A model generated the notes under the pieces. The model had not been told where the DNA came from and searched no databases. It saw only the letters and a list, made by a program, of their open reading frames with translations. This document shows positions 1 through 64,000 of a stretch of DNA of 64,000 nt, piece after piece. Each line of letters starts with the position of its first letter. Position 1 is the stretch's first letter. The stretch is taken from positions 47,345,296 through 47,409,295 of the forward strand of contig OY720346.1 in the NCBI GenBank assembly GCA_963082975.1, given 5' to 3'. A program made the translations under genes and the position numbers. This DNA is from Labia minor (Eukaryota > Arthropoda > Insecta > Dermaptera > Spongiphoridae).

Positions 1-1067
1 TAAATTAAATTAAATTATTAATTTAATATTATTATTATATATCATTATAGTTATATGGTCTTGAAATTGAATTATTTAAATATTTTTACAATCATTAAAA
101 ATTATTTTTTAAATATATCTTTAACATGTATAATAAATAATTCTATACATATTTACATTAAATGTTAATAATAAATAATAATTGAAAAAATAGAATTAAT
201 TATAACGAGAAGTTGCTTAAAAATTATCTAACATATTTATATTTATATATTATATTCAGCCGGATAATAATTACTTCTCTGAAACATTTTCATATATATA
301 TATATATATATATATGTGGATAAACAATGAAGTCGTGTGGCACACTCAACATCACTTATCTCGTTCTCTCTCGTTGCCTAATGAACTCTGTTATTTATCA
401 TTTTTGAATTGAACCCATTTTTTTTTTTTTTTTTTTCTTTTGTTACATTGTTTCCTATAAGAATGAAATTATACTATAAATCATAAATATAAATTAAAAA
501 TAAATAAATAAATAGCAAAAATGAAGTGAAATGGAGTAAAAAAAGAGCACAAATGGATTCGAGTATTTAATCAAAAAGTGGAGAAAGTTGTCGAATGTCA
601 ACGGCATATGCACTCTCAAGGACTTCCAGCTTTTGCGTGGGTTCATTTTAGAAGTAGAGCCGTGCATAGAAAATCATACCACACACATTAATTTTATAAC
701 AACAATAAATAAATACAGACCCGTCTATTGGATTGGCCCATTACATATAAACGCAAACAAAAAAAAAATTATCTAACACATTCCGAATGCAATTGATTAT
801 ATGAATAATAAATAAATTTTCATGTGACTTTAAGAAAGGAAATGATTTAAATATGGCAACTGGAATTAAAAGAATTTTGTATGTAGCAATCAGCATGCAA
901 TACATGAAATATATATGACGTTTTATTTATTTATTTATTTATTTTTTTTTTTTGTTTTTAACTATAATAAAAAATTGAAATATCTATTTTAATGTTGTAA
1001 TTTCTGTGACTATCCAGGCAATCTGTTCATTCATTGAAACTTTAATATAAACCACAAAAATAGGAAA

Positions 1068-1102
<35 letters not shown>

Positions 1103-1354
1103 AAATATGTAAAAAAAAAGTCAAAATCTATATTTAAAACTTCTCTACGTAAAAATAAATCATTTTTTTAAAATATCATAAAGATAAATAAGGCATCCAG
1201 TTTGTTGTTTTAATATCATTGACACTTCAGGCGGTTTATTTCAATCATTTTTTTGTTTACTTATTTATGTACTCGGACTGTGGTATGAGAAAAAAATGTG
1301 TTAGTGTTAGTGCTAATCCTAAGAATTCTTTATAGGTTCAGAACTCGGTAAGAC
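1..1354. other. AT-rich intergenic DNA, no gene seen
   Basis: Very AT-rich sequence with TA microsatellites at about 291-315 and 1070-1099 and a run of T at 418-436. A 62-codon frame at 588-776 (+) has no recognisable motif and ends in a lysine run from an A tract, so I do not call it a gene. The stretch 590-750 is slightly less AT-rich than its surroundings but gives no family match by eye. Confidence 0.6.
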
Positions 1355-1705
1355 AGGGATTACTCATCTATTCAACCAACATTGAGCTTTGGTCACACAG
1401 ACTAAGGGCCAGCATCCCAAAAATTTGCTCTTAAAATTCTCTCTTGGCAATGGTGGTGAAATTTTGATACTCAAATCTCACAAAAATACTTAAAAAAAAT
1501 TCGGAAATATATATAAATAATATTATGAGAAATTATTTGTCGATTATTTTCATGTGTAATTGTGAGGTTTGTTTCGGCATCAATTTTGGAGCCATTTTCA
1601 AGAAAGTTTATTTAGGAGGGAATATTTTGGGATTCTGGGTCTTAGCCTGTGTGTGACCAAAAGTCGATGTTGAGATTTTGGGTTGAATGGGTGGGGTATT
1701 TTAAA
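1355..1705. mobile_element. Diverged inverted-repeat element with Penelope-type end motif
   Basis: The left part (about 1374-1490) and right part (about 1558-1700) are imperfect inverted copies of each other. The left reads ggtcacacagactaag and the right reads cttagcctgtgtgtgacc, followed in both by the same cccaaaat and caattttgg-like blocks. The same sequences occur, better preserved, at 14511-14914, so this is an older copy of that family. No coding frame survives. The assignment to Penelope-like elements rests on the shared gttt-cggc / cattttcaag motif and is inference. Confidence 0.55.
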
Positions 1706-1706
1706 C

Positions 1707-1790
1707 TTAACCCTTAGCACTCGAACGTCGCCATATAAGCGACAATATATGTTTTACCGTTGCGCTCGAACGTCGCCATATAGTCGCCAC
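1707..1790 (+). mobile_element. piggyBac-like terminal fragment with 18-bp direct repeat
   Basis: The sequence TTAA followed by CCCTTAGCACTCG resembles piggyBac/looper-type ends, which start CCCTT next to a TTAA target. An exact 18-bp direct repeat, ctcgaacgtcgccatata, lies at 1720-1737 and 1765-1782. The first copy continues into agcgac and so makes a small hairpin (gtcgc/gcgac). I saw no matching right end in the window, so this is a solo end or a relic. Classification is tentative. Confidence 0.35.
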
Positions 1791-2239
1791 CCTACCTTCT
1801 ATTATTGAATGTTTTTTTTTAATTTTCTCTGATAAATTACTAACTTATTTTATTATATTATCAGACTAGAATATTTTTTTATTTTAATCAAATAGGAGAA
1901 AAAATTCCTAGATTTCACACGTCCTTTCCAAATATAAATACGAGTGTAATATATAGTATATATATTATATAATTATAAAAAGTTCATATTTCTTATATTT
2001 TAATTTTATTTATTTAAGTTAGTAGAGAGAAAGAAGAATATTATTAATTCATATGTTTTATTTGTTTGACCATGTTATATTGATAAATGACTCTTTTATT
2101 TAATTCTTTAATAAATTTTATAGGTAAATAATTTTTTAGATTAAATTCTACTATCTTATTTTATAATGTTATTAAGAAAAAAATTTTTATTAAATTTTAT
2201 TTATATTTCTTTATATAAATATATCTTATCTTATTATAC
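1791..2239. other. AT-rich DNA, nothing recognised
   Basis: Low-complexity A/T sequence with short TA runs near 1950-1975. No reading frame, repeat family or RNA signal could be supported here. Confidence 0.6.
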
Positions 2240-2730
2240 CAGCAAAAATTGTATAATTCTACATATATTTGTATTTTTGAGATATTAAACCGCTTAAGGA
2301 TTTTTTTGAAATTCACACTATAGTACTATAGTTAATATTTATAAAGAAAAATCGACCTATATTGGTTTTAGTCTCGGCAAAAATCATCTTTGTTAGTTTT
2401 TTCTTAATTTAAAATAGTAAATTTAAATGACATCATCAACTACGTCATTTAGCTCTTCCTTAACTACAAAATATTATAAATAAAATAAAATGAAAAATAT
2501 CTATTTTAATAATATTTTGATATCAAATTCTGTCTTTCAGTACATTAATACGTACGTTTAAGGGGTGTATGTTTATGACTATTTTTTTTTTAATTTATGT
2601 TCTTTTAAATTATTTGAAATTGTTTCATATATTTTGTCTTTTATTTATTTTAAATAATAATTTTAATCTTAAATATTCATAGTTCATAAGGAATAATTTT
2701 TGTAAAGTACCGAGTGGCGGTTCAGTGAGC
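2240..2730 (-). repeat. Left arm of a ~450-bp inverted repeat (A/D-type)
   Basis: Read on the minus strand, this arm matches 4785-5290. Shared blocks include the tcaagaaaaaac-type block, gatgattt, the ttataaaata-rich centre, a ctgaaagacag/ctgaaagtcag block and ttccttatgaactatg. It also shares the gacgtcat-adjacent segment with the A family (for example 10990-11070). The two arms enclose about 2 kb of AT-rich DNA, so they may be the ends of one ~3 kb element or two copies inserted in opposite directions. No coding sequence lies between them. Confidence 0.55.
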
Positions 2731-2815
2731 CAGGTATTAATATTACCAGCTAAACCCGATAATAAGGAATAACTTTTTTTAATGACCGAGCGGGCTCGGT
2801 GAACCGGGTACTATA
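2700..2815 (-). repeat. D-family double-hairpin module (copy D4)
   Basis: Two GC-rich hairpin-prone blocks (gtaccgag...ctcag-type at 2707-2730 and accgagcgggctcggt at about 2785-2800) flank a conserved AT core. The core contains the 15-mer ggtattaatattacc at 2733-2747. The same module is found at 41162-41275, 54160-54270 (minus) and 58372-58490. This GC-rich block stands out sharply from the AT-rich surroundings. Confidence 0.6.
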
Positions 2816-4784
2816 TATATATATATATATATAATAAATAAGTGAGAATCTTTAAAAAAGTCTATATGAAAGAGAGAGAGAGAGAAAGTAAAAGTAAAAG
2901 AAGAATAAACGAAAAAAAGGAAGATGAATATTGTATAATCCAACCGAATTCATGACAAGAGCACCACAAACATTTTGTTTTGTTTTGTTTCTCTCTCTCC
3001 CTCTCTTTCATTGTTTTCTTTCTCTGTGTGTGTTTTTTTTTTGTAAGAAACATTCTTCACTACATGTGTAAGTCAAATAAAAATAATAGGAGATGCATTT
3101 TTTATTCATATTCTACTTTTACCGATGCATTCCATTGAATGTGAAGAGCTTTTAACCCCCCTAACATCTTTCTTATCTCATTCCATCTTTTTGCAAGCAG
3201 AAATTAATATTTCAATAATATATCTACCTTGATAAATGATAAATATATGTTTAGTTATTGTTAATATTGTGCAAAAGTAGTGAAAGTGAGAGATAACCGA
3301 GTATTATCTTTTAATTATAATCATATTAACTTTGATGAAATTTTATATTAAACTTTCTGCTAAACCTACCTTCGGTGATCTTCACATGGAGCCAAGAAGG
3401 ACTGAAAAGAGGAATTAGATTCAGGTAGTTCAAGATAAAGACGGTTGAGGAATGTAGAGGTTATAGTCAAGAACTTCATTAAAGAGTATGGATATAATTC
3501 AATTTTCAACAAAAGCTAATTGTTTTCATTGAATTTATTTTATCATTTGTCTTTCTCTCTCTCTTTCATTATCAGTTTGACATTTGTTATATACTCAATA
3601 ATGTCTGATAAAGAGGTAAAAAAATAAATATTTACCAACAAAGGATCTATTTGTTTTTTTTTTCTTTCTATTATATACCATATAATAATTGGATAAGAGT
3701 ACTTATTCTACATTGACTGGATTATATATAAATATATATATATATATTATCTACAAAAGTTAATTTGACAGAAATTATCATCCTACTTGATATATTAATT
3801 TATAGAAATATTCTCAATATATCTATAAAATTGAATGTAATGTGTTAATATAAAAAAAAATAGAGCACTGTTATCTATAGTTTAATATCAGAAAAGAAGC
3901 ACTGGCATATATATTTTTCAAATTTTGCAAAATAAATTCAAAAATAAAATATCAATTAATTGGGTTGATTTAAGTATAATTTAAGATTGAAATTATTTTA
4001 ATTAGAATTTTTCTCATACATTTTTTTTTTAATTTATTCATATTTTTTAAAATTGGGTAGGGTTTTAAATTTGTTTTAAATGCTAATAATTATTATATCC
4101 GATAAAATAATAGAATATGAATTACATTAAAGAAAAATTTATTGAGCCTATATATAATTAGAATATAATTAAAAATACAAACTTTAAAAAATTATTTAGT
4201 AAGATCCACAATTTTATTAAAATTTAAAAGATATGAAACGATTAAATATAGTATATATTATATAGGTATATAATATAATTTTAATAAAATTGTACATGTA
4301 AATAATTTTTAATTTTTATTAATTTTCAAAATTATTTAATTGATATTTAATTACTATTTATTTATAGACAAGATATTTTCCTTTAATGTAATTAATATAT
4401 TATAATTAACTTTTATAACAAATTTAATTCTTTACTCATTTTTAAAATATGAATAAACATTAATTCCGACATAAATAATGAGCTAAAAATATTTTATTTT
4501 TATAGAAATTTACAATTACCCATTAAAATATATTCTTGCAATTAAAAGCACCTAAAAGGAGAATCCAGGGAGAGACATAGATCCCTTGTATAATATTTCT
4601 TTATATATAATTATCTTAATTTTTAAACTCACACACAATTTCTATGTCAATTATATGACAATCAAGTAATTTAATAACCGAAACATTGAATAAGAATAAT
4701 TTCATATTTAAATTTAATTCATTCTCAAATTTATTTGTTTGTTTGCTTTACACGTATTTTTATGACAAATATATTAAATAAATA
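2816..4784. other. AT-rich spacer with microsatellites
   Basis: Holds a TA run at about 2813-2832, a GA run at 2868-2886, a CT-rich stretch at 2988-3018 and an AT run at 3725-3748. The 63-codon frame at 2862-3053 (-) is the translation of the GA/CT repeats and is not a gene. A somewhat more mixed segment at 3360-3480 shows no recognisable motif. Confidence 0.55.
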
Positions 4785-5290
4785 CCTGGATCACCGAGCC
4801 GCCCCTCGGTGCTTTAAAAAAATCATTCCTTATGAACTATGAATTTTTAAGATTAAGTTTATTATTAAAAATTAATAAACGGCAAAATATATGAAACAAT
4901 TTTAAATAATTTAATAGAAATTAAAAAAAAAATAGTCAAAAAACCTTTAAATTTAAGATTAAGATTACTATTTAAAATAAATAAACGACAAAATATATGA
5001 AGCAATTTCAAATAAAAAGAAAATAAATTTAAAAAAATAGTAATAAAACATATAGGTATTATTGCTCTGAAAGTCAGAAATGTATGGCCTGTGGATTTAA
5101 CATAATAAATATTTTGTAATTTGATTACAAAATATTATTAAAATTAATAATTTTAATTTTATTTTATTTATAATATTTTGTATTTAAGGAAGCGCTGTCT
5201 GGCGTCATTTAGATTTACTATTTTAAATTAAGAAAAAACTAACAAAGATGATTTTTTTTTATCAATTCAAGTCCTATAGTCAACGAGGGT
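4785..5290 (+). repeat. Right arm of the ~450-bp inverted repeat
   Basis: Begins with a D-type hairpin (cctggatcaccgagccg...cctcggtgc, 4788-4812). It continues through cattccttatgaactatg and the attaagaaaaaactaacaaagatgatt block at about 5227-5256 that is shared with the A family. It is the inverted counterpart of 2240-2730. Confidence 0.55.
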
Positions 5291-8200
5291 TAGTTTAAAG
5301 TTTTATATTAGTTTTGTAAATTATATATATATATATATATATATAACTGTGATTCATTTATTTATTATCTTGATTTTAGAATTAAAAAAAATTAATTTTC
5401 TGCCAGAATAGAGTAGAGACTTATTAGGATATATAATACTGTCATTCTGGCTGTACCTCGACGAAGATGACTCTATTCTCCCTAAGGTTATCTTTTGAAT
5501 TGATTTATGATTTCAATTTATGATGAATGTTGATTACACTAATAGCCCTTACATCTAGCGAACCATTGAATCCCAACTATAATAATAATAATAATAATAA
5601 TAATATAGTGCCAACATGAATAGTGTAAATAGCGGAATGTGCATATATCTAACTAATAAATTAAATTGAAAACATTGTGAGTTTTATTGAATTTATTTAT
5701 TTATTTATTTATTTATTTGTTTAATATTCATTTATTTCAAAGTTGAAAAATAAAACAAAATTGTTTTAATGATTGTCTACGGTCATATTTATTAATTTAA
5801 TTAAATGATATAATTTGTTTTTATCATATATTATAATTTAAAATGGAAAATAGATAATCTAATATTTGTAAAGTATATTTTTTAAAAAGTACAACCTTAT
5901 GCTAACCCCATCTGCCCTCTCCCTTTCTATATATACAAAACGTAAATCTACAAAAACAAATACTATAATATTTTAGTTTAAAACAACGTAAAAAAGAACG
6001 ATTCCTTTTTATTTTTGTCACAAGCCACTCAAGCTAGTGAAAAAGGGTATCATTTATTTACTAAAATTTCATATTACATTTTCCATACATGTTTTAGTCA
6101 TTTGTTATTTGACATTTTTATGAAAACAAATGTGCAAATGGCAAACGGAATATTTGTTTTTGTATTACATACTCAACATCTATAGTTTATAAATTTTTGA
6201 TAGTAAATTTATAATAAAAGAAAAAAAAAAGATAACTATATGTTTTTTTAAAAAAAATTCAAATTAGTTATAATTAAAAGAAAATATGTATTTCATTTAT
6301 TATCAAATTCATTATAGTAATATATAAGCTTTAAAAATTTATTTTATATTAACAAATAAAGGTATTTATATCTTAACATATACAATTATGTTTTTACATT
6401 ACATATAAGATATACTCAAATTAATTATCATTAAGTAAATTAATTTTAAATATATTAATGTTATTAAATTTTAATTTAGAGTTTTCTTTATATAAGATTA
6501 CATAATTAATTAATGAATTGATATAGAATATATATATATTATTCTATCAGCGAATAAAACAGTTTCCAAACTCTGATCCTATCCAAAGTAAAAATGATCC
6601 CAAGGGAGTTTTAACCTCATTTTGTAAGTTTTACAAACAGTAAATAGATCAAAATAGCGAGAGAGCAAATATATTCTATTAATAACATATTGTTATCCTA
6701 ATAATTTGCATCTGCCGATGTAGTAGGAAGACTTTAAACTTAATTTTAAATTAATCACCATTAATTAGTTTAATTCAAACCAAAAATAAATCATGGGCGA
6801 AAATTGTATAATAAAGAATTACATGATTTCTATGCCTTTCCAAACAAAATTAGAGCAACAATGTCGAGGAAATTTCTATGAGATGATGTATATTTGGCTC
6901 GAACGGGTGTGAAAATGTGTGATTCACATTTTTGGTAGTTTAAAAATTTTTATTCCAGAAGTAAATTTTTTTTATTAAAATATTAAAAAAAAAGTATGAT
7001 ATATGTATATTTTAAAAGGAATTATTCCTTGTTTATTTTATTTATTAAATAAATATAAATGAAATAAAAATCCGAAAAAATAAAGTTTAAAAATATATGC
7101 ATAAATAGAGTATAGAAATTGATATATATATCAAAAATTATTTTGCTTTGAACTTTTGAATATAATTAAGTTTTTTATTTCGACAAAAATATTTATTTAC
7201 TTTCTAAGATTGTAAATGTTTTATAAGAAAGATTGCTATATTTCATATTAAAAAAGACTTGAGATTTTTATAATCTCCAGAATCTATTTGATGATTGTAT
7301 AATTATATAAGTGATAATAATAAGAGTAGAGTGGAGTAAGTTAACACTCTAACATCTTCACCAAATGAATTATTTAAAAATATTGCATATTATTTTTACG
7401 ATATTTTTCTGTTCATAAATAATAAAAATGTTTTCATAATAAAATACTTTTGGGAAAAATAAATAAATTGAACTAATATATTAAAAATATTTATTATTTT
7501 TTATTTAAAAAAATTAACAAAATTATCAATCATTTAACAGACAAATGACAACAGTCATTTCATGCTAAATAAATCATATATAATTACACAAAGGAAAAAG
7601 ACATTTAAAAATCATTAATTTTTTTCAATTTATTAAATAAAATTATTTAAATAAAATCTATATTTAAAGATTAAATTTATTTATAAATTTGTTTTAATTT
7701 AAATAATTAATTGGTATATAATACAGGTAATATATATTTAAAATTTAAAAAAAAAAAATAATCGTTGTTATCAAAAAATAATTTTATTTTTCAACTTTAA
7801 CATCTAAAAATTAATTAAAATGAAAAAAATACATTACTTATTATTATTATTATTATTATTATTTTTTATTATTTTTCTTTATACTATACAATAATATATT
7901 TTAGAGAAAATGTTCAATTTAATTAAAGATTCCTAAGTTCTGTAGAAATTCACTGACATAAAGTGAATAAAAATAAAATTTAAACTACAATAAATTGTAT
8001 GATTAAACTTTCTATTGATAGATTAGATAAGAGAATAATAATATAATAATATATATATAATAAATAAATAAAATTATTAATAAATTGATATTTACTTTAT
8101 TAATAATATTTATAAAATATTAGTAAAATAATTTTAACAAGATTTTATATGAATTGGGAATTGAAATAACATTCTATATTTATTATCTAAACTCATTTAA

Positions 8201-8631
8201 TATTTATCATTTTTATATAGAAATATATGTATATATTTATATATTTAAGATTTAATGAAAAACCATAAACAGAAACATAATTAAACTCAAATTATTGTTT
8301 ACTTAAATTGTATATTCTATATTAATATTAATATTTAAAGTAGAAAATTTAATATTTTTTTTTTATTATGCAACATATAGTAAGTAGGTATATTAAAGGG
8401 TAACATTTCGATTCAATGAATAATGAAGATAAAATTTTGATTTAATTGCAAAAAATAAACATATTGAATTTGAAATTTATTCAAATTAAATAATTCCTTA
8501 AAAAACAATTAAAAAAAAAGATTATTTTATCATCACGAGTATAAAAAAGTAATATATGTATTTTCTTATTAATAAATTGATTACTTTAAATCGAGAAAAA
8601 AATGTGATCGTAATAAGAGAGAGGGAGTGAC

Positions 8632-8664
<33 letters not shown>

Positions 8665-9099
8665 AACGCTTGAAATTCATTCATATATTGAAAATCATTG
8701 ACAGGAGTGAGCTATCAATGAATTGAGATATTGAAATTATTCTATATTTTGTAAATTTTGAAATATATTTATGTACAGGAATGAAATTTGAAAAGGTCAT
8801 AATTTTTATTAAATTATAATAAAAGATTCATTGATAAGATAGTATAAGGAATAAATTTATATATTATATATAGAAATTAAACTATGTAAAATAAAATAAT
8901 AATTTTGTATAATATAAAATCCATTTAATTAAACTAAATAATATATATATATATATATAAAATTAAATAAAAAAAAATATTCATGAGTAAATATCGATAT
9001 AAACATTAAAAACGAATTTATTATATATAAATATAATATTTTATATATATATGTATATAGATATTATTGAGAAATATATATTTGTGTCATTTGACATTT
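5291..9099. other. AT desert, no gene seen
   Basis: About 3.8 kb of A/T-rich sequence without a supportable gene. Microsatellites seen are (TA)n at 5322-5344, (ATA)n at 5579-5606, (TTTA)n at about 5692-5718, (TTA)n at 7838-7863 and (GA)n at about 8624-8668. A less AT-rich stretch around 6790-6945 gives no recognisable product. Confidence 0.6.
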
Positions 9100-9538
9100 T
9101 CAAGAATGGAGGAATGGTTAGTGAATGAGAGTAGAAGTAGATGGTGGTGGTGAATGGTTGATTATACATTTCTAAACGTCATTTTTATTTGGGAAATAAT
9201 CTAGGATGTATGAAAAATAATTTTTTTTTTTATTTTTTTAACATTGAATAAAATGTCATGGATTTTTCGTGTGAATAGTGGGCGGATGAATCAAGAAAGC
9301 CTGGTGAATGGGAATTGAAGAGTAACTTATGGCATTTATGAAATAAAGAAAATCTGATTATATATTATGAGTGTGTTTGGGTGTTTCGATGGGAGTGTAA
9401 GAAGTGTAAGTATGATGATGAAGGGAGTGACAGTGAGAGAGAGAGCGAGGAGGGGATGTTTGTTGGAGATAGAGAAAAAGGGTGGTGGTAGGTAGAATGA
9501 GGATGGATCCAAAGTGAGTATAGAATGTGATTTGACTC
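9100..9538. other. Possible first-intron sequence beside the 9.5-kb island
   Basis: Moderately G-rich on the plus strand (ggtggt and agaga runs). It lies directly downstream, on the minus strand, of a canonical donor site at 9540/9539. If the island at 9541-9935 is a first exon, this is the start of its intron. There are no conserved reading frames. Confidence 0.3.
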
Positions 9539-9540
9539 AC

Positions 9541-9582
9541 CAGGGAATGGCTGCTGCCTGGGAGCTCATCTCCCGGGCGCAT
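9541..9582 (-). CDS. Candidate first coding exon of an unknown host gene
   Basis: On the minus strand an ATG at 9582 opens a frame reading MRPGDELPGSSHSL. It is followed at once by a strong splice donor, CTG|GTGAGT, with the exon ending at 9541. The upstream 350 bases are strikingly GC- and CpG-rich for this window, as expected of a promoter and 5' untranslated region. The start-codon context (T at -3) is weak, and upstream ATGs exist, including one at 9931 opening a 121-codon frame that runs past this ATG in another frame. The protein is not recognised and the downstream exons are not identifiable here, so they may lie far to the left or outside the window. This call rests on composition and the donor site only. 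Confidence 0.35.
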
Positions 9583-9625
9583 TGAGTGGCTGCTGCGTCT
9601 CTTCCGAGGGCGAACGAGAGCGTGA

Positions 9626-9657
<32 letters not shown>

Positions 9658-9935
9658 TCGAACCGGGTTCTACGATCAGCAACAACCAAGAGAGAGAGTC
9701 ACGTCTAGGTTGGCGTGCAAACGGCAACTGGGAATGAGAGAGATATGTTGAACGAGCGAAGCCGGTGGCCCGCCCTTCTTTTCCCCTCAGGCCAATCGAT
9801 GCGCACTCGCCGAGGAAGAGGCCGACGCCGAGGGCGAAACCTACAACATGAGATAACAATAAGCACGGGACACACCTCACCTGCAACACGCCCCTGGTCC
9901 ATTTATCACCCAACACCGGCCATTCATTCATTCAT
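9583..9935 (-). promoter_or_regulatory. CpG-rich island, likely promoter/5' UTR
   Basis: About 350 bp of GC-rich sequence inside an AT-rich region, with many CpGs between 9770 and 9835, and a GA/CT microsatellite at about 9625-9657. On the minus strand cccagttg near 9733 loosely resembles an initiator, and agacgtg lies about 24 bases downstream, close to but not at the expected position of a downstream promoter element. The open frames on both strands here (9715-9999 + and 9566-9931 -) are probably consequences of high GC. The role is inferred from composition and from the splice donor that follows at 9540. Confidence 0.45.
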
Positions 9936-10825
9936 TCTCTTCAACTCTCATCACACCACCAAACCAAAGTGGAGCGGGAATAGTGAAAATACCCCTTAAA
10001 TCCCTACAACCCACCTTACCTCTACCTCCATACCCACCCACTCCATCTTCAATAAGATGGATTAATGGAAATCAGTGGATGCTACCACACGGAGGTTAAC
10101 CTACAAGAAAGAACCACCTCTAACATTAATATATTATTCACCAGTCCAATTAGAGAGATACGTTACACACTTTCCATGACAAATGATTTATAGTCTTTTC
10201 ATTTAAATTATTCAAATGATTAAATACATTCATACTATAAGAAGACGAAAAATTTTTACCATTTTTTATATATATATATATATATATTCTTATCTGGAAA
10301 AAAAGAAGAGGAACACACTAAAAAGCATCTCAAGATAAAAAAAAAGTGTAACAGTGAAATATGAATAAGCAGGAGCACAAAGTGAGAATATATTTAGATA
10401 TGTAGCTTCAACATTCACTTAAGCATATAATTAAGTAATTCACATTGAAAAATAGAACATTTTTTCATTTTAATCTTAACAGCAAATGGTATATTATTAA
10501 TAATACTTTCTTATCGTTTAAATAAATAAATTGACTTTTATACAAAAATGAATAAATCAAACATAATATATGTATATTAATAATTATCAGCGAAACACTA
10601 ATTTAATGATAATATTTATATAATAATAAAACAATTATATAATGATAATTTAATGACTTTATAAAATTATTAAAAATAATTTTAGAAATAATTTTAAATA
10701 GCTTTTCTAATATTATTATATTTGCAAAAATTTTATATACATATACTAGGTAAATATATGTAAATATACAATATATATAGATATATATAGCATATGTTTG
10801 CTATATTAATTCTAAACTTAAATAA
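9936..10825. other. C-rich flank then AT-rich DNA
   Basis: 9936-10080 is unusually C-rich on the plus strand (cattcattcattc at 9922-9934, then ccacc-type runs). On the minus strand it contains gaggtaagg near 10020, a possible alternative donor upstream of the island. From 10080 the sequence returns to AT-rich DNA with a TA run at 10267-10287. No gene could be supported. Confidence 0.4.
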
Positions 10826-12046
10826 GTTGACCTGTGGCCAGGTCCGAACCGACCGACGGTTTGAAGTAAATTAATTTCCAGCTACAGAAACAATTTCAAA
10901 TAATTTTCATATATCTATTAATGTAATAAAAAACAGATATGGATACATAAATAATAAATATAAACATTTTTAATTTTATTTTATTTATAATATATATGCA
11001 AGACCAGGCTGTGACGTCATGAATGGCTTGATGACGTCATATAATTTTAAATCAAGAAAAAACTAATAAATATGATTTTTCTCGAGGATAAAACCAATAC
11101 AAAGTGCATGATTCGTGGTGATATATAAAAAAATCTCCTTTGGTGTGAAAATAACCCTTTCCTTCCTATCGTCGATCGCTAATACTACCACTTCCGGTTT
11201 CCGGAATTGCACCAAAAGTTGCTCAATCCATCCCACTGATGCATTGAGTAAATATACAAAATTTCATCAAAATCCGTTCAGCCGTTCATGCTGTACACAT
11301 CTCTACGGACGGACGGACGGACAGACATCATGTTAAAAATACTTTTTTCTGTTAAGAAAATGCATGATTCGTGGAGATATGTAAAAATCTCCACATGTGA
11401 AATTTGGTGTGAAAACAATACATTCCTTACTATCTACAAACTGTCAATAATATCGGTGTACCAAATTTCAAAGTCCTAGCTTGATTAGTTTTTGAGTAAA
11501 TTTGCTTACAGACATTACATACATACATACATACATACATATATACATACATACATACATACATACATACATACACACACACAGACATAATTCGAAAAAT
11601 GGTATTTTCCGACTCAGGGAGGTCTACAACGTCAAGATCTATCGAAATCTCGAAGTCGAAATTTTTGACGATTCCAATACTTCCCTTATACGAAGTATGC
11701 GGGAAAGTAAAAATCTCCTCAAGTGAAATTTTGTGTGAAAATAACCCTTCCCTTCCTATCGTCGATCGCTAATACTACCACTTCCGGTTTCCGGATTTGA
11801 ACCAAAAGTTGATCAATTCATCCTACTGATGCATTAAGTAAATATACCAAATTTCATCAAAATCGGTTGAGCCGTTCAGGCTGTACACATCTATACGGAC
11901 GGACAGACGGACAGACGGACGGACAGACATCATGCTAAAAATACTTTTTTCTGTTAAGTAAATGCATGATTCGTGGAGATATGTAAAAATCTCCACATGT
12001 GAAATTTGTAGTGAAAACAATACCTCCCTTACTATCGTCGCTCCGT
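10826..12046 (+). mobile_element. A-family repeat, copy A1, chimeric with an F-family piece
   Basis: Starts with the head gttgacctgtggccagg and the subterminal repeat accgaccgacg (10848). It runs through the twin tgacgtcat block (11010-11040), two passes of the ccaaatttcatcaaaatc block and GGAC microsatellites (11307-11326, 11897-11925). It ends cgtcgctccgtaaaa at 12036-12050, a degraded form of the partner repeat cgtcggtcggt. Between 11435 and 11713 sits a piece of the F family ending tatgcgggaaagt. After it the distal half of an A element (from tctcct...) starts again, so the copy is duplicated or recombined. The frames at 11115-11336, 11288-11479 and 11823-12020 are translations of this repeat. 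Confidence 0.7.
11435..11713 (+). mobile_element. F-family fragment (F2) inside A1
   Basis: Contains the F-specific block ctagcttgattagtttttgag, cut here to its homology with 20180-20240, then a CATA microsatellite (11514-11572). The end module follows: tttttgacgattccaat, the arms acttccc...gaagtatgcgggaaagt, then aaaa. It is the 3' half of an F element. Its junctions with A sequence at both sides suggest recombination between repeats rather than a clean insertion. Confidence 0.6.
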
Positions 12047-12050
12047 AAAA

Positions 12051-13436
12051 AGACCCACAGGAATTTTATTTTAAATTCCTCTATTAAAGGGTTTTTAAAA
12101 TAAACAATCAATCTGTAAAGTAAAACTAATTTTAATTGTTTCTTCTTAATTAAAGAAATTAATAAAATATAATTAATGTTTTTTCAATAAACATCAAAGG
12201 ATAAAAAAACCAAGAGTTTAATTAAGATTTAAGCTGGTTTAAAAATCGAACTATAGTAAACATAATACTTAAATACTACATATATATGAATATTAAAATT
12301 AATTAATTCACAAATATATATTTATATACTTTCTATATTTATATTTAAAAGAAGGGATAAGAAACTCTTTTATCAAAGGAACAAACAAAAATTTGGCATT
12401 TTTAGGCAGGCCGTATACAAAAAAATCAACTTATTAAATTATTAAAACTTAAATATTGAATGGATAATTCACATAAGACATGTCTCTTTAATGGTCCCCA
12501 AAATCGTATCATTGTTGTAGCGATTATTATATTATCAGGTGACCCGCTAAAATTGTAGGATACCAAGAAAAGAAAATAATCCTATTATTATACTTGGCGT
12601 GTCGCACAAATTTGTATAGGCTCGCGAATTGATCATCCCTGTTTCGTTGTCTTATACTCTTATAGGGTTATATAAAGAAGCAATGTGTTGTTTATACTAA
12701 ATTATTAAATAAACAAATTCTAATAATTTCATTAAAATTATTTAAACATATAATATTTTTTCAAATTAAAATAAAGATTTATATAATTCAATAATTCTGG
12801 AAATTCATAGACCTAATATTAATCTATTATTTATTGTTTTTTAAAAAGTGGTAGAGAGAGAGTAGAGAGAGAGATACATATTAGAGGGACCAGAATTCAT
12901 CAGTTTTATTCTAAAAATTAATTAACTTTCCATTTTAAATATAAGTACCTACATGCTGATTGGTGATTTATAGATTATTTATGGACAATTGAATTGGTAT
13001 ATACGTATAAGAATTAGAATAGAGGAGAGAAAAGAATATATTATAATGAGCCAAACAATTAATTCTGAGTCTTTAGCAACATAATGCATTACGGCAGCTC
13101 GCGAACCACATTTGGTTGACTCTTTCGATATCCATGCAAAAATATTAATAATTATATTATTTTATTTCCTTATATTTCTCATTTCCACCTCCTATACATA
13201 TATTTGCATTTTATTTATTTTCAAAACTCAAATTATATTGCAAAAATTATATATTATCAAGCAATCAAAACTAAAAACAATCACCAGAGAACAAATTATT
13301 TATTTTAAACTCTCTCTAAAAATCAAATATATATATATATACGTCATCTTATTCAAATCAAACTATAAATAGCTTTTTTAGAGCATAGAAGTGCTGCTCG
13401 GAAAATAGATTTTAGTATTCAATAAGTAAAAAGAAT
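12051..13436. other. AT-rich DNA, no gene seen
   Basis: Includes a more mixed stretch at 12480-12680 with no recognised function and an AGAG stretch near 12853-12873. The 86-codon hydrophobic frame at 13112-13372 (+) is made of Ile, Leu, Tyr and Lys codons as expected of random AT-rich sequence, and shows no domain. Confidence 0.5.
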
Positions 13437-13872
13437 TAGCTGGAGTGTCTTCACTCGACTATCTCGAAATTTGAATTGGATTAAATAACATAATATATTA
13501 TATTTAAATTAAATTTAATCAATTATAAATTATAAATAATAAATATTAAACCAGCGCATGTTTGGCTTTTTGTTGATGGCACCACATCACGTGTTGGCGC
13601 GTGAGATTTGCAGTGTTAAAAAATTACTTCTGGTAATTTCAGCGAATCAATCAAGCTGAAATTCTATATATAGCAGTTTTATACAAATATTAATCATGTG
13701 AAAAATTATCAAACATTTATCTTTATTTTTACGGTCACTTTAGAGGAAAAAAAATCAAAACGTTGTAAGTAATGACCCTCTTCCGGTTGAGCTACATATC
13801 TCAAAAGTTGATAGAAAACTACGAATTTTGAATAATGCCCGTATACCAAATTTCATTACGAGATAGTAAAAA
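13437..13872 (+). mobile_element. B-family repeat, copy B1 (internally deleted)
   Basis: Head ggagtgtcttcactc is followed by subterminal repeat actatctcg (13458). The body contains gtgttggcgcgtgag and cttccggttgagctac, and the element ends cgagatagtaaaa (13859-13871). The CA microsatellite and the 3' hairpin preface present in B2 and B3 are missing: the body jumps from ccaaatttcatta straight to cgagatagt. It is therefore a shorter deletion derivative of about 430 bp. Confidence 0.7.
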
Positions 13873-14510
13873 GAATGAAAGAAAATTTAGTTTTATTCAA
13901 ACGAATCAAATATAGTGAATTTTATTAAAATATATATTATTTATCAAAATCAACATATTACCAAGTAAATAAATAAAGAATCCAATATATGGAAAGAAAT
14001 CGGGGTTTATGGAAAACATTTTTCAATAGTATATTTATTCCCAGTTTCATTCAAGCACAAAGCTAAGTTAACTTTCAAAACAAATATATTTTTGCTACTG
14101 AAAAAATTGTTTATAATATATGTATATGTAGGCAAATTACAAGAGAAAATTTAATCATAAGTTGTTGGTCTTTAAGAAAAACTTAAATAAATAAATAAAT
14201 ATATGAAAAGGAACAGCAAAAGCAAATTATAAGAAAATAATCGAAAATAAAAACAAAAATTGATTGTTTATATCAAATCATTTATTACTTGTTGGTGGGT
14301 AAGAGGGAACTATTTGTCCGTATTAGTAATTAAACGTACAAGAGGAAGAACTGGGCGAAATTCGTACTAATCTACTGTTGGAAATTCAATTGCATAATAA
14401 TAATAATATAATGTTGGTCAATTTTGGATAAAAATAAAAAATAATTTTTCGAATTTTCAAAATGTATATATATATATATGTTGGTTTAGGTTTCCGTGAA
14501 TGTTATTGTT
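13873..14510. other. AT-rich DNA, nothing recognised
   Basis: No gene or clear repeat was found. A TA run lies at 14465-14479, just outside the palindromic element that follows. Confidence 0.5.
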
Positions 14511-14914
14511 ATTATTATTATCAGATTTATCAGGGATATAATCACGTTTTTTTTGTGAGATTGTTTTCTCGACGTTTCGGCACCCATTTTGGCGCCATTT
14601 TCAAGAGATTATTTACTTGGGAGTATTTTCAGTTGGCCTCGGGCTGTTGTCCAGTGCGGACGTGTGCCGGTCTCAGGATTGCCCAGGATTCTTCGGAGCT
14701 CTACACCAACGTAGTGAGTACAAAACCACCCAACCTATCAACCCAAAATCCCGATATTAACCCTTGGTCACACAGACTAAGACCCAGAATCCCAAAAATA
14801 CTCCCACCTAAGTAATCTCTTGAAAATGGCGCCAAAATGGGTGCCGAAACGTCGAGAAAACAATCTCACACAAAAAAAATACGTGATTATATCCCTGATA
14901 AATCTGATAATAAT
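14511..14914. mobile_element. Palindromic element with Penelope-type termini
   Basis: Two arms of about 118 bp (14511-14630 and 14796-14914) are nearly perfect inverted copies. Each carries gccgaaacgtcgagaaaac next to ttgaaaatggcgcc. The spacer (14631-14795) holds less AT-rich sequence that continues an open frame (14462-14815, +) ending in ...SHRLRPRIPKILPPK. The gaaacgtcga / cattttcaag combination is typical of the ends of Penelope-like elements, where hammerhead-ribozyme folds are known. Here ggcgcc and ggtgcc can pair as a six-base stem directly before gaaac. The family name is inference. The arrangement is two inverted terminal copies around a remnant. Confidence 0.6.
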
Positions 14915-14934
14915 ATATATATATATAGAGAGAG

Positions 14935-15408
14935 AGAGTAAGGTGGGGTAAAGATCCGCAGTTTAATTTGGGATTGTTTTTGACCTTCTTATGAAAGATA
15001 CATTATAGGTTGAAACATCACCTGAACCATCTTATATGATAAGATCCCATATGAGTAAAATAAGAATAGAGAAGAGGCATTTAAATAAAATCTTGCACCG
15101 AATGCGGATTTTTGCCCAATTTAAATATTTTCATCAAAGTAACTTAGACAAAAAAATCGGTTTTCAATTTTTTATTTATGGTTATCAGTTTCCAATCAAA
15201 GATATTAAATAGTTCGAAAAATGAATTCTACAATTATAAGAAAATCCATAAATATTAGATGGAACTTGGCTCATTATATACAAATGGCTTCCAAAACGCT
15301 GTTGAATTTCGATGTGTCTTCTATTCTTGTTGTTATAGTTATTAAAATGATATCAATAGTACCAGTAGTTTTAATATGAGAGTTCTGCCCTCTGCCCCAC
15401 CTTACTCT
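14935..15408. mobile_element. Short TIR element (MITE-like)
   Basis: Outer inverted repeats agagtaaggtggggtaaaga (left, from 14935) and ctgccctctgccccaccttactct (right end 15408) match over at least the first 14 bases without mismatch. The ~474-bp element has no coding frame. It lies directly beside the Penelope-type palindrome, next to a GA microsatellite. The target duplication cannot be separated from the TIR because agagtaa is itself part of the symmetry. The superfamily is unknown. Confidence 0.55.
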
Positions 15409-17013
15409 TTATCGCCAAATTTTCTACTTACTAAAAGTAAGAAATAGTTTATAAAAACCTGGATTCGTTCATTAAATTAAAATCAAAACTTGGACATAAA
15501 AGACCTTTTAGACTCTCTCTTTTCAACTTTTCCAGCAAATAATATCTTTAGTCATATAATTGCAAATTATGAAGTTTTCTTTTCAAAAGAAAATTATTGA
15601 CTTATGTACACACTACTAAATCATCCAAATTATTATTTTCCAATTTTATGAGTTGATTTATATATCCAAACACTTTAGAAATGTTTCATTCATTTATTAT
15701 TATATCATACTAAAATCTTTCCTATAAAGAAGATAAATAAATATTCTAGCAAAAAAAACTTTTAGATAAACTCAAACAAAAAGAATAGTATAATAATATC
15801 GTCCGATTATTTTTCTAGATTACTTTTTCTATTGTTTTTCTATTGAATTATTTACTCTATTAAGAAAGCAAAAACTATCATCACTCGAAAAAACTACTAT
15901 TTGAAAAGATATATAATGTTTAAATGGTTAAGGGTTAAGGGGAAAAGGAGTAGATTTTCTGTAAAAAAAAAAGAATTCATAATTCCATTTAAATATTTCA
16001 TTTAAAATAAATTAAATTACCATATATATTCTATCCAATTTTAAATATATTTTTAATTTAATTTAATTTCTGATTTATCTGTTTTTATATATTTTTATTT
16101 TTATTTTTTAACAATATAATTGTTAATTATTATATTTAATTTATTTTTTTTTAAATAATATATTAAATGAATTACATTCTTACGTATTTAAATTTTATTT
16201 TATTTGTATAATTAGTTAGGATGTTATTTAAATTACAAATTAATTTAATTAAAAAGGTTTTTTTCTTCATATAATTTGTTCGTTTTATATAAATTAAATT
16301 TTACTTTTTATATACTGTATATATTCAAATTATTCATTAAAAATTATATTTTATAATTGAATTAAAGATTTTATTTTTGTTTAAAAAAAAAATTTAAAAT
16401 AAAAGCATTCTTAGAATTAGATCTGCTTTAAGTTATTGAGAATAAGAGTACTATAATTCATGTTTCAATCAATATAAGAATTTTATTAATCATTTTAGAT
16501 GGTATTCAGTCTATTTTATCAAATGACCTAAACTTGCTTTGACGACTTTAGTCAAGATAAACAAAGAATTTGATCACAATTTCTGTAAATTCGTGCTGAA
16601 CGATTGATAGGATCCACATTTCACTCTTTAGACATTTAACAGGCATCTATTTAAAAACATATACACATCTCCCAACACAACTTTTATTATATTGTTTTTT
16701 AACAAAAAAGAAAGAAAGGATAAACAAACTTTTGATGATTTTAAAAGACAATTAAAACCTCTTTCGAATATACGTAGGATATTTTACAAATGGCTAATGA
16801 TAATAAACAAATTTGAAATGTATAATATTTTGTATTTATTTATTTATTTTTTGTTCTTTAACATTAAACATCATTTAGAAAATAATAACAATAAATATAT
16901 ATATATATAATCCTTGAAGTATATAACATTCCTATGATATATGGATATAAGAAGAATTTCACAATCTATATATACTTTTCTAAATTAAGATTATACATTA
17001 CAAAATTAAGATG
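15409..17013. other. AT-rich DNA, no gene seen
   Basis: Low-complexity AT sequence. The frame at 16692-16910 (+) is lysine-, asparagine- and isoleucine-rich without a motif. A double ggttaaggg at 15925-15942 is too short to be a telomeric array. Confidence 0.5.
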
Positions 17014-17021
17014 GGTTAGAT

Positions 17022-17329
17022 CAGGGATGTCCAAACTTTTAATTTAATAGGCCACATAGCAAACTTAAATATTTAACTGGGCCGCAAAATTACCAGAATA
17101 TGTTAAGCCTAGCTAGTGAATGTCTCAAAACTTATGGAGATTTTTGGGGATAGAGGTGGTTTTTTGTTTTTGAATGTTGCAGCCTTTTTTTTATAGCCTC
17201 GAAGTTATAGGTCGCTTGCCGGACTGTGAATTCTTTAAAATTTAACTCCAAAATGAGTCGATAGTGGGCCGCATCAAAACTTTGAGTAGGTCGCAATGCG
17301 GCCCGCGGGCCGCGTGTTGGACATCCCTG
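17022..17329. mobile_element. hAT-type miniature transposon with intact 8-bp target duplication
   Basis: Starts cagggatgtccaaactttt and ends gtgttggacatccctg, so the TIR is cagggatgtccaa / ttggacatccctg. It is flanked by perfect 8-bp duplications ggttagat at 17014-17021 and 17330-17337. CAG...CTG termini with an 8-bp duplication are diagnostic of the hAT superfamily. The ~308-bp interior includes GC-rich gcggcccgcgggccgc near the right end and no transposase, so this is a non-autonomous copy. Confidence 0.85.
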
Positions 17330-17337
17330 GGTTAGAT

Positions 17338-18575
17338 GGACATGGAATGGAAAAAGAACTAATAATTTATATGTAAGAAAAATATTTGGAAAAGATCAAG
17401 TACTCCTGCATCGTCCCGATTTGTAACGTTTCAAATTTCTGTCGCTTAGAAATATTATAAAATTTCCATGTTGCGTCGATGAAAATTTGATTTACGTCGT
17501 TTTTAATATATGTATATGTTCTTGATTTATAAATAAGTTCAAAATAAATTAGAATAGTATTTATTAATAAAGTTTTATTATTTTTTGATTTTGGAACCAA
17601 TTATTAAAGATATATATGTATATGCAAATGTATGAAAAGATAGTTTCGATTTGCTTTATTCAAATTATCGTGTAGATTAACGACGTAAAGCAAGGCTCAA
17701 GTGTATAAAAGAAAAATTAAGAATTTGATGAAAATCGTTCAGAGTAGTGAAGAACTTTCTAGTTCAGTAGCACTATAGAATCATAATCGTATCTAATATA
17801 TAAACTTTCAAAAACAAAAAAAAGAATAAAGAAAATTAGGAAAATATTCATAGTTAGGGAATTTTACTGAACAAAATATTTAAAATTAAATCTTTTTGAT
17901 TTTCTTGTTGTCGACAGTGAAAAAATATTTTTTTCTAATCGTCCCTATTATGGATTACATTCACTTTCGATATTCTTTTATTTTGTCTTCCCTTCCGTGT
18001 AATTAGTATTTCCTTCGATCGTTTACCGATTGGTTTCTCTGCAAACAAACTTCATTCCCCCATTTCAGTCAAATGTCCTTGATATCGAATAATAATATTA
18101 TGTAAGCGGCTTGTTCTATGGACCAAAATCAGACTCATAGAATACACTATAAAAGGACATCAAGTTTTCATTTCCAATCCATTTCTAAACAAGAGTGCCA
18201 TCCAATAAGGATAGTAGGATTGTGTTATGTTTGCTTTATAAATTTAACTAAAGGCATAACTGAAGCGGAATTGTCTGAATGAGTTTGTCTATCATGGGCA
18301 TTCAAGGGTCATCCCTTTGTTTTTATCATAACTGTTCATCTCATTTATTGAGAAATACAATATAGATTATATAGAACAACATTTATTTATTAAATTTTAA
18401 TTAAATTTATTTTTATATACTTATTCATAGCTCTTAAAATTTGTTTAACAAAAATTAAAAATAATAAAAAAATATTAACTAAATATATATTAATACAATT
18501 ATTAAAAAAATTTAATAAATATATATATTATAATAAAAATAATTTACTACTAAGTTATATTTTATTTTAAAATAA
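17338..18575. other. AT-rich DNA with a weak core-promoter-like site
   Basis: No coding sequence is supported. At 18148-18155 a consensus TATAAAAG is followed 33 bases later by an initiator-like ccatttc (A at 18181). No convincing frame follows on the plus strand, so the promoter reading is weak. 17940-18300 is less AT-rich than the rest but gives no recognisable product. Confidence 0.35.
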
Positions 18576-19060
18576 GTTAACCTGTGGTCGGTCGTTTTGA
18601 AGTAAATTAATTTCCAGCAACAAAAACAATTTCAAATAATTTTAATATATCTATTAATGCAATAAAAAACAGATATGGATATAACATAAATATTTTTAAT
18701 TTTATTTTATTTATAATATATATGTATGACCAGACTGTGACGTCATGAATGACTTGATGACGTCATATAATTTTAAATTAAGAAAAAACTAATAAAGATG
18801 ATTTTCTCGAGGATAAAACCGATACCAAGTGCATGATTCATGGTGATATGTAAAAAATCTCCTCATGTGAAATTTGGTGTGAAAATAATCCTTCCCTTCC
18901 TAGCGTCGATCGCTAATACTATCACTTGCGGTTTCCGGATTTGCACCAAAAGTTGATCAATTCATCATATTGATGCATTAAGTAAATATACCAAATTTCA
19001 TCAAAATCCGTTGAGCCGTTCAAGCTGTACACATCTATACGGACGGACGGACGGACGTAG
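18576..19060 (+). mobile_element. A-family repeat, copy A2 (3'-truncated at microsatellite)
   Basis: Head gttaacctgtggtcgg, twin tgacgtcat block at 18735-18768, the ccaaatttcatcaaaatc block, then ends within the ggacggacggac microsatellite at about 19056. The 3' hairpin and cgtcggtcggt end are missing, so the copy is truncated or recombined at the microsatellite. Confidence 0.65.
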
Positions 19061-19735
19061 GGTATTAGTAGGGATTTAATTTATTAATTTGAATGATTTA
19101 TCATTGTTTGTAATTTTAATTGAATTTTAATACAATTAAAATGAATACTTATAGAAAATATTCGAAAATTAGGCAATTTATTCCAATTTATTATGATATA
19201 AAATCATATAATAATTTTCTTAATATATTTTTATTTTTAAACAAATTAGTTTTTAACCTCATTTAGTACTAACAATATATACTGTTGAAAATAATCCTTC
19301 GTTTTTGAACTTGAAAAATATCCACATGACTTTGAAAGGCGAATCAAACTGTTTAAGTCTCATGAGGAAATTCAATTTAAGTATGTATTTTTTTATTAAT
19401 TAAGATAAATTAATAAATAGTATTAAGAAATATTACAATCAAAATCAAGATTATTTCAAGGTGACTTAATTATTAGATTTCGGAATATATATTTATAGCA
19501 TACTATATATTTTTTTATATATAATAATATCTTAAAAACAATTTTCATTTTTTAAATTGATATAATATTCATTTAAATAGATAAAATTAAAAAACATTAA
19601 ATCTTAATTTCTATTAAAATATTAAATAAGTTTGACCTAATTTATGAAATAAATTCATATAATTATTTTTAGTATGATTTAAATAATTTAAATGATATTT
19701 AATTAATTAAAAACTTATAATAAATTAAATATTTT
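19061..19735. other. AT-rich DNA, nothing recognised
   Basis: No gene, RNA or repeat family could be supported. AT-rich throughout. Confidence 0.5.
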
Positions 19736-20028
19736 AATAATCCAGCCAATTGATAAAACATGAACAGTGGCTTCGAATTGAAATAGACATCAAATGAATT
19801 CTTATTAAATGTTTTATAATGAACATTAATTTATGGTTTATTCGAATTATATAAAAATCCTTAAAAAGTGTCATGCATCAGAATAATCTCGAATAAATAT
19901 AAAAATAGATTATATTATTATTTAGATTATCCCAGTATAAAATATAAAAGATAAATAAAAAAAATTTATTCTTATGTAATATATTGAAAAAAGATTTTTA
20001 TAAATTTATATAGAACTATATAATTTTA

Positions 20029-20632
20029 TTTTTACTTTCCCGCATACTTCGTATAAGGGAAGTATTGGAATCGTCAAAAATTTCGACTTCGAGATTTCGA
20101 TAGATCTTGACGTTTTAGACCTCCCTGAGTCGGAAAATACCATTTTTCGAATTATGTCTGTGTGTGTGTATGTATGTATGTAATGTCTGTGAGCAAATTT
20201 ACTCAAAAACTAATCAAGCTAGGACTTCGAAATTTGGTACACCGATATTATTCACAGTTTGTAGATTTCTATCAAAATTTCGTCAAAATCGGTTAACCGG
20301 AAGTGGTACTTTACCTACACTGGTTGCGTTTACCTTTCAAGTAAAGTACCAGTTTGCTTCGAGATATTTGCTTCATATTTTTTATATAGATTTAAAAATA
20401 TGAAAAAAATTCAGATAACAAATTTCATCATGATCTAACTACCGGAAGTGACATTTTACCTATACAAGTAGCGTTAGGTGTAAATTATAAATATATATAA
20501 TAGTGTTAAACCATTTTACTTTATAATTTAAATTAATTAGTTTGTTTATTTTTATTGTTGTTAAAACATAATAATAATAACCTAATTACCTATTTATATG
20601 CGGGAAAGTCTAGGGGAGGACACTCCCGAATT
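20029..20632 (-). mobile_element. F-family repeat, full-length copy F1
   Basis: In minus orientation it starts with head cgggagtgtcctcccctag (about 20610-20630), then 13-bp subterminal repeat actttcccgcata (20597-20609). Next come two accggaagtg...tttacct blocks, ccaaatttcgaagtcctagc, a CATA/CACA microsatellite (20160-20182), tttttgacgattccaat and a 3' hairpin. The second subterminal repeat tatgcgggaaagt (20034-20046) and then aaaa end the element. The two subterminal repeats are perfect inverted copies. The frames at 20006-20206 and 20164-20403 are translations of the repeat. Confidence 0.7.
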
Positions 20633-20833
20633 TTTTTGTTATTTATTTAATTTAAAAAAAATATTTTAAATTAATATTAAATAGAATAAATACATATGGA
20701 AGTTATATTATACGTATATAATTAAATGAAAAGAATGAAAAATTATTTTGTGACAATTTTACAATGATAATTGTGAGGAGTTGAGAGGGTTGTAATTGGT
20801 TATCGAGTTATAATAAATGATAATAAACCTTAC

Positions 20834-20919
20834 CCCGAGGTTGAATTTTGCCAGGAACAACGTCGCTCGCCGAGCTCCCTGGCTATGCGTGCGCACTCAC
20901 ACACCAACACCGATAGACT
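20834..20919 (-). promoter_or_regulatory. Candidate promoter and noncoding first exon
   Basis: On the minus strand tcagtc at 20921-20916 matches the arthropod initiator TCAGTY, giving a start near 20919. A donor gggGTAAGG lies at 20833/20832, so an 86-nt exon without any ATG would run between them. The surrounding 20840-20990 is sharply GC-rich. The whole block lies inside the 19.7-21.3 kb inverted-repeat region, so it could also be the promoter of a transposon or a captured host exon. No product can be assigned. Confidence 0.3.
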
Positions 20920-21508
20920 GACTACCGCTCGAGCGGCTGGCTAGGAAGGGCCCCTGGCATTTAGGCAACCCGCTGCGCTAGTTTCCAAATTTAAAATTTT
21001 CATATTTAAAGTACCTGGATTATCCAGCAGCCGCTCAGAAGTTTTACAATATATACTTTACTAACTGTTTTAATAATATTAATTAATTTTAATAATATTT
21101 ATAAATTTGAATTAAAAAATTGATTGAGTATATTGATTTATTATTGGTATTTTTATCTTATAATTAAATAATAATTATTTTTTATATATATACAATCTAT
21201 ATATTTATTGAATAAACCATAAATTAATATTTATTATAATACATTTAATAAGAATTCATTTGATGTCTATTTCAATTCGAAGACACTGTTCATGGCATGC
21301 TTCATCAATTAGCTGGATTATTAAAAAATATAAACTTTATGTTAATTTTAATCTCAATTTAAATTATCTAATTTATCAAGTAAAAGTTAACATTTTCATT
21401 CAATTAATGTCATTTTATCATATTTATTAAATTTTTTATATGAATTAAGAAAGTTATACACATTTATTTTAAATATATATCATTTGAAAAAATAAATTAT
21501 GTTTAAAT

Positions 21509-21851
21509 GGCCAGGTCCGAACCGACCGACAGTTTGAAGTAAATTAATTTCCAGCTACAGAAACAATTTCAAATAATTTTAATATATTTATTAATGTAAT
21601 AAAAAACAGATAAGGATATAACATAAATATTTTTAATTTTATTTTATTTATAATATATATGTAAGACAAGGCTGTGACGTCATGAATGGCTGGGTGACGT
21701 CATATAATTTTAAATTAAGAAAAAACTAATAAACATGATTTTTCTCGAGTATAAAACCAATACAAAGTGAATGATTCGTGATGATATGTAAAAATCTCCA
21801 CATGTGAAATTTGGTGTGAAAACAATACCTCCCTTACTATCGTCGGTCGGT
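21509..21851 (+). mobile_element. A-family repeat, copy A3 (internally deleted)
   Basis: Begins ggccaggtccgaaccgaccgac (subterminal repeat from 21531) and keeps the twin tgacgtcat block (21676-21704). It then jumps to the 3' hairpin ggagatatgtaaaaatctcc-like region and ends cgtcggtcggt (21841-21851) followed by aaaa. It lacks the GGAC microsatellite and the catcaaaatc block. Length is about 340 bp against about 640 bp in A4. Confidence 0.7.
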
Positions 21852-21879
21852 AAAAATAATATAAATTAGATTTAGAATA

Positions 21880-21965
21880 TAGTGAAACCTCAGTTTACGA
21901 ATTTTTTAGGTATCGTTCTGTCTTCTGTCTCAGTTTACAAGAAAAATTTAGGGTTACGAGAGGCA
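21880..21965 (+). mobile_element. pogo/Tigger-like end fragment
   Basis: agtgaaacctcagtttacga, followed by a second tctcagtttacaagaaaaa, resembles the ends of pogo/Tigger elements of the Tc1-mariner superfamily, which begin cagtgaaacctc with a repeated copy. No transposase or opposite end was found. It lies between A3 and a LINE fragment. Confidence 0.35.
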
Positions 21966-21984
21966 GGCATGGGTGTATGGGAGG

Positions 21985-22400
21985 GGTAGATTTTGAGTAT
22001 TTGAAAATAGGATTCTTCGCAGCATTTATGGACCAAAGAAAGATGAAGTAACCGGGGAATGGTGGAGACTGTATAACGAGGAATTGCATGACCTCTATGC
22101 ATCTCTATGCATAGTTAGGGTTATAAAATCGAGAAGGCTGTGATGGGCAGGGCACGTGGCTAGAAAGAGAGAAGAAAGAATGGTGAAAAAAATATAATGT
22201 TGGGGAGACCGATTGGGAAACATCCGCTTAGAAGACCAAGGACGCGGTGGGCGGACAATGTAGAAAGGGACATGAGAGAGATGGGAGAGGGTAGAGGTTC
22301 GATGGTTGTGGCTCATGATAGGGACACTTGGAGAAATGTGGTTACTGCGTCCAAGAACTTTCAAGTTCCGTTGAGCCACAGAGATGAAGTAGCATCTATT
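21985..22400 (+). mobile_element. LINE 3' coding fragment (same family as the 36.3-39.6 kb LINE)
   Basis: The translation includes the markers SRRL, GRPIGKHPL, RPRTRWADN and DRDTWRNVV, as in the C-terminal part of the minus-strand LINE at 36333-39590. The longest intact frame is 22197-22556. Upstream of it, changes of frame separate the EYLKIGFFAAF-like block near 21990. A small block downstream (22470-22545) reads FFKRKAKDTDDCEPTASRK in another frame, reminiscent of the start of hAT/ZBED-type transposases, but it is too short to classify. The reverse transcriptase domain itself is absent, so this is a 5'-truncated, decayed insertion. Confidence 0.65.
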
Positions 22401-22556
22401 AGGGTTAGTAATTTATGTGATGATGTTTCGATTGTTCATTACAACACCGTGTTACAAAGTTATGAATACAGGTGCTTTTTACAAACTTCTTCAAGAGAAA
22501 AGCTAAAGATACTGATGATTGTGAACCTACAGCATCTAGAAAAGTTAAAGTTATAA

Positions 22557-23084
22557 TGAAAAAAGTTTTGAATCTTTTGTGTATTCTACCGAGATACAGC
22601 AGAATGAAGTATTCAGCAGAAGCGATTAATTTTTGTTTTTTATATTACATTTGAATATATGAATCAATTATTTTCTACTGGTCTATTAAAGTTTTTTTTA
22701 GAATTTTGTATAATGTATTACGATCAGGATATTTTATTTAAATTCCAGTAAATTCATTTCTGTCAAGTCTTGCATCTATATATGAGTGAATGTTTTAATT
22801 TAAACATTATTTGTTTAAAAATGTACAAAAATTTAGCACATAGATTATCCAAAGAAATCTCTTCTGAATCTCTTCATTTCATTAAAAAATTCAAATTAAT
22901 TAATTTTTAAATTTAACTGACTGAGATTAATTTTTTAAGTTTATTAAAAAAATTTTTTTTTCAAAAATAATTTGTTATATTTGATTTAAAAATGTTAAAC
23001 AACCAGAGATGATAGATATTTAAAAAAATATATAATTCTTAGTATTCTTTCAAGTATTATATCTATAATATGGTTATCAGTAAT
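22557..23084. other. AT-rich DNA, nothing recognised
   Basis: No gene or repeat family could be supported in this stretch. Confidence 0.5.
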
Positions 23085-23290
23085 TAGGCCAACCGATATT
23101 GGGTTGTAGCTCCCTGAGGGTTCGTGTTCCGATTTTAATCTCCCATGAGGCGCGTGTTTTGGCGTGCCTTGTCGCGTCTGCACGCCTCCCTCACACCCCA
23201 GTACCACATCTGATTACGATGGGGCTAAACGACCCGCCTTGTTCCTAATATATCTTGGTTCGATACGCCTCTCCACAGCCAGAAACAATT
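23085..23290. other. GC-rich island of unknown nature
   Basis: About 200 bp of mixed, CpG-containing sequence in AT-rich surroundings. The 70-codon minus frame (22995-23207) has no recognised domain. On the plus strand an acceptor-like cctctccacag at about 23269-23279 precedes a short open frame (PETIEQIGSNRLKKKR...). It could be an unclassified SINE/LINE end or a host exon. I cannot decide. Confidence 0.3.
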
Positions 23291-23742
23291 GAACAAATTG
23301 GTAGCAATCGCTTGAAAAAGAAAAGAATAAAAAAGACATTTAAAGAGAGTGAGGGATGAATGAATGATAGATCTTTCTTTGAGAATTTAATAAATAATGA
23401 TTTTTTTTTATCTCAAATTCTTTAACTATCTATTTATATTTATGAAAGAAGAAAACAATAAGTTTTAAGAAGATATAATAATTATTTTTAAATATAGTAA
23501 TAAAAATGAGTTTTGATTCAAATATAATTAATAATTTTTCAATCAATTTTCATAAGGTTTGATTAGAATGAAAATAAATTAATTAATTTCAATTAAGCTA
23601 CACAATATACAATTTTATTTAAAAATAATTTTTAAAAAATCCAATCCGTATTTCAAATTGGCTAAGATATGTATACTACAGAATTCAAGGGTTCAGACAC
23701 ATCAATAAAAATTGATTTACTAAATAAAAATAAATAGAATAA
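23291..23742. other. AT-rich DNA, nothing recognised
   Basis: AT-rich sequence between the GC-rich island and A4, without supportable features. Confidence 0.5.
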
Positions 23743-24381
23743 GTTGACCTGTGGCCAGGTCCGAACCGACCGACGGTTTGAAATAAATTAATTTCCATCT
23801 ACAGAAACAATTTCAAATAATTTTCATATATCTATTAATGTAATAAAAAACAGATATGGATACATAAATAATAAATATAAACATTTTTAATTTTATTTTA
23901 TTTATAATATATATGCAAGACCAGGCTGTGACGTCATGAATGGCTGGATGACGTCATATAATTTTAAATCAAGAAAAGACTAATAAATATGATTTTCCCG
24001 AGGATAAAACCAATACAAAGTGCATTCGTGGTGATATATAAAAAAATCTCCTTTGGTGTGAAAATAACCCTTTCCTTCCTATCGTCGATCGCTAATACTA
24101 CCACTTCCGGTTTCCGGAATTGCACCAAAAGTTGATCAATTCATCCCACTGATGCATTAAGTAAATATACAAAATTTCATCAAAATCCGTTGAGCCGTTC
24201 AGGCTGTACACATCTATACGTACAGACGGACGGACGGACGGACGGACGGACGGACGGACAGAGATCATGCTAAAAATACTTTTTTCTGTTAAGAAAATGC
24301 ATGATTCGTGGAGATATGTAAAAATCTCCACATGTGAAATTTGGTGTGAAAACAATACCTCCCTTACTATCGTCGGTCGGT
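23743..24381 (+). mobile_element. A-family repeat, copy A4 (reference full-length copy)
   Basis: Head gttgacctgtggccagg, subterminal repeat accgaccgacg at 23765, twin tgacgtcat block (23929-23958), ccggtttccgg, catcaaaatccgttgagcc, then (GGAC)n at 24219-24260. The arms ggagat...atctcc and subterminal repeat cgtcggtcggt at 24371-24381 follow, then aaaa. This is the best-ordered member of the family. The 100-codon frame at 24098-24400 (-) is the repeat read backwards, with Arg-Pro-Ser-Val repeats from the microsatellite. Confidence 0.75.
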
Positions 24382-24390
24382 AAAAATTGA

Positions 24391-24981
24391 GTGTCTCCAC
24401 ACGACTATCTCGAAATTTGAATAGGATTAAATAACATAATATATTATATTTAAATTAAATTTAATTAATTATAAATTATAAATAATAAATATTAAACCAG
24501 CGCATGTTTGGCTTTTTGTTGATGGCACCACGTCACGTGTTGGCGCGTGAGATTTGCAGTGTTAAAAAATTACTTTTGGTAATTTCAGCGAATCAATCAA
24601 GCTGAAATTCTATATATAGCAGTTTTATACAATTATTAATCATGTGAAAAATTATCAAACATTTATCTTTATTTTTACGGTCACTTTAGAGGAAAAAAAA
24701 TCAAAACGTTGTAAGTAATGACTCTCTTCCGGTTGAGCTACATATCTCAAAAGTTGATAGAAAACTACCAAATTTCAATAATGCCCGTATAACAAATTTC
24801 ATTATTCTAGCTCAAACTGTATTTTAATAATCTTGTCTACATAAATACATAGACACACACAGACATTTTCCTCAACCTTAGTGAAAATGATTCAGGAACC
24901 TTCAAAACGTATAAAAACATCAAAATCTCAACATCGAAAATTTTCGTGATCGCAATACTATCTCTAACGAGATAGTAATAA
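24391..24981 (+). mobile_element. B-family repeat, copy B2
   Basis: Starts gagtgtctccacacg, then actatctcg at 24404. The body matches B1 and B3, followed by a short CA microsatellite (24845-24864) and cctcaaccttagtgaaaatg. The module cgaaaattttcgtgatcgcaatactatctc ends with subterminal repeat cgagatagt at 24968-24976. It follows A4 after only about 10 bases, and its normal 5' end ttagctg is missing, as if A4 had replaced or removed it. Confidence 0.75.
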
Positions 24982-25713
24982 TTTACAAAATGTCTACCCC
25001 GTAGTATTTTTTTAAACAAGATAAGAGGCAATTAATTTTTTCAATACCTGGGACTGATTTTACAATTTCTAAGACCCAATTAAACAGTTACTGAAAATAT
25101 ATAGAAACTAAAAAGAACCCAAATTGTTTACAAAAACAAATCAGTTTTCACCAGATACGCTGCACAATAGTAACCATGCTGATTTCTTGCCTCCCAGTGA
25201 CCTCACGATGTTTTCTCCTTTATTAATAATAGTTATACACTGATAATAATATCATTATCTCTGCTAGTATATTTTAAAGCTTGGATCTTTTAATTTTGTT
25301 TAATCAATTATTTTGGTTGAATTATTATTATTAAGTTTACTCTATGAGTGTCAATCAAATTTGATTTCGCTCTAAAAGAGACAACACGTCCTGATTAGTA
25401 TTATCAACTGCCCTACTCATATCTTTAATGACATTAGTCGACTGGACAATATAAACCATTATATTTGTCATTTTGATTTAGTAAATATGCCGTGTTTATA
25501 GTATACGAAGTAAATGATTCCAACTGGGAAAGTTAAAATAAAATTATATCTTAGAAAAACAATTTTATTTAGATATGAACTGATTGGAACGAACCTATTA
25601 AGTCTTTATTATAAATTCTATTATAAAAATTACTCGTTATTAAAACACCAAAAGAAATATTATAGCCACATATCATATATACTATAAATCCAAATTATTT
25701 AATAAAAAAAACC
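24982..25713. other. AT-rich DNA, nothing recognised
   Basis: No coding frame or repeat with support. Slightly less AT-rich between 25140 and 25400. Confidence 0.5.
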
Positions 25714-25914
25714 TCAGACTTTTGTACATCCTATGAAAGGACAACGCCCATCAAGTCGCTTGCCGCCTAAGCTGGGTAGAGGTGTTCTATGATCAGTAGA
25801 ACGAGTCCTCTCAACCTTGCAAATGATTAACCAAATAATGATAGTTGTAACATAAAAATAGATAGTAATAATAAGGAATAGAGTCAATATACAAATCTTA
25901 AAAATACAAAACAT
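25714..25914 (-). CDS. Small hydrophobic-headed ORF, possible secreted or membrane peptide
   Basis: A 66-residue frame. About 35 N-terminal residues are almost entirely hydrophobic (MFCIFKICILTLFLII...). The distinct polar tail contains a GGKR dibasic site followed by LDGRCPFIGCTKV, two cysteines four residues apart, then a stop. An attaaa polyadenylation-type hexamer lies just downstream on the minus strand. The layout resembles a peptide precursor, but the hydrophobic part is also what random AT-rich sequence yields. An acceptor-like tttgcaag at the start of the polar part suggests that only the tail may be a true exon. I do not recognise the family. Confidence 0.25.
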   Translation of the reverse strand: MFCIFKICILTLFLIITIYFYVTTIIIWLIICKVERTRSTDHRTPLPSLGGKRLDGRCPFIGCTKV

Positions 25915-26350
25915 TTAAAAATACAACAAATTTAAAATGTAAAAAATTCAAAGGAGATTAATATCCAAGGTTAATTTAAAATAATGTTGCAATCTGTTAG
26001 CCTGATATGCATAAAAGGGGCCCATTCATCAAAATTCTGATCAATGAATATTAAAATTAAAATCTATAAAAATATTATTTTAAAGACTAACAATAAAATT
26101 ACATAACAACAAATTCTATGATCGTTAGGCATCTCCAAACAAAGCGACAATCATAAAATCGAGGAGATACGTGGTTTGAATAGATAAAGAATGACTAGGG
26201 GAAGTTAGTTTATAGTTAAACCAATTAAGAAACAACCATGAAGGTTTAAGGATTAAAGAGGGGCTTCAAGTTCAGAAGCGTTACAGAGATAGATAGATAG
26301 TACTTAGTTATAACATTGAAAATTATTTTATTCAAAAAATATATTTTTGT
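25915..26350. other. AT-rich DNA, nothing recognised
   Basis: No gene supported. A short GATA repeat lies at 26290-26301. Confidence 0.5.
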
Positions 26351-26470
26351 ATTTTTGAAGTGAAACTTCTTTAGCGGCGTCCTGACATTTGGTTGAGAAT
26401 GGAGAGTGAATTGAAAAATTGAAATTTCGTAACGCGTTACGAAACGCAAGAGAGAAAAAAGATATAGATA
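26351..26470 (+). repeat. G-family repeat head and 20-bp perfect palindrome
   Basis: tttttgaagtgaaacttctttagcggcgt (26351-26380 region) recurs at 53400-53430. Its gaagt/acttc halves form a hairpin. Downstream at 26425-26444 is a perfect 20-bp palindrome, TTTCGTAACGCGTTACGAAA, unusual in GC content for this window. Confidence 0.55.
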
Positions 26471-26494
26471 TAACGAGTGAGAATGAGATAGCCT

Positions 26495-26635
26495 CTATCT
26501 CCGTCTCTCTTTTGTGCGGTGTTTCGTTCTTGAGAGAGAGGCTATCTGGGTCTTTCTTTTGTCCGGTCTTTCGTCTTTGAGAAAGAGGCTATCTGCGTGT
26601 TGCTTTTGTGCTGTCTTTCGTTCTAATACCCTCTC
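26495..26635 (+). repeat. 47-bp minisatellite, three copies
   Basis: Three head-to-tail units start at 26495, 26542 and 26589, each beginning ctatct and containing cttttgt then gg/ct-gt-tttcgt. Units 1 and 2 are exactly 47 bp, and unit 3 ends near 26635. The units diverge by roughly a quarter. The array is followed by a 14-bp palindrome gcgcgcatgcgcgc at 26655-26668 and then directly by B3. Confidence 0.7.
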
Positions 26636-26691
26636 GCTAGGTCCAAAGTCCATGGCGCGCATGCGCGCTAGTTAAGTCATATATAATTAGC

Positions 26692-27151
26692 TGGAGTGTC
26701 TCCACTCGACTATCTCGCAATTTGAGAATTGGATTAAATAATATAATATATTATATTTAAATTAAATTTAATTAATTATAAATTATAAATAATAAATAAT
26801 AAATATTAAATCAGCGCATGTTTGGCTTTTTGTTGATGGCACCACGTTACGTGTTGGCGCGTGAGATTTGCAGTGTTAAAAAATTAATTCTGGTAATTTT
26901 AGCGAATCAATCAAGCTGAAATTCTATATATAGCAGTTTTATACAATTATTAATCATGTGAAAAATTATCAAACATATATCTTTATTTTTACGGTCACTT
27001 TAGAGGAAAAAAAATCAAAACGTTGTAGGTAATGACCCTCTTCCGGTTGACCTACATTTCTCAAAAGTTGATAGAAAACTATGAATTTTGAATAATGTCC
27101 ATGTACCAAATTTCATCATTCTAGCTCAAACCGTTTTTGCGTAATCTTGCC

Positions 27152-27197
<46 letters not shown>

Positions 27198-27317
27198 GAC
27201 ATTTTTCTCAACCTTAGTGAAAATGATTCAGGAACCTTCAAAACGTATAAAAACATCAAAATCTCAACATCGAAAATTTTCGTGATCGCAATACTATCTC
27301 TGGCGAGATAGTAAAAA
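26692..27317 (+). mobile_element. B-family repeat, copy B3 (reference full-length copy)
   Basis: Head gctggagtgtctccactcg, subterminal repeat actatctcg at 26709, body with gtgttggcgcgtgag, ccaaatttcatcattctagc, (CA)n at 27161-27193. Next comes cctcaaccttagtgaaaatg, and the 3' module gaaaattttcgtgatcgcaa, then subterminal repeat cgagatagt at 27304-27312 and aaaa. Together with B1 and B2 it defines the family at about 600 bp. Confidence 0.75.
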
Positions 27318-27578
27318 TTGATATTTATATATATATATATATATATATCGTGAAATAATTAAAATTCTCAAGTCAAATATACAGCGTGCACGCATACCGA
27401 CGCATGTAATTGTGTGTGTGAACATGGTCGGCGATTCACACGCCAACACATACAGTTATGTGCGTCGATGACCATTCACGTTATTTATCCGAATCTCAAC
27501 ATTACTTTAACACTACTAAATCGATTTAAAATTATTATTGCATTTAAAACTGCTTTTCTCTACTCCACAGATTTCACT

Positions 27579-27983
27579 ATGCCGAAAAAAAATAACGACC
27601 AAAATTTAGACGATATTATTTATTTCATACACCGTTCACTACTGGTTTATAGCCACACAGGTGCTAATGCACTTGAACGAGGCGAAGATAAAATCCCTCT
27701 AATTCTCGGGGGAGATTTTAATGTAAATTTTGGATCTGATGATTCGTTGCCGTTGATCAACTTTCTTCAAGAAACATTTGGTCTGCTTATAAATAACGAT
27801 CCCAAGGAATCAACAACAAAATCTGGAACTACAATAGATGCTGTTTTTACACGTTATATAGAAAATGTCGAATCACGAACATATATATCTTATTTTAGTT
27901 ATCACAAGCCATTAATATCAGTATTACCAATTGAAGCACCAACCGACAATAGTACAGGCAATGTAGATATGATGATAGAGTAG
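27579..27983 (+). pseudogene. Endonuclease/exonuclease/phosphatase-like domain, possible Helentron remnant
   Basis: The frame opens further upstream, but the recognisable protein starts near MPKKNNDQNLDD (27579). A tactccacag acceptor-like site ends just before it, at 27570. The key block IPLILGGDFNVNFGSDD has the GDFN signature of the endonuclease/exonuclease/phosphatase superfamily. It is followed by ESTTKSGTTIDAVFTRY and then SYFSYHKPLIS, where SDH-type domains carry the catalytic histidine. The TT..GT.ID..F.R...S.YFSYHKP pattern is, from memory, that of the endonuclease domain at the C-terminus of Helentron Rep-helicase proteins of arthropods. Rep and helicase parts are absent here, so it is a fragment. 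It lies 260 bp after B3. A stop TAG (27981) and aataaa follow. An unrelated host nuclease is the alternative. Confidence 0.55.
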
Positions 27984-29048
27984 ATAATAATAATAATAAA
28001 GCGAATATTTGTTACGAAAATTTTATACTGTTATATGTCTTTCGAAATGATCCCTTTATTTTTCTCTATTTCTCTCTCACTCACACTCTCAACTAAAATT
28101 TATCTTATTCTCTAGATTGTAAGAAGTTTCACTTCCGCCACGTGTACGATGCTGCACATTTTGCTTTTTTTTTCAAATAAGTATTTTAATTATAAAACAA
28201 TTTTATTTAAATTAATTAATATTTTATGTGAGTATTTTGACATTGTATATATAAATAAAATAATAGAGCGTAAGCTCAATGGGAAAATACTAAACTACTG
28301 AACTTGAGGACGAAACTTATCAAAAATTTTAGAAAATATGATTTTAATGTGGAATAATTAAATTTTCAATTAATTTATAAACTGGCTAATATAGGCTTAG
28401 AACCAATAAAACAAAACAAATATGAAAAAATGAATATTATTCATATTATTATTATGTCAAAATTAATAAGTATATAAATTATTTTCTTTATAGTTTAATT
28501 TCAAGTAAATTAAACTAGAGAGATGCTTATTTTCCTTTTTTAAGTAAATTAAAATAAAACATCTGCAATATATAATCATTCTTTTTGTTTTTCTTTTTAA
28601 AAATATTATTATTATTATTATATATTTTATATTATTATAATATTATTTTCTTCAATTTTGAAGATTTATATCTTAAAAAGATGTTGAAACTTCACAATAG
28701 AATTCACTGCTATCTATAGTGGAATATTAATGGAACCTATATAAAAAGCACATTTCTTTATTCAATGTAAGTATATTTTTCATTTTTTTTTTCCTGATAT
28801 TTTTCCTATTTTTTTTTTTTATTTTTTCTTCATCTTGTTTACCGTTTTCTTCATTTCCCCAGTCTATTTTCTATTTTCATATTAGATGCTGTCATTTTTC
28901 TTCATTTTTTTTTGCTATTTTATCTAAGAAATTTTTTTTCTTTTTTTATTAAATTTTATAATAATTTTTTATTTATGTTTTTCATTTTGATAAAATATTA
29001 TTATGTATATGATTTAAATAAAAAAAAATTAATAAATTAATATATACA
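27984..29048. other. AT-rich DNA with pyrimidine-rich tract
   Basis: 28070-28100 is a CT-rich stretch and 28770-28960 a long T/C-rich tract (plus strand). No gene supported. Confidence 0.5.
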
Positions 29049-29275
29049 CCCTCCATTCCAAAAGAAACCGAACTTTTAAAAAAATAGTACCACTAATGCC
29101 ATCTGATGTAATATTTTACCTGTAGATGGCCTAGTCCCTCATTGACAACTGGTATAAATTTCATGACATTTGGATGCATACAACAAAAGTTATTGAGTTT
29201 CATATGTCAGTGTGTTTTGTACATCGCTCGGAAAATGAGTTTCAAACAAATATATAATTTGTCTTTTATTTTATT
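29049..29275 (+). mobile_element. mariner/Tc1-type 5' fragment
   Basis: ccctccattccaaaagaaac followed by gaactttt is typical of a mariner-family inverted repeat. About 185 bases later an ATG (29235) opens MSFKQIYNLSFI, in the position and style of a transposase N-terminus. The element is cut off near 29262 by the tail of the minus-strand LINE. No right end was found. Confidence 0.45.
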
Positions 29276-30245
29276 TTATTTTTTCTGAGGAAGAAACCCT
29301 TTTATCCAGGGTTCCCCTGGTTCACAGGCAACGTGTGGGATATGCAAAACTCTGAGTCCTCTACCCCCATATCCGCTAAAAACCTCCTCATCCATTACGT
29401 AGAGACCGACCATGGACTCACCTATCGGCATAATTTCACAGCCGGCCAGAGGGTTAATTTCCTTTTGTATAAATCTTTCAATTTTCCTCCATAGTTCTTC
29501 TTCTGCGATCAATTTAACCAGATTGGCAACGTAAATGACTGTCCAAGTTGATTTCTCGTTGCCTCTCTCTCAAGAGACCATCTTTGGCATTGGAAGATTG
29601 TATGCCCATAATTATCCTCTGCCTCACGAAACAGACAGCATGATTCGTCGAAACCTATGTAGATATGCACGGAAGTTATCGTGTCTAGTTAATATTTGAG
29701 TTAGATAATACCCAGTTTCACCATGTTTTCTACTAATTCATTTTTCTGTTTTAGGGATCAGTCTATATGTCCAGCTACCACACATATCTCCGCCCCATCT
29801 CTGTTGCCACCTAAACTTCTAAAGTTTCTTTCTGGCTTCTTCCTTAGCTTTGAACGCTATAAAACCTGTGGTTAGCACGGATTAAATGACATTCACAAAT
29901 AGGCTTCTTTTCTTTTCTCTGGGCCATCAACATTTGGCATCAATTGTAACAGTCTATTATACATGCTGTTATTGTAGTTTCTGTCCTAACTTTCGGATAT
30001 GGAGTCCGGAGAGACTTCTGTCCAATTCTACTCCAAGGTATGTTAGGTGTTTAGATCAGTTAATGTGTACTTCGTGTATAGTGTGAGCCTTGGCATTTTA
30101 AATATTCTTCTTTTGGACACTAAGACTCCCTCTGTTTTTTAACAGCCATCTTTAAGTATTTACTTATTAACCAAAACTTGACTGTAGAGATATCTCAAGT
30201 GGCCTCTAGCGCCTCTACAACATTTATAGCATCATCAGTGAACTA
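29263..30245 (-). mobile_element. R1-like LINE, 5'-truncated
   Basis: On the minus strand, degenerate coding sequence runs from an FTDDA (FADD-like) reverse transcriptase box near 30235, through YLGVELDRSL (about 30020). The conserved C-terminal blocks WTYRLIPKTEKW, RKHGETGYYLTQIL and CLFREAEDNYGHTIFQC (about 29780-29600) follow. It finishes with an intact 78-codon frame (29276-29512) ending in GFLPQKK. The 3' tail is (TAAAA)n at 29263-29278. The WTYRLIP / RKHGE / YLHRF / HTIFQC series is characteristic of R1-clade C-terminal regions. Several frame changes are present, and the endonuclease and most of the reverse transcriptase are missing. Confidence 0.7.
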
Positions 30246-30504
30246 AAGATCGAAAAATAGTATTTTATTGAAAATTAAATTTAATTTTGAGTTAATAATA
30301 GTTAAATAATTATAATAAATAAAATATAATATTTTAATTTCAATATTTCAACATTGCCATCTTCAGATTGATGACGTCCAGAAGGACAGAAAACCGTCAT
30401 GAATTAATATTATAGATATAATAGAAATACATACCAAGTGCATGCATATCTGGAGATAAAGAAATAAAAAAATTAAGAAAACGAGAAAATGTTCTGCATA
30501 TATT

Positions 30505-30550
<46 letters not shown>

Positions 30551-32406
30551 CATGTTGAATCTAGGGTCTGTCTATTCAATACATATTCATATATTCATAT
30601 ATTCCATACCGTATTGTAGGTAGAATAAAATTAAACTTGGTTATTATTCATCAATTTATTTAGTAAATGTCCAGCTGTTGGACAAGTTTATTATAATTAT
30701 GAATTAAAAGGATAACATTTAATAATATTATTGTTAAAATATAAATAATATATAATATAAACACATCGATTCAGGCACTCACTCCTTTCAATTTACTTTC
30801 CCTATATAATTCTTAGATAATCAATTTTAAACAAAAATTTGTTTGTAATTTTCATTGGTTCAACATTTTGAATTATTCTGAAATTCATATTCATTAGTTT
30901 GATGTATGTAATGAGTTATTTTGTTAATTAACATGCCGGTTTGTGGGTAATGAACATACAAATTAGCAATTCCATTCCAATTTAAAAAGTCACTTTTATT
31001 TCTATTAATTCATTTGATTAGCATATTATTTTTTTTTTATTTTTATCTAATTCATCATTCAAGGTGATTTAATACGAATCTCCTCAATTATAAAGTTTCT
31101 CATCCTTTAATATACTCAATTTTACTTACTTACTTATACTTTCAGCACACAAAGAAAAATTTTAATTTTGTATTTCTCTTGAATTTGAATAAGAGATTTG
31201 TTTTAAACTGTTAACTGTTAATAATTTAATGATCAATTTTAATTTGTATTCATTTAGTTATTAGGAAAATATAAAGTATAAATGATTTGAGACTGTGAAT
31301 TAACCTAATCTTAGTTCCTTTTATTTTTATAACAGTTTTTTATATCAAAAAGCATTAATGGTACAAAGTTTGTCATGATTTGTTATCATAAATAATTAAA
31401 TAGGACTTGATTTCTTCTATTTCACATAAAACCGCTATTTTAAGTTTAGGGTCTAATCTGTTTGTCACCAAAAAAACTAGAGAAAATAGAGCATAAGCTT
31501 TTTCACATTATCAGTGTGTTAAAAATTTATACTATAATAGAAAGTTTAGACATATTATTTACTATTAGAAGATTTTAATTTTTTGACTTTTGGCAAAATA
31601 GGAATATTTTTCGTACAATTCTGAAGTTTTGAAATTGGAATTTTTTTTTTTCATTTTGTTCATTAAACTAAATAAAGATAAGTAAATACATACAGATTTT
31701 CAATAAAATATTAAAAACAAGTTGAAGGTACTGGGGGGAATGTCCTAAAACTCGCCTTAACTATCAACTTTCTACACAATGCGGTTGTTCGCCTGTAAAT
31801 AAAAGAACATTTAAAATATTTAAATTTAAATTTCAAAGATCTTTCAATCTTCTCTATAACATTTCCAAATTTTCAACAAGAGAATAACATTCATTCATTC
31901 ACACTTTAATATAAATAATTGGCACCCGGTGGGCTTTATTCTTTATTATTTTTAACTAGAAAGTTTGTCATAATTTTTTTTTTTTTTTGCTTTTTGTTTT
32001 TGGTCTAAATATATAAGACATTGATTGATTGTTTATAAAGAAAAAAAAACATATTTGTATTATACTTTTCTTTTACTAACTTGTTCTTTTCATAAAGTTA
32101 AACGATAAAAATATATTCATAAAATTTATCAATGCTCAAGAGAGTTAACATGAAAAATACATTTAAAATAAACTAATCAAACGAATGTTATATTTTGTAT
32201 AATATATAGAATTTTCATACCGAGTACAATTTGATCAGAAATATATTTCAATTGATCTGGTAAACAATTTTTGTACTAATAGTGGTATGCTTGGAAGAAT
32301 TTTTTACCTCCTGGGTTTTTGTCTGAAATTAATCTTATCGAATTGTTTGTTGTTGTTTTTTTATTTTTTGTTATTAATTTTATGTTAATGTCATCTATTA
32401 TTATAT
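30246..32406. other. AT-rich DNA with long TA microsatellite
   Basis: (TA)n at about 30508-30546. The block ending gccatcttcaga at about 30310-30370 is repeated at 33600-33660. No gene supported. 31720-31800 is slightly more mixed but unassigned. Confidence 0.5.
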
Positions 32407-32681
32407 CAGCGTTTTTCAAACATTGGTTCATATAAAGAGTGACGGAAAAAAGTAAACGCCAGGATGGCGCTGTTGTTGAGTAATCAATCGGTTAAGAAGG
32501 CGCTTTGCCATTGGCCGGCAACAGCACCATCTTAACGTGTACTTTTTTCTGACACTGTACATGTACCACTGTTAGTACGGTATTACTTAACGGTGATACC
32601 TCCACTACAGTTACTTTTAATATCCAAACTTTTTGATGGAAGTTTCTGTAGTCCAAACTTTAAAAAGTTTGAAGACCTCTG
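32407..32681. mobile_element. hAT-like short element containing a second TIR element
   Basis: Left end cagcgtttttcaaacattgg and right end aaactttaaaaagtttgaagacctctg resemble imperfect hAT termini (CAG...CTG with ttcaaac near the end). An exact 8-bp target duplication is not visible (tattatat against atctatat), so the outer element is uncertain. No transposase. Confidence 0.35.
32433..32559. mobile_element. 127-bp mariner/Tc1-type MITE
   Basis: Left agagtgacggaaaaaagtaaacg with ggatggcgctgttg and right caacagcaccatctta with cgtgtacttttttctgacactgta are inverted copies over about 38 bases. TA dinucleotides lie at both borders. It has almost no interior, so it is a near-palindromic miniature element, probably nested in the hAT-like sequence around it. 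Confidence 0.6.
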
Positions 32682-33754
32682 ATCTATATAAATAAATATG
32701 TAATATTAGTTGAAATTGAATTCTCCATTTATCTTATTATTGGTTGCTAATAATTAAAATTCTGAAGGTGAAGAAGTATTAATAAAAACAATTTTATAAA
32801 AATAAAAATTATAATTAGAAAAAATATATACTCAAAACAAATACCTTCATTCTTATTAATTAAACCAAAATTATTAAATCTAATAAAGTCAATAATGATT
32901 CACTGACTTTCACTTTGATTTCAACCAAATCTTAACTGCGCCGCTCTTGTAGTCAATCGCTTCTTTAGTGAAGAGGATTCGAGTGGAAATTCCAGCCGCA
33001 AATCCCACTGATTGGACTCTATAGCTTCTTCAAAGATATTCAAAGCCAGATTAATTATTTAACATTACAATTAACACCGGAATTGTTGGATTAACAGTAT
33101 AGTACTTATATAAAATATTGGAAACCAATTACTATGAACCAATCAATAATTATTTTAATATTAAAATATTATTGGTTAGGTCAAAAAGTTGATGTATTAT
33201 TATCCGTTTAATTTATTCATATTCTCATGATCTGTCTCTCCATAAAATTTGAAAAAATAATTTATAAAATAAAATGGAAAAAGGATTAAGATTAAATAAA
33301 TAAAGCATATTAAATTGATATTTTTAAATTTAACTTAAGGTGAATTATATTAAGCGTAGTCATTTAAAATTTAACAAGGATAAAGATAAAATGAAAAAAA
33401 AATAATAATATTAATATATATGTTGAAATTTGAAGAATAATTTATTTGCTAGAAAAAAACTCATTTTGATAAATGATTTAAGGTTATAATTATAAAAGGG
33501 AATTTTACTTACTTAATAAAATAATTCATACTCAAATATATAATTATCATTTTTTAGAAAATTAAATTGAATTTTAAAATTAATTTATATTTTAAATTAT
33601 AATAATAATAAATAAAATATAATATTTTAATTTCAAAATTCCAACATCCATCTTCAGACTCCTGGTCTTATATGAGACAAACAGACCCAGGCACCGACAA
33701 GTAGTTTTAACATTATTTTTAACATTTATTTTTAACATTATATACTTTATTTAA
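32682..33754. other. AT-rich DNA
   Basis: Holds a mixed-composition stretch at 32925-33040 of unknown nature. The second copy of the repeat ending ccatcttcagact lies at 33600-33660. No gene supported. Confidence 0.45.
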
Positions 33755-33769
33755 ATATTGAAAATTTTA

Positions 33770-34036
33770 GAAGGCGCTACAGGGTGGGAGGTAGCGTAGC
33801 TGGCTCACATTTTCATGGACCCGGGTTTAAGTCCCGGGCCTGGCAAGGGAATTTCTCTAGCTGGAGTCTATGGGTCGGAATCAACCCAGCCTCCGGGATC
33901 AAAATTGGGAAGCTACTTGATAAAAAGCTACGCCTCCGATAAAGAAAATCAAGTTGTTTGGATCTATTCTAGTGATCATAGGACACCTAATTAATATAAC
34001 AGACTTGATAGGTGTTGTCAGAGGTTTTTTTTTTAT
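33770..34036 (+). mobile_element. tRNA-derived SINE with perfect 15-bp target duplication
   Basis: The head carries an RNA polymerase III A box (tagcgtagctgg, about 33794-33805) and a B box (gggtttaagtcc, about 33823-33834) at the spacing of a tRNA gene. An unrelated body and a T-rich tail (34025-34034) follow. The element is bracketed by identical 15-bp copies of atattgaaaatttta at 33755-33769 and 34037-34051, the mark of LINE-driven insertion. No other copy is evident in this window. Length about 267 bp. Confidence 0.85.
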
Positions 34037-34051
34037 ATATTGAAAATTTTA

Positions 34052-34949
34052 TAAATAATATGATTATATAATTGGAATTTCCATTTTTAAAAGGATTATT
34101 ATAATTAAATTTTAGATACAATTATCATATGTATTCAAGAATAAAAGAAAAATCATATAAAATAAATCAAATAAATCATAAAATCAGAATAATATTGTTA
34201 GAAATTGGTTCTAAAGATCCCATATAGTTGCTGTGTTGCTAATCCAACAATTTTGTGTTAATTGTTACTTTAAATAAAAAATTAGGTTGAAATTTATTAT
34301 GATTTTTTTATATTATAATTTATAGCTTATGCATTTCTCTGAACGTCTTTTTCCAATTCTATTCAATCAGTATAATACGTTTTATTTTTCCAGATTCCTA
34401 GTAATGGATACATTCAGGAATAGCTAGAATTATATAAAATTCAATATAGTTTGAAAAAATATTGCTTTATTAGATTATTTTAACGATTGAAATAAGTTGA
34501 AATTAGATTAACTCTTATAGATAAGAAATTTATAATTTGGTTAACAAGTAAACAGCAATAACAGGTGTTCAGCAAAATATATAAAATGCTTATAATTTTG
34601 AATATAAATTTGTTTAAGTTATAAACATTTTATTTAATTTCTCTTAATTTTTTTGTAGCTAACATACAACGATCATGAATCTATCAGCATAAATTTAATA
34701 TATTATTATTGACATATTGAATAAAAGTAAGCGTAATAAATTTCAGCACGTGGCGCTATTAAATAGAAACAACATCAAAATTTAATTATATGCCTCAACA
34801 GCTCCAATGACATTAAACATCTCCTTGTCATTTACAAACAAACCTATACACACACATATACAGACATGTAAATATATATATATATATATTTAAGTTAAAT
34901 TATAAATAGATTTGAATGTTTTTAAAGGGTTGCGTATGTGAGTATTATA
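34052..34949. other. AT-rich DNA, nothing recognised
   Basis: TA microsatellite at 34874-34890. No coding or repeat signal supported. Confidence 0.5.
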
Positions 34950-34951
34950 TA

Positions 34952-35409
34952 CGAGGTGTGTTCAAAGTATTCTCGGTAACGGGGTAATTTAGCAGTGACG
35001 AAGGGATTTAAATTATTTCAGTTGGTAACGACACTCCCTGAGAACATAACCTCAAAATTTCATTTATTTATCATTAGTACTAATCTTATTGTCGTTGGTG
35101 TAAGAAGACCAGAATGACTGATGCGACAATGTTGAGAAAAATGTTTTGAAGAAATAAAGCATACACCTTACAGCCCAGACCTTGCCCCCAGTGATTACTT
35201 CTTGTTCCCAAACCTAAAAAAAAGATCTTCGTGGAAAACGTTTTTCTGGCGATGAAAAGCTGAAGATGGCAATTAACGCACATTTTGAGGACAGTTTCCC
35301 GAGCAAACAAGTGTATTGAGGTTATGGGGGACTACATTGAAAAATAAATTTTAGTTAGAAGTTTCTACATTTTCCTATACCTATACCGAGAAACTTTGAA
35401 CACCCCTCG
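34952..35409 (+). mobile_element. mariner element, internally deleted
   Basis: Inverted ends cgaggtgtgttcaaagtatt (34952) and aaactttgaacacccctcg (35409) are flanked by TA on both sides. Inside, 35167-35220 encodes YSPDLAPSDYFLFPNLKK, the block with the third catalytic Asp of mariner transposases. It is followed, after changes of frame, by an AINAHFED-like stretch. The N-terminal two thirds are deleted, leaving about 458 bp. Non-autonomous and decayed. Confidence 0.8.
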
Positions 35410-36332
35410 TATATGAAAGAGAGAGAGAGAATAGGAACTGAATTTTATTTATTTTTTATTTTAAAATTTAAAATAAAAAATATTTTATTTTTAAAAAAAT
35501 AAAAATAAAGAAGATTAGAATTAAAAATCATGACATTTTTAGCAACTATTTTAAAAATCCCTTTTTTCCATTATGAATTTAATAGACATTAATGGCTTAT
35601 TAATCTAGAATAAATTTTTGATGTATATAGAGTAATTACATCCCCACCTCTCAACTTTTTGCACAACTATTAAATTTCTCAAAATTTCAAAAATTAAATT
35701 TATTATGTTTTGAAAAAGGGAGAAAAAATAAATATCAATTAACAAGTGGCAGTTAGATATAGTAATAATAATAATAATAAAAATAATAATAAAAGAAAGA
35801 AAAATAGGCATCTTCAAAAAAAGATGACGAAAAATTGCTTTAAAAAATGTTTTGGTAGTTAAAACTTACGCATGGTTAGAATTAATTGAAATGTTTTTCT
35901 TTGTTGCTGTCATTTGGGACTACTTTTTATTCTTTTAAATGGATATTGCTTTGAGAGTATATGATAATAATAATAATAATTCCATAGATCAAAACTTTTA
36001 AATTAGAAAAAATTATAGACATTTATAGACGTATATCAATTTTTGGAAACAATTATGATCTCCTTTGGGATTAAAATAAATAAATAAAAAAACAGAGAGG
36101 TTAGCAAAATAGTTGGCAGTGAAAATAACTATTATAGTTTGTGTGTGTAAAGCAACAATAGACAAACTAGTGAGCCGTATAATTATAACGATAATCTATT
36201 TTTCAATATTTTTTTATTTCTTTATTTCAAATATGATAAATACAATTAAATATTAAAAAGTGTTAATTAAATGAAAAATGTTTGAATTATTAAAATTTGT
36301 TTTTCTAAGCAAACAATTTTATACTAGAAAGC
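35410..36332. other. AT-rich DNA, nothing recognised
   Basis: ATA microsatellites at 35763-35790 and 35963-35979. The 70-codon hydrophobic minus frame at 35605-35817 shows no motif. Confidence 0.5.
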
Positions 36333-37184
36333 AAGTATTTATCTATCTATCAATCTCTGTTTCTCTCCGGAACTCGAAAGTTTTTGGCCGCAGCAACCAC
36401 ACTTCTCCAAGTATCCCTATCCTGAGCCACAGTGGCGCAACCAGGATTTGATCCTGGGGGGGGTTTTGACTAGCCGCTCCACCTTCCTATGCCCCCCCCC
36501 CGGTCTGTCTCAAAGACAAATTTTCATTAAGATTTTTTTTTTATATTATATATTTAAAAAAGTTTTGTAAATGAAACACTGATTTTACAAAATCTGGCAA
36601 AAAAATTTAATTTTGTATTTTATTTACTCGTATTCACAGTTTTAGAAAGACAATATTTTTTTCCAGCTATAAGTAAATCATTTTAGCTTTCATGGAATGA
36701 GGATAGCTTATACGATGGTCGGAAAATTTTGAAAATTTTTTCTCCGAGATTTTTCGAGATTTCCACTTTTCAGACGGTTCTGAATCCAAAACTGCAAAAA
36801 AAATTTTTTGAACCGGCCGGCCGTTCGTTACCGAGATTACCGACAATTATAGACCAAATGGGATATTGTCTTGAAATTTGATATTTAGATGTTTTTTTTT
36901 TGCGAATGATGGGCGGGGATTGGATTGTTTTTGGACAAGATCGGACCATAAGTAAGGTTAGTTTAATCCCTAATTTTTTTAAAGTATCAAAGCACATTTT
37001 ATTGATTTTCTCAATAATTACCGATTTTTATGAGAATTATACTATCGTATTAAATTTATAGGAAATCGAATTTACTAAAAGTTTCATTATATTCATTTTT
37101 ACCTAAACATAATAATAAAGGAGTTATTTATAAAAAACTACTTTAATATTTCGAAATCTTTTCGTCCGTCCGTAGTGGCAGGAT

Positions 37185-38385
37185 ATTTTGAAAGAAATCA
37201 TGTAAAAATCCCTAAGAAAAAATCCCTAAGTAAAATATCTCTAAAAAAATAAATCCCTAAATAAAAAATTTCCCTAATTTTTTTTACTTATTTAATAATG
37301 AATAGCCGAAGAGACTTGAATGAGGTAGTTATACATCATGCTTGGTGTCATCACATCTGTTCCATCTGGTTTTTTAGCCTCCCATTTTTCATGGTTTGCC
37401 TTCATTATGGTCAGAAGCTCATCATGCGAGTCGCGGAATCGTTTCCTTGGTGGATCAGGCTTCTTACCACGAACATCACGACAGATTTTCAAAGAGATAA
37501 GGTTATGCTCAATATGGATTTGCTTAATCAGGTCCCATACAGATGTCTTGTAACCTCCTAAGCGTGAACGAAGAGCATTGTTGTAACCTTCCAATGAATT
37601 GTTTGTTCGAGGCAAACTCATCAAAGTGGCATCGTAGATGTTCCAATGTTCCAATGTCGAATTCGGGGTCATAAAAGCCAGCCAAAAATTGTTCACCTAG
37701 CCAAGTGCGCTCGAAGTAAGAAAAAAGATCACGAATTTTTACCCTGTTGGTCGTCCGGCTAATGCTTGGTAGACTACAATGACTTTTGATGGCGGTACCA
37801 AAACCAAAGCTGCAAGAGTTCGTAAATGTGTGGAGTTGTCAGGATTATCTATATCATTATAGAGCTTCAAAACTTCTGGCATTGATTTGATGTTTCTATA
37901 AATGCATTGAGCAAAATGAAAAATACAACCTCTGATGATAGTAAATTTCACAAATTGCGTTATATATTCCCTGGTGAAATATACGGTGCAAATGGTGTAT
38001 TTTGTATTTGGAATCACTAAGCTATTAAAACGTATGCTAATAAACGGAATTTGAGTAAATTCCCTTTATTTTACATACGAATTTGACACCCCTAATGTGT
38101 GGGCCCTATGTATGTATTTTTTGACCTATGTTTCCCTACTTTCGGTCTAGGCCTGTTTACCTCCTTGGGACGTCGTGTCTCAGGCAACTGGGTGTCATGC
38201 TCACCTTGTAATTAAATTTTCTTAATCATAATTAAAATTAATACAAAAATGAAAAATTTTGATTTTAGTGATTTTTTCTTTTTGGGATTTTTTCAGTCTC
38301 AATTTTTATTTAGGGATTTTCGGTCTTAGGGATTTTTGACTGGATTTTTTCCTTTAGGGATTTTTACCCGTTTCCATTTTGTAAA
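37185..38385. repeat. Inverted arrays of a ttagggattttt motif around the MULE gene
   Basis: 37200-37280 holds four or five tandem-like copies of aaaatccctaa on the plus strand, and 38285-38372 holds about four copies of the opposite orientation, ttagggattttt. The outermost copies share gtaaaaatccctaa on both sides. They bracket the transposase frames, as subterminal transposase-binding repeats or long terminal inverted repeats of a MULE would. Confidence 0.5.
37292..38017 (-). pseudogene. MULE-family transposase fragment
   Basis: Two frames in the same phase: 37739-38017 (92 codons, with GCIFHFAQCIYRNI and LRTLAALVLVPPS) and 37292-37696 (134 codons, with PRTNNSLEGYNNALRSRLGG and SVWDLIKQIHIEHNL). 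GC.FHF.Q and TNN.LEG(W/Y)(H/N)..L are hallmark blocks of the C-terminal half of Mutator-like transposases in animals. Between the frames (37697-37738) an out-of-phase stretch still reads LFSYFERTWLGE, a familiar MULE motif, so two small compensating shifts plus a stop interrupt the gene. The N-terminal zinc finger and the first catalytic Asp are missing. Dead copy. Confidence 0.75.
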
Positions 38386-38559
38386 AAATAGTCTTCGCTT
38401 CATAATTTTTATGAAATTAGCAATTAATGTATTATTAATAAAAAATATTTAGAATTTGAGTAATATTTTTATTTATTTTATATTTAAATAATAGTCAAAT
38501 TGGAAAATTTCACAATCATCTAGTAATTTTATATTAAGTCTTTTGTTTTTCATGATTTA

Positions 38560-39086
38560 GGAGAAATAATAAAATATTTTTTTTATTTCTTATATTAAAT
38601 TCTGTACGAAAAAATAAGCAATTTTTATTTTTGTTAAAATTTTTTTAAAATAAAATAAACTTACTTACTATACACTAAGTTTTACTTTAAGAATTTTTTT
38701 TTTCAAATAAAAAAAAGGATTATATTTTTTCTTTTCTATTTGTAATATAGTACATAATATACAGCAATTTTAATATTTTTTTCTCTCCTGGGGGAGGGGG
38801 GAGGTTATAACCCCCAAAACCCCCCCTGGTTGCGCCACTGGGAGAAATAATAAAATAATTTTTTATTTCTTATATTTGATTCTGTACGAAAAAATAAGCA
38901 ATTTTTATTTTTGTTAAAATTTTTTTAAAATAAAATAAACTTACTTATTATGCACTAAGTTATACTGTAAGAATTTTTTTTTTCTTTTCTATTTGTAATA
39001 TATTACATAATATACAGCAATTTATATTTTTTTCTCTCCTGGGGGGGGGTTTTAACCCCCAAAACCCCCCCCTGGTTGCGCCACTG
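38560..39086. repeat. Terminal tandem duplication of the transposon's right end
   Basis: Unit 1 (38560-38840) and unit 2 (38841-39086) both start ggagaaataat, share attctgtacgaaaaaataag and acttacttat/ctat, and both finish with the gggg...ccccc run and cctggttgcgccactg. The element thus has two right termini in tandem. Confidence 0.75.
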
Positions 39087-39590
39087 CTGAGCCACAACCC
39101 TCCAATCCCTACCCTCTCCCATCTCTTTCACGTCCCTTCATACATTATCCACCCACCGCGTCCTTGGTCTTCCAAGCGGACTTTTTCCACTCGGTCTCCC
39201 CACCAATATATTTTTCGCCATTCTTTCACCTCCTATACTAGCCACGTGCCCTGTCCATCTCAGCCTTCTCGATTTTATAATCCTAACTGTGTCTAGAGAT
39301 GGATAGAGGTCGTGTGTAAAATTCCTCATTATGCAGTCTCCGCCATTCCCCGGTGACGTCATCTATTTTTGACCCATAAATGCTGCGAAGAATCCTATTT
39401 TCAAATACTCTAAATCTTTATGTGTTAATACTATATTCCTCTCTGTTACTAAATATTTTGTCTTATTACTATTCATTTCCAACCCCACCTCTTTTCTTCC
39501 TTCGATTAATTTTTTCTATGCTATCTTTAATTTCAATTGCCGAATCTCCTATTATATTTAAGTCGTCTGCGTAACCTAATACTTGAAGAA

Positions 39591-41161
39591 ACTAAATATG
39601 ATTACAAAATAAAAAATAAAAAAATACATTTTTTTATATAATTTACGTTCAGGACCTCGAAAATGATATAATAATAATAATAAATATAATATTTATATAA
39701 TAATTCATTCATTTTGGTTAAAAAATCAGATTAATAAGATTAATCATGGCAATGTTATGATATTTATTATCATAAAATAAATGGTTAATTATACAATAAC
39801 TTTTTTTTTTTTAATTTTTTTTTTTTTTGTGTAGTATTTATTATAAGACCTTCTACCTAAATAAAACATAAATAATATTTTCTAATCTATTTACAAAATA
39901 TTATAATTTATATGATGAACTTATAGTGTACAAAGGAAAATGAATATTTACAGAAAAAAAAAATTAATTTTGGTTATAATTTCGTCAACACCCTTTTATG
40001 TAAATATTTCTGAAATTAGGTTGACCATCAAATAAGCAAACAAAAACTCTACACTAATTGAACATCCATCTTTCGTTTGCCTTTCATTTTCTTTAATAAT
40101 ACAAATATTTTCTATTTTATGAATATTTTTTTAATCATCATTTTAGATGAGCAAAAAAAATCCTGTGAATTTGTTTGGTTTTTATTATCTATTATATTAT
40201 ATAAAAATTATTTAAAACTATCTTTTATAAATATGTATCCTTTGAGTTCTTAACAGATGTCCTCTCTTTGATATGATCAATTTTGTGAATGATAAATTAG
40301 AATTTATATTTATAATATACCTATTTGATTTTGATGCCCGATGGTGAAAAGTGATTCACCCCCTCAAATAAGCATCAGAAAAAAAAATCAAGTTTATAAT
40401 TTTTATTTTTATTTATTTTACAACAGATAAAACATGATTCGTATTACAAACAACAAAATGAAATAAATATTTTTTTCTATTTTATTTATTTTAATAGATT
40501 TCAGAATTAGTTGACTAAACGACTATTCCTGATATCTAAATTTATTTCCAGTATTAAAATAAAATTTTTCATGCTTTTATTGACACAAATTAGCTATTAC
40601 TGCATTTTTTAGAATTAAAATAGAAATTCAGATCCAAGAAAAAACGTTTTATTAATAAAATTTGTATTTTCACAATGTTACATTTCATACTTATGAGATG
40701 TCTAGAGTTCCCTGATCTGATTAAAGCTAAATTTAATGTTATTTATAAAAAAAAATCCTGTATTTTTATAAATCAAAACGAATTATTAATAAAATTAAAA
40801 ATTAAGTTAATAATTAATAATTATAATCTTTATAAATATAATATGAAATTTGCATCAGTAAAATGAAATTAATTTAATATCCTTTGTTATTTGTGTTAAT
40901 TAATTACTTTAATAAAAATGAGTTTTCCAGAAAATGATATCTCGTTTTTTATTAAACTTGGATAAAATTTATACCCTTTACTTTTAAATAAAAAAGAAGG
41001 AAAATTCAAATAAAATAATAATTTTTAAAAAAATTATAATAATTTAAAATAAAAATATGATCAATATATTTTGTTAAATTAATTAAAATGAGAATTCATA
41101 GAATAAATTATTTAATTGAAATATTTGTATATTAGAAATTAAAATACAAATTTAAATATAA
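39591..41161. other. AT-rich DNA, nothing recognised
   Basis: Homopolymer T runs around 39801-39828. The 63-codon frame at 40675-40866 has no motif. Near 40341 ggtgaa/ttcacc forms a small hairpin of unknown meaning. Confidence 0.5.
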
Positions 41162-41773
41162 GTACCGGGACCCCGAGCCTCGGCTCGGTACTTAAGTTAA
41201 AAAAAATGATTCATTATTATTGGGTTTGGCTGGTAATATTAATACCTGGGACACCGAGCTCTTGCTCGACCCTTTAAAAAATATTGATATACAATTCTTT
41301 AATTATTTATTACAATTATTAAATGTTGCATCATTGCATCAATCTGATTAAAATGAATGGAACTGGGGTCCTCAATAATACAAACAAACAATTTTAGCTA
41401 GATTATAAGATTAATCCAAGTAATATCGTCTATTTCTATTCGACACTATTTTCAGTTATGAAATGAACAGCTAGTAGAGAGTAAAAAAAATTGAATTGAA
41501 GTCCGCCGTTTTTTAAAATAATTAAATTATTTTTAATAAACTAAAATATTATAAACATTTTTATATAGTGAGATTTTTTTTCTGAATTTAATACCAAAAG
41601 TTGATTTTCAAAATTTTCTATTCTTTATGCATATGATTGATTACATGTATTAAAATTTAAACAAATTCAAATATTATAATTTTTAAATTTATAGAGAAGA
41701 CTCCTTATGGTAGCGGCCCAGTCGATGATGTTATATGGATCAGAAATTTGGGCTTTACAACTATATTTTAACT
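41162..41773 (+). repeat. D-family repeat, copy D1, with LINE fragment
   Basis: Begins with hairpin taccgggaccccgagcc / ggctcggtac (41163-41191), then core 15-mer ggtaatattaatacc (41232-41246) and a second hairpin (41247-41275). After about 400 bp of AT-rich body it ends with gtagcggcccagtcgatgat (41710-41729), which translates to VAAQSMMLYGSEIWALQ. That is the thumb/connection region of a LINE reverse transcriptase. The same order recurs at 58372-59262, so hairpins and LINE fragment moved or were duplicated together. Confidence 0.65.
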
Positions 41774-41859
41774 ACTACCCTTTAACTAATTTATACAATT
41801 TATTTTTAAATACTTTAAAAATTTTACTATTATTTATTGATTTTAATTTATAATTTAAT

Positions 41860-41942
41860 TAATTAAATTTAATTTAAATATAATATATGATAATTAATAC
41901 AATTCAAATTGCGAGATAGTCGAGTGGAGACACTTCAGCTTA
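41860..41942 (-). mobile_element. B-family 5' fragment (B4)
   Basis: In minus orientation ctgaagtgtctccactcg, actatctcgc (41916-41933) and the AT-rich start of the B body. It is only the first ~80 bp of a B element. Confidence 0.6.
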
Positions 41943-42400
41943 AGTATTTAAAAATAATTATAACAAATAAAATAGATAATTTTTAGGAAAGATGAGAGAA
42001 TTTTTATCACAAATACATTCCAAATAGTATCTAGTATTATTTAATAATTATTTTACTTATTTGGGTATAAAAAATAATAATTAAAATCAGAACATTTTGT
42101 ACAGGATATTAACAAGATAATAATGAAATATTAACGTTGAAGGAGGTACAGGGGGGCGAGGCCCCATTTCTAGTTTTGAAGATCGTAGCTAGTAAATAAC
42201 AAGTAAAATTGCCTGGTAGTTTTACAAAATTAATTTAATGTTTTTTTTTTGTATTTTAAAAAAAAGATAATTCGATAAGTAAAAAAAAATATTTTTTCTA
42301 ATTGGAGATTATTAATATTTAATTGTAATAGAAATATATTTTTTCAGTAAGTAAGTGATTTTCTCTACCATATTATTTGTTCTTTGTATGTAAAATGCAG

Positions 42401-42478
42401 TGAATACACAGAAAGTATAGAAGCAAAACGCAACGAAATCTTCCAAATGACATGTCAGCCTGCTACATCTCAACCAAG
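42401..42478 (+). CDS. Candidate exon 1 of a small secreted-protein gene
   Basis: Flanked by an acceptor (taaaatgcag, ending 42400) and a strong donor (aaccaag|gtaaga, GT at 42479). The reading frame that suits the next exon starts at ATG 42452 and gives MSACYISTK, ending in phase 0 at 42478. The same frame has TGA right at the exon start, so 42401-42451 would be 5' untranslated. Because there is an acceptor, at least one further upstream noncoding exon is expected. It pairs with 43489-43716 across an intron of about 1010 bp. No homologue is recognised. Confidence 0.4.
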
Positions 42479-43488
42479 GTAAGATCTTCAACCATTTTTT
42501 TTTTGTAATTTAATTTCTAAACTAAGTGGTGGAGCTTTATTTTATAAGGGCTCCCCCAGTCCCCTCTGTAGAGCCATCTTGACCTTAGAAGTGTGCAGAT
42601 GTGGGCGGTTACAAATATTTCAATAAAAATTAAATTTTATCAAATGTATTTTTATTTTAAACAATTATGCTGATTTTTTAAAGAAATTTACAAATGATTG
42701 CAATATTTTTCAGAGTGGCGCCATCAGTACTACAAATAATATTAAGTTTAATAAAAATTATATTTTTCCTCATGTTGGGATAACAAATTAAATATTTCTA
42801 TGGAATTAAAGACATAATCTAAAATTGTAAATAAGAATGACATTATACATTTTATATTTGGATTAAATGGCGGCGCATCGCTTGTTTCATAATTGAACAT
42901 TAGTTTTTTTCGTCTTCGAATGGATTTTTCTTTAAATTCCGTAGAGATCGTTTACAATTAAAATAAATATTTTATGATCTTATCAAAATATTTTTTAAAT
43001 TGTCATTTGATCAGTAGTTTTGATGATAAGTGATTAAATTATCATGTGCTTTTATATTTAATTTACTTGGATTTTGGAGAATTTAACTAACGACGTTTAT
43101 CCGTAATAGCAAATTAGGTATTATTAAATTTAGAGTAACAACGATCAGCTGCCGATAAAAATAGAATCGTTATATTGTAGTATCTTACTTATTGCAATTT
43201 ACAAAAGGTCAACTACAAGTCTACAATTATTTTTATTGTAAAAATTTGAAGTGAAATTGTAAATAAAAGAATATAAAAATGGAGACTTTAACCCAACTTC
43301 ATCATTCCATTTTTCAGTCTTAAAATAATAATTAATAATTTTAGAAAACTTATTTAATAATTTTTTTAATAAATAATATACCAAACATCTAGGTACCATG
43401 TATTATTTACTAAGTTACATTTTTAATAATTGATAAATAATGTAAAAAATAATATTAAAATTCACAAATTTTCATGTTTTTTTTGTAG

Positions 43489-43716
43489 ATTTTCTCTCAA
43501 ATAATCATCATCTTGTTCCTCATCACGTATGGACATTTGCTCGGTTGTGGTCCATCCAAAAAGGTAAAAGCCCTCATTGAAAGGAAATGTTCACCAAACC
43601 GAGGAGAGGACTAGTTCCGGTCACTGAAGGGTAATCTAAATCAGATTTCATCAGGGGTCAATGATGATGCTGATTGCCTTAAAGACCTGCGCTTTGACTT
43701 GGAACCACTTTTGTAA
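43489..43716 (+). CDS. Candidate exon 2: signal-peptide core and short mature peptide
   Basis: The acceptor tttttttgtag ends at 43488. Continuing the frame of the previous exon gives IFSQIIIILFLITYGHLLGCGPSKK..., so the joined product has a basic n-region (MSACYISTK), a ~15-residue hydrophobic core and a plausible cleavage site before CGPSKK. The chain continues KALIERKCSPNRGED and meets TAG at 43612-43614 (50 residues). The same frame then stays open for 33 more codons (FRSLKGNLNQISSGV..., DADCLKDLRF) to TAA at 43714-43716. aataaa hexamers follow at 43718 and 43733. An alternative donor AAG|GTAAAAG lies at 43564. The family is not recognised. CGP after a signal peptide recalls hedgehog ligands, but nothing beyond fits. 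Confidence 0.4.
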
Positions 43717-45668
43717 AAAATAAAAAGGGTGCAATAAAAAATAAAAAAAAATCAAACAAAGATTCATCCTTTTGAGCGATCGTTCATTGAGATTTTCGTT
43801 TGCAGGTTTGATTTCTTTCTATATCCTCAACATTTCCTCTCTACACTCCCTCCCCCTGCACACTTCAACCCCTCAATAACTATTTCACCAGTTATTTTAT
43901 CAGTTATTAATATCTTTTTGTTCACTTTATTTTCCATTATCCACACTCTCCCTTTGCTTTTCTTTTTATCCTTCTATTTTAACACATTTTAGCACTTATA
44001 AAATAAACATATATGTATCAACTCATTTAAATTTTTTAAAAAAGTTAATTTTGAACATATATAAAATATTTTTTTTTTTTATTAACCCTTTAGAATATAT
44101 TTTTTACAGGTTTTTTTTTTTATTTATATTTGTATAAAAGAATATATTTTTATAATAAAAATATAATTTTTTTTATTTTAAATAATCTAATAAGTAAGAA
44201 AAATAATAATTTAATTGAATATTACAACATTCAATGGATTTTCAAACATAAAAACCCTCCTACTAGGTTCATTAAAATAATAGGTATCTATTATATATAT
44301 GTACCAAGGGCTGACACAAATGGGGCTACGAGAGGCTTTTCATTAAATTAACTGCGGCTCCCATCTAAGATTTAAATCTTTTTATACGTTTTTTTCTCAA
44401 ATTTGAAACGTATATTGAAAGTCGATTACACTGCAATAAGCAAAAAGAAATAGTTTGAATTTTTCCAAAATACGAATTTTTAAAATTTCTGAATTTCAAT
44501 GAGTGATGTTAAGTTATATTTCTATTTATATTTACAATTTTTTTATAATTTAAATTTTCTATACAATGTGCTTGTGTTGTTCTGTGTTTCCGAAAAGAAC
44601 TCATTACCGCATAGTAGAGTAGCCGATGGCTTAATAAGGCACTTGCATAATCAATGTCATCTAGAAAAGGCCTAGAAACTTCGCGAAGAATCTAATATTT
44701 GTTCGAGAATAACAGTTTTAAATATTAGTTAAGTGCAATGTTTCATATCTGGCAAGCAACAATAAAATATTAAAAAAAATATAAAAAAACTAAAAACTTG
44801 AAAATAAATTAATAAAAAAAAAATTTTGCAATGTACCCCACGCTTTTTTGTTGGGCATATGTAAAGGATAATATTCAAGGTTTAATTAATATTTTATTTT
44901 TTTATTTTTAGGGCATTTTTGATTAAAAAGCGTGTATATTAAAAAGAGTTTTTTTATTAATTTATTTTTATTAAGTATTACACTATTTTTCACTGTATAT
45001 TATTAAATTAAATATATGTATGTAACTAATATGTTGTTATTTTGATTTTATGTAATATTAATTTTGTTTATATTCCCATATCTTCTTTACTTTACTTTTT
45101 TGACTAAATAAAATTGGATTATTTATTAAAACTTTGATTGTGTTCTCCAATAGGATATTATAATGGATTCATTGATAGATATTTAATTAAATTTAATAAA
45201 GATAGGTATGGATGGACCATCTCTATGAGAATGGAATATAAATTAAGGATATCATACTTTAAATATTTCAAGAAAATTAATGATTGGAATGCATTTGCAA
45301 AGGAATAATGAAATGTTTGAACTTAAATAGAATTGAGAACCCTTTTATTTTGTTCGAATTGTTTAGTAATAGAACTTGAATCTTCTTCAATGAAATTCAG
45401 AAGGACACTTGAGTGACACAACTGGGATTGGAACTGCTGCAGAACTACTTAACGACGGTAATTGTTATGAAAATTATTCAAGAGAAATGAGAATGAAAGC
45501 AACGTTATCTTAAAGGAGAAAAAATAATCATCTTACAAAATACATTATACATCATAAATCATCATTCACCATATAATACATCTTAAAATCTTATTTCTAA
45601 TTAATAAATTATTGTATATTAATTGTGGGAATTATATGGGATATTAATTATGTAGTAGTTCATTCTTG
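43717..45668. other. AT-rich DNA, nothing firm
   Basis: Follows the polyadenylation-type hexamers of the candidate gene. 43830-43900 is C/T-rich and has an acceptor-like tttcgtttgcag (to 43806). 44300-44350 and 44590-44700 are more mixed but unassigned. The 73-codon frame at 44130-44351 is AT-driven. Confidence 0.45.
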
Positions 45669-45680
45669 TAGTCGTTAAGA

Positions 45681-47933
45681 GGGGTTATTATTAAATAGGA
45701 TCACTAGTTGGATAAATAACATGAATATAATAGGGGAAGTTCAGGCAGACTGTAGACAATATTAACACCCATATTAATATAATTAACCTCCGGTTAAATA
45801 AAAAAAGACAAAAGTCTTTGCATTCTTCGTGGATTTCTCCTCCGCATTCGATCGAGTTGTTAGACAGTCTCTATATTACAAATTATTGAATTTAGGAATC
45901 ACTACCAAGGTAGTTAAAATAATAAAAAGTCTACAGTATACAGGCACACAGGATAGTGTGTGGTGTGGAGAAAAGCTAACTCAACAACTATGGGAGTGAA
46001 ACAGGGATGTCTGCTGAGTCCGACGCTATTCTCATTGTTTGTGAATGATATAGAAGATGTTATGGAGGGGATGGGGGTGACCATTGGTGAAACTAGAATT
46101 AAGATGCTGACCTATGCGGATGACATTGTTATTTTAGCCCCGGAAAAGATAGTGCTACATAGTGATAAACACATTGGAGAATTATTGTAAGATATGGAAT
46201 TTAGTAGTAAATTTAGAAAAATCCAAAATAGTAGTATTTAGAAATGGTGGGCGACTTGGGGCAGGAGAAAATTGGTATTTTTGTGAAAAAAAAGTTGAAA
46301 CAGTGAATAAATACAAGTATCATGGAATTACAGTAACGTCGGGGTTGACAATGGGATGGCACTTTAAGGAAGGGAGGGCCATATTTGCTCTTAATTCCTT
46401 TAATAGAATCCTATTAAATGATAAAATAAACTAGAATTCAAAGTTGAAAATCTCTAATTCAGTATCACGTTCAATAATATGTTACGGTGCCCAGGTATGG
46501 GGATATAAAAGTTATGACGAGGTTGAATTACCATTTAAATTCTTCGTCCAAAGATGTTTTAATCTGTCAAGGAATACTCCCGATTATATATTATACTTGA
46601 AAACACACCTCTCACCAACTTATATATATACTTTAAAATTACACTTGGATTACATAATAAAATGTTAAAAAATGACACATAATAGATATCCATTTGTAGT
46701 AATAAAAGAAATTATAAACAATAAGATTTCATGGTTGAAGGACTGGCAAAGTTTATGTAAAAAGTGTAACCTTAACATTAGTGATATCCTTCATGGTAAA
46801 ATCAGTTCAAAATGTATAGTGTATGAAATGAAAAAAATAATAGTAAGTGATCTAGTAGAGAGGGTGAACAAAAGTGAAAGTCATACAATTTATAAACAAT
46901 TTGAAGATTTGAATATGAAAATGAGAGATGAGTGTAAATAGAGGAGTTGGCTGATGAAAATTCGAGGGGAATTGTTATATTTCATTCATTTATTTCTCAA
47001 ATGCATACAGCCGCATTCGGTATTACATAACAATTTAAAATATTGCAAACATAACAATTTTTTAAAGTTCATCAATCAACTTCTGTGATGTCGTTTTCTT
47101 CCTAGGAGCTATCCTCTCATTCTCTATCTCGATATAATCATCCACCAGAAAATCCTCTTCATACACCCCAAACAAAACCATCTCAGAGCACCAACACCCA
47201 AAAACCACCACCACCACACAGACAAGACTAACACATATCAACAAAAAACACCAAAACAACACAACAAACAAACACACCACAACAACACAACAAACAAACA
47301 CACCACAACATCCATCCCACCACCATACAGGAGGTCCCTCGCTATGTCACTACACCCAAATATTTTATTAAAAAAATTCACCCATCAGGTCAAGTCAATT
47401 GTATTGACTCTGTTGGGCTTATATCTCATCCTGCTTATGGTCTTCGAAAAATCCGCCAAGAGAATTGTTATATTTAAATAAATATACTTTCGGAGACCAA
47501 GTCAAAATCTGCTCATTGTATAATCTTTCAGAAGAGGAGGACACTTTCCATTTCATTGGAAGATGTCCCATCTTGAAGGAGTTTAGAATTAGGGCACTTG
47601 GAAGGGAAATACTTACCTTTGAGGAGTTCAAAGAGCATCTTGAAGGGAGGGATTGGCAGAGTCTTGTCAAATATAGTAGGGAGGCCTGGTAATACATATA
47701 CTCTCTAATAAGAGAATTTAATTTTTGATCTTTAATTTCTGATTTTAAAACATCTAATTGTGATTTTTTAAAGGTGAAACGGAGATATTTCATTGAAAGT
47801 AATTATATATGTATAGTGAAAGAGGATTTCATCACAAGGCCAAAGACCATGATTATATCTTGTACTAAATGTATATATTTGTATATAAAATTCTCTCAAA
47901 ATAAAGATTATTATTATTATTATTATATTATTA
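45681..47933 (+). mobile_element. 5'-truncated LINE with 12-bp target duplication
   Basis: Flanked by identical tagtcgttaaga at 45669-45680 and 47934-47945. The coding remnants in order are KVFAFFVDFSSAFDRV (45813-45860), then MGVKQGCLLSPTLFSLFVND and YADDIVILAPE (45988-46145), KYHGITVTSGL, RSIICYGAQVWGY and PFVVIKEIINNKISWLKDW. After a nested insertion comes CSLYNLSEEEDTFHFIGRCP (47513-47572), a zinc-ribbon-like C-terminal motif, and EHLEGRDWQSLVKYSREAW. These are the reverse transcriptase palm and thumb and the C-terminal region. About five to seven frame changes and stops break it up. The 3' end is aataaag plus (ATT)n at 47900-47932. Clade not resolved. Confidence 0.85.
46983..47461 (-). 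mobile_element. Retroposed insertion inside the LINE, 14-bp target duplication
   Basis: gaattgttatattt occurs at 46969-46982 and 47462-47475, exactly bracketing 479 bp absent from the LINE's own order. On the minus strand the insert ends ...gagaaataaatgaatg, a polyadenylation-like hexamer plus an ATGA-type tail, so it was inserted antisense. Its coding-like end reads FLVDDYIEIENER and TSQKLIDEL before a stop at 47062-47064. The upstream part is GT-rich low complexity (47200-47305), and a 5' part reads RMRYKPNRVNTIDLT. I cannot name the family: 5'-truncated LINE, SINE-like or processed-gene copy are all possible. Confidence 0.7.
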
Positions 47934-47945
47934 TAGTCGTTAAGA

Positions 47946-48386
47946 AATAATTAAATTTGATCTTACTTAAAAATTTAATAACATTAATTAATTAATAATA
48001 TATATTGTTAAAAATAAAATTGAATATTATTATTCAGAACAATAAATAATATGAGACATATAGGAAATATACTAATAATCAGTCTATTGGTCTTCTATAA
48101 TGTACTTAATTAGTCCAAAAAACAAAGTACTGAAATTAAAATATTATATTTATAAATATTATTTTTATTAGTTTAAAATCTAATTCAATTTTAAATTCCA
48201 ATTTAATTTAAAAAAAAAAAATTAATTAAATATTTTGGTAAATTTGTATTTAAGTAAGTAAAATTTATTTCGTTAAAACATTCTTCAAGGTGGGTTTATT
48301 TTTTAGTAGATATGAGATATTTTATATTTACAATGAGATTATTATCCGTTATATCGTTATAACGTTTAAATTGTATCCCCTTTCAG
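47946..48386. other. AT-rich DNA, nothing recognised
   Basis: No supported feature. A polypurine run lies near 48215-48225. Confidence 0.5.
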
Positions 48387-48387
48387 G

Positions 48388-48472
48388 TAGTCAACCGGCA
48401 TTGTCGCTGTTGCATAGATTTGTTTCAATACGTTTTAAAATTAAGAAGATTAGAGTGGGTAAAATAATTTGA
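48388..48472 (+). CDS. Weak exon candidate
   Basis: The acceptor-like tatcccctttcag ends at 48387. The following frame reads SQPALSLLHRFVSIRFKIKKIRVG with a donor-like gtgg|gtaaaa at about 48459, or a stop at 48470. It is less AT-rich than its flanks. No domain recognised. It may be chance. Confidence 0.2.
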
Positions 48473-48773
48473 ATGTTATATATAATGTGTTAACCTATTG
48501 TAATTAAGTTTTAATATTAAATACAGTTATTTATTTATATTGTTTTGTCAGAATTTTGAAACATTTTGTCACAATTTGATAAAGTATATTACATATTTGT
48601 TTGCTAAATTTCAATTTTATATCAATTTTTATTAATTTTATTTTTATCTATATAAATTGCTAAATAAGATCTAAAAGATAAAAAAAAAATCTAAACTGTT
48701 TGAATATAATCAAGAGACTATTAAAGAGTTATTTCATTTGTCATTTGCAATTAATTTTATATTTAAATGCATT

Positions 48774-48963
48774 GCAGTATCAGCGCCCGATTTGGGTGCT
48801 CTTGTTAGACGATTGTGGTGGGTTGAGTGACGCTTTGAAAAAGATTAACAAAACGAATGAGAATAGGAAACTTCCCATTTATTCAATGTTTGTTAATTTG
48901 TCTACTACTGTTTTCGTTTTTTTTTTTAAACAAAAACACACACAAAGACATATAGATAGATAG
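48774..48963 (+). CDS. Weak exon candidate
   Basis: The acceptor-like aaatgcattgcag is followed by a frame with balanced codon use, YQRPIWVLLLDDCGGLSDAL then KKINKTNENRKLPIYSMF, which decays into a Phe/Lys run from homopolymers. No family is recognised. It lies 300 bp downstream of the previous candidate on the same strand, but I cannot show that they belong together. Confidence 0.2.
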
Positions 48964-50144
48964 AAAAAGAAATATACAAAACAAAATGAAACAAAAATAA
49001 AAAAAAAGTTGACCTCATTTGTACACAATTAAAGAATTTTCTACCAATTAATGAAAAAAATCTAATAGACGAAATATTTAATATATTATATTTCTCTACT
49101 CTATTGAATTAAATAAAATTATATCCAAAATCATTCACTTATATATTATATTATATATATATATATATATATATATTATTTCACTTATTAAACATGTATA
49201 AAATTCAATTTTACGAATTAAAGAAAACATTTATTAAGATAATTCATTTATATTTAGAATATATTTGGATTAGCAACATTACTATAATATTAATAATTTT
49301 AATAACAATATGAGTGATCATAAAGGGAAATTCATCTTACCATCATTTCTCTATTTGAATAAATAATAAGATAATAAAACTAAAATTGAAATTTAACTAA
49401 TCTTAAAAATAAATCAAATATTATTTTTTTAATTTCTCTATGAATAAATTTAAATATATATGATTAAATATACATTTCCTATTCTTAAAAATATATGAAT
49501 AAATAAATTTTTTAATTTTATAATAAAATAAAGTTTATAAAAACTATTAAGAATTTTTTTAATATAAAATTGCTCACTAGGCTTTTCTGGAAAGTTTTAA
49601 GTAATCCTTACCGATGATAACTATTTGGAGCCGGTCTCATTTTGAATAATCTTCTTTTCTTCACTTTTCAAACATAGATTGGTTATTAAAGAAAGCTTCC
49701 GCGAAGAATATTATTTATTTGGTTACTGGCGGTCTATCAAATTAATTAATAAGAATATTACTCCCCTAATTGGAAATATATTATAGTAGTTCAGGGTACC
49801 CTCCATAGGGTGCGCATGTCAAATCCAGACATTTCCACAAGTTGAGACCTTTAAATATACCCAATACAACCCGATTTTATTTATTAAATTGAAAATATTT
49901 TTTTTATTGAATTTCTTTTCTATTGAATTGAAAGTAAAAAGTGCCCTTATTAATTTGATTTTATTCAATTTGTTCATCCACCAACAGAAAGAGAGAGAGA
50001 GAAAGAATCTATTTAATTAAGATATTCAATTCAAAGATTATATAAATAGATTTGAACGTATATATAGCTTTTGAAACAAATTGGAACTTGTGCTTTTGTC
50101 CTATTCGCATTTTCTTCCATTAATCACTTGAAGGAAAGCTCGTG
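48964..50144. other. AT-rich DNA with one mixed segment
   Basis: TA microsatellite at 49154-49176. 49560-49860 is less AT-rich, including ggtaccctccatagggtgc (49796-49814), with no product recognised. Confidence 0.45.
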
Positions 50145-50309
50145 ATGGATGACCACATCTCAATTCAAGCAAACTTAAAGAAAATCCTTAAAAAAAGTGT
50201 AGCTCTTCTTCTTCATCTTCTTCTTCATCATTCCATCGTGCCATGCCAGTACGTCACCTCTGAATTAGAACACTTCATACTCCTCCTCACTCATCGCATA
50301 ATGATGTAA
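50145..50309 (+). CDS. Small ORF of 54 codons, unknown
   Basis: ATG in a good context (gtgATGG, G at -3 and +4) opens MDDHISIQANLKKILKKSVA, followed by Leu/His-rich LLLHLLLHH and YVTSELEHFILLLTHRIMM, then TAA. It lies in a segment (50090-50400) that is clearly less AT-rich than the surroundings. The Leu/His part comes from a CTT/CAT repeat. A donor-like cag|tacgtc is not canonical. Could be chance or part of a longer noncoding RNA. Confidence 0.2.
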   Translation: MDDHISIQANLKKILKKSVALLLHLLLHHSIVPCQYVTSELEHFILLLTHRIMM

Positions 50310-50999
50310 CTCAACACTCAACATTATAATTACTAATTTGCTAGCAGTCTTTCACATCCATCTCAATCTCGCAAACGATTATGTAAATACTCTTCACCAA
50401 TCTTGTGAAAAGCTCATATTTCTCTCTCCACTTTGCTCAATTAATGTAAGATAGAACAAAAAAAAAAATGGAAGGAGATATATAAAAAAAGTAAGACATT
50501 TATTTGGATCAAGTCGCAGAATCATTATGATTTATTACTTTCTCATCTTATATTCATACAAGATAATATAATAGATTTGATGATATTATATTATAAACCT
50601 CTTAAGAAAAAGAGCGTTAGAGGGAATAATAATATTATGTTACTTTACATTAATATATATGATTTTTTCATGAAAATGATTTAAAAAAAAATGGTAAAGT
50701 GTTTACACCATTCGTCATTGTCAATAGTATTTATATCTCTGTATTATTTTTTGAATATTTTTTACTTAGGTGTGGCGGTTAATAATTCTTAATTGACAGT
50801 GGTAGCATGGGATGGTTCACATTCTAATCTTTTATGTCAGTTTTTTTCTATGAAAACACTTTTCAAAATGTCAATGATTTTCAAACAATTTCAAAACAGT
50901 ATCAACCTTTTAATTATATTTTTTTTCTTGTAAACATGTTTAGTTTCAAAGCAAATTTTTTGGCACAAATTTCTTTTTTTGTATATTGAAAAGAAAGAT
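50310..50999. other. AT-rich DNA, nothing recognised
   Basis: Mixed until about 50450, then AT-rich. No supported gene. Confidence 0.45.
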
Positions 51000-51575
51000 C
51001 CTTATAGAATTCTGTTAGAAATTTACAATGACAATTTCCTAACGCAAAAGGCTTAAGAAAGTTTGTTTGGATGATCTAAAAGTGATGAAAGACAAGGAAA
51101 GCATAATCCACAGTTGAAAAAATTTCAAAACTGTTAAATGACGATATTCAATAACAAATGTTAAATAAACTATAAATGTAAAATAAACAATTTATTGGTG
51201 CCCTTAATAGGGCAATTCTAAATAATTAAAAAGTTTAAAGGTTGGTCAAATCATTTAAGATTGTCTGCATGTCTTGCGAAAAATCCAGAAGGCACAAACA
51301 CGGAAATGCGATTTTACAGTAAGGCCCCTATAACATAACGAAAGAGGTGGCTCACAATTGGATGGAAGCTCTTGTCTCACCAGCAATACGCACCAGACTT
51401 GGGAACTCAATTATTGTTGGTGTGCTCTTTGCACCAATCTCTGACGCACTATTGCAAGAACACTTCAACAATTATAAAGATAAATTCATAGTTTCAATAG
51501 TAATTTTGTAGTTACTATGATCTGTCAAAAGTGCAGTCTGTTCCAAACTTAAAAGGCAACCCTCATATAACTCGC
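51000..51575 (+). mobile_element. Decayed mariner (Mos1-like) remnant
   Basis: 51005-51190 translates, over several frames, to ILLEIYNDNFLTQKA, KFVWMI and KSDERQGKHNP-like blocks that recall the N-terminal part of Mos1-type transposases. The end at 51530-51565 (cagtctgttccaaacttaaa, then aggcaaccctcata) resembles a mariner inverted repeat. The left end and catalytic core were not found. Weak but consistent. Confidence 0.35.
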
Positions 51576-51687
51576 GAATATTAAATATATAATTTAATAT
51601 TATCAGCCAAAACCATAAAAATATCTTTTGTTTAAACTGAATTGTTTAACTTAAAAATTGATTCAATACTGTATGAAGTTATATATA

Positions 51688-52193
51688 CAGGGTGTCCCAA
51701 AATGAAAGAACAGATTTCAATTTCGTATTACAGACAAACTATGAAAGATAGAAACACATTGCGCATGTCATTGGATAGAGGCAGGTTCAAAGTTTTGACA
51801 CAGCAGCGCTGTTGTTTGTTTATAGCAACATGGCGATTACACCACAGGAAGACCTTGTTCATTGTTTCTGGTCCCCAGATCTTATTCCATATGATTTATT
51901 TTCCGTGGGGGTACATAAAAGAGACAGAATTTGTCCTACCTACTATTAAAGATCTGCGAAATCGAATTATTGAAGCTGTCAATTCAATAAACAGGGTCCA
52001 GTTGATGCGTGTATGGAATGAAATGGACTACCGTTTCGATGTTTCTCGAGCAACACATGGCGCTCATGTTGAGTGGATGATGTCAAAACTTTGAACCTGC
52101 CTCTATCCAATGACTTGCGCAATGTGTTTCTATCTTTCATAATTTGTCTGTAATACGAAATTGAAATCTGCTCTTTCATTTTGGGACACCCTG
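51688..52193 (+). mobile_element. mariner-type MITE with 113-bp TIRs and a fused transposase remnant
   Basis: TIRs 51688-51800 and 52081-52193 start cagggtgtcccaaaatgaaa, match with only about three differences over 113 bp, and are flanked by TA. The interior has ATGGCGATTACACCACAGGA (MAITPQEDL, a typical transposase start). It is joined directly to the C-terminal region from SPDLIPYDLF through KETEFVLPTIKDLRNRII to YRFDVSRATHGAHVEW, which includes the last catalytic-Asp block. Most of the transposase is deleted and a small frame change follows SPDLIPYDLF. The high TIR identity points to a comparatively young copy. Confidence 0.85.
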
Positions 52194-52676
52194 TATATAT
52201 ACCATATATATATATAATTAAATGACTACGCAATCCTAAACTCCTTTTAAACGGCTTCATGGATCTTAATGGTTCGCGTATCATTAGAACCGTCATGACC
52301 CAAGAATAAGGTATATGGTTGAAAATTTCAAAAAAGTTGATCCGTTCCAAATTTATGGACAAAAACCGACCCAAATAAACAACGCTCCATGTGGCGCCTT
52401 TGGTGGTTCAGTTAAGAAGTTGGCACTCAATATATAATTATAAATTGTAGAAATTTTCATAGAGAATATAAATTAATTAAATTGAATATTACTACTAATT
52501 GATTAATATTTTCTAAAACAAAGTAATATTTTTTTATATTTAAATTTATATTATATATTATTATATATATTTATATATTATATTTTACGGACCGAACGCA
52601 CGGGATGGACAGGAGAGAGAACAAAAATTATTTTCAAATAGTATACGATCACTTTTATAACTACTATTTTCAGTGA
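52194..52676. other. Unassigned mixed block then AT-rich DNA
   Basis: 52215-52430 is of mixed composition, with tatggttgaaaatttcaaa and ccatgtggcgcctttggtgg. It may be part of an unrecognised element, and the minus frame 51979-52374 across it is incidental. From 52430 the sequence is AT-rich with TA runs. Confidence 0.4.
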
Positions 52677-53208
52677 TATCTTATCTTATTATGCTAGCTA
52701 AAATTGTATATATGTATTTATCTATATATATTGGTTCTCAAAAACCGCTCTAACGATTTTTTTCAAATTCACACTAGATATAGTATTTATAAAGAAAAAT
52801 TAAGTTTTATTGATGATATCTCTTGAAACATACAGCTTCATTATTAATTTCTTAATTGAAAATTATATATGGAAAACGTCAAAATTTTTAATACTGCCTG
52901 CTAAGACAGTAAAAAAATGACAATTTTTTATCTAAATACATATAGTCCAGCGGTTGGACTGATGTTTTAACGAGTGGATTTCGTCGGTTCGAAACTCGCC
53001 GGGTGAATCGTTATTTAAAAATGAAAATAATGATTTTGTTATTTTTTTTTCTTTTTATCTATTGTTTACTTTTTAATAAATTACTATTCTATATTTATTT
53101 ATTCATTGTTCTTTTATTAATAAAGTTTTAGATAGTTTTATAAGTTTTAATATTTTTTCAATAAAATATTATTCAATATATTTATTAATATTATTTTATT
53201 TATTATTA
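52677..53208 (+). repeat. E-family repeat, copy E1
   Basis: Runs from atcttatcttattatgctag through ggttctcaaaaaccgctct, atgatatctcttgaaacata and the end hairpin actgcctgctaagacagt (52899-52916) followed by aaaaaaa. Then it continues into a tRNA-like module and an AT-rich tail to about 53208. The same order occurs inverted at 60165-60787 and 62035-62542. Confidence 0.7.
52943..53006 (+). ncRNA. tRNA-like module with pol III boxes (E1)
   Basis: tagtccagcgg (52943-52953) fits an A box and ggttcgaaact (52986-52996) a B box, at about 33 bp spacing. agtcca/tggact can pair as a D-arm-like hairpin and ttttaac could be an anticodon loop. The T-arm stem pairs poorly and no acceptor stem closes, so it is not a functional tRNA but a tRNA-derived SINE-type promoter head. 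Copies lie at 60290-60353 and 62208-62271 (minus). Confidence 0.5.
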
Positions 53209-53399
53209 TTGAGTACCCGAAGTTCCATTCATTTTAATCAGATTGATGCAATGATGCAACAGTTAATAATTGTAATATTGTAATAAATTTCTATCTTGAA
53301 AATTGTTACATATTATACAGGATATTTTAAAAACTATTTCTTTCTTTAATTAATATTCATTTTTTCTATAAGTCAGATATATTTCCAAATATTAAATAA
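53209..53399. repeat. D-type fragment and AT-rich DNA
   Basis: 53217-53290 (gagtacccgaagttccattc through gattgatgcaatgatgcaac) matches, inverted, part of the D1/D2 body (41305-41370). The rest is AT-rich. Confidence 0.5.
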
Positions 53400-53890
53400 T
53401 TTTTGAAGTGAAAACTTCTTTAGCGGCGTTGAGCACTTTTGCGGGATGGGGAAAAAGTATAGAACTCGCGTGATCGTGACCAACACCATGAAACCATCTG
53501 CTTTCAAATTTCTTATAACAGAGCGCGAAATTTGAATTGTCATTAGAACTGTTTTATAAATTATCTCTAACATATAAATATATATTTATTATGTAAAGTT
53601 CATTTCATATATACATATATAATCAAAATTATACGAAATGAACTTCACATAATAAATATATATTTTATGTTAGAGATAAGAATTATAAAACAGTTCGTAT
53701 TGCAATATTTTAAACAAAGTTGTGTATTTATATATATATAAATATAAGTTACAAATTTGTTTAAAATATATGTTTAAAATAATATATAAGTTATATATAT
53801 ATACATGCATATGAAATTCATCTTTCTCGTGAAATAGCGCGAATTTCGTCTGTTTTAAAATTTCTTACGCAGAAGTTTTCACTTCTGTCG
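53400..53890. repeat. G-family repeat, copy G2, enclosing a long palindrome
   Basis: Left end tttgaagtgaaaacttcttt then agcggcg (53402-53428), shared with 26351-26380. Right end cagaagttttcacttctg (53870-53887). Both ends contain the same gaagt...acttc hairpin. gcgcgaaattt (53523-53533) recurs as gcgcgaatttc (53838-53848). The boundaries are inferred from these paired ends. Confidence 0.45.
53546..53696. repeat. Near-perfect 151-bp palindrome
   Basis: A left arm of about 61 bp (from gaactgttttataa) and a right arm of about 62 bp (ending ttataaaacagttc) are inverted copies with about four differences, around a ~28-bp AT spacer. A transcript would form a long hairpin. Confidence 0.75.
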
Positions 53891-54059
53891 GCCAGTCCCA
53901 CGACTGCCAATTTTGCTTTTTTAATTCCGAAAAGCTGCAAAGCACGTTTTTTTGTCTTTAGTTTGTTTTATAACCACTTGGGGCGCTAAACAGTTTTTCA
54001 AAAAAACACTATAGAAAAAAAATATATGTACCTATATATTATATATTTATGTATTATTG
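53891..54059. other. Mixed to AT-rich DNA
   Basis: Follows the G2 end with a less AT-rich stretch (53891-54000) and no recognised feature. Confidence 0.4.
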
Positions 54060-54270
54060 AGGAGCACAAGTTCATTAATTTTAATCAGATTGATGCAAAT
54101 GTGTAACATTTAATAATTGTAATAAATAATTAAAGAATTGTGTATCAATATTTTTTAAAGGGTAGAGCGAGAGCTCGGTGTCCCAGGTATTAATATTACC
54201 AGCCAAATCCAATAATAATGAATCATTTTTTTTAACTTAAGTACCGAGCCGAGGCTCGGGGTCCCGGTAC
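54060..54270 (-). repeat. D-family repeat, copy D3
   Basis: Inverted relative to D1. gattgatgcaaatgtgtaac, the hairpin gagcgagagctcggtgtccc, core ggtattaatattacc (54186-54200) and ccgagccgaggctcggggtc (about 54245-54264) match the first ~210 bp of D1/D2. The LINE fragment is absent in this copy. Confidence 0.7.
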
Positions 54271-55088
54271 TATCACTTGGTGACCCACTACCAACGGGCC
54301 AGGATACCAACTTAGGGTAAGTTGAGGTATGAGTAACACCAGATTGAAATAATTTGACTGTTTTAATACGCCTTTATTCATAACTATATCTGTGCGAAAT
54401 CCTCGCATTGGCCAGCTAATATTATATATATATATACATCTTTCAATTGCAATCTGTACATTTATAGTTAAAAAGAGCAAAGAATTATCGAGTATATATC
54501 AATTGAAAGTAGAAAATAAATATTTTAAAAGTTTATTCCTTTTATTTATCTATATTTTTTTTTATTTTTACTATAATATATCATCGCTTTCGATAGTCAA
54601 TATATTATCCAATTTTTTAAAATATCACTATACCTTAGATAAGAAAGAGTACATTGTGAAAGATGGTAAAGTCATAAATATACTTTTAAAAGATATAAGT
54701 AAATCGCTGGGGGAATTTAGTTAGAAAAACTTTTTAGTCCAGTTGAATGGATTGCAATGGGGGTGACGGTTTGTTTGACCTGATTTGTGTTTCTCTCTTG
54801 AATAGTTTTCTTTTTTCTAGAATATTTTAAAATCAATATATATATATATATATATTATATAATAATTTATTAACTTTTATTATATCATTTTTTTTATAAC
54901 AATAGTTTTATTATTACACATATTCTAAATTTTCCTTGTAATTTTATATACTTCTAAATTCTAAATGGTTATTCAAAAAGATGAACACAATTTAATTACT
55001 TTTTAATTAATTAAGTATAAATTAGATATAACCAATTTATATATTAGTAATAAAAAAATGTTTGTAATTATTCGACCTACATATTTTT
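54271..55088. other. AT-rich DNA, nothing recognised
   Basis: A 110-codon frame at 54392-54724 (+) is composed almost only of AT-rich codons and shows no motif. TA microsatellite at 54836-54856. Confidence 0.45.
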
Positions 55089-55435
55089 AACGAACTTAAG
55101 TGAGTTTATAAAATCGTTCAGTCTGTCGTTCTGTCGTTCTGTCGTTCTGCCCGACATCAAACTCAAAATTTTGAAATTCTGACTTCAGATTCGGAAAGAG
55201 CATCGAAAAGTCGTAATGTAAAGTGCCTTTTATTTTTTGATACCCCCTCGGGAACATGGTCAAAATGGCGTCCAAAGTTGAAATTTTTAATATTTAAAAA
55301 TGCGAAATTTTAAATTCTGATTTCAAATTCGAATAGTGTATCGAAAAGTAGTAATGTAAAGTGTTTTTTATTTTTTGATATCACTTCAGGAACATAGTCA
55401 GAATGGCGTCCAAAGTTAAAAAACTTAAGTTCGTT
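55089..55435. mobile_element. Short element with 12-bp inverted ends and a doubled internal unit
   Basis: Ends aacgaacttaag (55089-55100) and cttaagttcgtt (55424-55435) are perfect inverted repeats. Inside, after a (GTCGTTCT)n stretch (55123-55149), a unit of about 130 bp is present twice (about 55159-55290 and 55296-55425). Each unit contains cgaaaagt-gtaatgtaaagt, ggaacat-gtca and atggcgtccaaagtt. A single diverged unit occurs at 59560-59700. No coding sequence. Confidence 0.6.
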
Positions 55436-57030
55436 TTGGCAATGCAAGCTTGCGCATTCCCAGATGTTTTATAAATGGATTATTTGTTCAGGCCAAACTT
55501 GAAAAAATCCCACACCTGTAAGATTGGTAGCACTATTCGGTAGAAACTCTTAAAAAGTTTTGTTAATAACAGAATGCAATTATAATATGCCATGTTTTGA
55601 ATTCTAAGGGTATATTGTAACGCCCAGATTTGTTATTTATTGTCACCTGAAATACAATAATTAAAAAAAAACTAATTAAAATTATTTTTTCAAAAATTAT
55701 TATCTTATACCTTGATAAAAATCACCTTAAAAATCCTTTGAATTTCATAAAAATTCTGTGAGCCATTTTCAGAAAAGCAAAGACACAAACATTGATATAT
55801 GTTGTAAGAGATATGCCCTTCAAAAGGGAAATAGCATTACAATGCTATAAATAAACATGTATGCAAATAGTGACATCCTCACGTTTGGGACATTGTCTTG
55901 TAAACAATATAAAGAAGGTTCTCGAGAACTATTGTCTTGACTTGATCGTTCAAATAACAGTAGATTAACTGACATATTTCTTTATATTGGCACATTCCAA
56001 GATAGGGGTGAAATATTGGAAATGGAAGTGTTTTCCCATGAATGGACACAGAGTAGTTTTGATCATTCTTCGGCATAACTCGGACGGAGTAACATCACCA
56101 GGAGGAGAGATTACCAGGATAATCCCAGAGGTCAACGAAGGAGTTGAAAACCCATGGAAGATGGATTATTAAATTCCTGGAAGAAGTAACCCGAAGAATC
56201 TTCTCTATGCTCCGAACAATTTATCTCATTAATAACAGCTAAGTGGTCGACCCTTATGCAATTACAATTAAACACTAAGTCTTATTTATTTTATAATATC
56301 AAATACCTTATATTATTTCACAATTAATTACCATGTTCTAATGCCTAACGATATCCATTATAATTATATTAAATTCTTAGTTATTAAATATTCATTTTAT
56401 TATATTGATTTAATACTTGATTTTGATTGAATCCAACCTTACATCTCCCCTATCAACCTTCGCTGGATTCCCCAAACCATATTCTATTCACAATAACCAG
56501 AGTGCTACCAATTTAAATATCAAATTTATAAATTTTAAAAACCAATTTTTTATAACCCAACCCCATACTAAGCCTCCAATATACGTCAATGTATATATAA
56601 CATTTTTATTTCTATTATAATAACTTTAGATATATAAGATTCTGTATATATTAAAATTTGTTTAATTACTTCATTAAGTTTTGTTTAAATTTAAAAAAAA
56701 AATTTATTAGCTAATAAGAAACTACATATTTATTTTTATTCTAAACAGTTACAGAAATAACTTTGTAAATGTATGTTCTATAAAATAAAAATAAAAAAAA
56801 CAATGTAATGGATACAAAATATACAAAGCATAGAATTTTCTCGAATCCCACTTTATAATATTATTTTTGTCTCGATTATCTAATAAAATATATATTTTTT
56901 TTTTCTTTCTAATGTTTTTTTTTTTAGATTTCTGTACTCGATACATTTACGAATCAATGATATATGGACCTATTTAATGTAACAAAAAAAAGGTTTTTTT
57001 TTTATTTGGAAATAGATTCGACACCCACTT
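55436..57030. other. AT-rich DNA with one mixed segment
   Basis: 55980-56230 is less AT-rich. Its 61-codon frame (55987-56172, +; MAHSKIGVKYWKW...) shows no domain that I know, and an ordinary transposon relic is as likely as an exon. The rest is AT-rich, with homopolymers around 56899-56925. Confidence 0.4.
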
Positions 57031-57198
57031 CTATTCATTGCTTTTATCCTCCTTGATCATTCGTTTTATATAAATTTGCTTGTGATAAATTTCTGAATGC
57101 AAAATCCTTTCAAAATGATCGGCCATTGTCCTCTGAACCTGACTCTCCGTGATCTTGTAGGTACCGACATCAATTGAATGGCCCCGAAGCGACCTCAC
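57031..57198 (-). CDS. Candidate terminal exon of an unknown gene
   Basis: The minus-strand frame is open from 57198 to TAG at 57031-57033 and reads, in its convincing part, TYKITESQVQRTMADHFERI then LHSEIYHKQIYIKRMIKEDK. Amphipathic, charged sequence of this kind is unlike AT-driven frames elsewhere in the window. An aataaa hexamer follows 25 bases after the stop (57006-57001), as at the end of a transcript. The acceptor is unclear. It could equally be the 3' end of a retrocopied mRNA, since an A-run follows the hexamer. Family not recognised. Confidence 0.35.
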   Translation of the reverse strand: MRSLRGHSIDVGTYKITESQVQRTMADHFERILHSEIYHKQIYIKRMIKEDKSNE

Positions 57199-58371
57199 TC
57201 ACCCTCCCTAGCAATTAATTATCGACTGAAGAATGCTAGTGACATCGTACCCGATAAACCATTCTCCTTACCAATGGAATCTAATGTTTTAGTTGTTGGA
57301 ATAAAAAAAAGCGAAAAAATAAAGATATTTGAAAGAAATAAGGTTATGGACTGGGAGGAGCAATGGGTGGAGAGTGGAGGAAGGAGGAGTTGATTTTATT
57401 TACTCAACCAAATCCATGTCTGTCGTTTATTTGTATTTGTTATAGAAAGAGAGAGAACCACGGGTGGGCCCATCTAGCTAACAAATTATGGTTGGGGTAT
57501 ACTCCACCCACCCCTCACCACGCCTACACATTTTATGTTATTTGGCAAAATTACTAACCTAATATTATGAACAATTCTTATAAAGCAACAATTTTTGCCC
57601 TTTCCTCCATGTGCAGAATATATATTTATGCTTGTTTAAATAGATGAATATATTTTTGAACTATAAAGTCCTCTATGGATTTATGTGAAATTCACATTTT
57701 AAACAATTTAAGATTAAAGATTATATAACAAAAAAAAAAAAAAATTAAAAATTGAATACAAAAAAGAAATGGCTGCTTGGAGATAAAAAGCAACATGGCT
57801 GCTTCCATATAATAAATGACATGAATGCCTAGATTCTTAAACAAAACTTTTTTTTTGTTGTTTTTATCTTCATTTTTAAGAGAATAATTCTTTTTATTTT
57901 ACAAAATTAACTGATATATTAATATATTTTAATTTATTATTAAAACAAAATACATTAAATCGTTAACTTCAAGCTAAAACCTTAATAATATTTATTTTTA
58001 GTGTAATTTCAAACAAAATAGTAATTATTAATTTGCTTTTGTTTATATGTTATAGTGTTATTATTAATGATGTATAATAGGTTAATTATAAAAAAATAAA
58101 GTTAAAAAAATTTAAATATTTAGTTAAAATATTTTAAATAATTTCTTTAACTAATTTAAATTAATTATATTGTTGATAACTTGTTGGTAATTAAATTATA
58201 ATCCCATTATTAATTATTACACAAAAATAGCTCATTATAAATTGAACCAGTGAATTCAATTATTTTCTCGCTATAGCGGAAACATTACATTTAATTTTTG
58301 TTAATTGTATAAAAAGAGTAAAAACACTTAAATTTCCATGGTAAATATAATCAACTGTTAACATAAATAAG
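57199..58371. other. Mixed then AT-rich DNA
   Basis: 57178-57393 (+) contains an open 71-codon frame starting MAPKRPHSPSL, partly overlapping the minus-strand candidate. It has no recognised domain, and the minus strand of the same DNA is also partly open (TKTLDSIGKENGLSG...). From 57560 the sequence is AT-rich. Confidence 0.35.
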
Positions 58372-59262
58372 AGTACCGGGACCCCGAGCCTCGGCTCGGT
58401 ACTTAAGTTAAAAAAAATGATTCATTATTATTGGGTTTGGCTGGTAATATTAATACCTGGGACACCGAGCTGTCGCTCGACCCTTTAAAAAATATTAATC
58501 TACAATTAATTATTTATTACAATTATTAAATGTTGCATCATTGCATCAATCTGATTAAAATGAATTGAACTGGGGTCCTCAATAATACAAACAAACAATT
58601 TTAGCTAGCATAATAAGATTAATCCAAGTAATATCGTCTATTTCTATTCGACACTATTTTCAGTTATGAAATGAACAGTCAGTAGAGAGTAAAAAAATTG
58701 TAATTGAAGACCGTTGTTTTTAAAAATAATTAAATTATTTTATAGATTATAAAATAAAAATTATTGTATTAACATTAAAAATATTGAAATAAAAAAATAA
58801 TAGTTTGATTTAATAAACTAAAATATTATAAACATTTTTAATGTGAATTTCTCAGGGAGGTAGGGAGCCCAATTCATTTAACCATCCATGTTGTATAAGG
58901 AATCTTAATTTCTTAACACTCCGTTTTTTCAAATTTAAAATAGAGGGAGAGAAAGAGTTTCAATTATATTCGAATAGTCTATATATTCTATATATGAGTA
59001 TTTTTTTTTTCTGAATTTAATACCAAGTTGATTTTCTAAATTTTCTATTCTTTATGCATATGATTGATTACATGTGTTAAAATTTAAACAAATTCAAATA
59101 TTCTAATTTATAAATTTATATAAAATTTAATATTATTTTTTCGAGACTAATGGCAAATACCGGTGGCCCTAGTCAGAGCAAGAGAAGACTCCTTTTGGTA
59201 GCGGCCCAGTCGATGATGTTATATGGATCGGAGATTTGGGCTTTACAACTATATTTTAAGTG
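58372..59262 (+). repeat. D-family repeat, copy D2, longest copy with LINE fragment
   Basis: Hairpin ccgagcctcggctcgg, core ggtaatattaatacc (58443-58457) and a second hairpin as in D1. The body is longer than D1, carrying extra sequence at about 58745-58980. It ends in a LINE fragment reading RLMANTGGPSQSKRRLL then VAAQSMMLYGSEIWALQ (59147-59255). It preserves more of the LINE than D1 does. Confidence 0.65.
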
Positions 59263-60164
59263 AAAAAATGATTTCTTGGTTATATAAAAATTAAAATATG
59301 ATTCTTTATATCTTTATTATACAGAAAAGTAGGCGTGTTAATATAAAATATATACCTGGGACACCGAACTATCACTCGACCCTTTAACCAATTTATACAA
59401 TTTATTTTTATATACTTTAAAAATTTTACAATTTTTTAATTATTTATTATAATTGTTAAATGGGATTTCTAAAAATGACCCATTAAAAATTTGTTTCCTA
59501 AAATGTTTCAAATTAATTAAAATAAATTGTATAAATGTTCATTTATAAAATCTATATATCTGTGAGTTTGTTTTTCGATTTTTTAAATTTTGATTTTGGA
59601 TTCGATTAGAGCTTAAAATGTGTAAATGTAAAGTGGTCTTGGTTTTTTTAAAATTCGTTTGGGAACATGGTCAAATCGGCAGTCAAAGTTGAAAATTCCC
59701 CATATATTATAACTACTGTAATTAGTATTATTATAATGTAAAATTATAAAGAAAAAATGTTTAGACATTATTATAGACATTTTCATTCTGTAAATTAAAT
59801 AATTTTATTTCATTTAAATAAATATCTATTTTTAAATATTTTTTTCTCTCTACATTATTTATCTAATTCTCACAATATATTAAGATCATACCGGGACCCC
59901 GAGCCTCGGCTCTGTAATTAAGTTAAAAAAAAAAAATTCATTATTATTGATAAATATATATCGTAATTTATAATTATAAAATATTATTAAAATATATATT
60001 TTTAATTTTATTTCGAAATTAAATAAAAAATTTTAAAATATTTTAAATATAAAAAAAATATTAATACAATATTCTTTAAAAAAAGGCGGGAGTCAAATTT
60101 CAATATAAATGTCATTTGTGATGTCATCAATATATAAATTAATAATAAATAATATTAATAAATA
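59263..60164. repeat. Short D fragments and a single copy of the 55.1-kb unit
   Basis: 59352-59388 (acctgggacaccgaactatc) and 59889-59930 (ccgggaccccgagcctcggc) are partial D hairpins. 59560-59700 is a diverged single copy of the 55.1-kb element's unit (aaatgtaaagt, gggaacatggtca, gtcaaagttgaaa). The rest is AT-rich. Confidence 0.55.
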
Positions 60165-60787
60165 TTAAATTTAATAAAAGAACAATGAATAAATAAATAT
60201 AAAATAGTAATTTATTAAAATGTAAACAATAGATAAAAAGAAAAAAAATAACAAATTCATTATTTTCATTTTCATTTTTAAATAACGATTCACCCGGAGA
60301 GTTTCGAACCGACGAAATCGACTCGTTAAAACATCACTTTACCATCTGGACTAAATATATTTAGATAAAAAATTGTCATTTTTTTACTGTCTTATCAGGC
60401 AGATTTGATGTTTTTTATTTTATTTTTTTTTTTTTTGAGAGAGATTAATAAATATCTATATATATTTTATTAAAAATAAATATTTAAAAATATTTATTTT
60501 TATTTCGAAATTAAATAATAAATTTTAAAATATTTTAAATAAAAAAAAATATTAATACAAATAAAAATGGAGGCCAATTTTGACGTTTTCCATATATAAT
60601 TTTCAATTAAGAAATTAATAATGAAGCTGAATGTTTCAAGAGATATCATCAATAAAACTTAATTTTTCTTTATAAATACTATATCTAGTGTAAATTTGAA
60701 AAAAATCGTTAGAGCGGTTTTTGAGAACCAATATATATAGATAGATAGATATATACAATTTTAGCTAGCATAATAAGATAAGATAAG
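60165..60787 (-). repeat. E-family repeat, copy E2, with an internal insertion
   Basis: Inverted relative to E1. tRNA-like module at 60290-60353, end hairpin actgtcttatcaggcag (60386-60402), then about 190 bp of AT-rich DNA not present in E1 or E3 (about 60405-60575). The E body resumes at ttttgacgttttccatat and runs to agctagcataataagataag. Confidence 0.65.
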
Positions 60788-61245
60788 TATGAAAATATAC
60801 TTTGAATTTATTTTGAATAAGATATTCTTTATCATTTTAAATGAATGTTTTAATATGATTTTAATAAATGTTTTAAATCATTTTAAATAAATGATTTAAT
60901 ATCATTTTAAATGAATATTAATTTATATAATAAATATATTTCGTAATTTGATTCTAAAATATTATTAAAATAAATATTTTTTATTCATAAAACTAACTTA
61001 TACTTACATATCAAAAACAGCCTTTCTGGGAAATTGCAAAATGTGTTTATTTTTTTATATAAATAATGATCAAGGAAATTACACTAAAAATTAAAAAAAT
61101 TATTAGCTATAAGAATATAATAAGTATGAAAATATACTTTGAATTTATTTTGAATAAGATATTCTTTATCATTTTAAATGAATGTTTTAAATCATTTTAA
61201 TAAATGTTTTAAATCATTTTAAATAAATGATTTTAAATGAATGAA
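60786..61245 (+). repeat. Direct repeat of ~125 bp
   Basis: agtatgaaaatatactttga through aataagatattctttatcat is present at 60786-60915 and again at 61125-61245, followed in both by tttaaat-type inverted runs. About 210 bp separate the copies. No further copies seen. Confidence 0.6.
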
Positions 61246-62034
61246 TGGATGAAAATTCAAATTTTATATATAGTTTTTTATATATGTTTATTTATTCACA
61301 AAAATTTAATTGACATAATTATCAAATAATTGACATAATTATCAAAAAATAATAAAAGTTGTTACCTAGCTAAAGAGAGAGTAATAGAAATTGTTACCTG
61401 CAGGTAGACTTGTGAGACAGATAAGAGAATATACGTATTCCGAAAACACTGTTAATTAAAATGTAATAACTATTAACAATTAATAAAGTAGAAATAATTT
61501 CCCAACAAATATTTCACTTTTAGTTTAACAAAAAATCAAAAAAACAATATTTTGCAGAATAAAAACGAAACAAAAAACAAATATGAATATAATATAAATA
61601 TTTTTTTAATTTTATTTTTAGAATAAATATTGTAATATATATAAATATAAATATAAATATAAAAATGCTTGTTTTTTATGCTTATATATATTGGATATAT
61701 TGGATGTATTATGATACTGAGCACATGGCAAAGACTTTCTAAAAATAATTGTTTTAAAAAAAAAACGCAGGGAAAACCCAGAGATATGCCTCTTCGTTAC
61801 CCCAATAGAGAGAGAGGGGTGGACAATTTTGCCAAGTGGCAGAGGAGGGGATGATTGGCTTCGACATATTTTGAAAATTCTCAACAACTACACAATATAC
61901 CAACTGTGGTCGACAATTGGTAATTAATAATTAATTATAAATTGCAATTGCTAAAATATAAATTAAAGTTCTTTTAATTTATATTTCTATTTTTACGGTA
62001 CCTTTCAATTATTCTATTTCATCTTAATTTAATA
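61246..62034. other. AT-rich DNA, nothing firm
   Basis: 61690-61870 is a little more mixed, but the 61-codon frame 61669-61854 carries no known motif and contains an A run. Confidence 0.45.
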
Positions 62035-62542
62035 AAATAATATTAATAAATATATTAAATAATATTTTATTGAAAAAATATTAAAAATTATAAAACTATC
62101 TAAAACTTAATTAATAAAAGAACAATGAATAAATAAATTAAAAAGTAAACAATAGATAAAAAGAAAAAAAAATAACAAAATCATTATTTTCATTTTTAAA
62201 TAACGATTCACCCGGCGAGTTTCGAACCGACGAAATCCACTCGTTAAAACATCAGTCCAACCGCTGGACTATATGTATTTAGATAAAAAATTGTCATTTT
62301 TTTACTGTCTTAGCAGGCAGTATTAAAAATTTTGACGTTTTCCATATAATATATAATTTTCAATTAAGAAATTAATAATGAAGCTGTATGTTTCAAGAGA
62401 TATCATCAATAAAACTTAATTTTTCTTTATAAATACTATATCTAGTGTGAATTTGAAAAAAATCGTTAGAGCGGTTTTTGAGAACCATGATATATAGATA
62501 AATACATATATACAATTTTAGCTAGCATAATAAGATAAGATT
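62035..62542 (-). repeat. E-family repeat, copy E3
   Basis: Inverted relative to E1 and nearly collinear with it: tRNA-like module at 62208-62271, hairpin actgtcttagcaggcagt (62304-62321), ttttgacgttttccatat, gttagagcggtttttgagaa and end agctagcataataagataag. This is the best-preserved counterpart of E1. Confidence 0.7.
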
Positions 62543-62771
62543 ATCAAGAATCTAAATAGTTGAATCAGGAAACTAATTCCCGCTTAATTTTAATTTTGAA
62601 CCAATTATAATTTTTTTTTATTTTAATTTTATATTTAAGAATGTAAAATATCTTCATTGAAAGAAGAAATGGTAGAGAAAAAAATTATTAAATATATTTT
62701 GATATAAAATTATATTTATATTACTAAAACACGATTTTTATATTATAATTGTTGTTCAAATTCTTTTGCAA

Positions 62772-62805
<34 letters not shown>

Positions 62806-63675
62806 TATTCCATTTGATATAATTCTGATTATGTAACCTTAAGTAAAACTTTGATATTTCGTTTTTCATCCAATATTTTTCAAAGAAGCTTGGCTTGGAT
62901 CCAAATAGAATGGGAAAATACCATCCTAAGAAAAAAAAAAGAAAATATTATTCTCAATATATATTCCCAAGATATATATCGTATTTTATATTCGATAGAG
63001 AAAGAGAGAGAAAATTCTGACTTTATAAATACCTTTTTAGATATAAATCTTTACAAAATATAAATGGTCAAAATTCATAGGATACGGTTAAGCATCAATA
63101 AATAAAAAAATATGACTAAAAGAAATGTCAATCGGAATTATAGAGGATAAATTAGCTTGAACCCCTCCTCCCCTCCAGACAACCCATTAACTATAATCGA
63201 TATAGATTTATTTATATTATCCAACAATTTCTATCCTTAGAGGACTATTTGATAAATGAAATTTTAATTTTTTAAAAATAATTATTATAATCTTGGGATT
63301 TTAAATTAAGCAAAAATTATTAATTAAATTTTAAATTAATAATTTTAAAAAATTAATTTGAAAGGTTCTTTAATCAGATAAATTTATACATAATTATGCA
63401 ATGTTTTTATTTTTATATTTATTTATATTTATAGAATTTTAAATTATTTATAATTCTGTACAAATTTTAAAAGTAAAATATGAATTAAACACCTTTCAAT
63501 ATAATATAAACTTATAAAAATTTATAAAAAAAAAAATAATAACAAAACTATAAACTAAAACATTCAAAATAATGTAATAAAAAATTTGTGGTTTTTTCAT
63601 TTGTAGATTTCAGATATAAGGGAATTGATGGGTAGTTAGGTTTTTACTTTAAATCTGTATGTGATTTATTTTCAG
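62543..63675. other. AT-rich DNA, nothing firm
   Basis: (TTA)n at 62769-62805. The frame 62851-63063 is AT- and A-run driven. A short block at 62884-62928 reads KLGLDPNRMGKYHPK in another frame, without splice support. Confidence 0.45.
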
Positions 63676-63723
63676 GTGTACTATCAAGGATGGAATATCG
63701 AGGTCGACCCTGATAAGATAATT
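63676..63723 (+). CDS. Candidate 48-nt internal exon
   Basis: A strong acceptor (gatttattttcag, ending 63675) and a consensus donor (att|gtaagt, GT at 63724) bracket exactly 16 codons, VYYQGWNIEVDPDKII, in phase 0 on both sides. It is less AT-rich than the introns around it. Other frames contain stops or do not fit both boundaries as neatly. I do not recognise the protein. Flanking exons would lie left in the AT-rich DNA or beyond the window. Confidence 0.4.
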
Positions 63724-63789
63724 GTAAGTTCTTGGAAGAGGGTGTTGTATTTCTTAGAATTTTTGGATGTAAATGCTCCTACTTTGAAA

Positions 63790-64000
63790 TATTAGATCTG
63801 GGGATGCAATCAATTCAATCTAGGCTGCTTTAAGCTATTCCAGTTCTCGCTTTGTATAAGTGGGGATTTTTTATCAGCAACCAAAGGGCATTTCTTGCAA
63901 TATTTGTTTTATCTATGACCTTTTTTAAATGCGCAGTCCAACTTACTTCTCAGTCTAGAGTTCATCCAAAGTTTTTGAAAAAAATTGATGAGCCTGATTA
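63790..64000 (-). mobile_element. LINE remnant at the window edge
   Basis: On the minus strand, with frame changes, it reads SRLRSKLDCAFKKVIDKTNI and ARNALWLLIKNPHLYKART, resembling the reverse transcriptase thumb region of Jockey-type LINEs, where KA..AR.AL..L..... is typical. It continues past position 64000. It lies in the putative intron after the 63676-63723 exon. Confidence 0.45.

Follow-up and report, generated by a model that had tools for sequence, protein, structure and literature searches.

Some Helentrons carry an RPA-like second gene. Helentron derivatives have already been reported from many invertebrate genomes (PMC4067079), so that further families of this type are ordinary as to kind. 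In Metaseiulus occidentalis and Culex, the non-autonomous derivatives (HINEs) described by Thomas, Vadnagara and Pritham 2014 (PMC4067079) have a palindromic 5' subterminal inverted repeat (subTIR) and, at the 3' end, an inverted copy of it together with a palindrome. They occupy T-rich TT targets without duplication and are described there as deletion derivatives of Rep-Hel-EN elements with the Rep signature RGSPH. The account of DINE-1/INE-1 of Drosophila (Yang and Barbash 2008, PMC2374699) gives 13-bp subTIRs and TT insertion, a conserved core of more than 90 bp, a GTCY microsatellite in block A and a 3' stem-loop a few nucleotides past the 3' subTIR. Many HINEs per genome, with GTCY-type microsatellites and oligo-T targets without duplication, are described for Cg_HINE of Crassostrea gigas (PMC7492417). 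The elements presented here resemble all three: the 5' subTIR is a perfect palindrome in B and an imperfect one in F, and the likeness of the core to that of DINE-1/INE-1 is by description.

We analysed a 64,000-nucleotide stretch of the Labia minor genome (contig OY720346.1), referred to below as the window. It holds four copies of family A, four of family B and two of family F (Table 1). With very little doubt, A, B and F each represent a family of non-autonomous Helentrons (rolling-circle elements of HINE/DINE-1-like type, with short copies devoid of genes), because the three share an end plan, a homologous core, T|T insertion sites without duplication and coding relatives. They are further members of an already known kind, the HINE plan being published. 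New here are an endonuclease-only derivative, H1, amplified together with the B copy nested inside it; a core whose 67-nt spacing stays fixed in families that differ in their subTIRs; and a predicted C48 (SENP8-like) protease domain at the end of the B-type protein. A Helentron-type superfamily had been proposed for the span 10826..27317 by a sequence-only reading, and the empty sites and the Rep-Hel-EN relatives with matching leading ends support that proposal. The span does hold A, B and F, but A1 in it is chimeric, and it also includes part of H1, a fourth family in which B3 is nested.

Table 1. Helentron-related features of the window, in order of position.
Feature	Position	Strand	Description
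Family 'C'	2221-2560, 52665-53130, 60170-60800, 62030-62546		HINE-like at first look
A1, chimeric HINE-A	10821..12046	-	Correctly oriented: first the 5' half of A, next F1 (5' ~280 bp of F), then A once more
F1, 5' part of HINE-F	11432..11708	-	Enters A at oligo-T; 3' end missing
B1, HINE-B	13434..13867	-	Part of 5' region deleted; both ends present
A2, HINE-A	18577..19057	-	5'-truncated at GTCC microsatellite; 3' stem-loop damaged
F2, complete HINE-F	20034..20632	+	subTIR ACTTTCCCGCATA, imperfectly palindromic
A3, HINE-A	21508..21851	-	Truncated in 3' stem-loop; shortened body
A4, complete HINE-A, 644 bp	23738..24381	-	subTIR ACCGACCGACG; 3' stem-loop GACCTG-GCCA-CAGGTC
B2, HINE-B	24385..24976	-	3' end directly abuts T run at A4 5' end
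H1, Helentron derivative	26357..28164	+	Palindromic subTIR GAAGTGAAACTTC; 47-bp tandem repeats; nested B3
B3, complete HINE-B, 628 bp	26685..27312	-	Nested in H1, amplified with H1
H1 endonuclease fragment, 146 aa	27543..27980	+	GGDFN, TTIDAVF, FSYHKP
B4, 5'-truncated HINE-B	41833..41944	+	subTIR and stem-loop retained at 3' end
H2, by its ends a shorter H1 relative	53405..53916	+	subTIR GAAGTGAAAACTTC; strong 3' stem-loop
K1, candidate further HINE	55089..55461	+	subTIR AACGAACTTAAGT; TCTGTCGT microsatellite; weak 3' hairpin
Repeat copy, empty site of the HINE-B copy at locus L116	59682..59781	-	CATTTTT|TCTTTA

In A1, the second A part resumes just inside the subTIR and runs to the A 3' end. 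In family 'C', a core-like stretch points the other way.

In their true orientation, A, B and F start behind an oligo-T target with AC, a subTIR of 9-13 nt, a microsatellite and a core of about 80 nt, and finish with the subTIR in inverted form, followed by a stem-loop and by a tail terminating in TATT or AATT. The subTIR measures 11 nt in A, 9-10 nt in B and 13 nt in F, and directly follows the T run in each. Its 3' copy sits 23-27 nt before the element end and is followed by a perfect 5-6-bp stem in A4, B1, B3 and F2. This orientation is fixed by the coding relatives and reverses the earlier one: the former head, with subTIR and stem-loop, forms the 3' end, and the supposed GTAAAA end is the 5' end. 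Nor is GTAAAA invariant, being present in seven of the eight window copies that have this end (B2 reads GTAATAA), and comparison with empty sites shows that the terminal A/T run of the copies is mostly target sequence. The internal microsatellite is present as described, as GACG/GTCC in A4, AC/GT in B3 and TACA in F1. The second hairpin holds for B, in which the subTIR is a perfect palindrome; it is imperfect in F and weak in A (-2.8 kcal/mol in A4, -0.1 kcal/mol in A1).

Corrected in orientation, terminus and hairpin detail, the pattern itself is real and lies far above chance. The window was scanned for a run of at least four Ts directly before a 9-nt arm (at least 4 G/C), the arm recurring inverted 150-3000 bp further on and being followed there by a stem-loop. 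Four places were found (A4, B1, B3 and F2), compared with a mean of 0.010 and a maximum of 1 in 200 dinucleotide shuffles, at thresholds chosen after the families had been seen; a chance origin of the architecture was rejected. When the stem-loop was demanded before the T run instead, the window scan returned no place. With the stem-loop dropped (arms of at least 10), it returned 22 rows, several of them other repeats, versus 2-15 in 20 shuffles.

A homologous core lies at about +176 to +209, with its 67-nt spacing fixed in families with different subTIRs. Strict alignment of the bodies gives 127 for B versus F, where the null peaked at 44; family A stays within the null, with 38 versus B (null maximum 41) and 31 versus F (null maximum 40). 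Soft scoring of the core region gives 23 for A versus B3 and 25 for A versus F2, scores as high as these occurring in none of 1,000 shuffles (maximum 18), and 18 for A versus B1, which was reached in 1 of 1,000. Taken together, the alignments indicate that the bodies of A, B and F are homologous. A 16-nt core string hit 52 loci in viral contigs, about chance level by rough estimate, and a longer one hit none there; core strings from the window had no match in the literature searched, and Rfam returned 0 matches.

Insertion sites were examined in the source genome of the window (604 Mb). At one empty site each of A (L053), F (L097) and B (L116), insertion between T and T without target duplication is seen, as anticipated; a duplication of fixed length, which had been named as evidence against the Helentron assignment, is found at none of the three, and no DDE partner, likewise named, came to light in work that covered Rep, helicase and endonuclease genes. 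Joining flanks within the window alone yielded no clean empty site; an AT-rich match next to A3 was left uncounted. Among the matches listed from a search that required TT, the 5' flank is TTTT in 34 of 38 distinct copies and TATT in the other 4. Exact 3' ends number 12,113 for B and 13,380 for A, against 0 in the backwards control of each.

An autonomous Rep-helicase partner with the same ends had also been envisaged. For B, it is found with both ends; for A and F, the match is confined to the 5' end, and the genes have stops. The B partner (on G000:C1, about 12.2 kb) consists of a B 5' end, an open frame of 2181 aa and a B 3' end; B3 is 94.8% identical to it over the first 505 bp and 100% over the last 38. 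In Pfam, its protein matches DUF6570 (1.3e-11), Helitron_like_N (1.3e-23), PIF1 (1.9e-31) and Exo_endo_phos_2 (0.0013, below the curated cut-off). Its C-terminal domain matches Peptidase_C48/SENP8, HW...DS...QQN-DCG aligning to the SENP8 motif. The B 5' end is separated from the gene by a 2.1-kb piece of A-type 5' region, and what links the gene to the B ends is contiguity, together with a second B-type copy in which B-leader sequence adjoins the gene. The A partner, at C1:55.785-55.80 Mb, has an A-type 5' end (89-92%) ahead of a Rep-Hel-EN gene split into two blocks some 5.5 kb apart, and no 3' end was found up to 3.5 kb past the endonuclease match. In the F partner, at C1:44.70 Mb, an F-type 5' end (95.8% over 545 bp) precedes another Rep-Hel-EN gene; its 3' end was not found, the element being cut by a neighbouring B-type copy. 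The Rep of each of the three partners carries RGSPH, the Helentron signature (Rep motif 2 with S). A Rep-Hel gene at C2:66.55-Mb was rejected as a partner: it is 52% identical, and the A, B and F end strings searched for are absent from the 14 kb read.

H1 is a recently multiplied derivative that retains only endonuclease sequence. Its open frame (27363-27980) encodes the second half of the endonuclease domain, and this fragment matches Exo_endo_phos_2 with E 0.0021, short of the curated cut-off (Pfam was run on seven frames of the window). It is also the one match of the B-type protein in the window. L135 is a 99.3% copy of H1 with different flanks, and 150 copies of H scored at 99% or more. 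The endonuclease protein gave 4 pattern matches in viral contigs and 51 in the genome contigs collection, no relative among either.

The H copies bear on the rival explanation that survives best, promiscuous trans-mobilisation, in which one Helentron protein (for example, the open B-type) moves A, B, F and H through the core and not the subTIR. Against such promiscuity, subTIRs are in general recognition sites and would be so here. Conservation of the core across families with different subTIRs would suit such a protein, as would the facts that only the B-type gene is matched over the whole protein without stops and that none of the 150 H copies has a frame longer than 247 aa, but the existence of A- and F-type genes gives each family a source of its own, and we consider promiscuity unlikely.

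Less probable still is a derivation of A, B and F from Helitron2 elements, which have no endonuclease, and not from Helentrons. An endonuclease match is present in the gene behind each of the B, F and A ends, whereas Helitron2 proteins are described without an endonuclease in the accounts of PMC4067079 and PMC5148889. The latter does describe Helitron2 as having hairpins and asymmetric inverted repeats and as inserting between TTTT and T or C, and the genome holds RGSPH Rep-Hel genes with no endonuclease motif seen in frame (L091, L092), the ends having been read for only a few RGSPH genes. Two further readings were rejected as having next to no probability. MITEs of cut-and-paste DNA transposons, with the subTIRs as terminal inverted repeats, would explain short, high-copy elements with inverted repeats near both ends and the 11-bp direct repeat at the B1 borders (ATTCTTTTTAC), but these repeats are arranged asymmetrically, a stem-loop lying beyond the 3' one, target duplication is absent from the empty sites, and the relatives that have leading ends of the B, A and F types encode Rep-Hel-EN. 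Canonical Helitrons (5' TC, 3' CTRR, A|T insertion) are contradicted as drivers by both the termini (AC...TATT/AATT) and the T|T sites, even though 18 of the 30 Rep loci read carry RGLPH, the canonical-type Rep motif (4 carry RGSPH and 8 have no motif in a long frame).

In the Helentron reading, which we prefer, the Rep-helicase-endonuclease protein would recognise the subTIR of its own family and nick both the oligo-T target and the element end. It would then unwind one strand, halting at the 3' subTIR and stem-loop, and the copied strand would be joined into the T run. The short copies would be internal-deletion derivatives mobilised in trans by the protein of their own family. We suggest tentatively, and with some doubt, that Helentrons repeatedly recruit ubiquitin-system proteases (C48 besides OTU and VTD), perhaps stripping NEDD8 or SUMO from the transposition complex, and that the ~80-nt core is a cis module kept despite subTIR divergence, for transcription or assembly, say. 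As the core in that reading was kept while the subTIRs diverged, it would serve a step other than end recognition. One genome with three HINE families and coding relatives with matching leading ends makes a pairing of subTIR and Rep possible, which opens tests of what the conserved core does and of how the endonuclease acts at T runs.

Compared with the HINEs of PMC4067079, the subTIR sequences here are different, and that of A is hardly palindromic. The 3' subTIR of the mite HINEs is placed 38-60 nt from the end, versus 23-27 nt here, and according to that paper they are without the conserved core that we observe. In contrast to DINE-1/INE-1 as described in PMC2374699, one genome here contains several families side by side whose subTIRs differ. 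The Cg_HINE study (PMC7492417), by its own account, could not relate coding Helentrons to HINEs; here, B is related to its coding relative by both ends and A and F by their leading ends. FoHeli of Fusarium, of the Helitron2 type (PMC5148889), has similar asymmetric, hairpin-capable inverted repeats, the 3' one some tens of bp from the end, but differs in its terminal sequences. Finally, the Helentrons with VTD or OTU deubiquitinase domains described in PMC9741609 likewise combine Rep-Hel-EN with a ubiquitin-system cysteine protease. The C-terminal domain here matches a different protease family, Peptidase_C48/SENP8, and would extend the range of protease classes known from Helentrons by one.

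The three repeat families A, B and F that the sequence-only reading had described are present in the window, which has a G+C content of 26%. Its reading direction, which ran from a head to a GTAAAA end, has to be reversed, and the reversed direction yields one plan common to all three. At the 5′ end, an oligo-T flank is followed by AC and a subterminal inverted repeat (subTIR), a palindrome that is perfect in B, imperfect in F and hardly discernible in A. The interior holds a microsatellite and then a core, and the 3′ end consists of the inverted subTIR, 1–4 nt, a stem-loop and a tail that terminates in TATT or AATT. A scan of the window for this plan, with thresholds set post hoc once the families were known, found 4 places (average in 200 shuffles, 0.010), with stems GACCTG/CAGGTC, GAGTG/CACTC and GGGAG/CTCCC; a control scan with the stem-loop placed before the T run found 0. 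An 11-bp direct repeat, ATTCTTTTTAC, borders one B copy (B1, 13434–13867) and is probably a chance occurrence beside the T run.

Table. Features of the families and of the window (locus coordinates where a locus is named, otherwise window positions)
Feature	Position	Sequence	Basis
subTIR of A		ACCGACCGACG	
subTIR of B		ACTATCTCG	
subTIR of F		ACTTTCCCGCATA	
C48 domain of B-type protein	L093:595-1197 (-)		
Long inverted repeat	14513-14915		by eye
GTAAGGTGGGGTAAA-ended MITE	14925-15410		by eye
hAT-like MITE	17023-17335		by eye
MULE-like frame	37295-38065		by eye
Non-LTR reverse transcriptase frames	45802-47690		by eye

Under strict scoring, the B–F alignment reaches 127 (null maximum 44), and the A–B and A–F alignments are not significant. 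With soft scoring of the core region, A scores 23 against copy B3 and 25 against F2 (0 of 1,000 shuffles as high), and 18 against B1 (1 of 1,000). The motifs GAAATTT(G/T)GTA and ACCGGAAG are spaced exactly 67 nt apart in A4, B3, F2 and three coding relatives, the former located at positions +176 to +209 relative to the 5′ end. Among 44 distinct occurrences of GAAATTT(G/T)GTA in the window and the loci examined, many of them in same-family copies, ACCGGAAG follows this spacing in 28, lies at other distances in 4 and is absent within 160 nt in 12.

In the genome assembly of the window (604 Mb, 71 contigs), the 18-mer CCAAATTTCATCAAAATC occurs 21,810 times, the exact 28-nt 3′ end of B 12,113 times and that of A (30 nt) 13,380 times, each with a backwards control of 0. 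We examined 38 distinct two-ended copies from loci and window (22 B, 11 A, 2 F and 3 of H, the family of the derivative H1). The search required TT before the element, and most of the B copies stem from 30 loci chosen by exact 3′ end; in this set the upstream flank is TTTT in 34 copies and TATT in 4. The proposed insertion between T and T without target duplication was borne out by three clean empty sites among the matches listed, one per family: an A inside another A (L053; filled ATACTTTTT–element–TCTGTT, empty ATACTTTTT–TCTGTT), an F inside a B (L097; filled TTAATTTTT–element–TAACAC, empty TTAATTTTT–TAACAC) and a B inside a repeat shared with L092 and window positions 59682–59781 (L116; 85% identity). 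None of the three showed target duplication or loss. The remaining empty-site candidates among the matches listed were discarded as AT-rich low-identity matches or B2/A4 neighbours. In a fourth case, an H within a B (L135), there are about four extra T's and no further repeat; excerpts of PMC4067079 report that T number varies at Helentron insertions.

A PF14214 search of the genome gave 104 Rep matches. Of 30 taken as loci, 18 carry canonical RGLPH and 4 (L086–L089) RGSPH, the Helentron signature according to excerpts of PMC4067079; in 8, no Rep motif was found within frames of at least 250 aa. The anticipated Rep-helicase partner with matching ends was found with both ends for B, and with the 5′ end for A and F, whose partners' 3′ ends were not found in the sequence examined. 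The B partner (contig C1, minus strand, within 47,859,300–47,875,299; ~12.2 kb end to end) runs from the B 5′ end (TTTTT/ACTATCTCGCCAGAGATAGT) through the B core and an open 2181-aa frame to the B 3′ end; its identity to B3 is 94.8% over the first 505 bp and 100% over the last 38 bp. Its protein matches DUF6570, Helitron_like_N, PIF1 and Exo_endo_phos_2 in Pfam, the last at 0.0013 for the whole protein and 6.5e-5 for the piece, under the curated cut-off. A 2.1-kb fragment of an A-type leader lies within the leader of this element but is absent from a further B-type copy (C1:44.694–44.701 Mb), whose gene directly follows B leader sequence. The B-type protein has 34 matches in the genome (22 of 1836 candidates scored). 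Both other partners have internal stops, an endonuclease (EN) match and a Rep with RGSPHEHIF: the A partner (C1:55.787–55.798 Mb), a 40–51% relative in two blocks, has the A 5′ end ~2.1 kb upstream, and the F partner (C1:44.7016–44.7059 Mb), a 57–60% relative, is closely preceded by the F 5′ end (95.8% over 545 bp). Elsewhere, L091 and L092 hold Helitron2-like RGSPH Rep-helicase genes (open frames 1785 and 1754 aa; no EN motif seen in frame), and seven canonical-type RGLPH Reps (L067–L073; identical scores, open frames 1537–1652 aa) look recent.

The EN frame at 27543–27980 is part of H1 (26357–28164), an endonuclease-only Helentron derivative carrying a nested B copy, B3. The ends of H1 comprise a palindromic subTIR, GAAGTGAAACTTC, its 3′ copy and ...ATTTTGC ahead of a T run. 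A genome search with the EN piece gave 150 scored matches among 1449 first-look candidates, every one listed at 99% or 100%; none has a long coding frame, open frames reaching 247 aa at most. H1 with nested B3 is repeated at L135 (99.3% over 1829 bp; flanks differ) and L112 (98% over 1593 bp), and thus B3 is carried along within H1. L134, an H relative, lacks B at B3's place.

The end plan, target, A and B copy number and, within the limits stated, coding partners are direct observations. Mobilization would involve nicking of DNA by Rep/EN and strand displacement; the 3′ stem-loop may be the terminator, and short copies may be mobilized in trans. The chimeric A1 (A–F–A) and the abutting B2/A4 would be compatible with end read-through or nested insertion.

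The window holds further stretches that resemble mobile elements. K (55089–55461; subTIR AACGAACTTAAGT, TCTGTCGT microsatellite) is a candidate further family of non-autonomous Helentrons (HINEs), with a relative at 59580–59697. A core-like stretch also occurs in a different repeat family (2221–2560, 52665–53130, 60170–60800 and 62030–62546), which has a tRNA-like segment, SINE-like by eye, adjoining a TTTTTTTACTGTC stretch. Positions 2360–2550 and 5139–5256 resemble part of A's body, and an inverted-repeat element at 51680–52201 (TIR ATACAGGGTGTCCCAAAATG) encloses a frame named mariner-like by eye.

A C-terminal Peptidase_C48 (SENP8-like) domain is fused to the B-type Rep-helicase-EN protein (G000:C1:47863894-47870436). 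The last 201 aa match Peptidase_C48 at E 7.5e-4 and 19.8 bits (cut-off 20.7), and SENP8 in PDB at E 0.004, with HW, DS and QQN-DCG aligned. The stretch recurs in two degenerate copies (C1:44.694 Mb, 97%; C10:37.190 Mb, 77%); the pieces examined 3′ of the A and F partners showed no DCG motif. Among the paper titles listed in literature searches, none concerned a C48-bearing Helentron, which does not prove absence; Helentrons with OTU and VTD proteases are already known, as excerpts of PMC4067079 and PMC9741609 describe.
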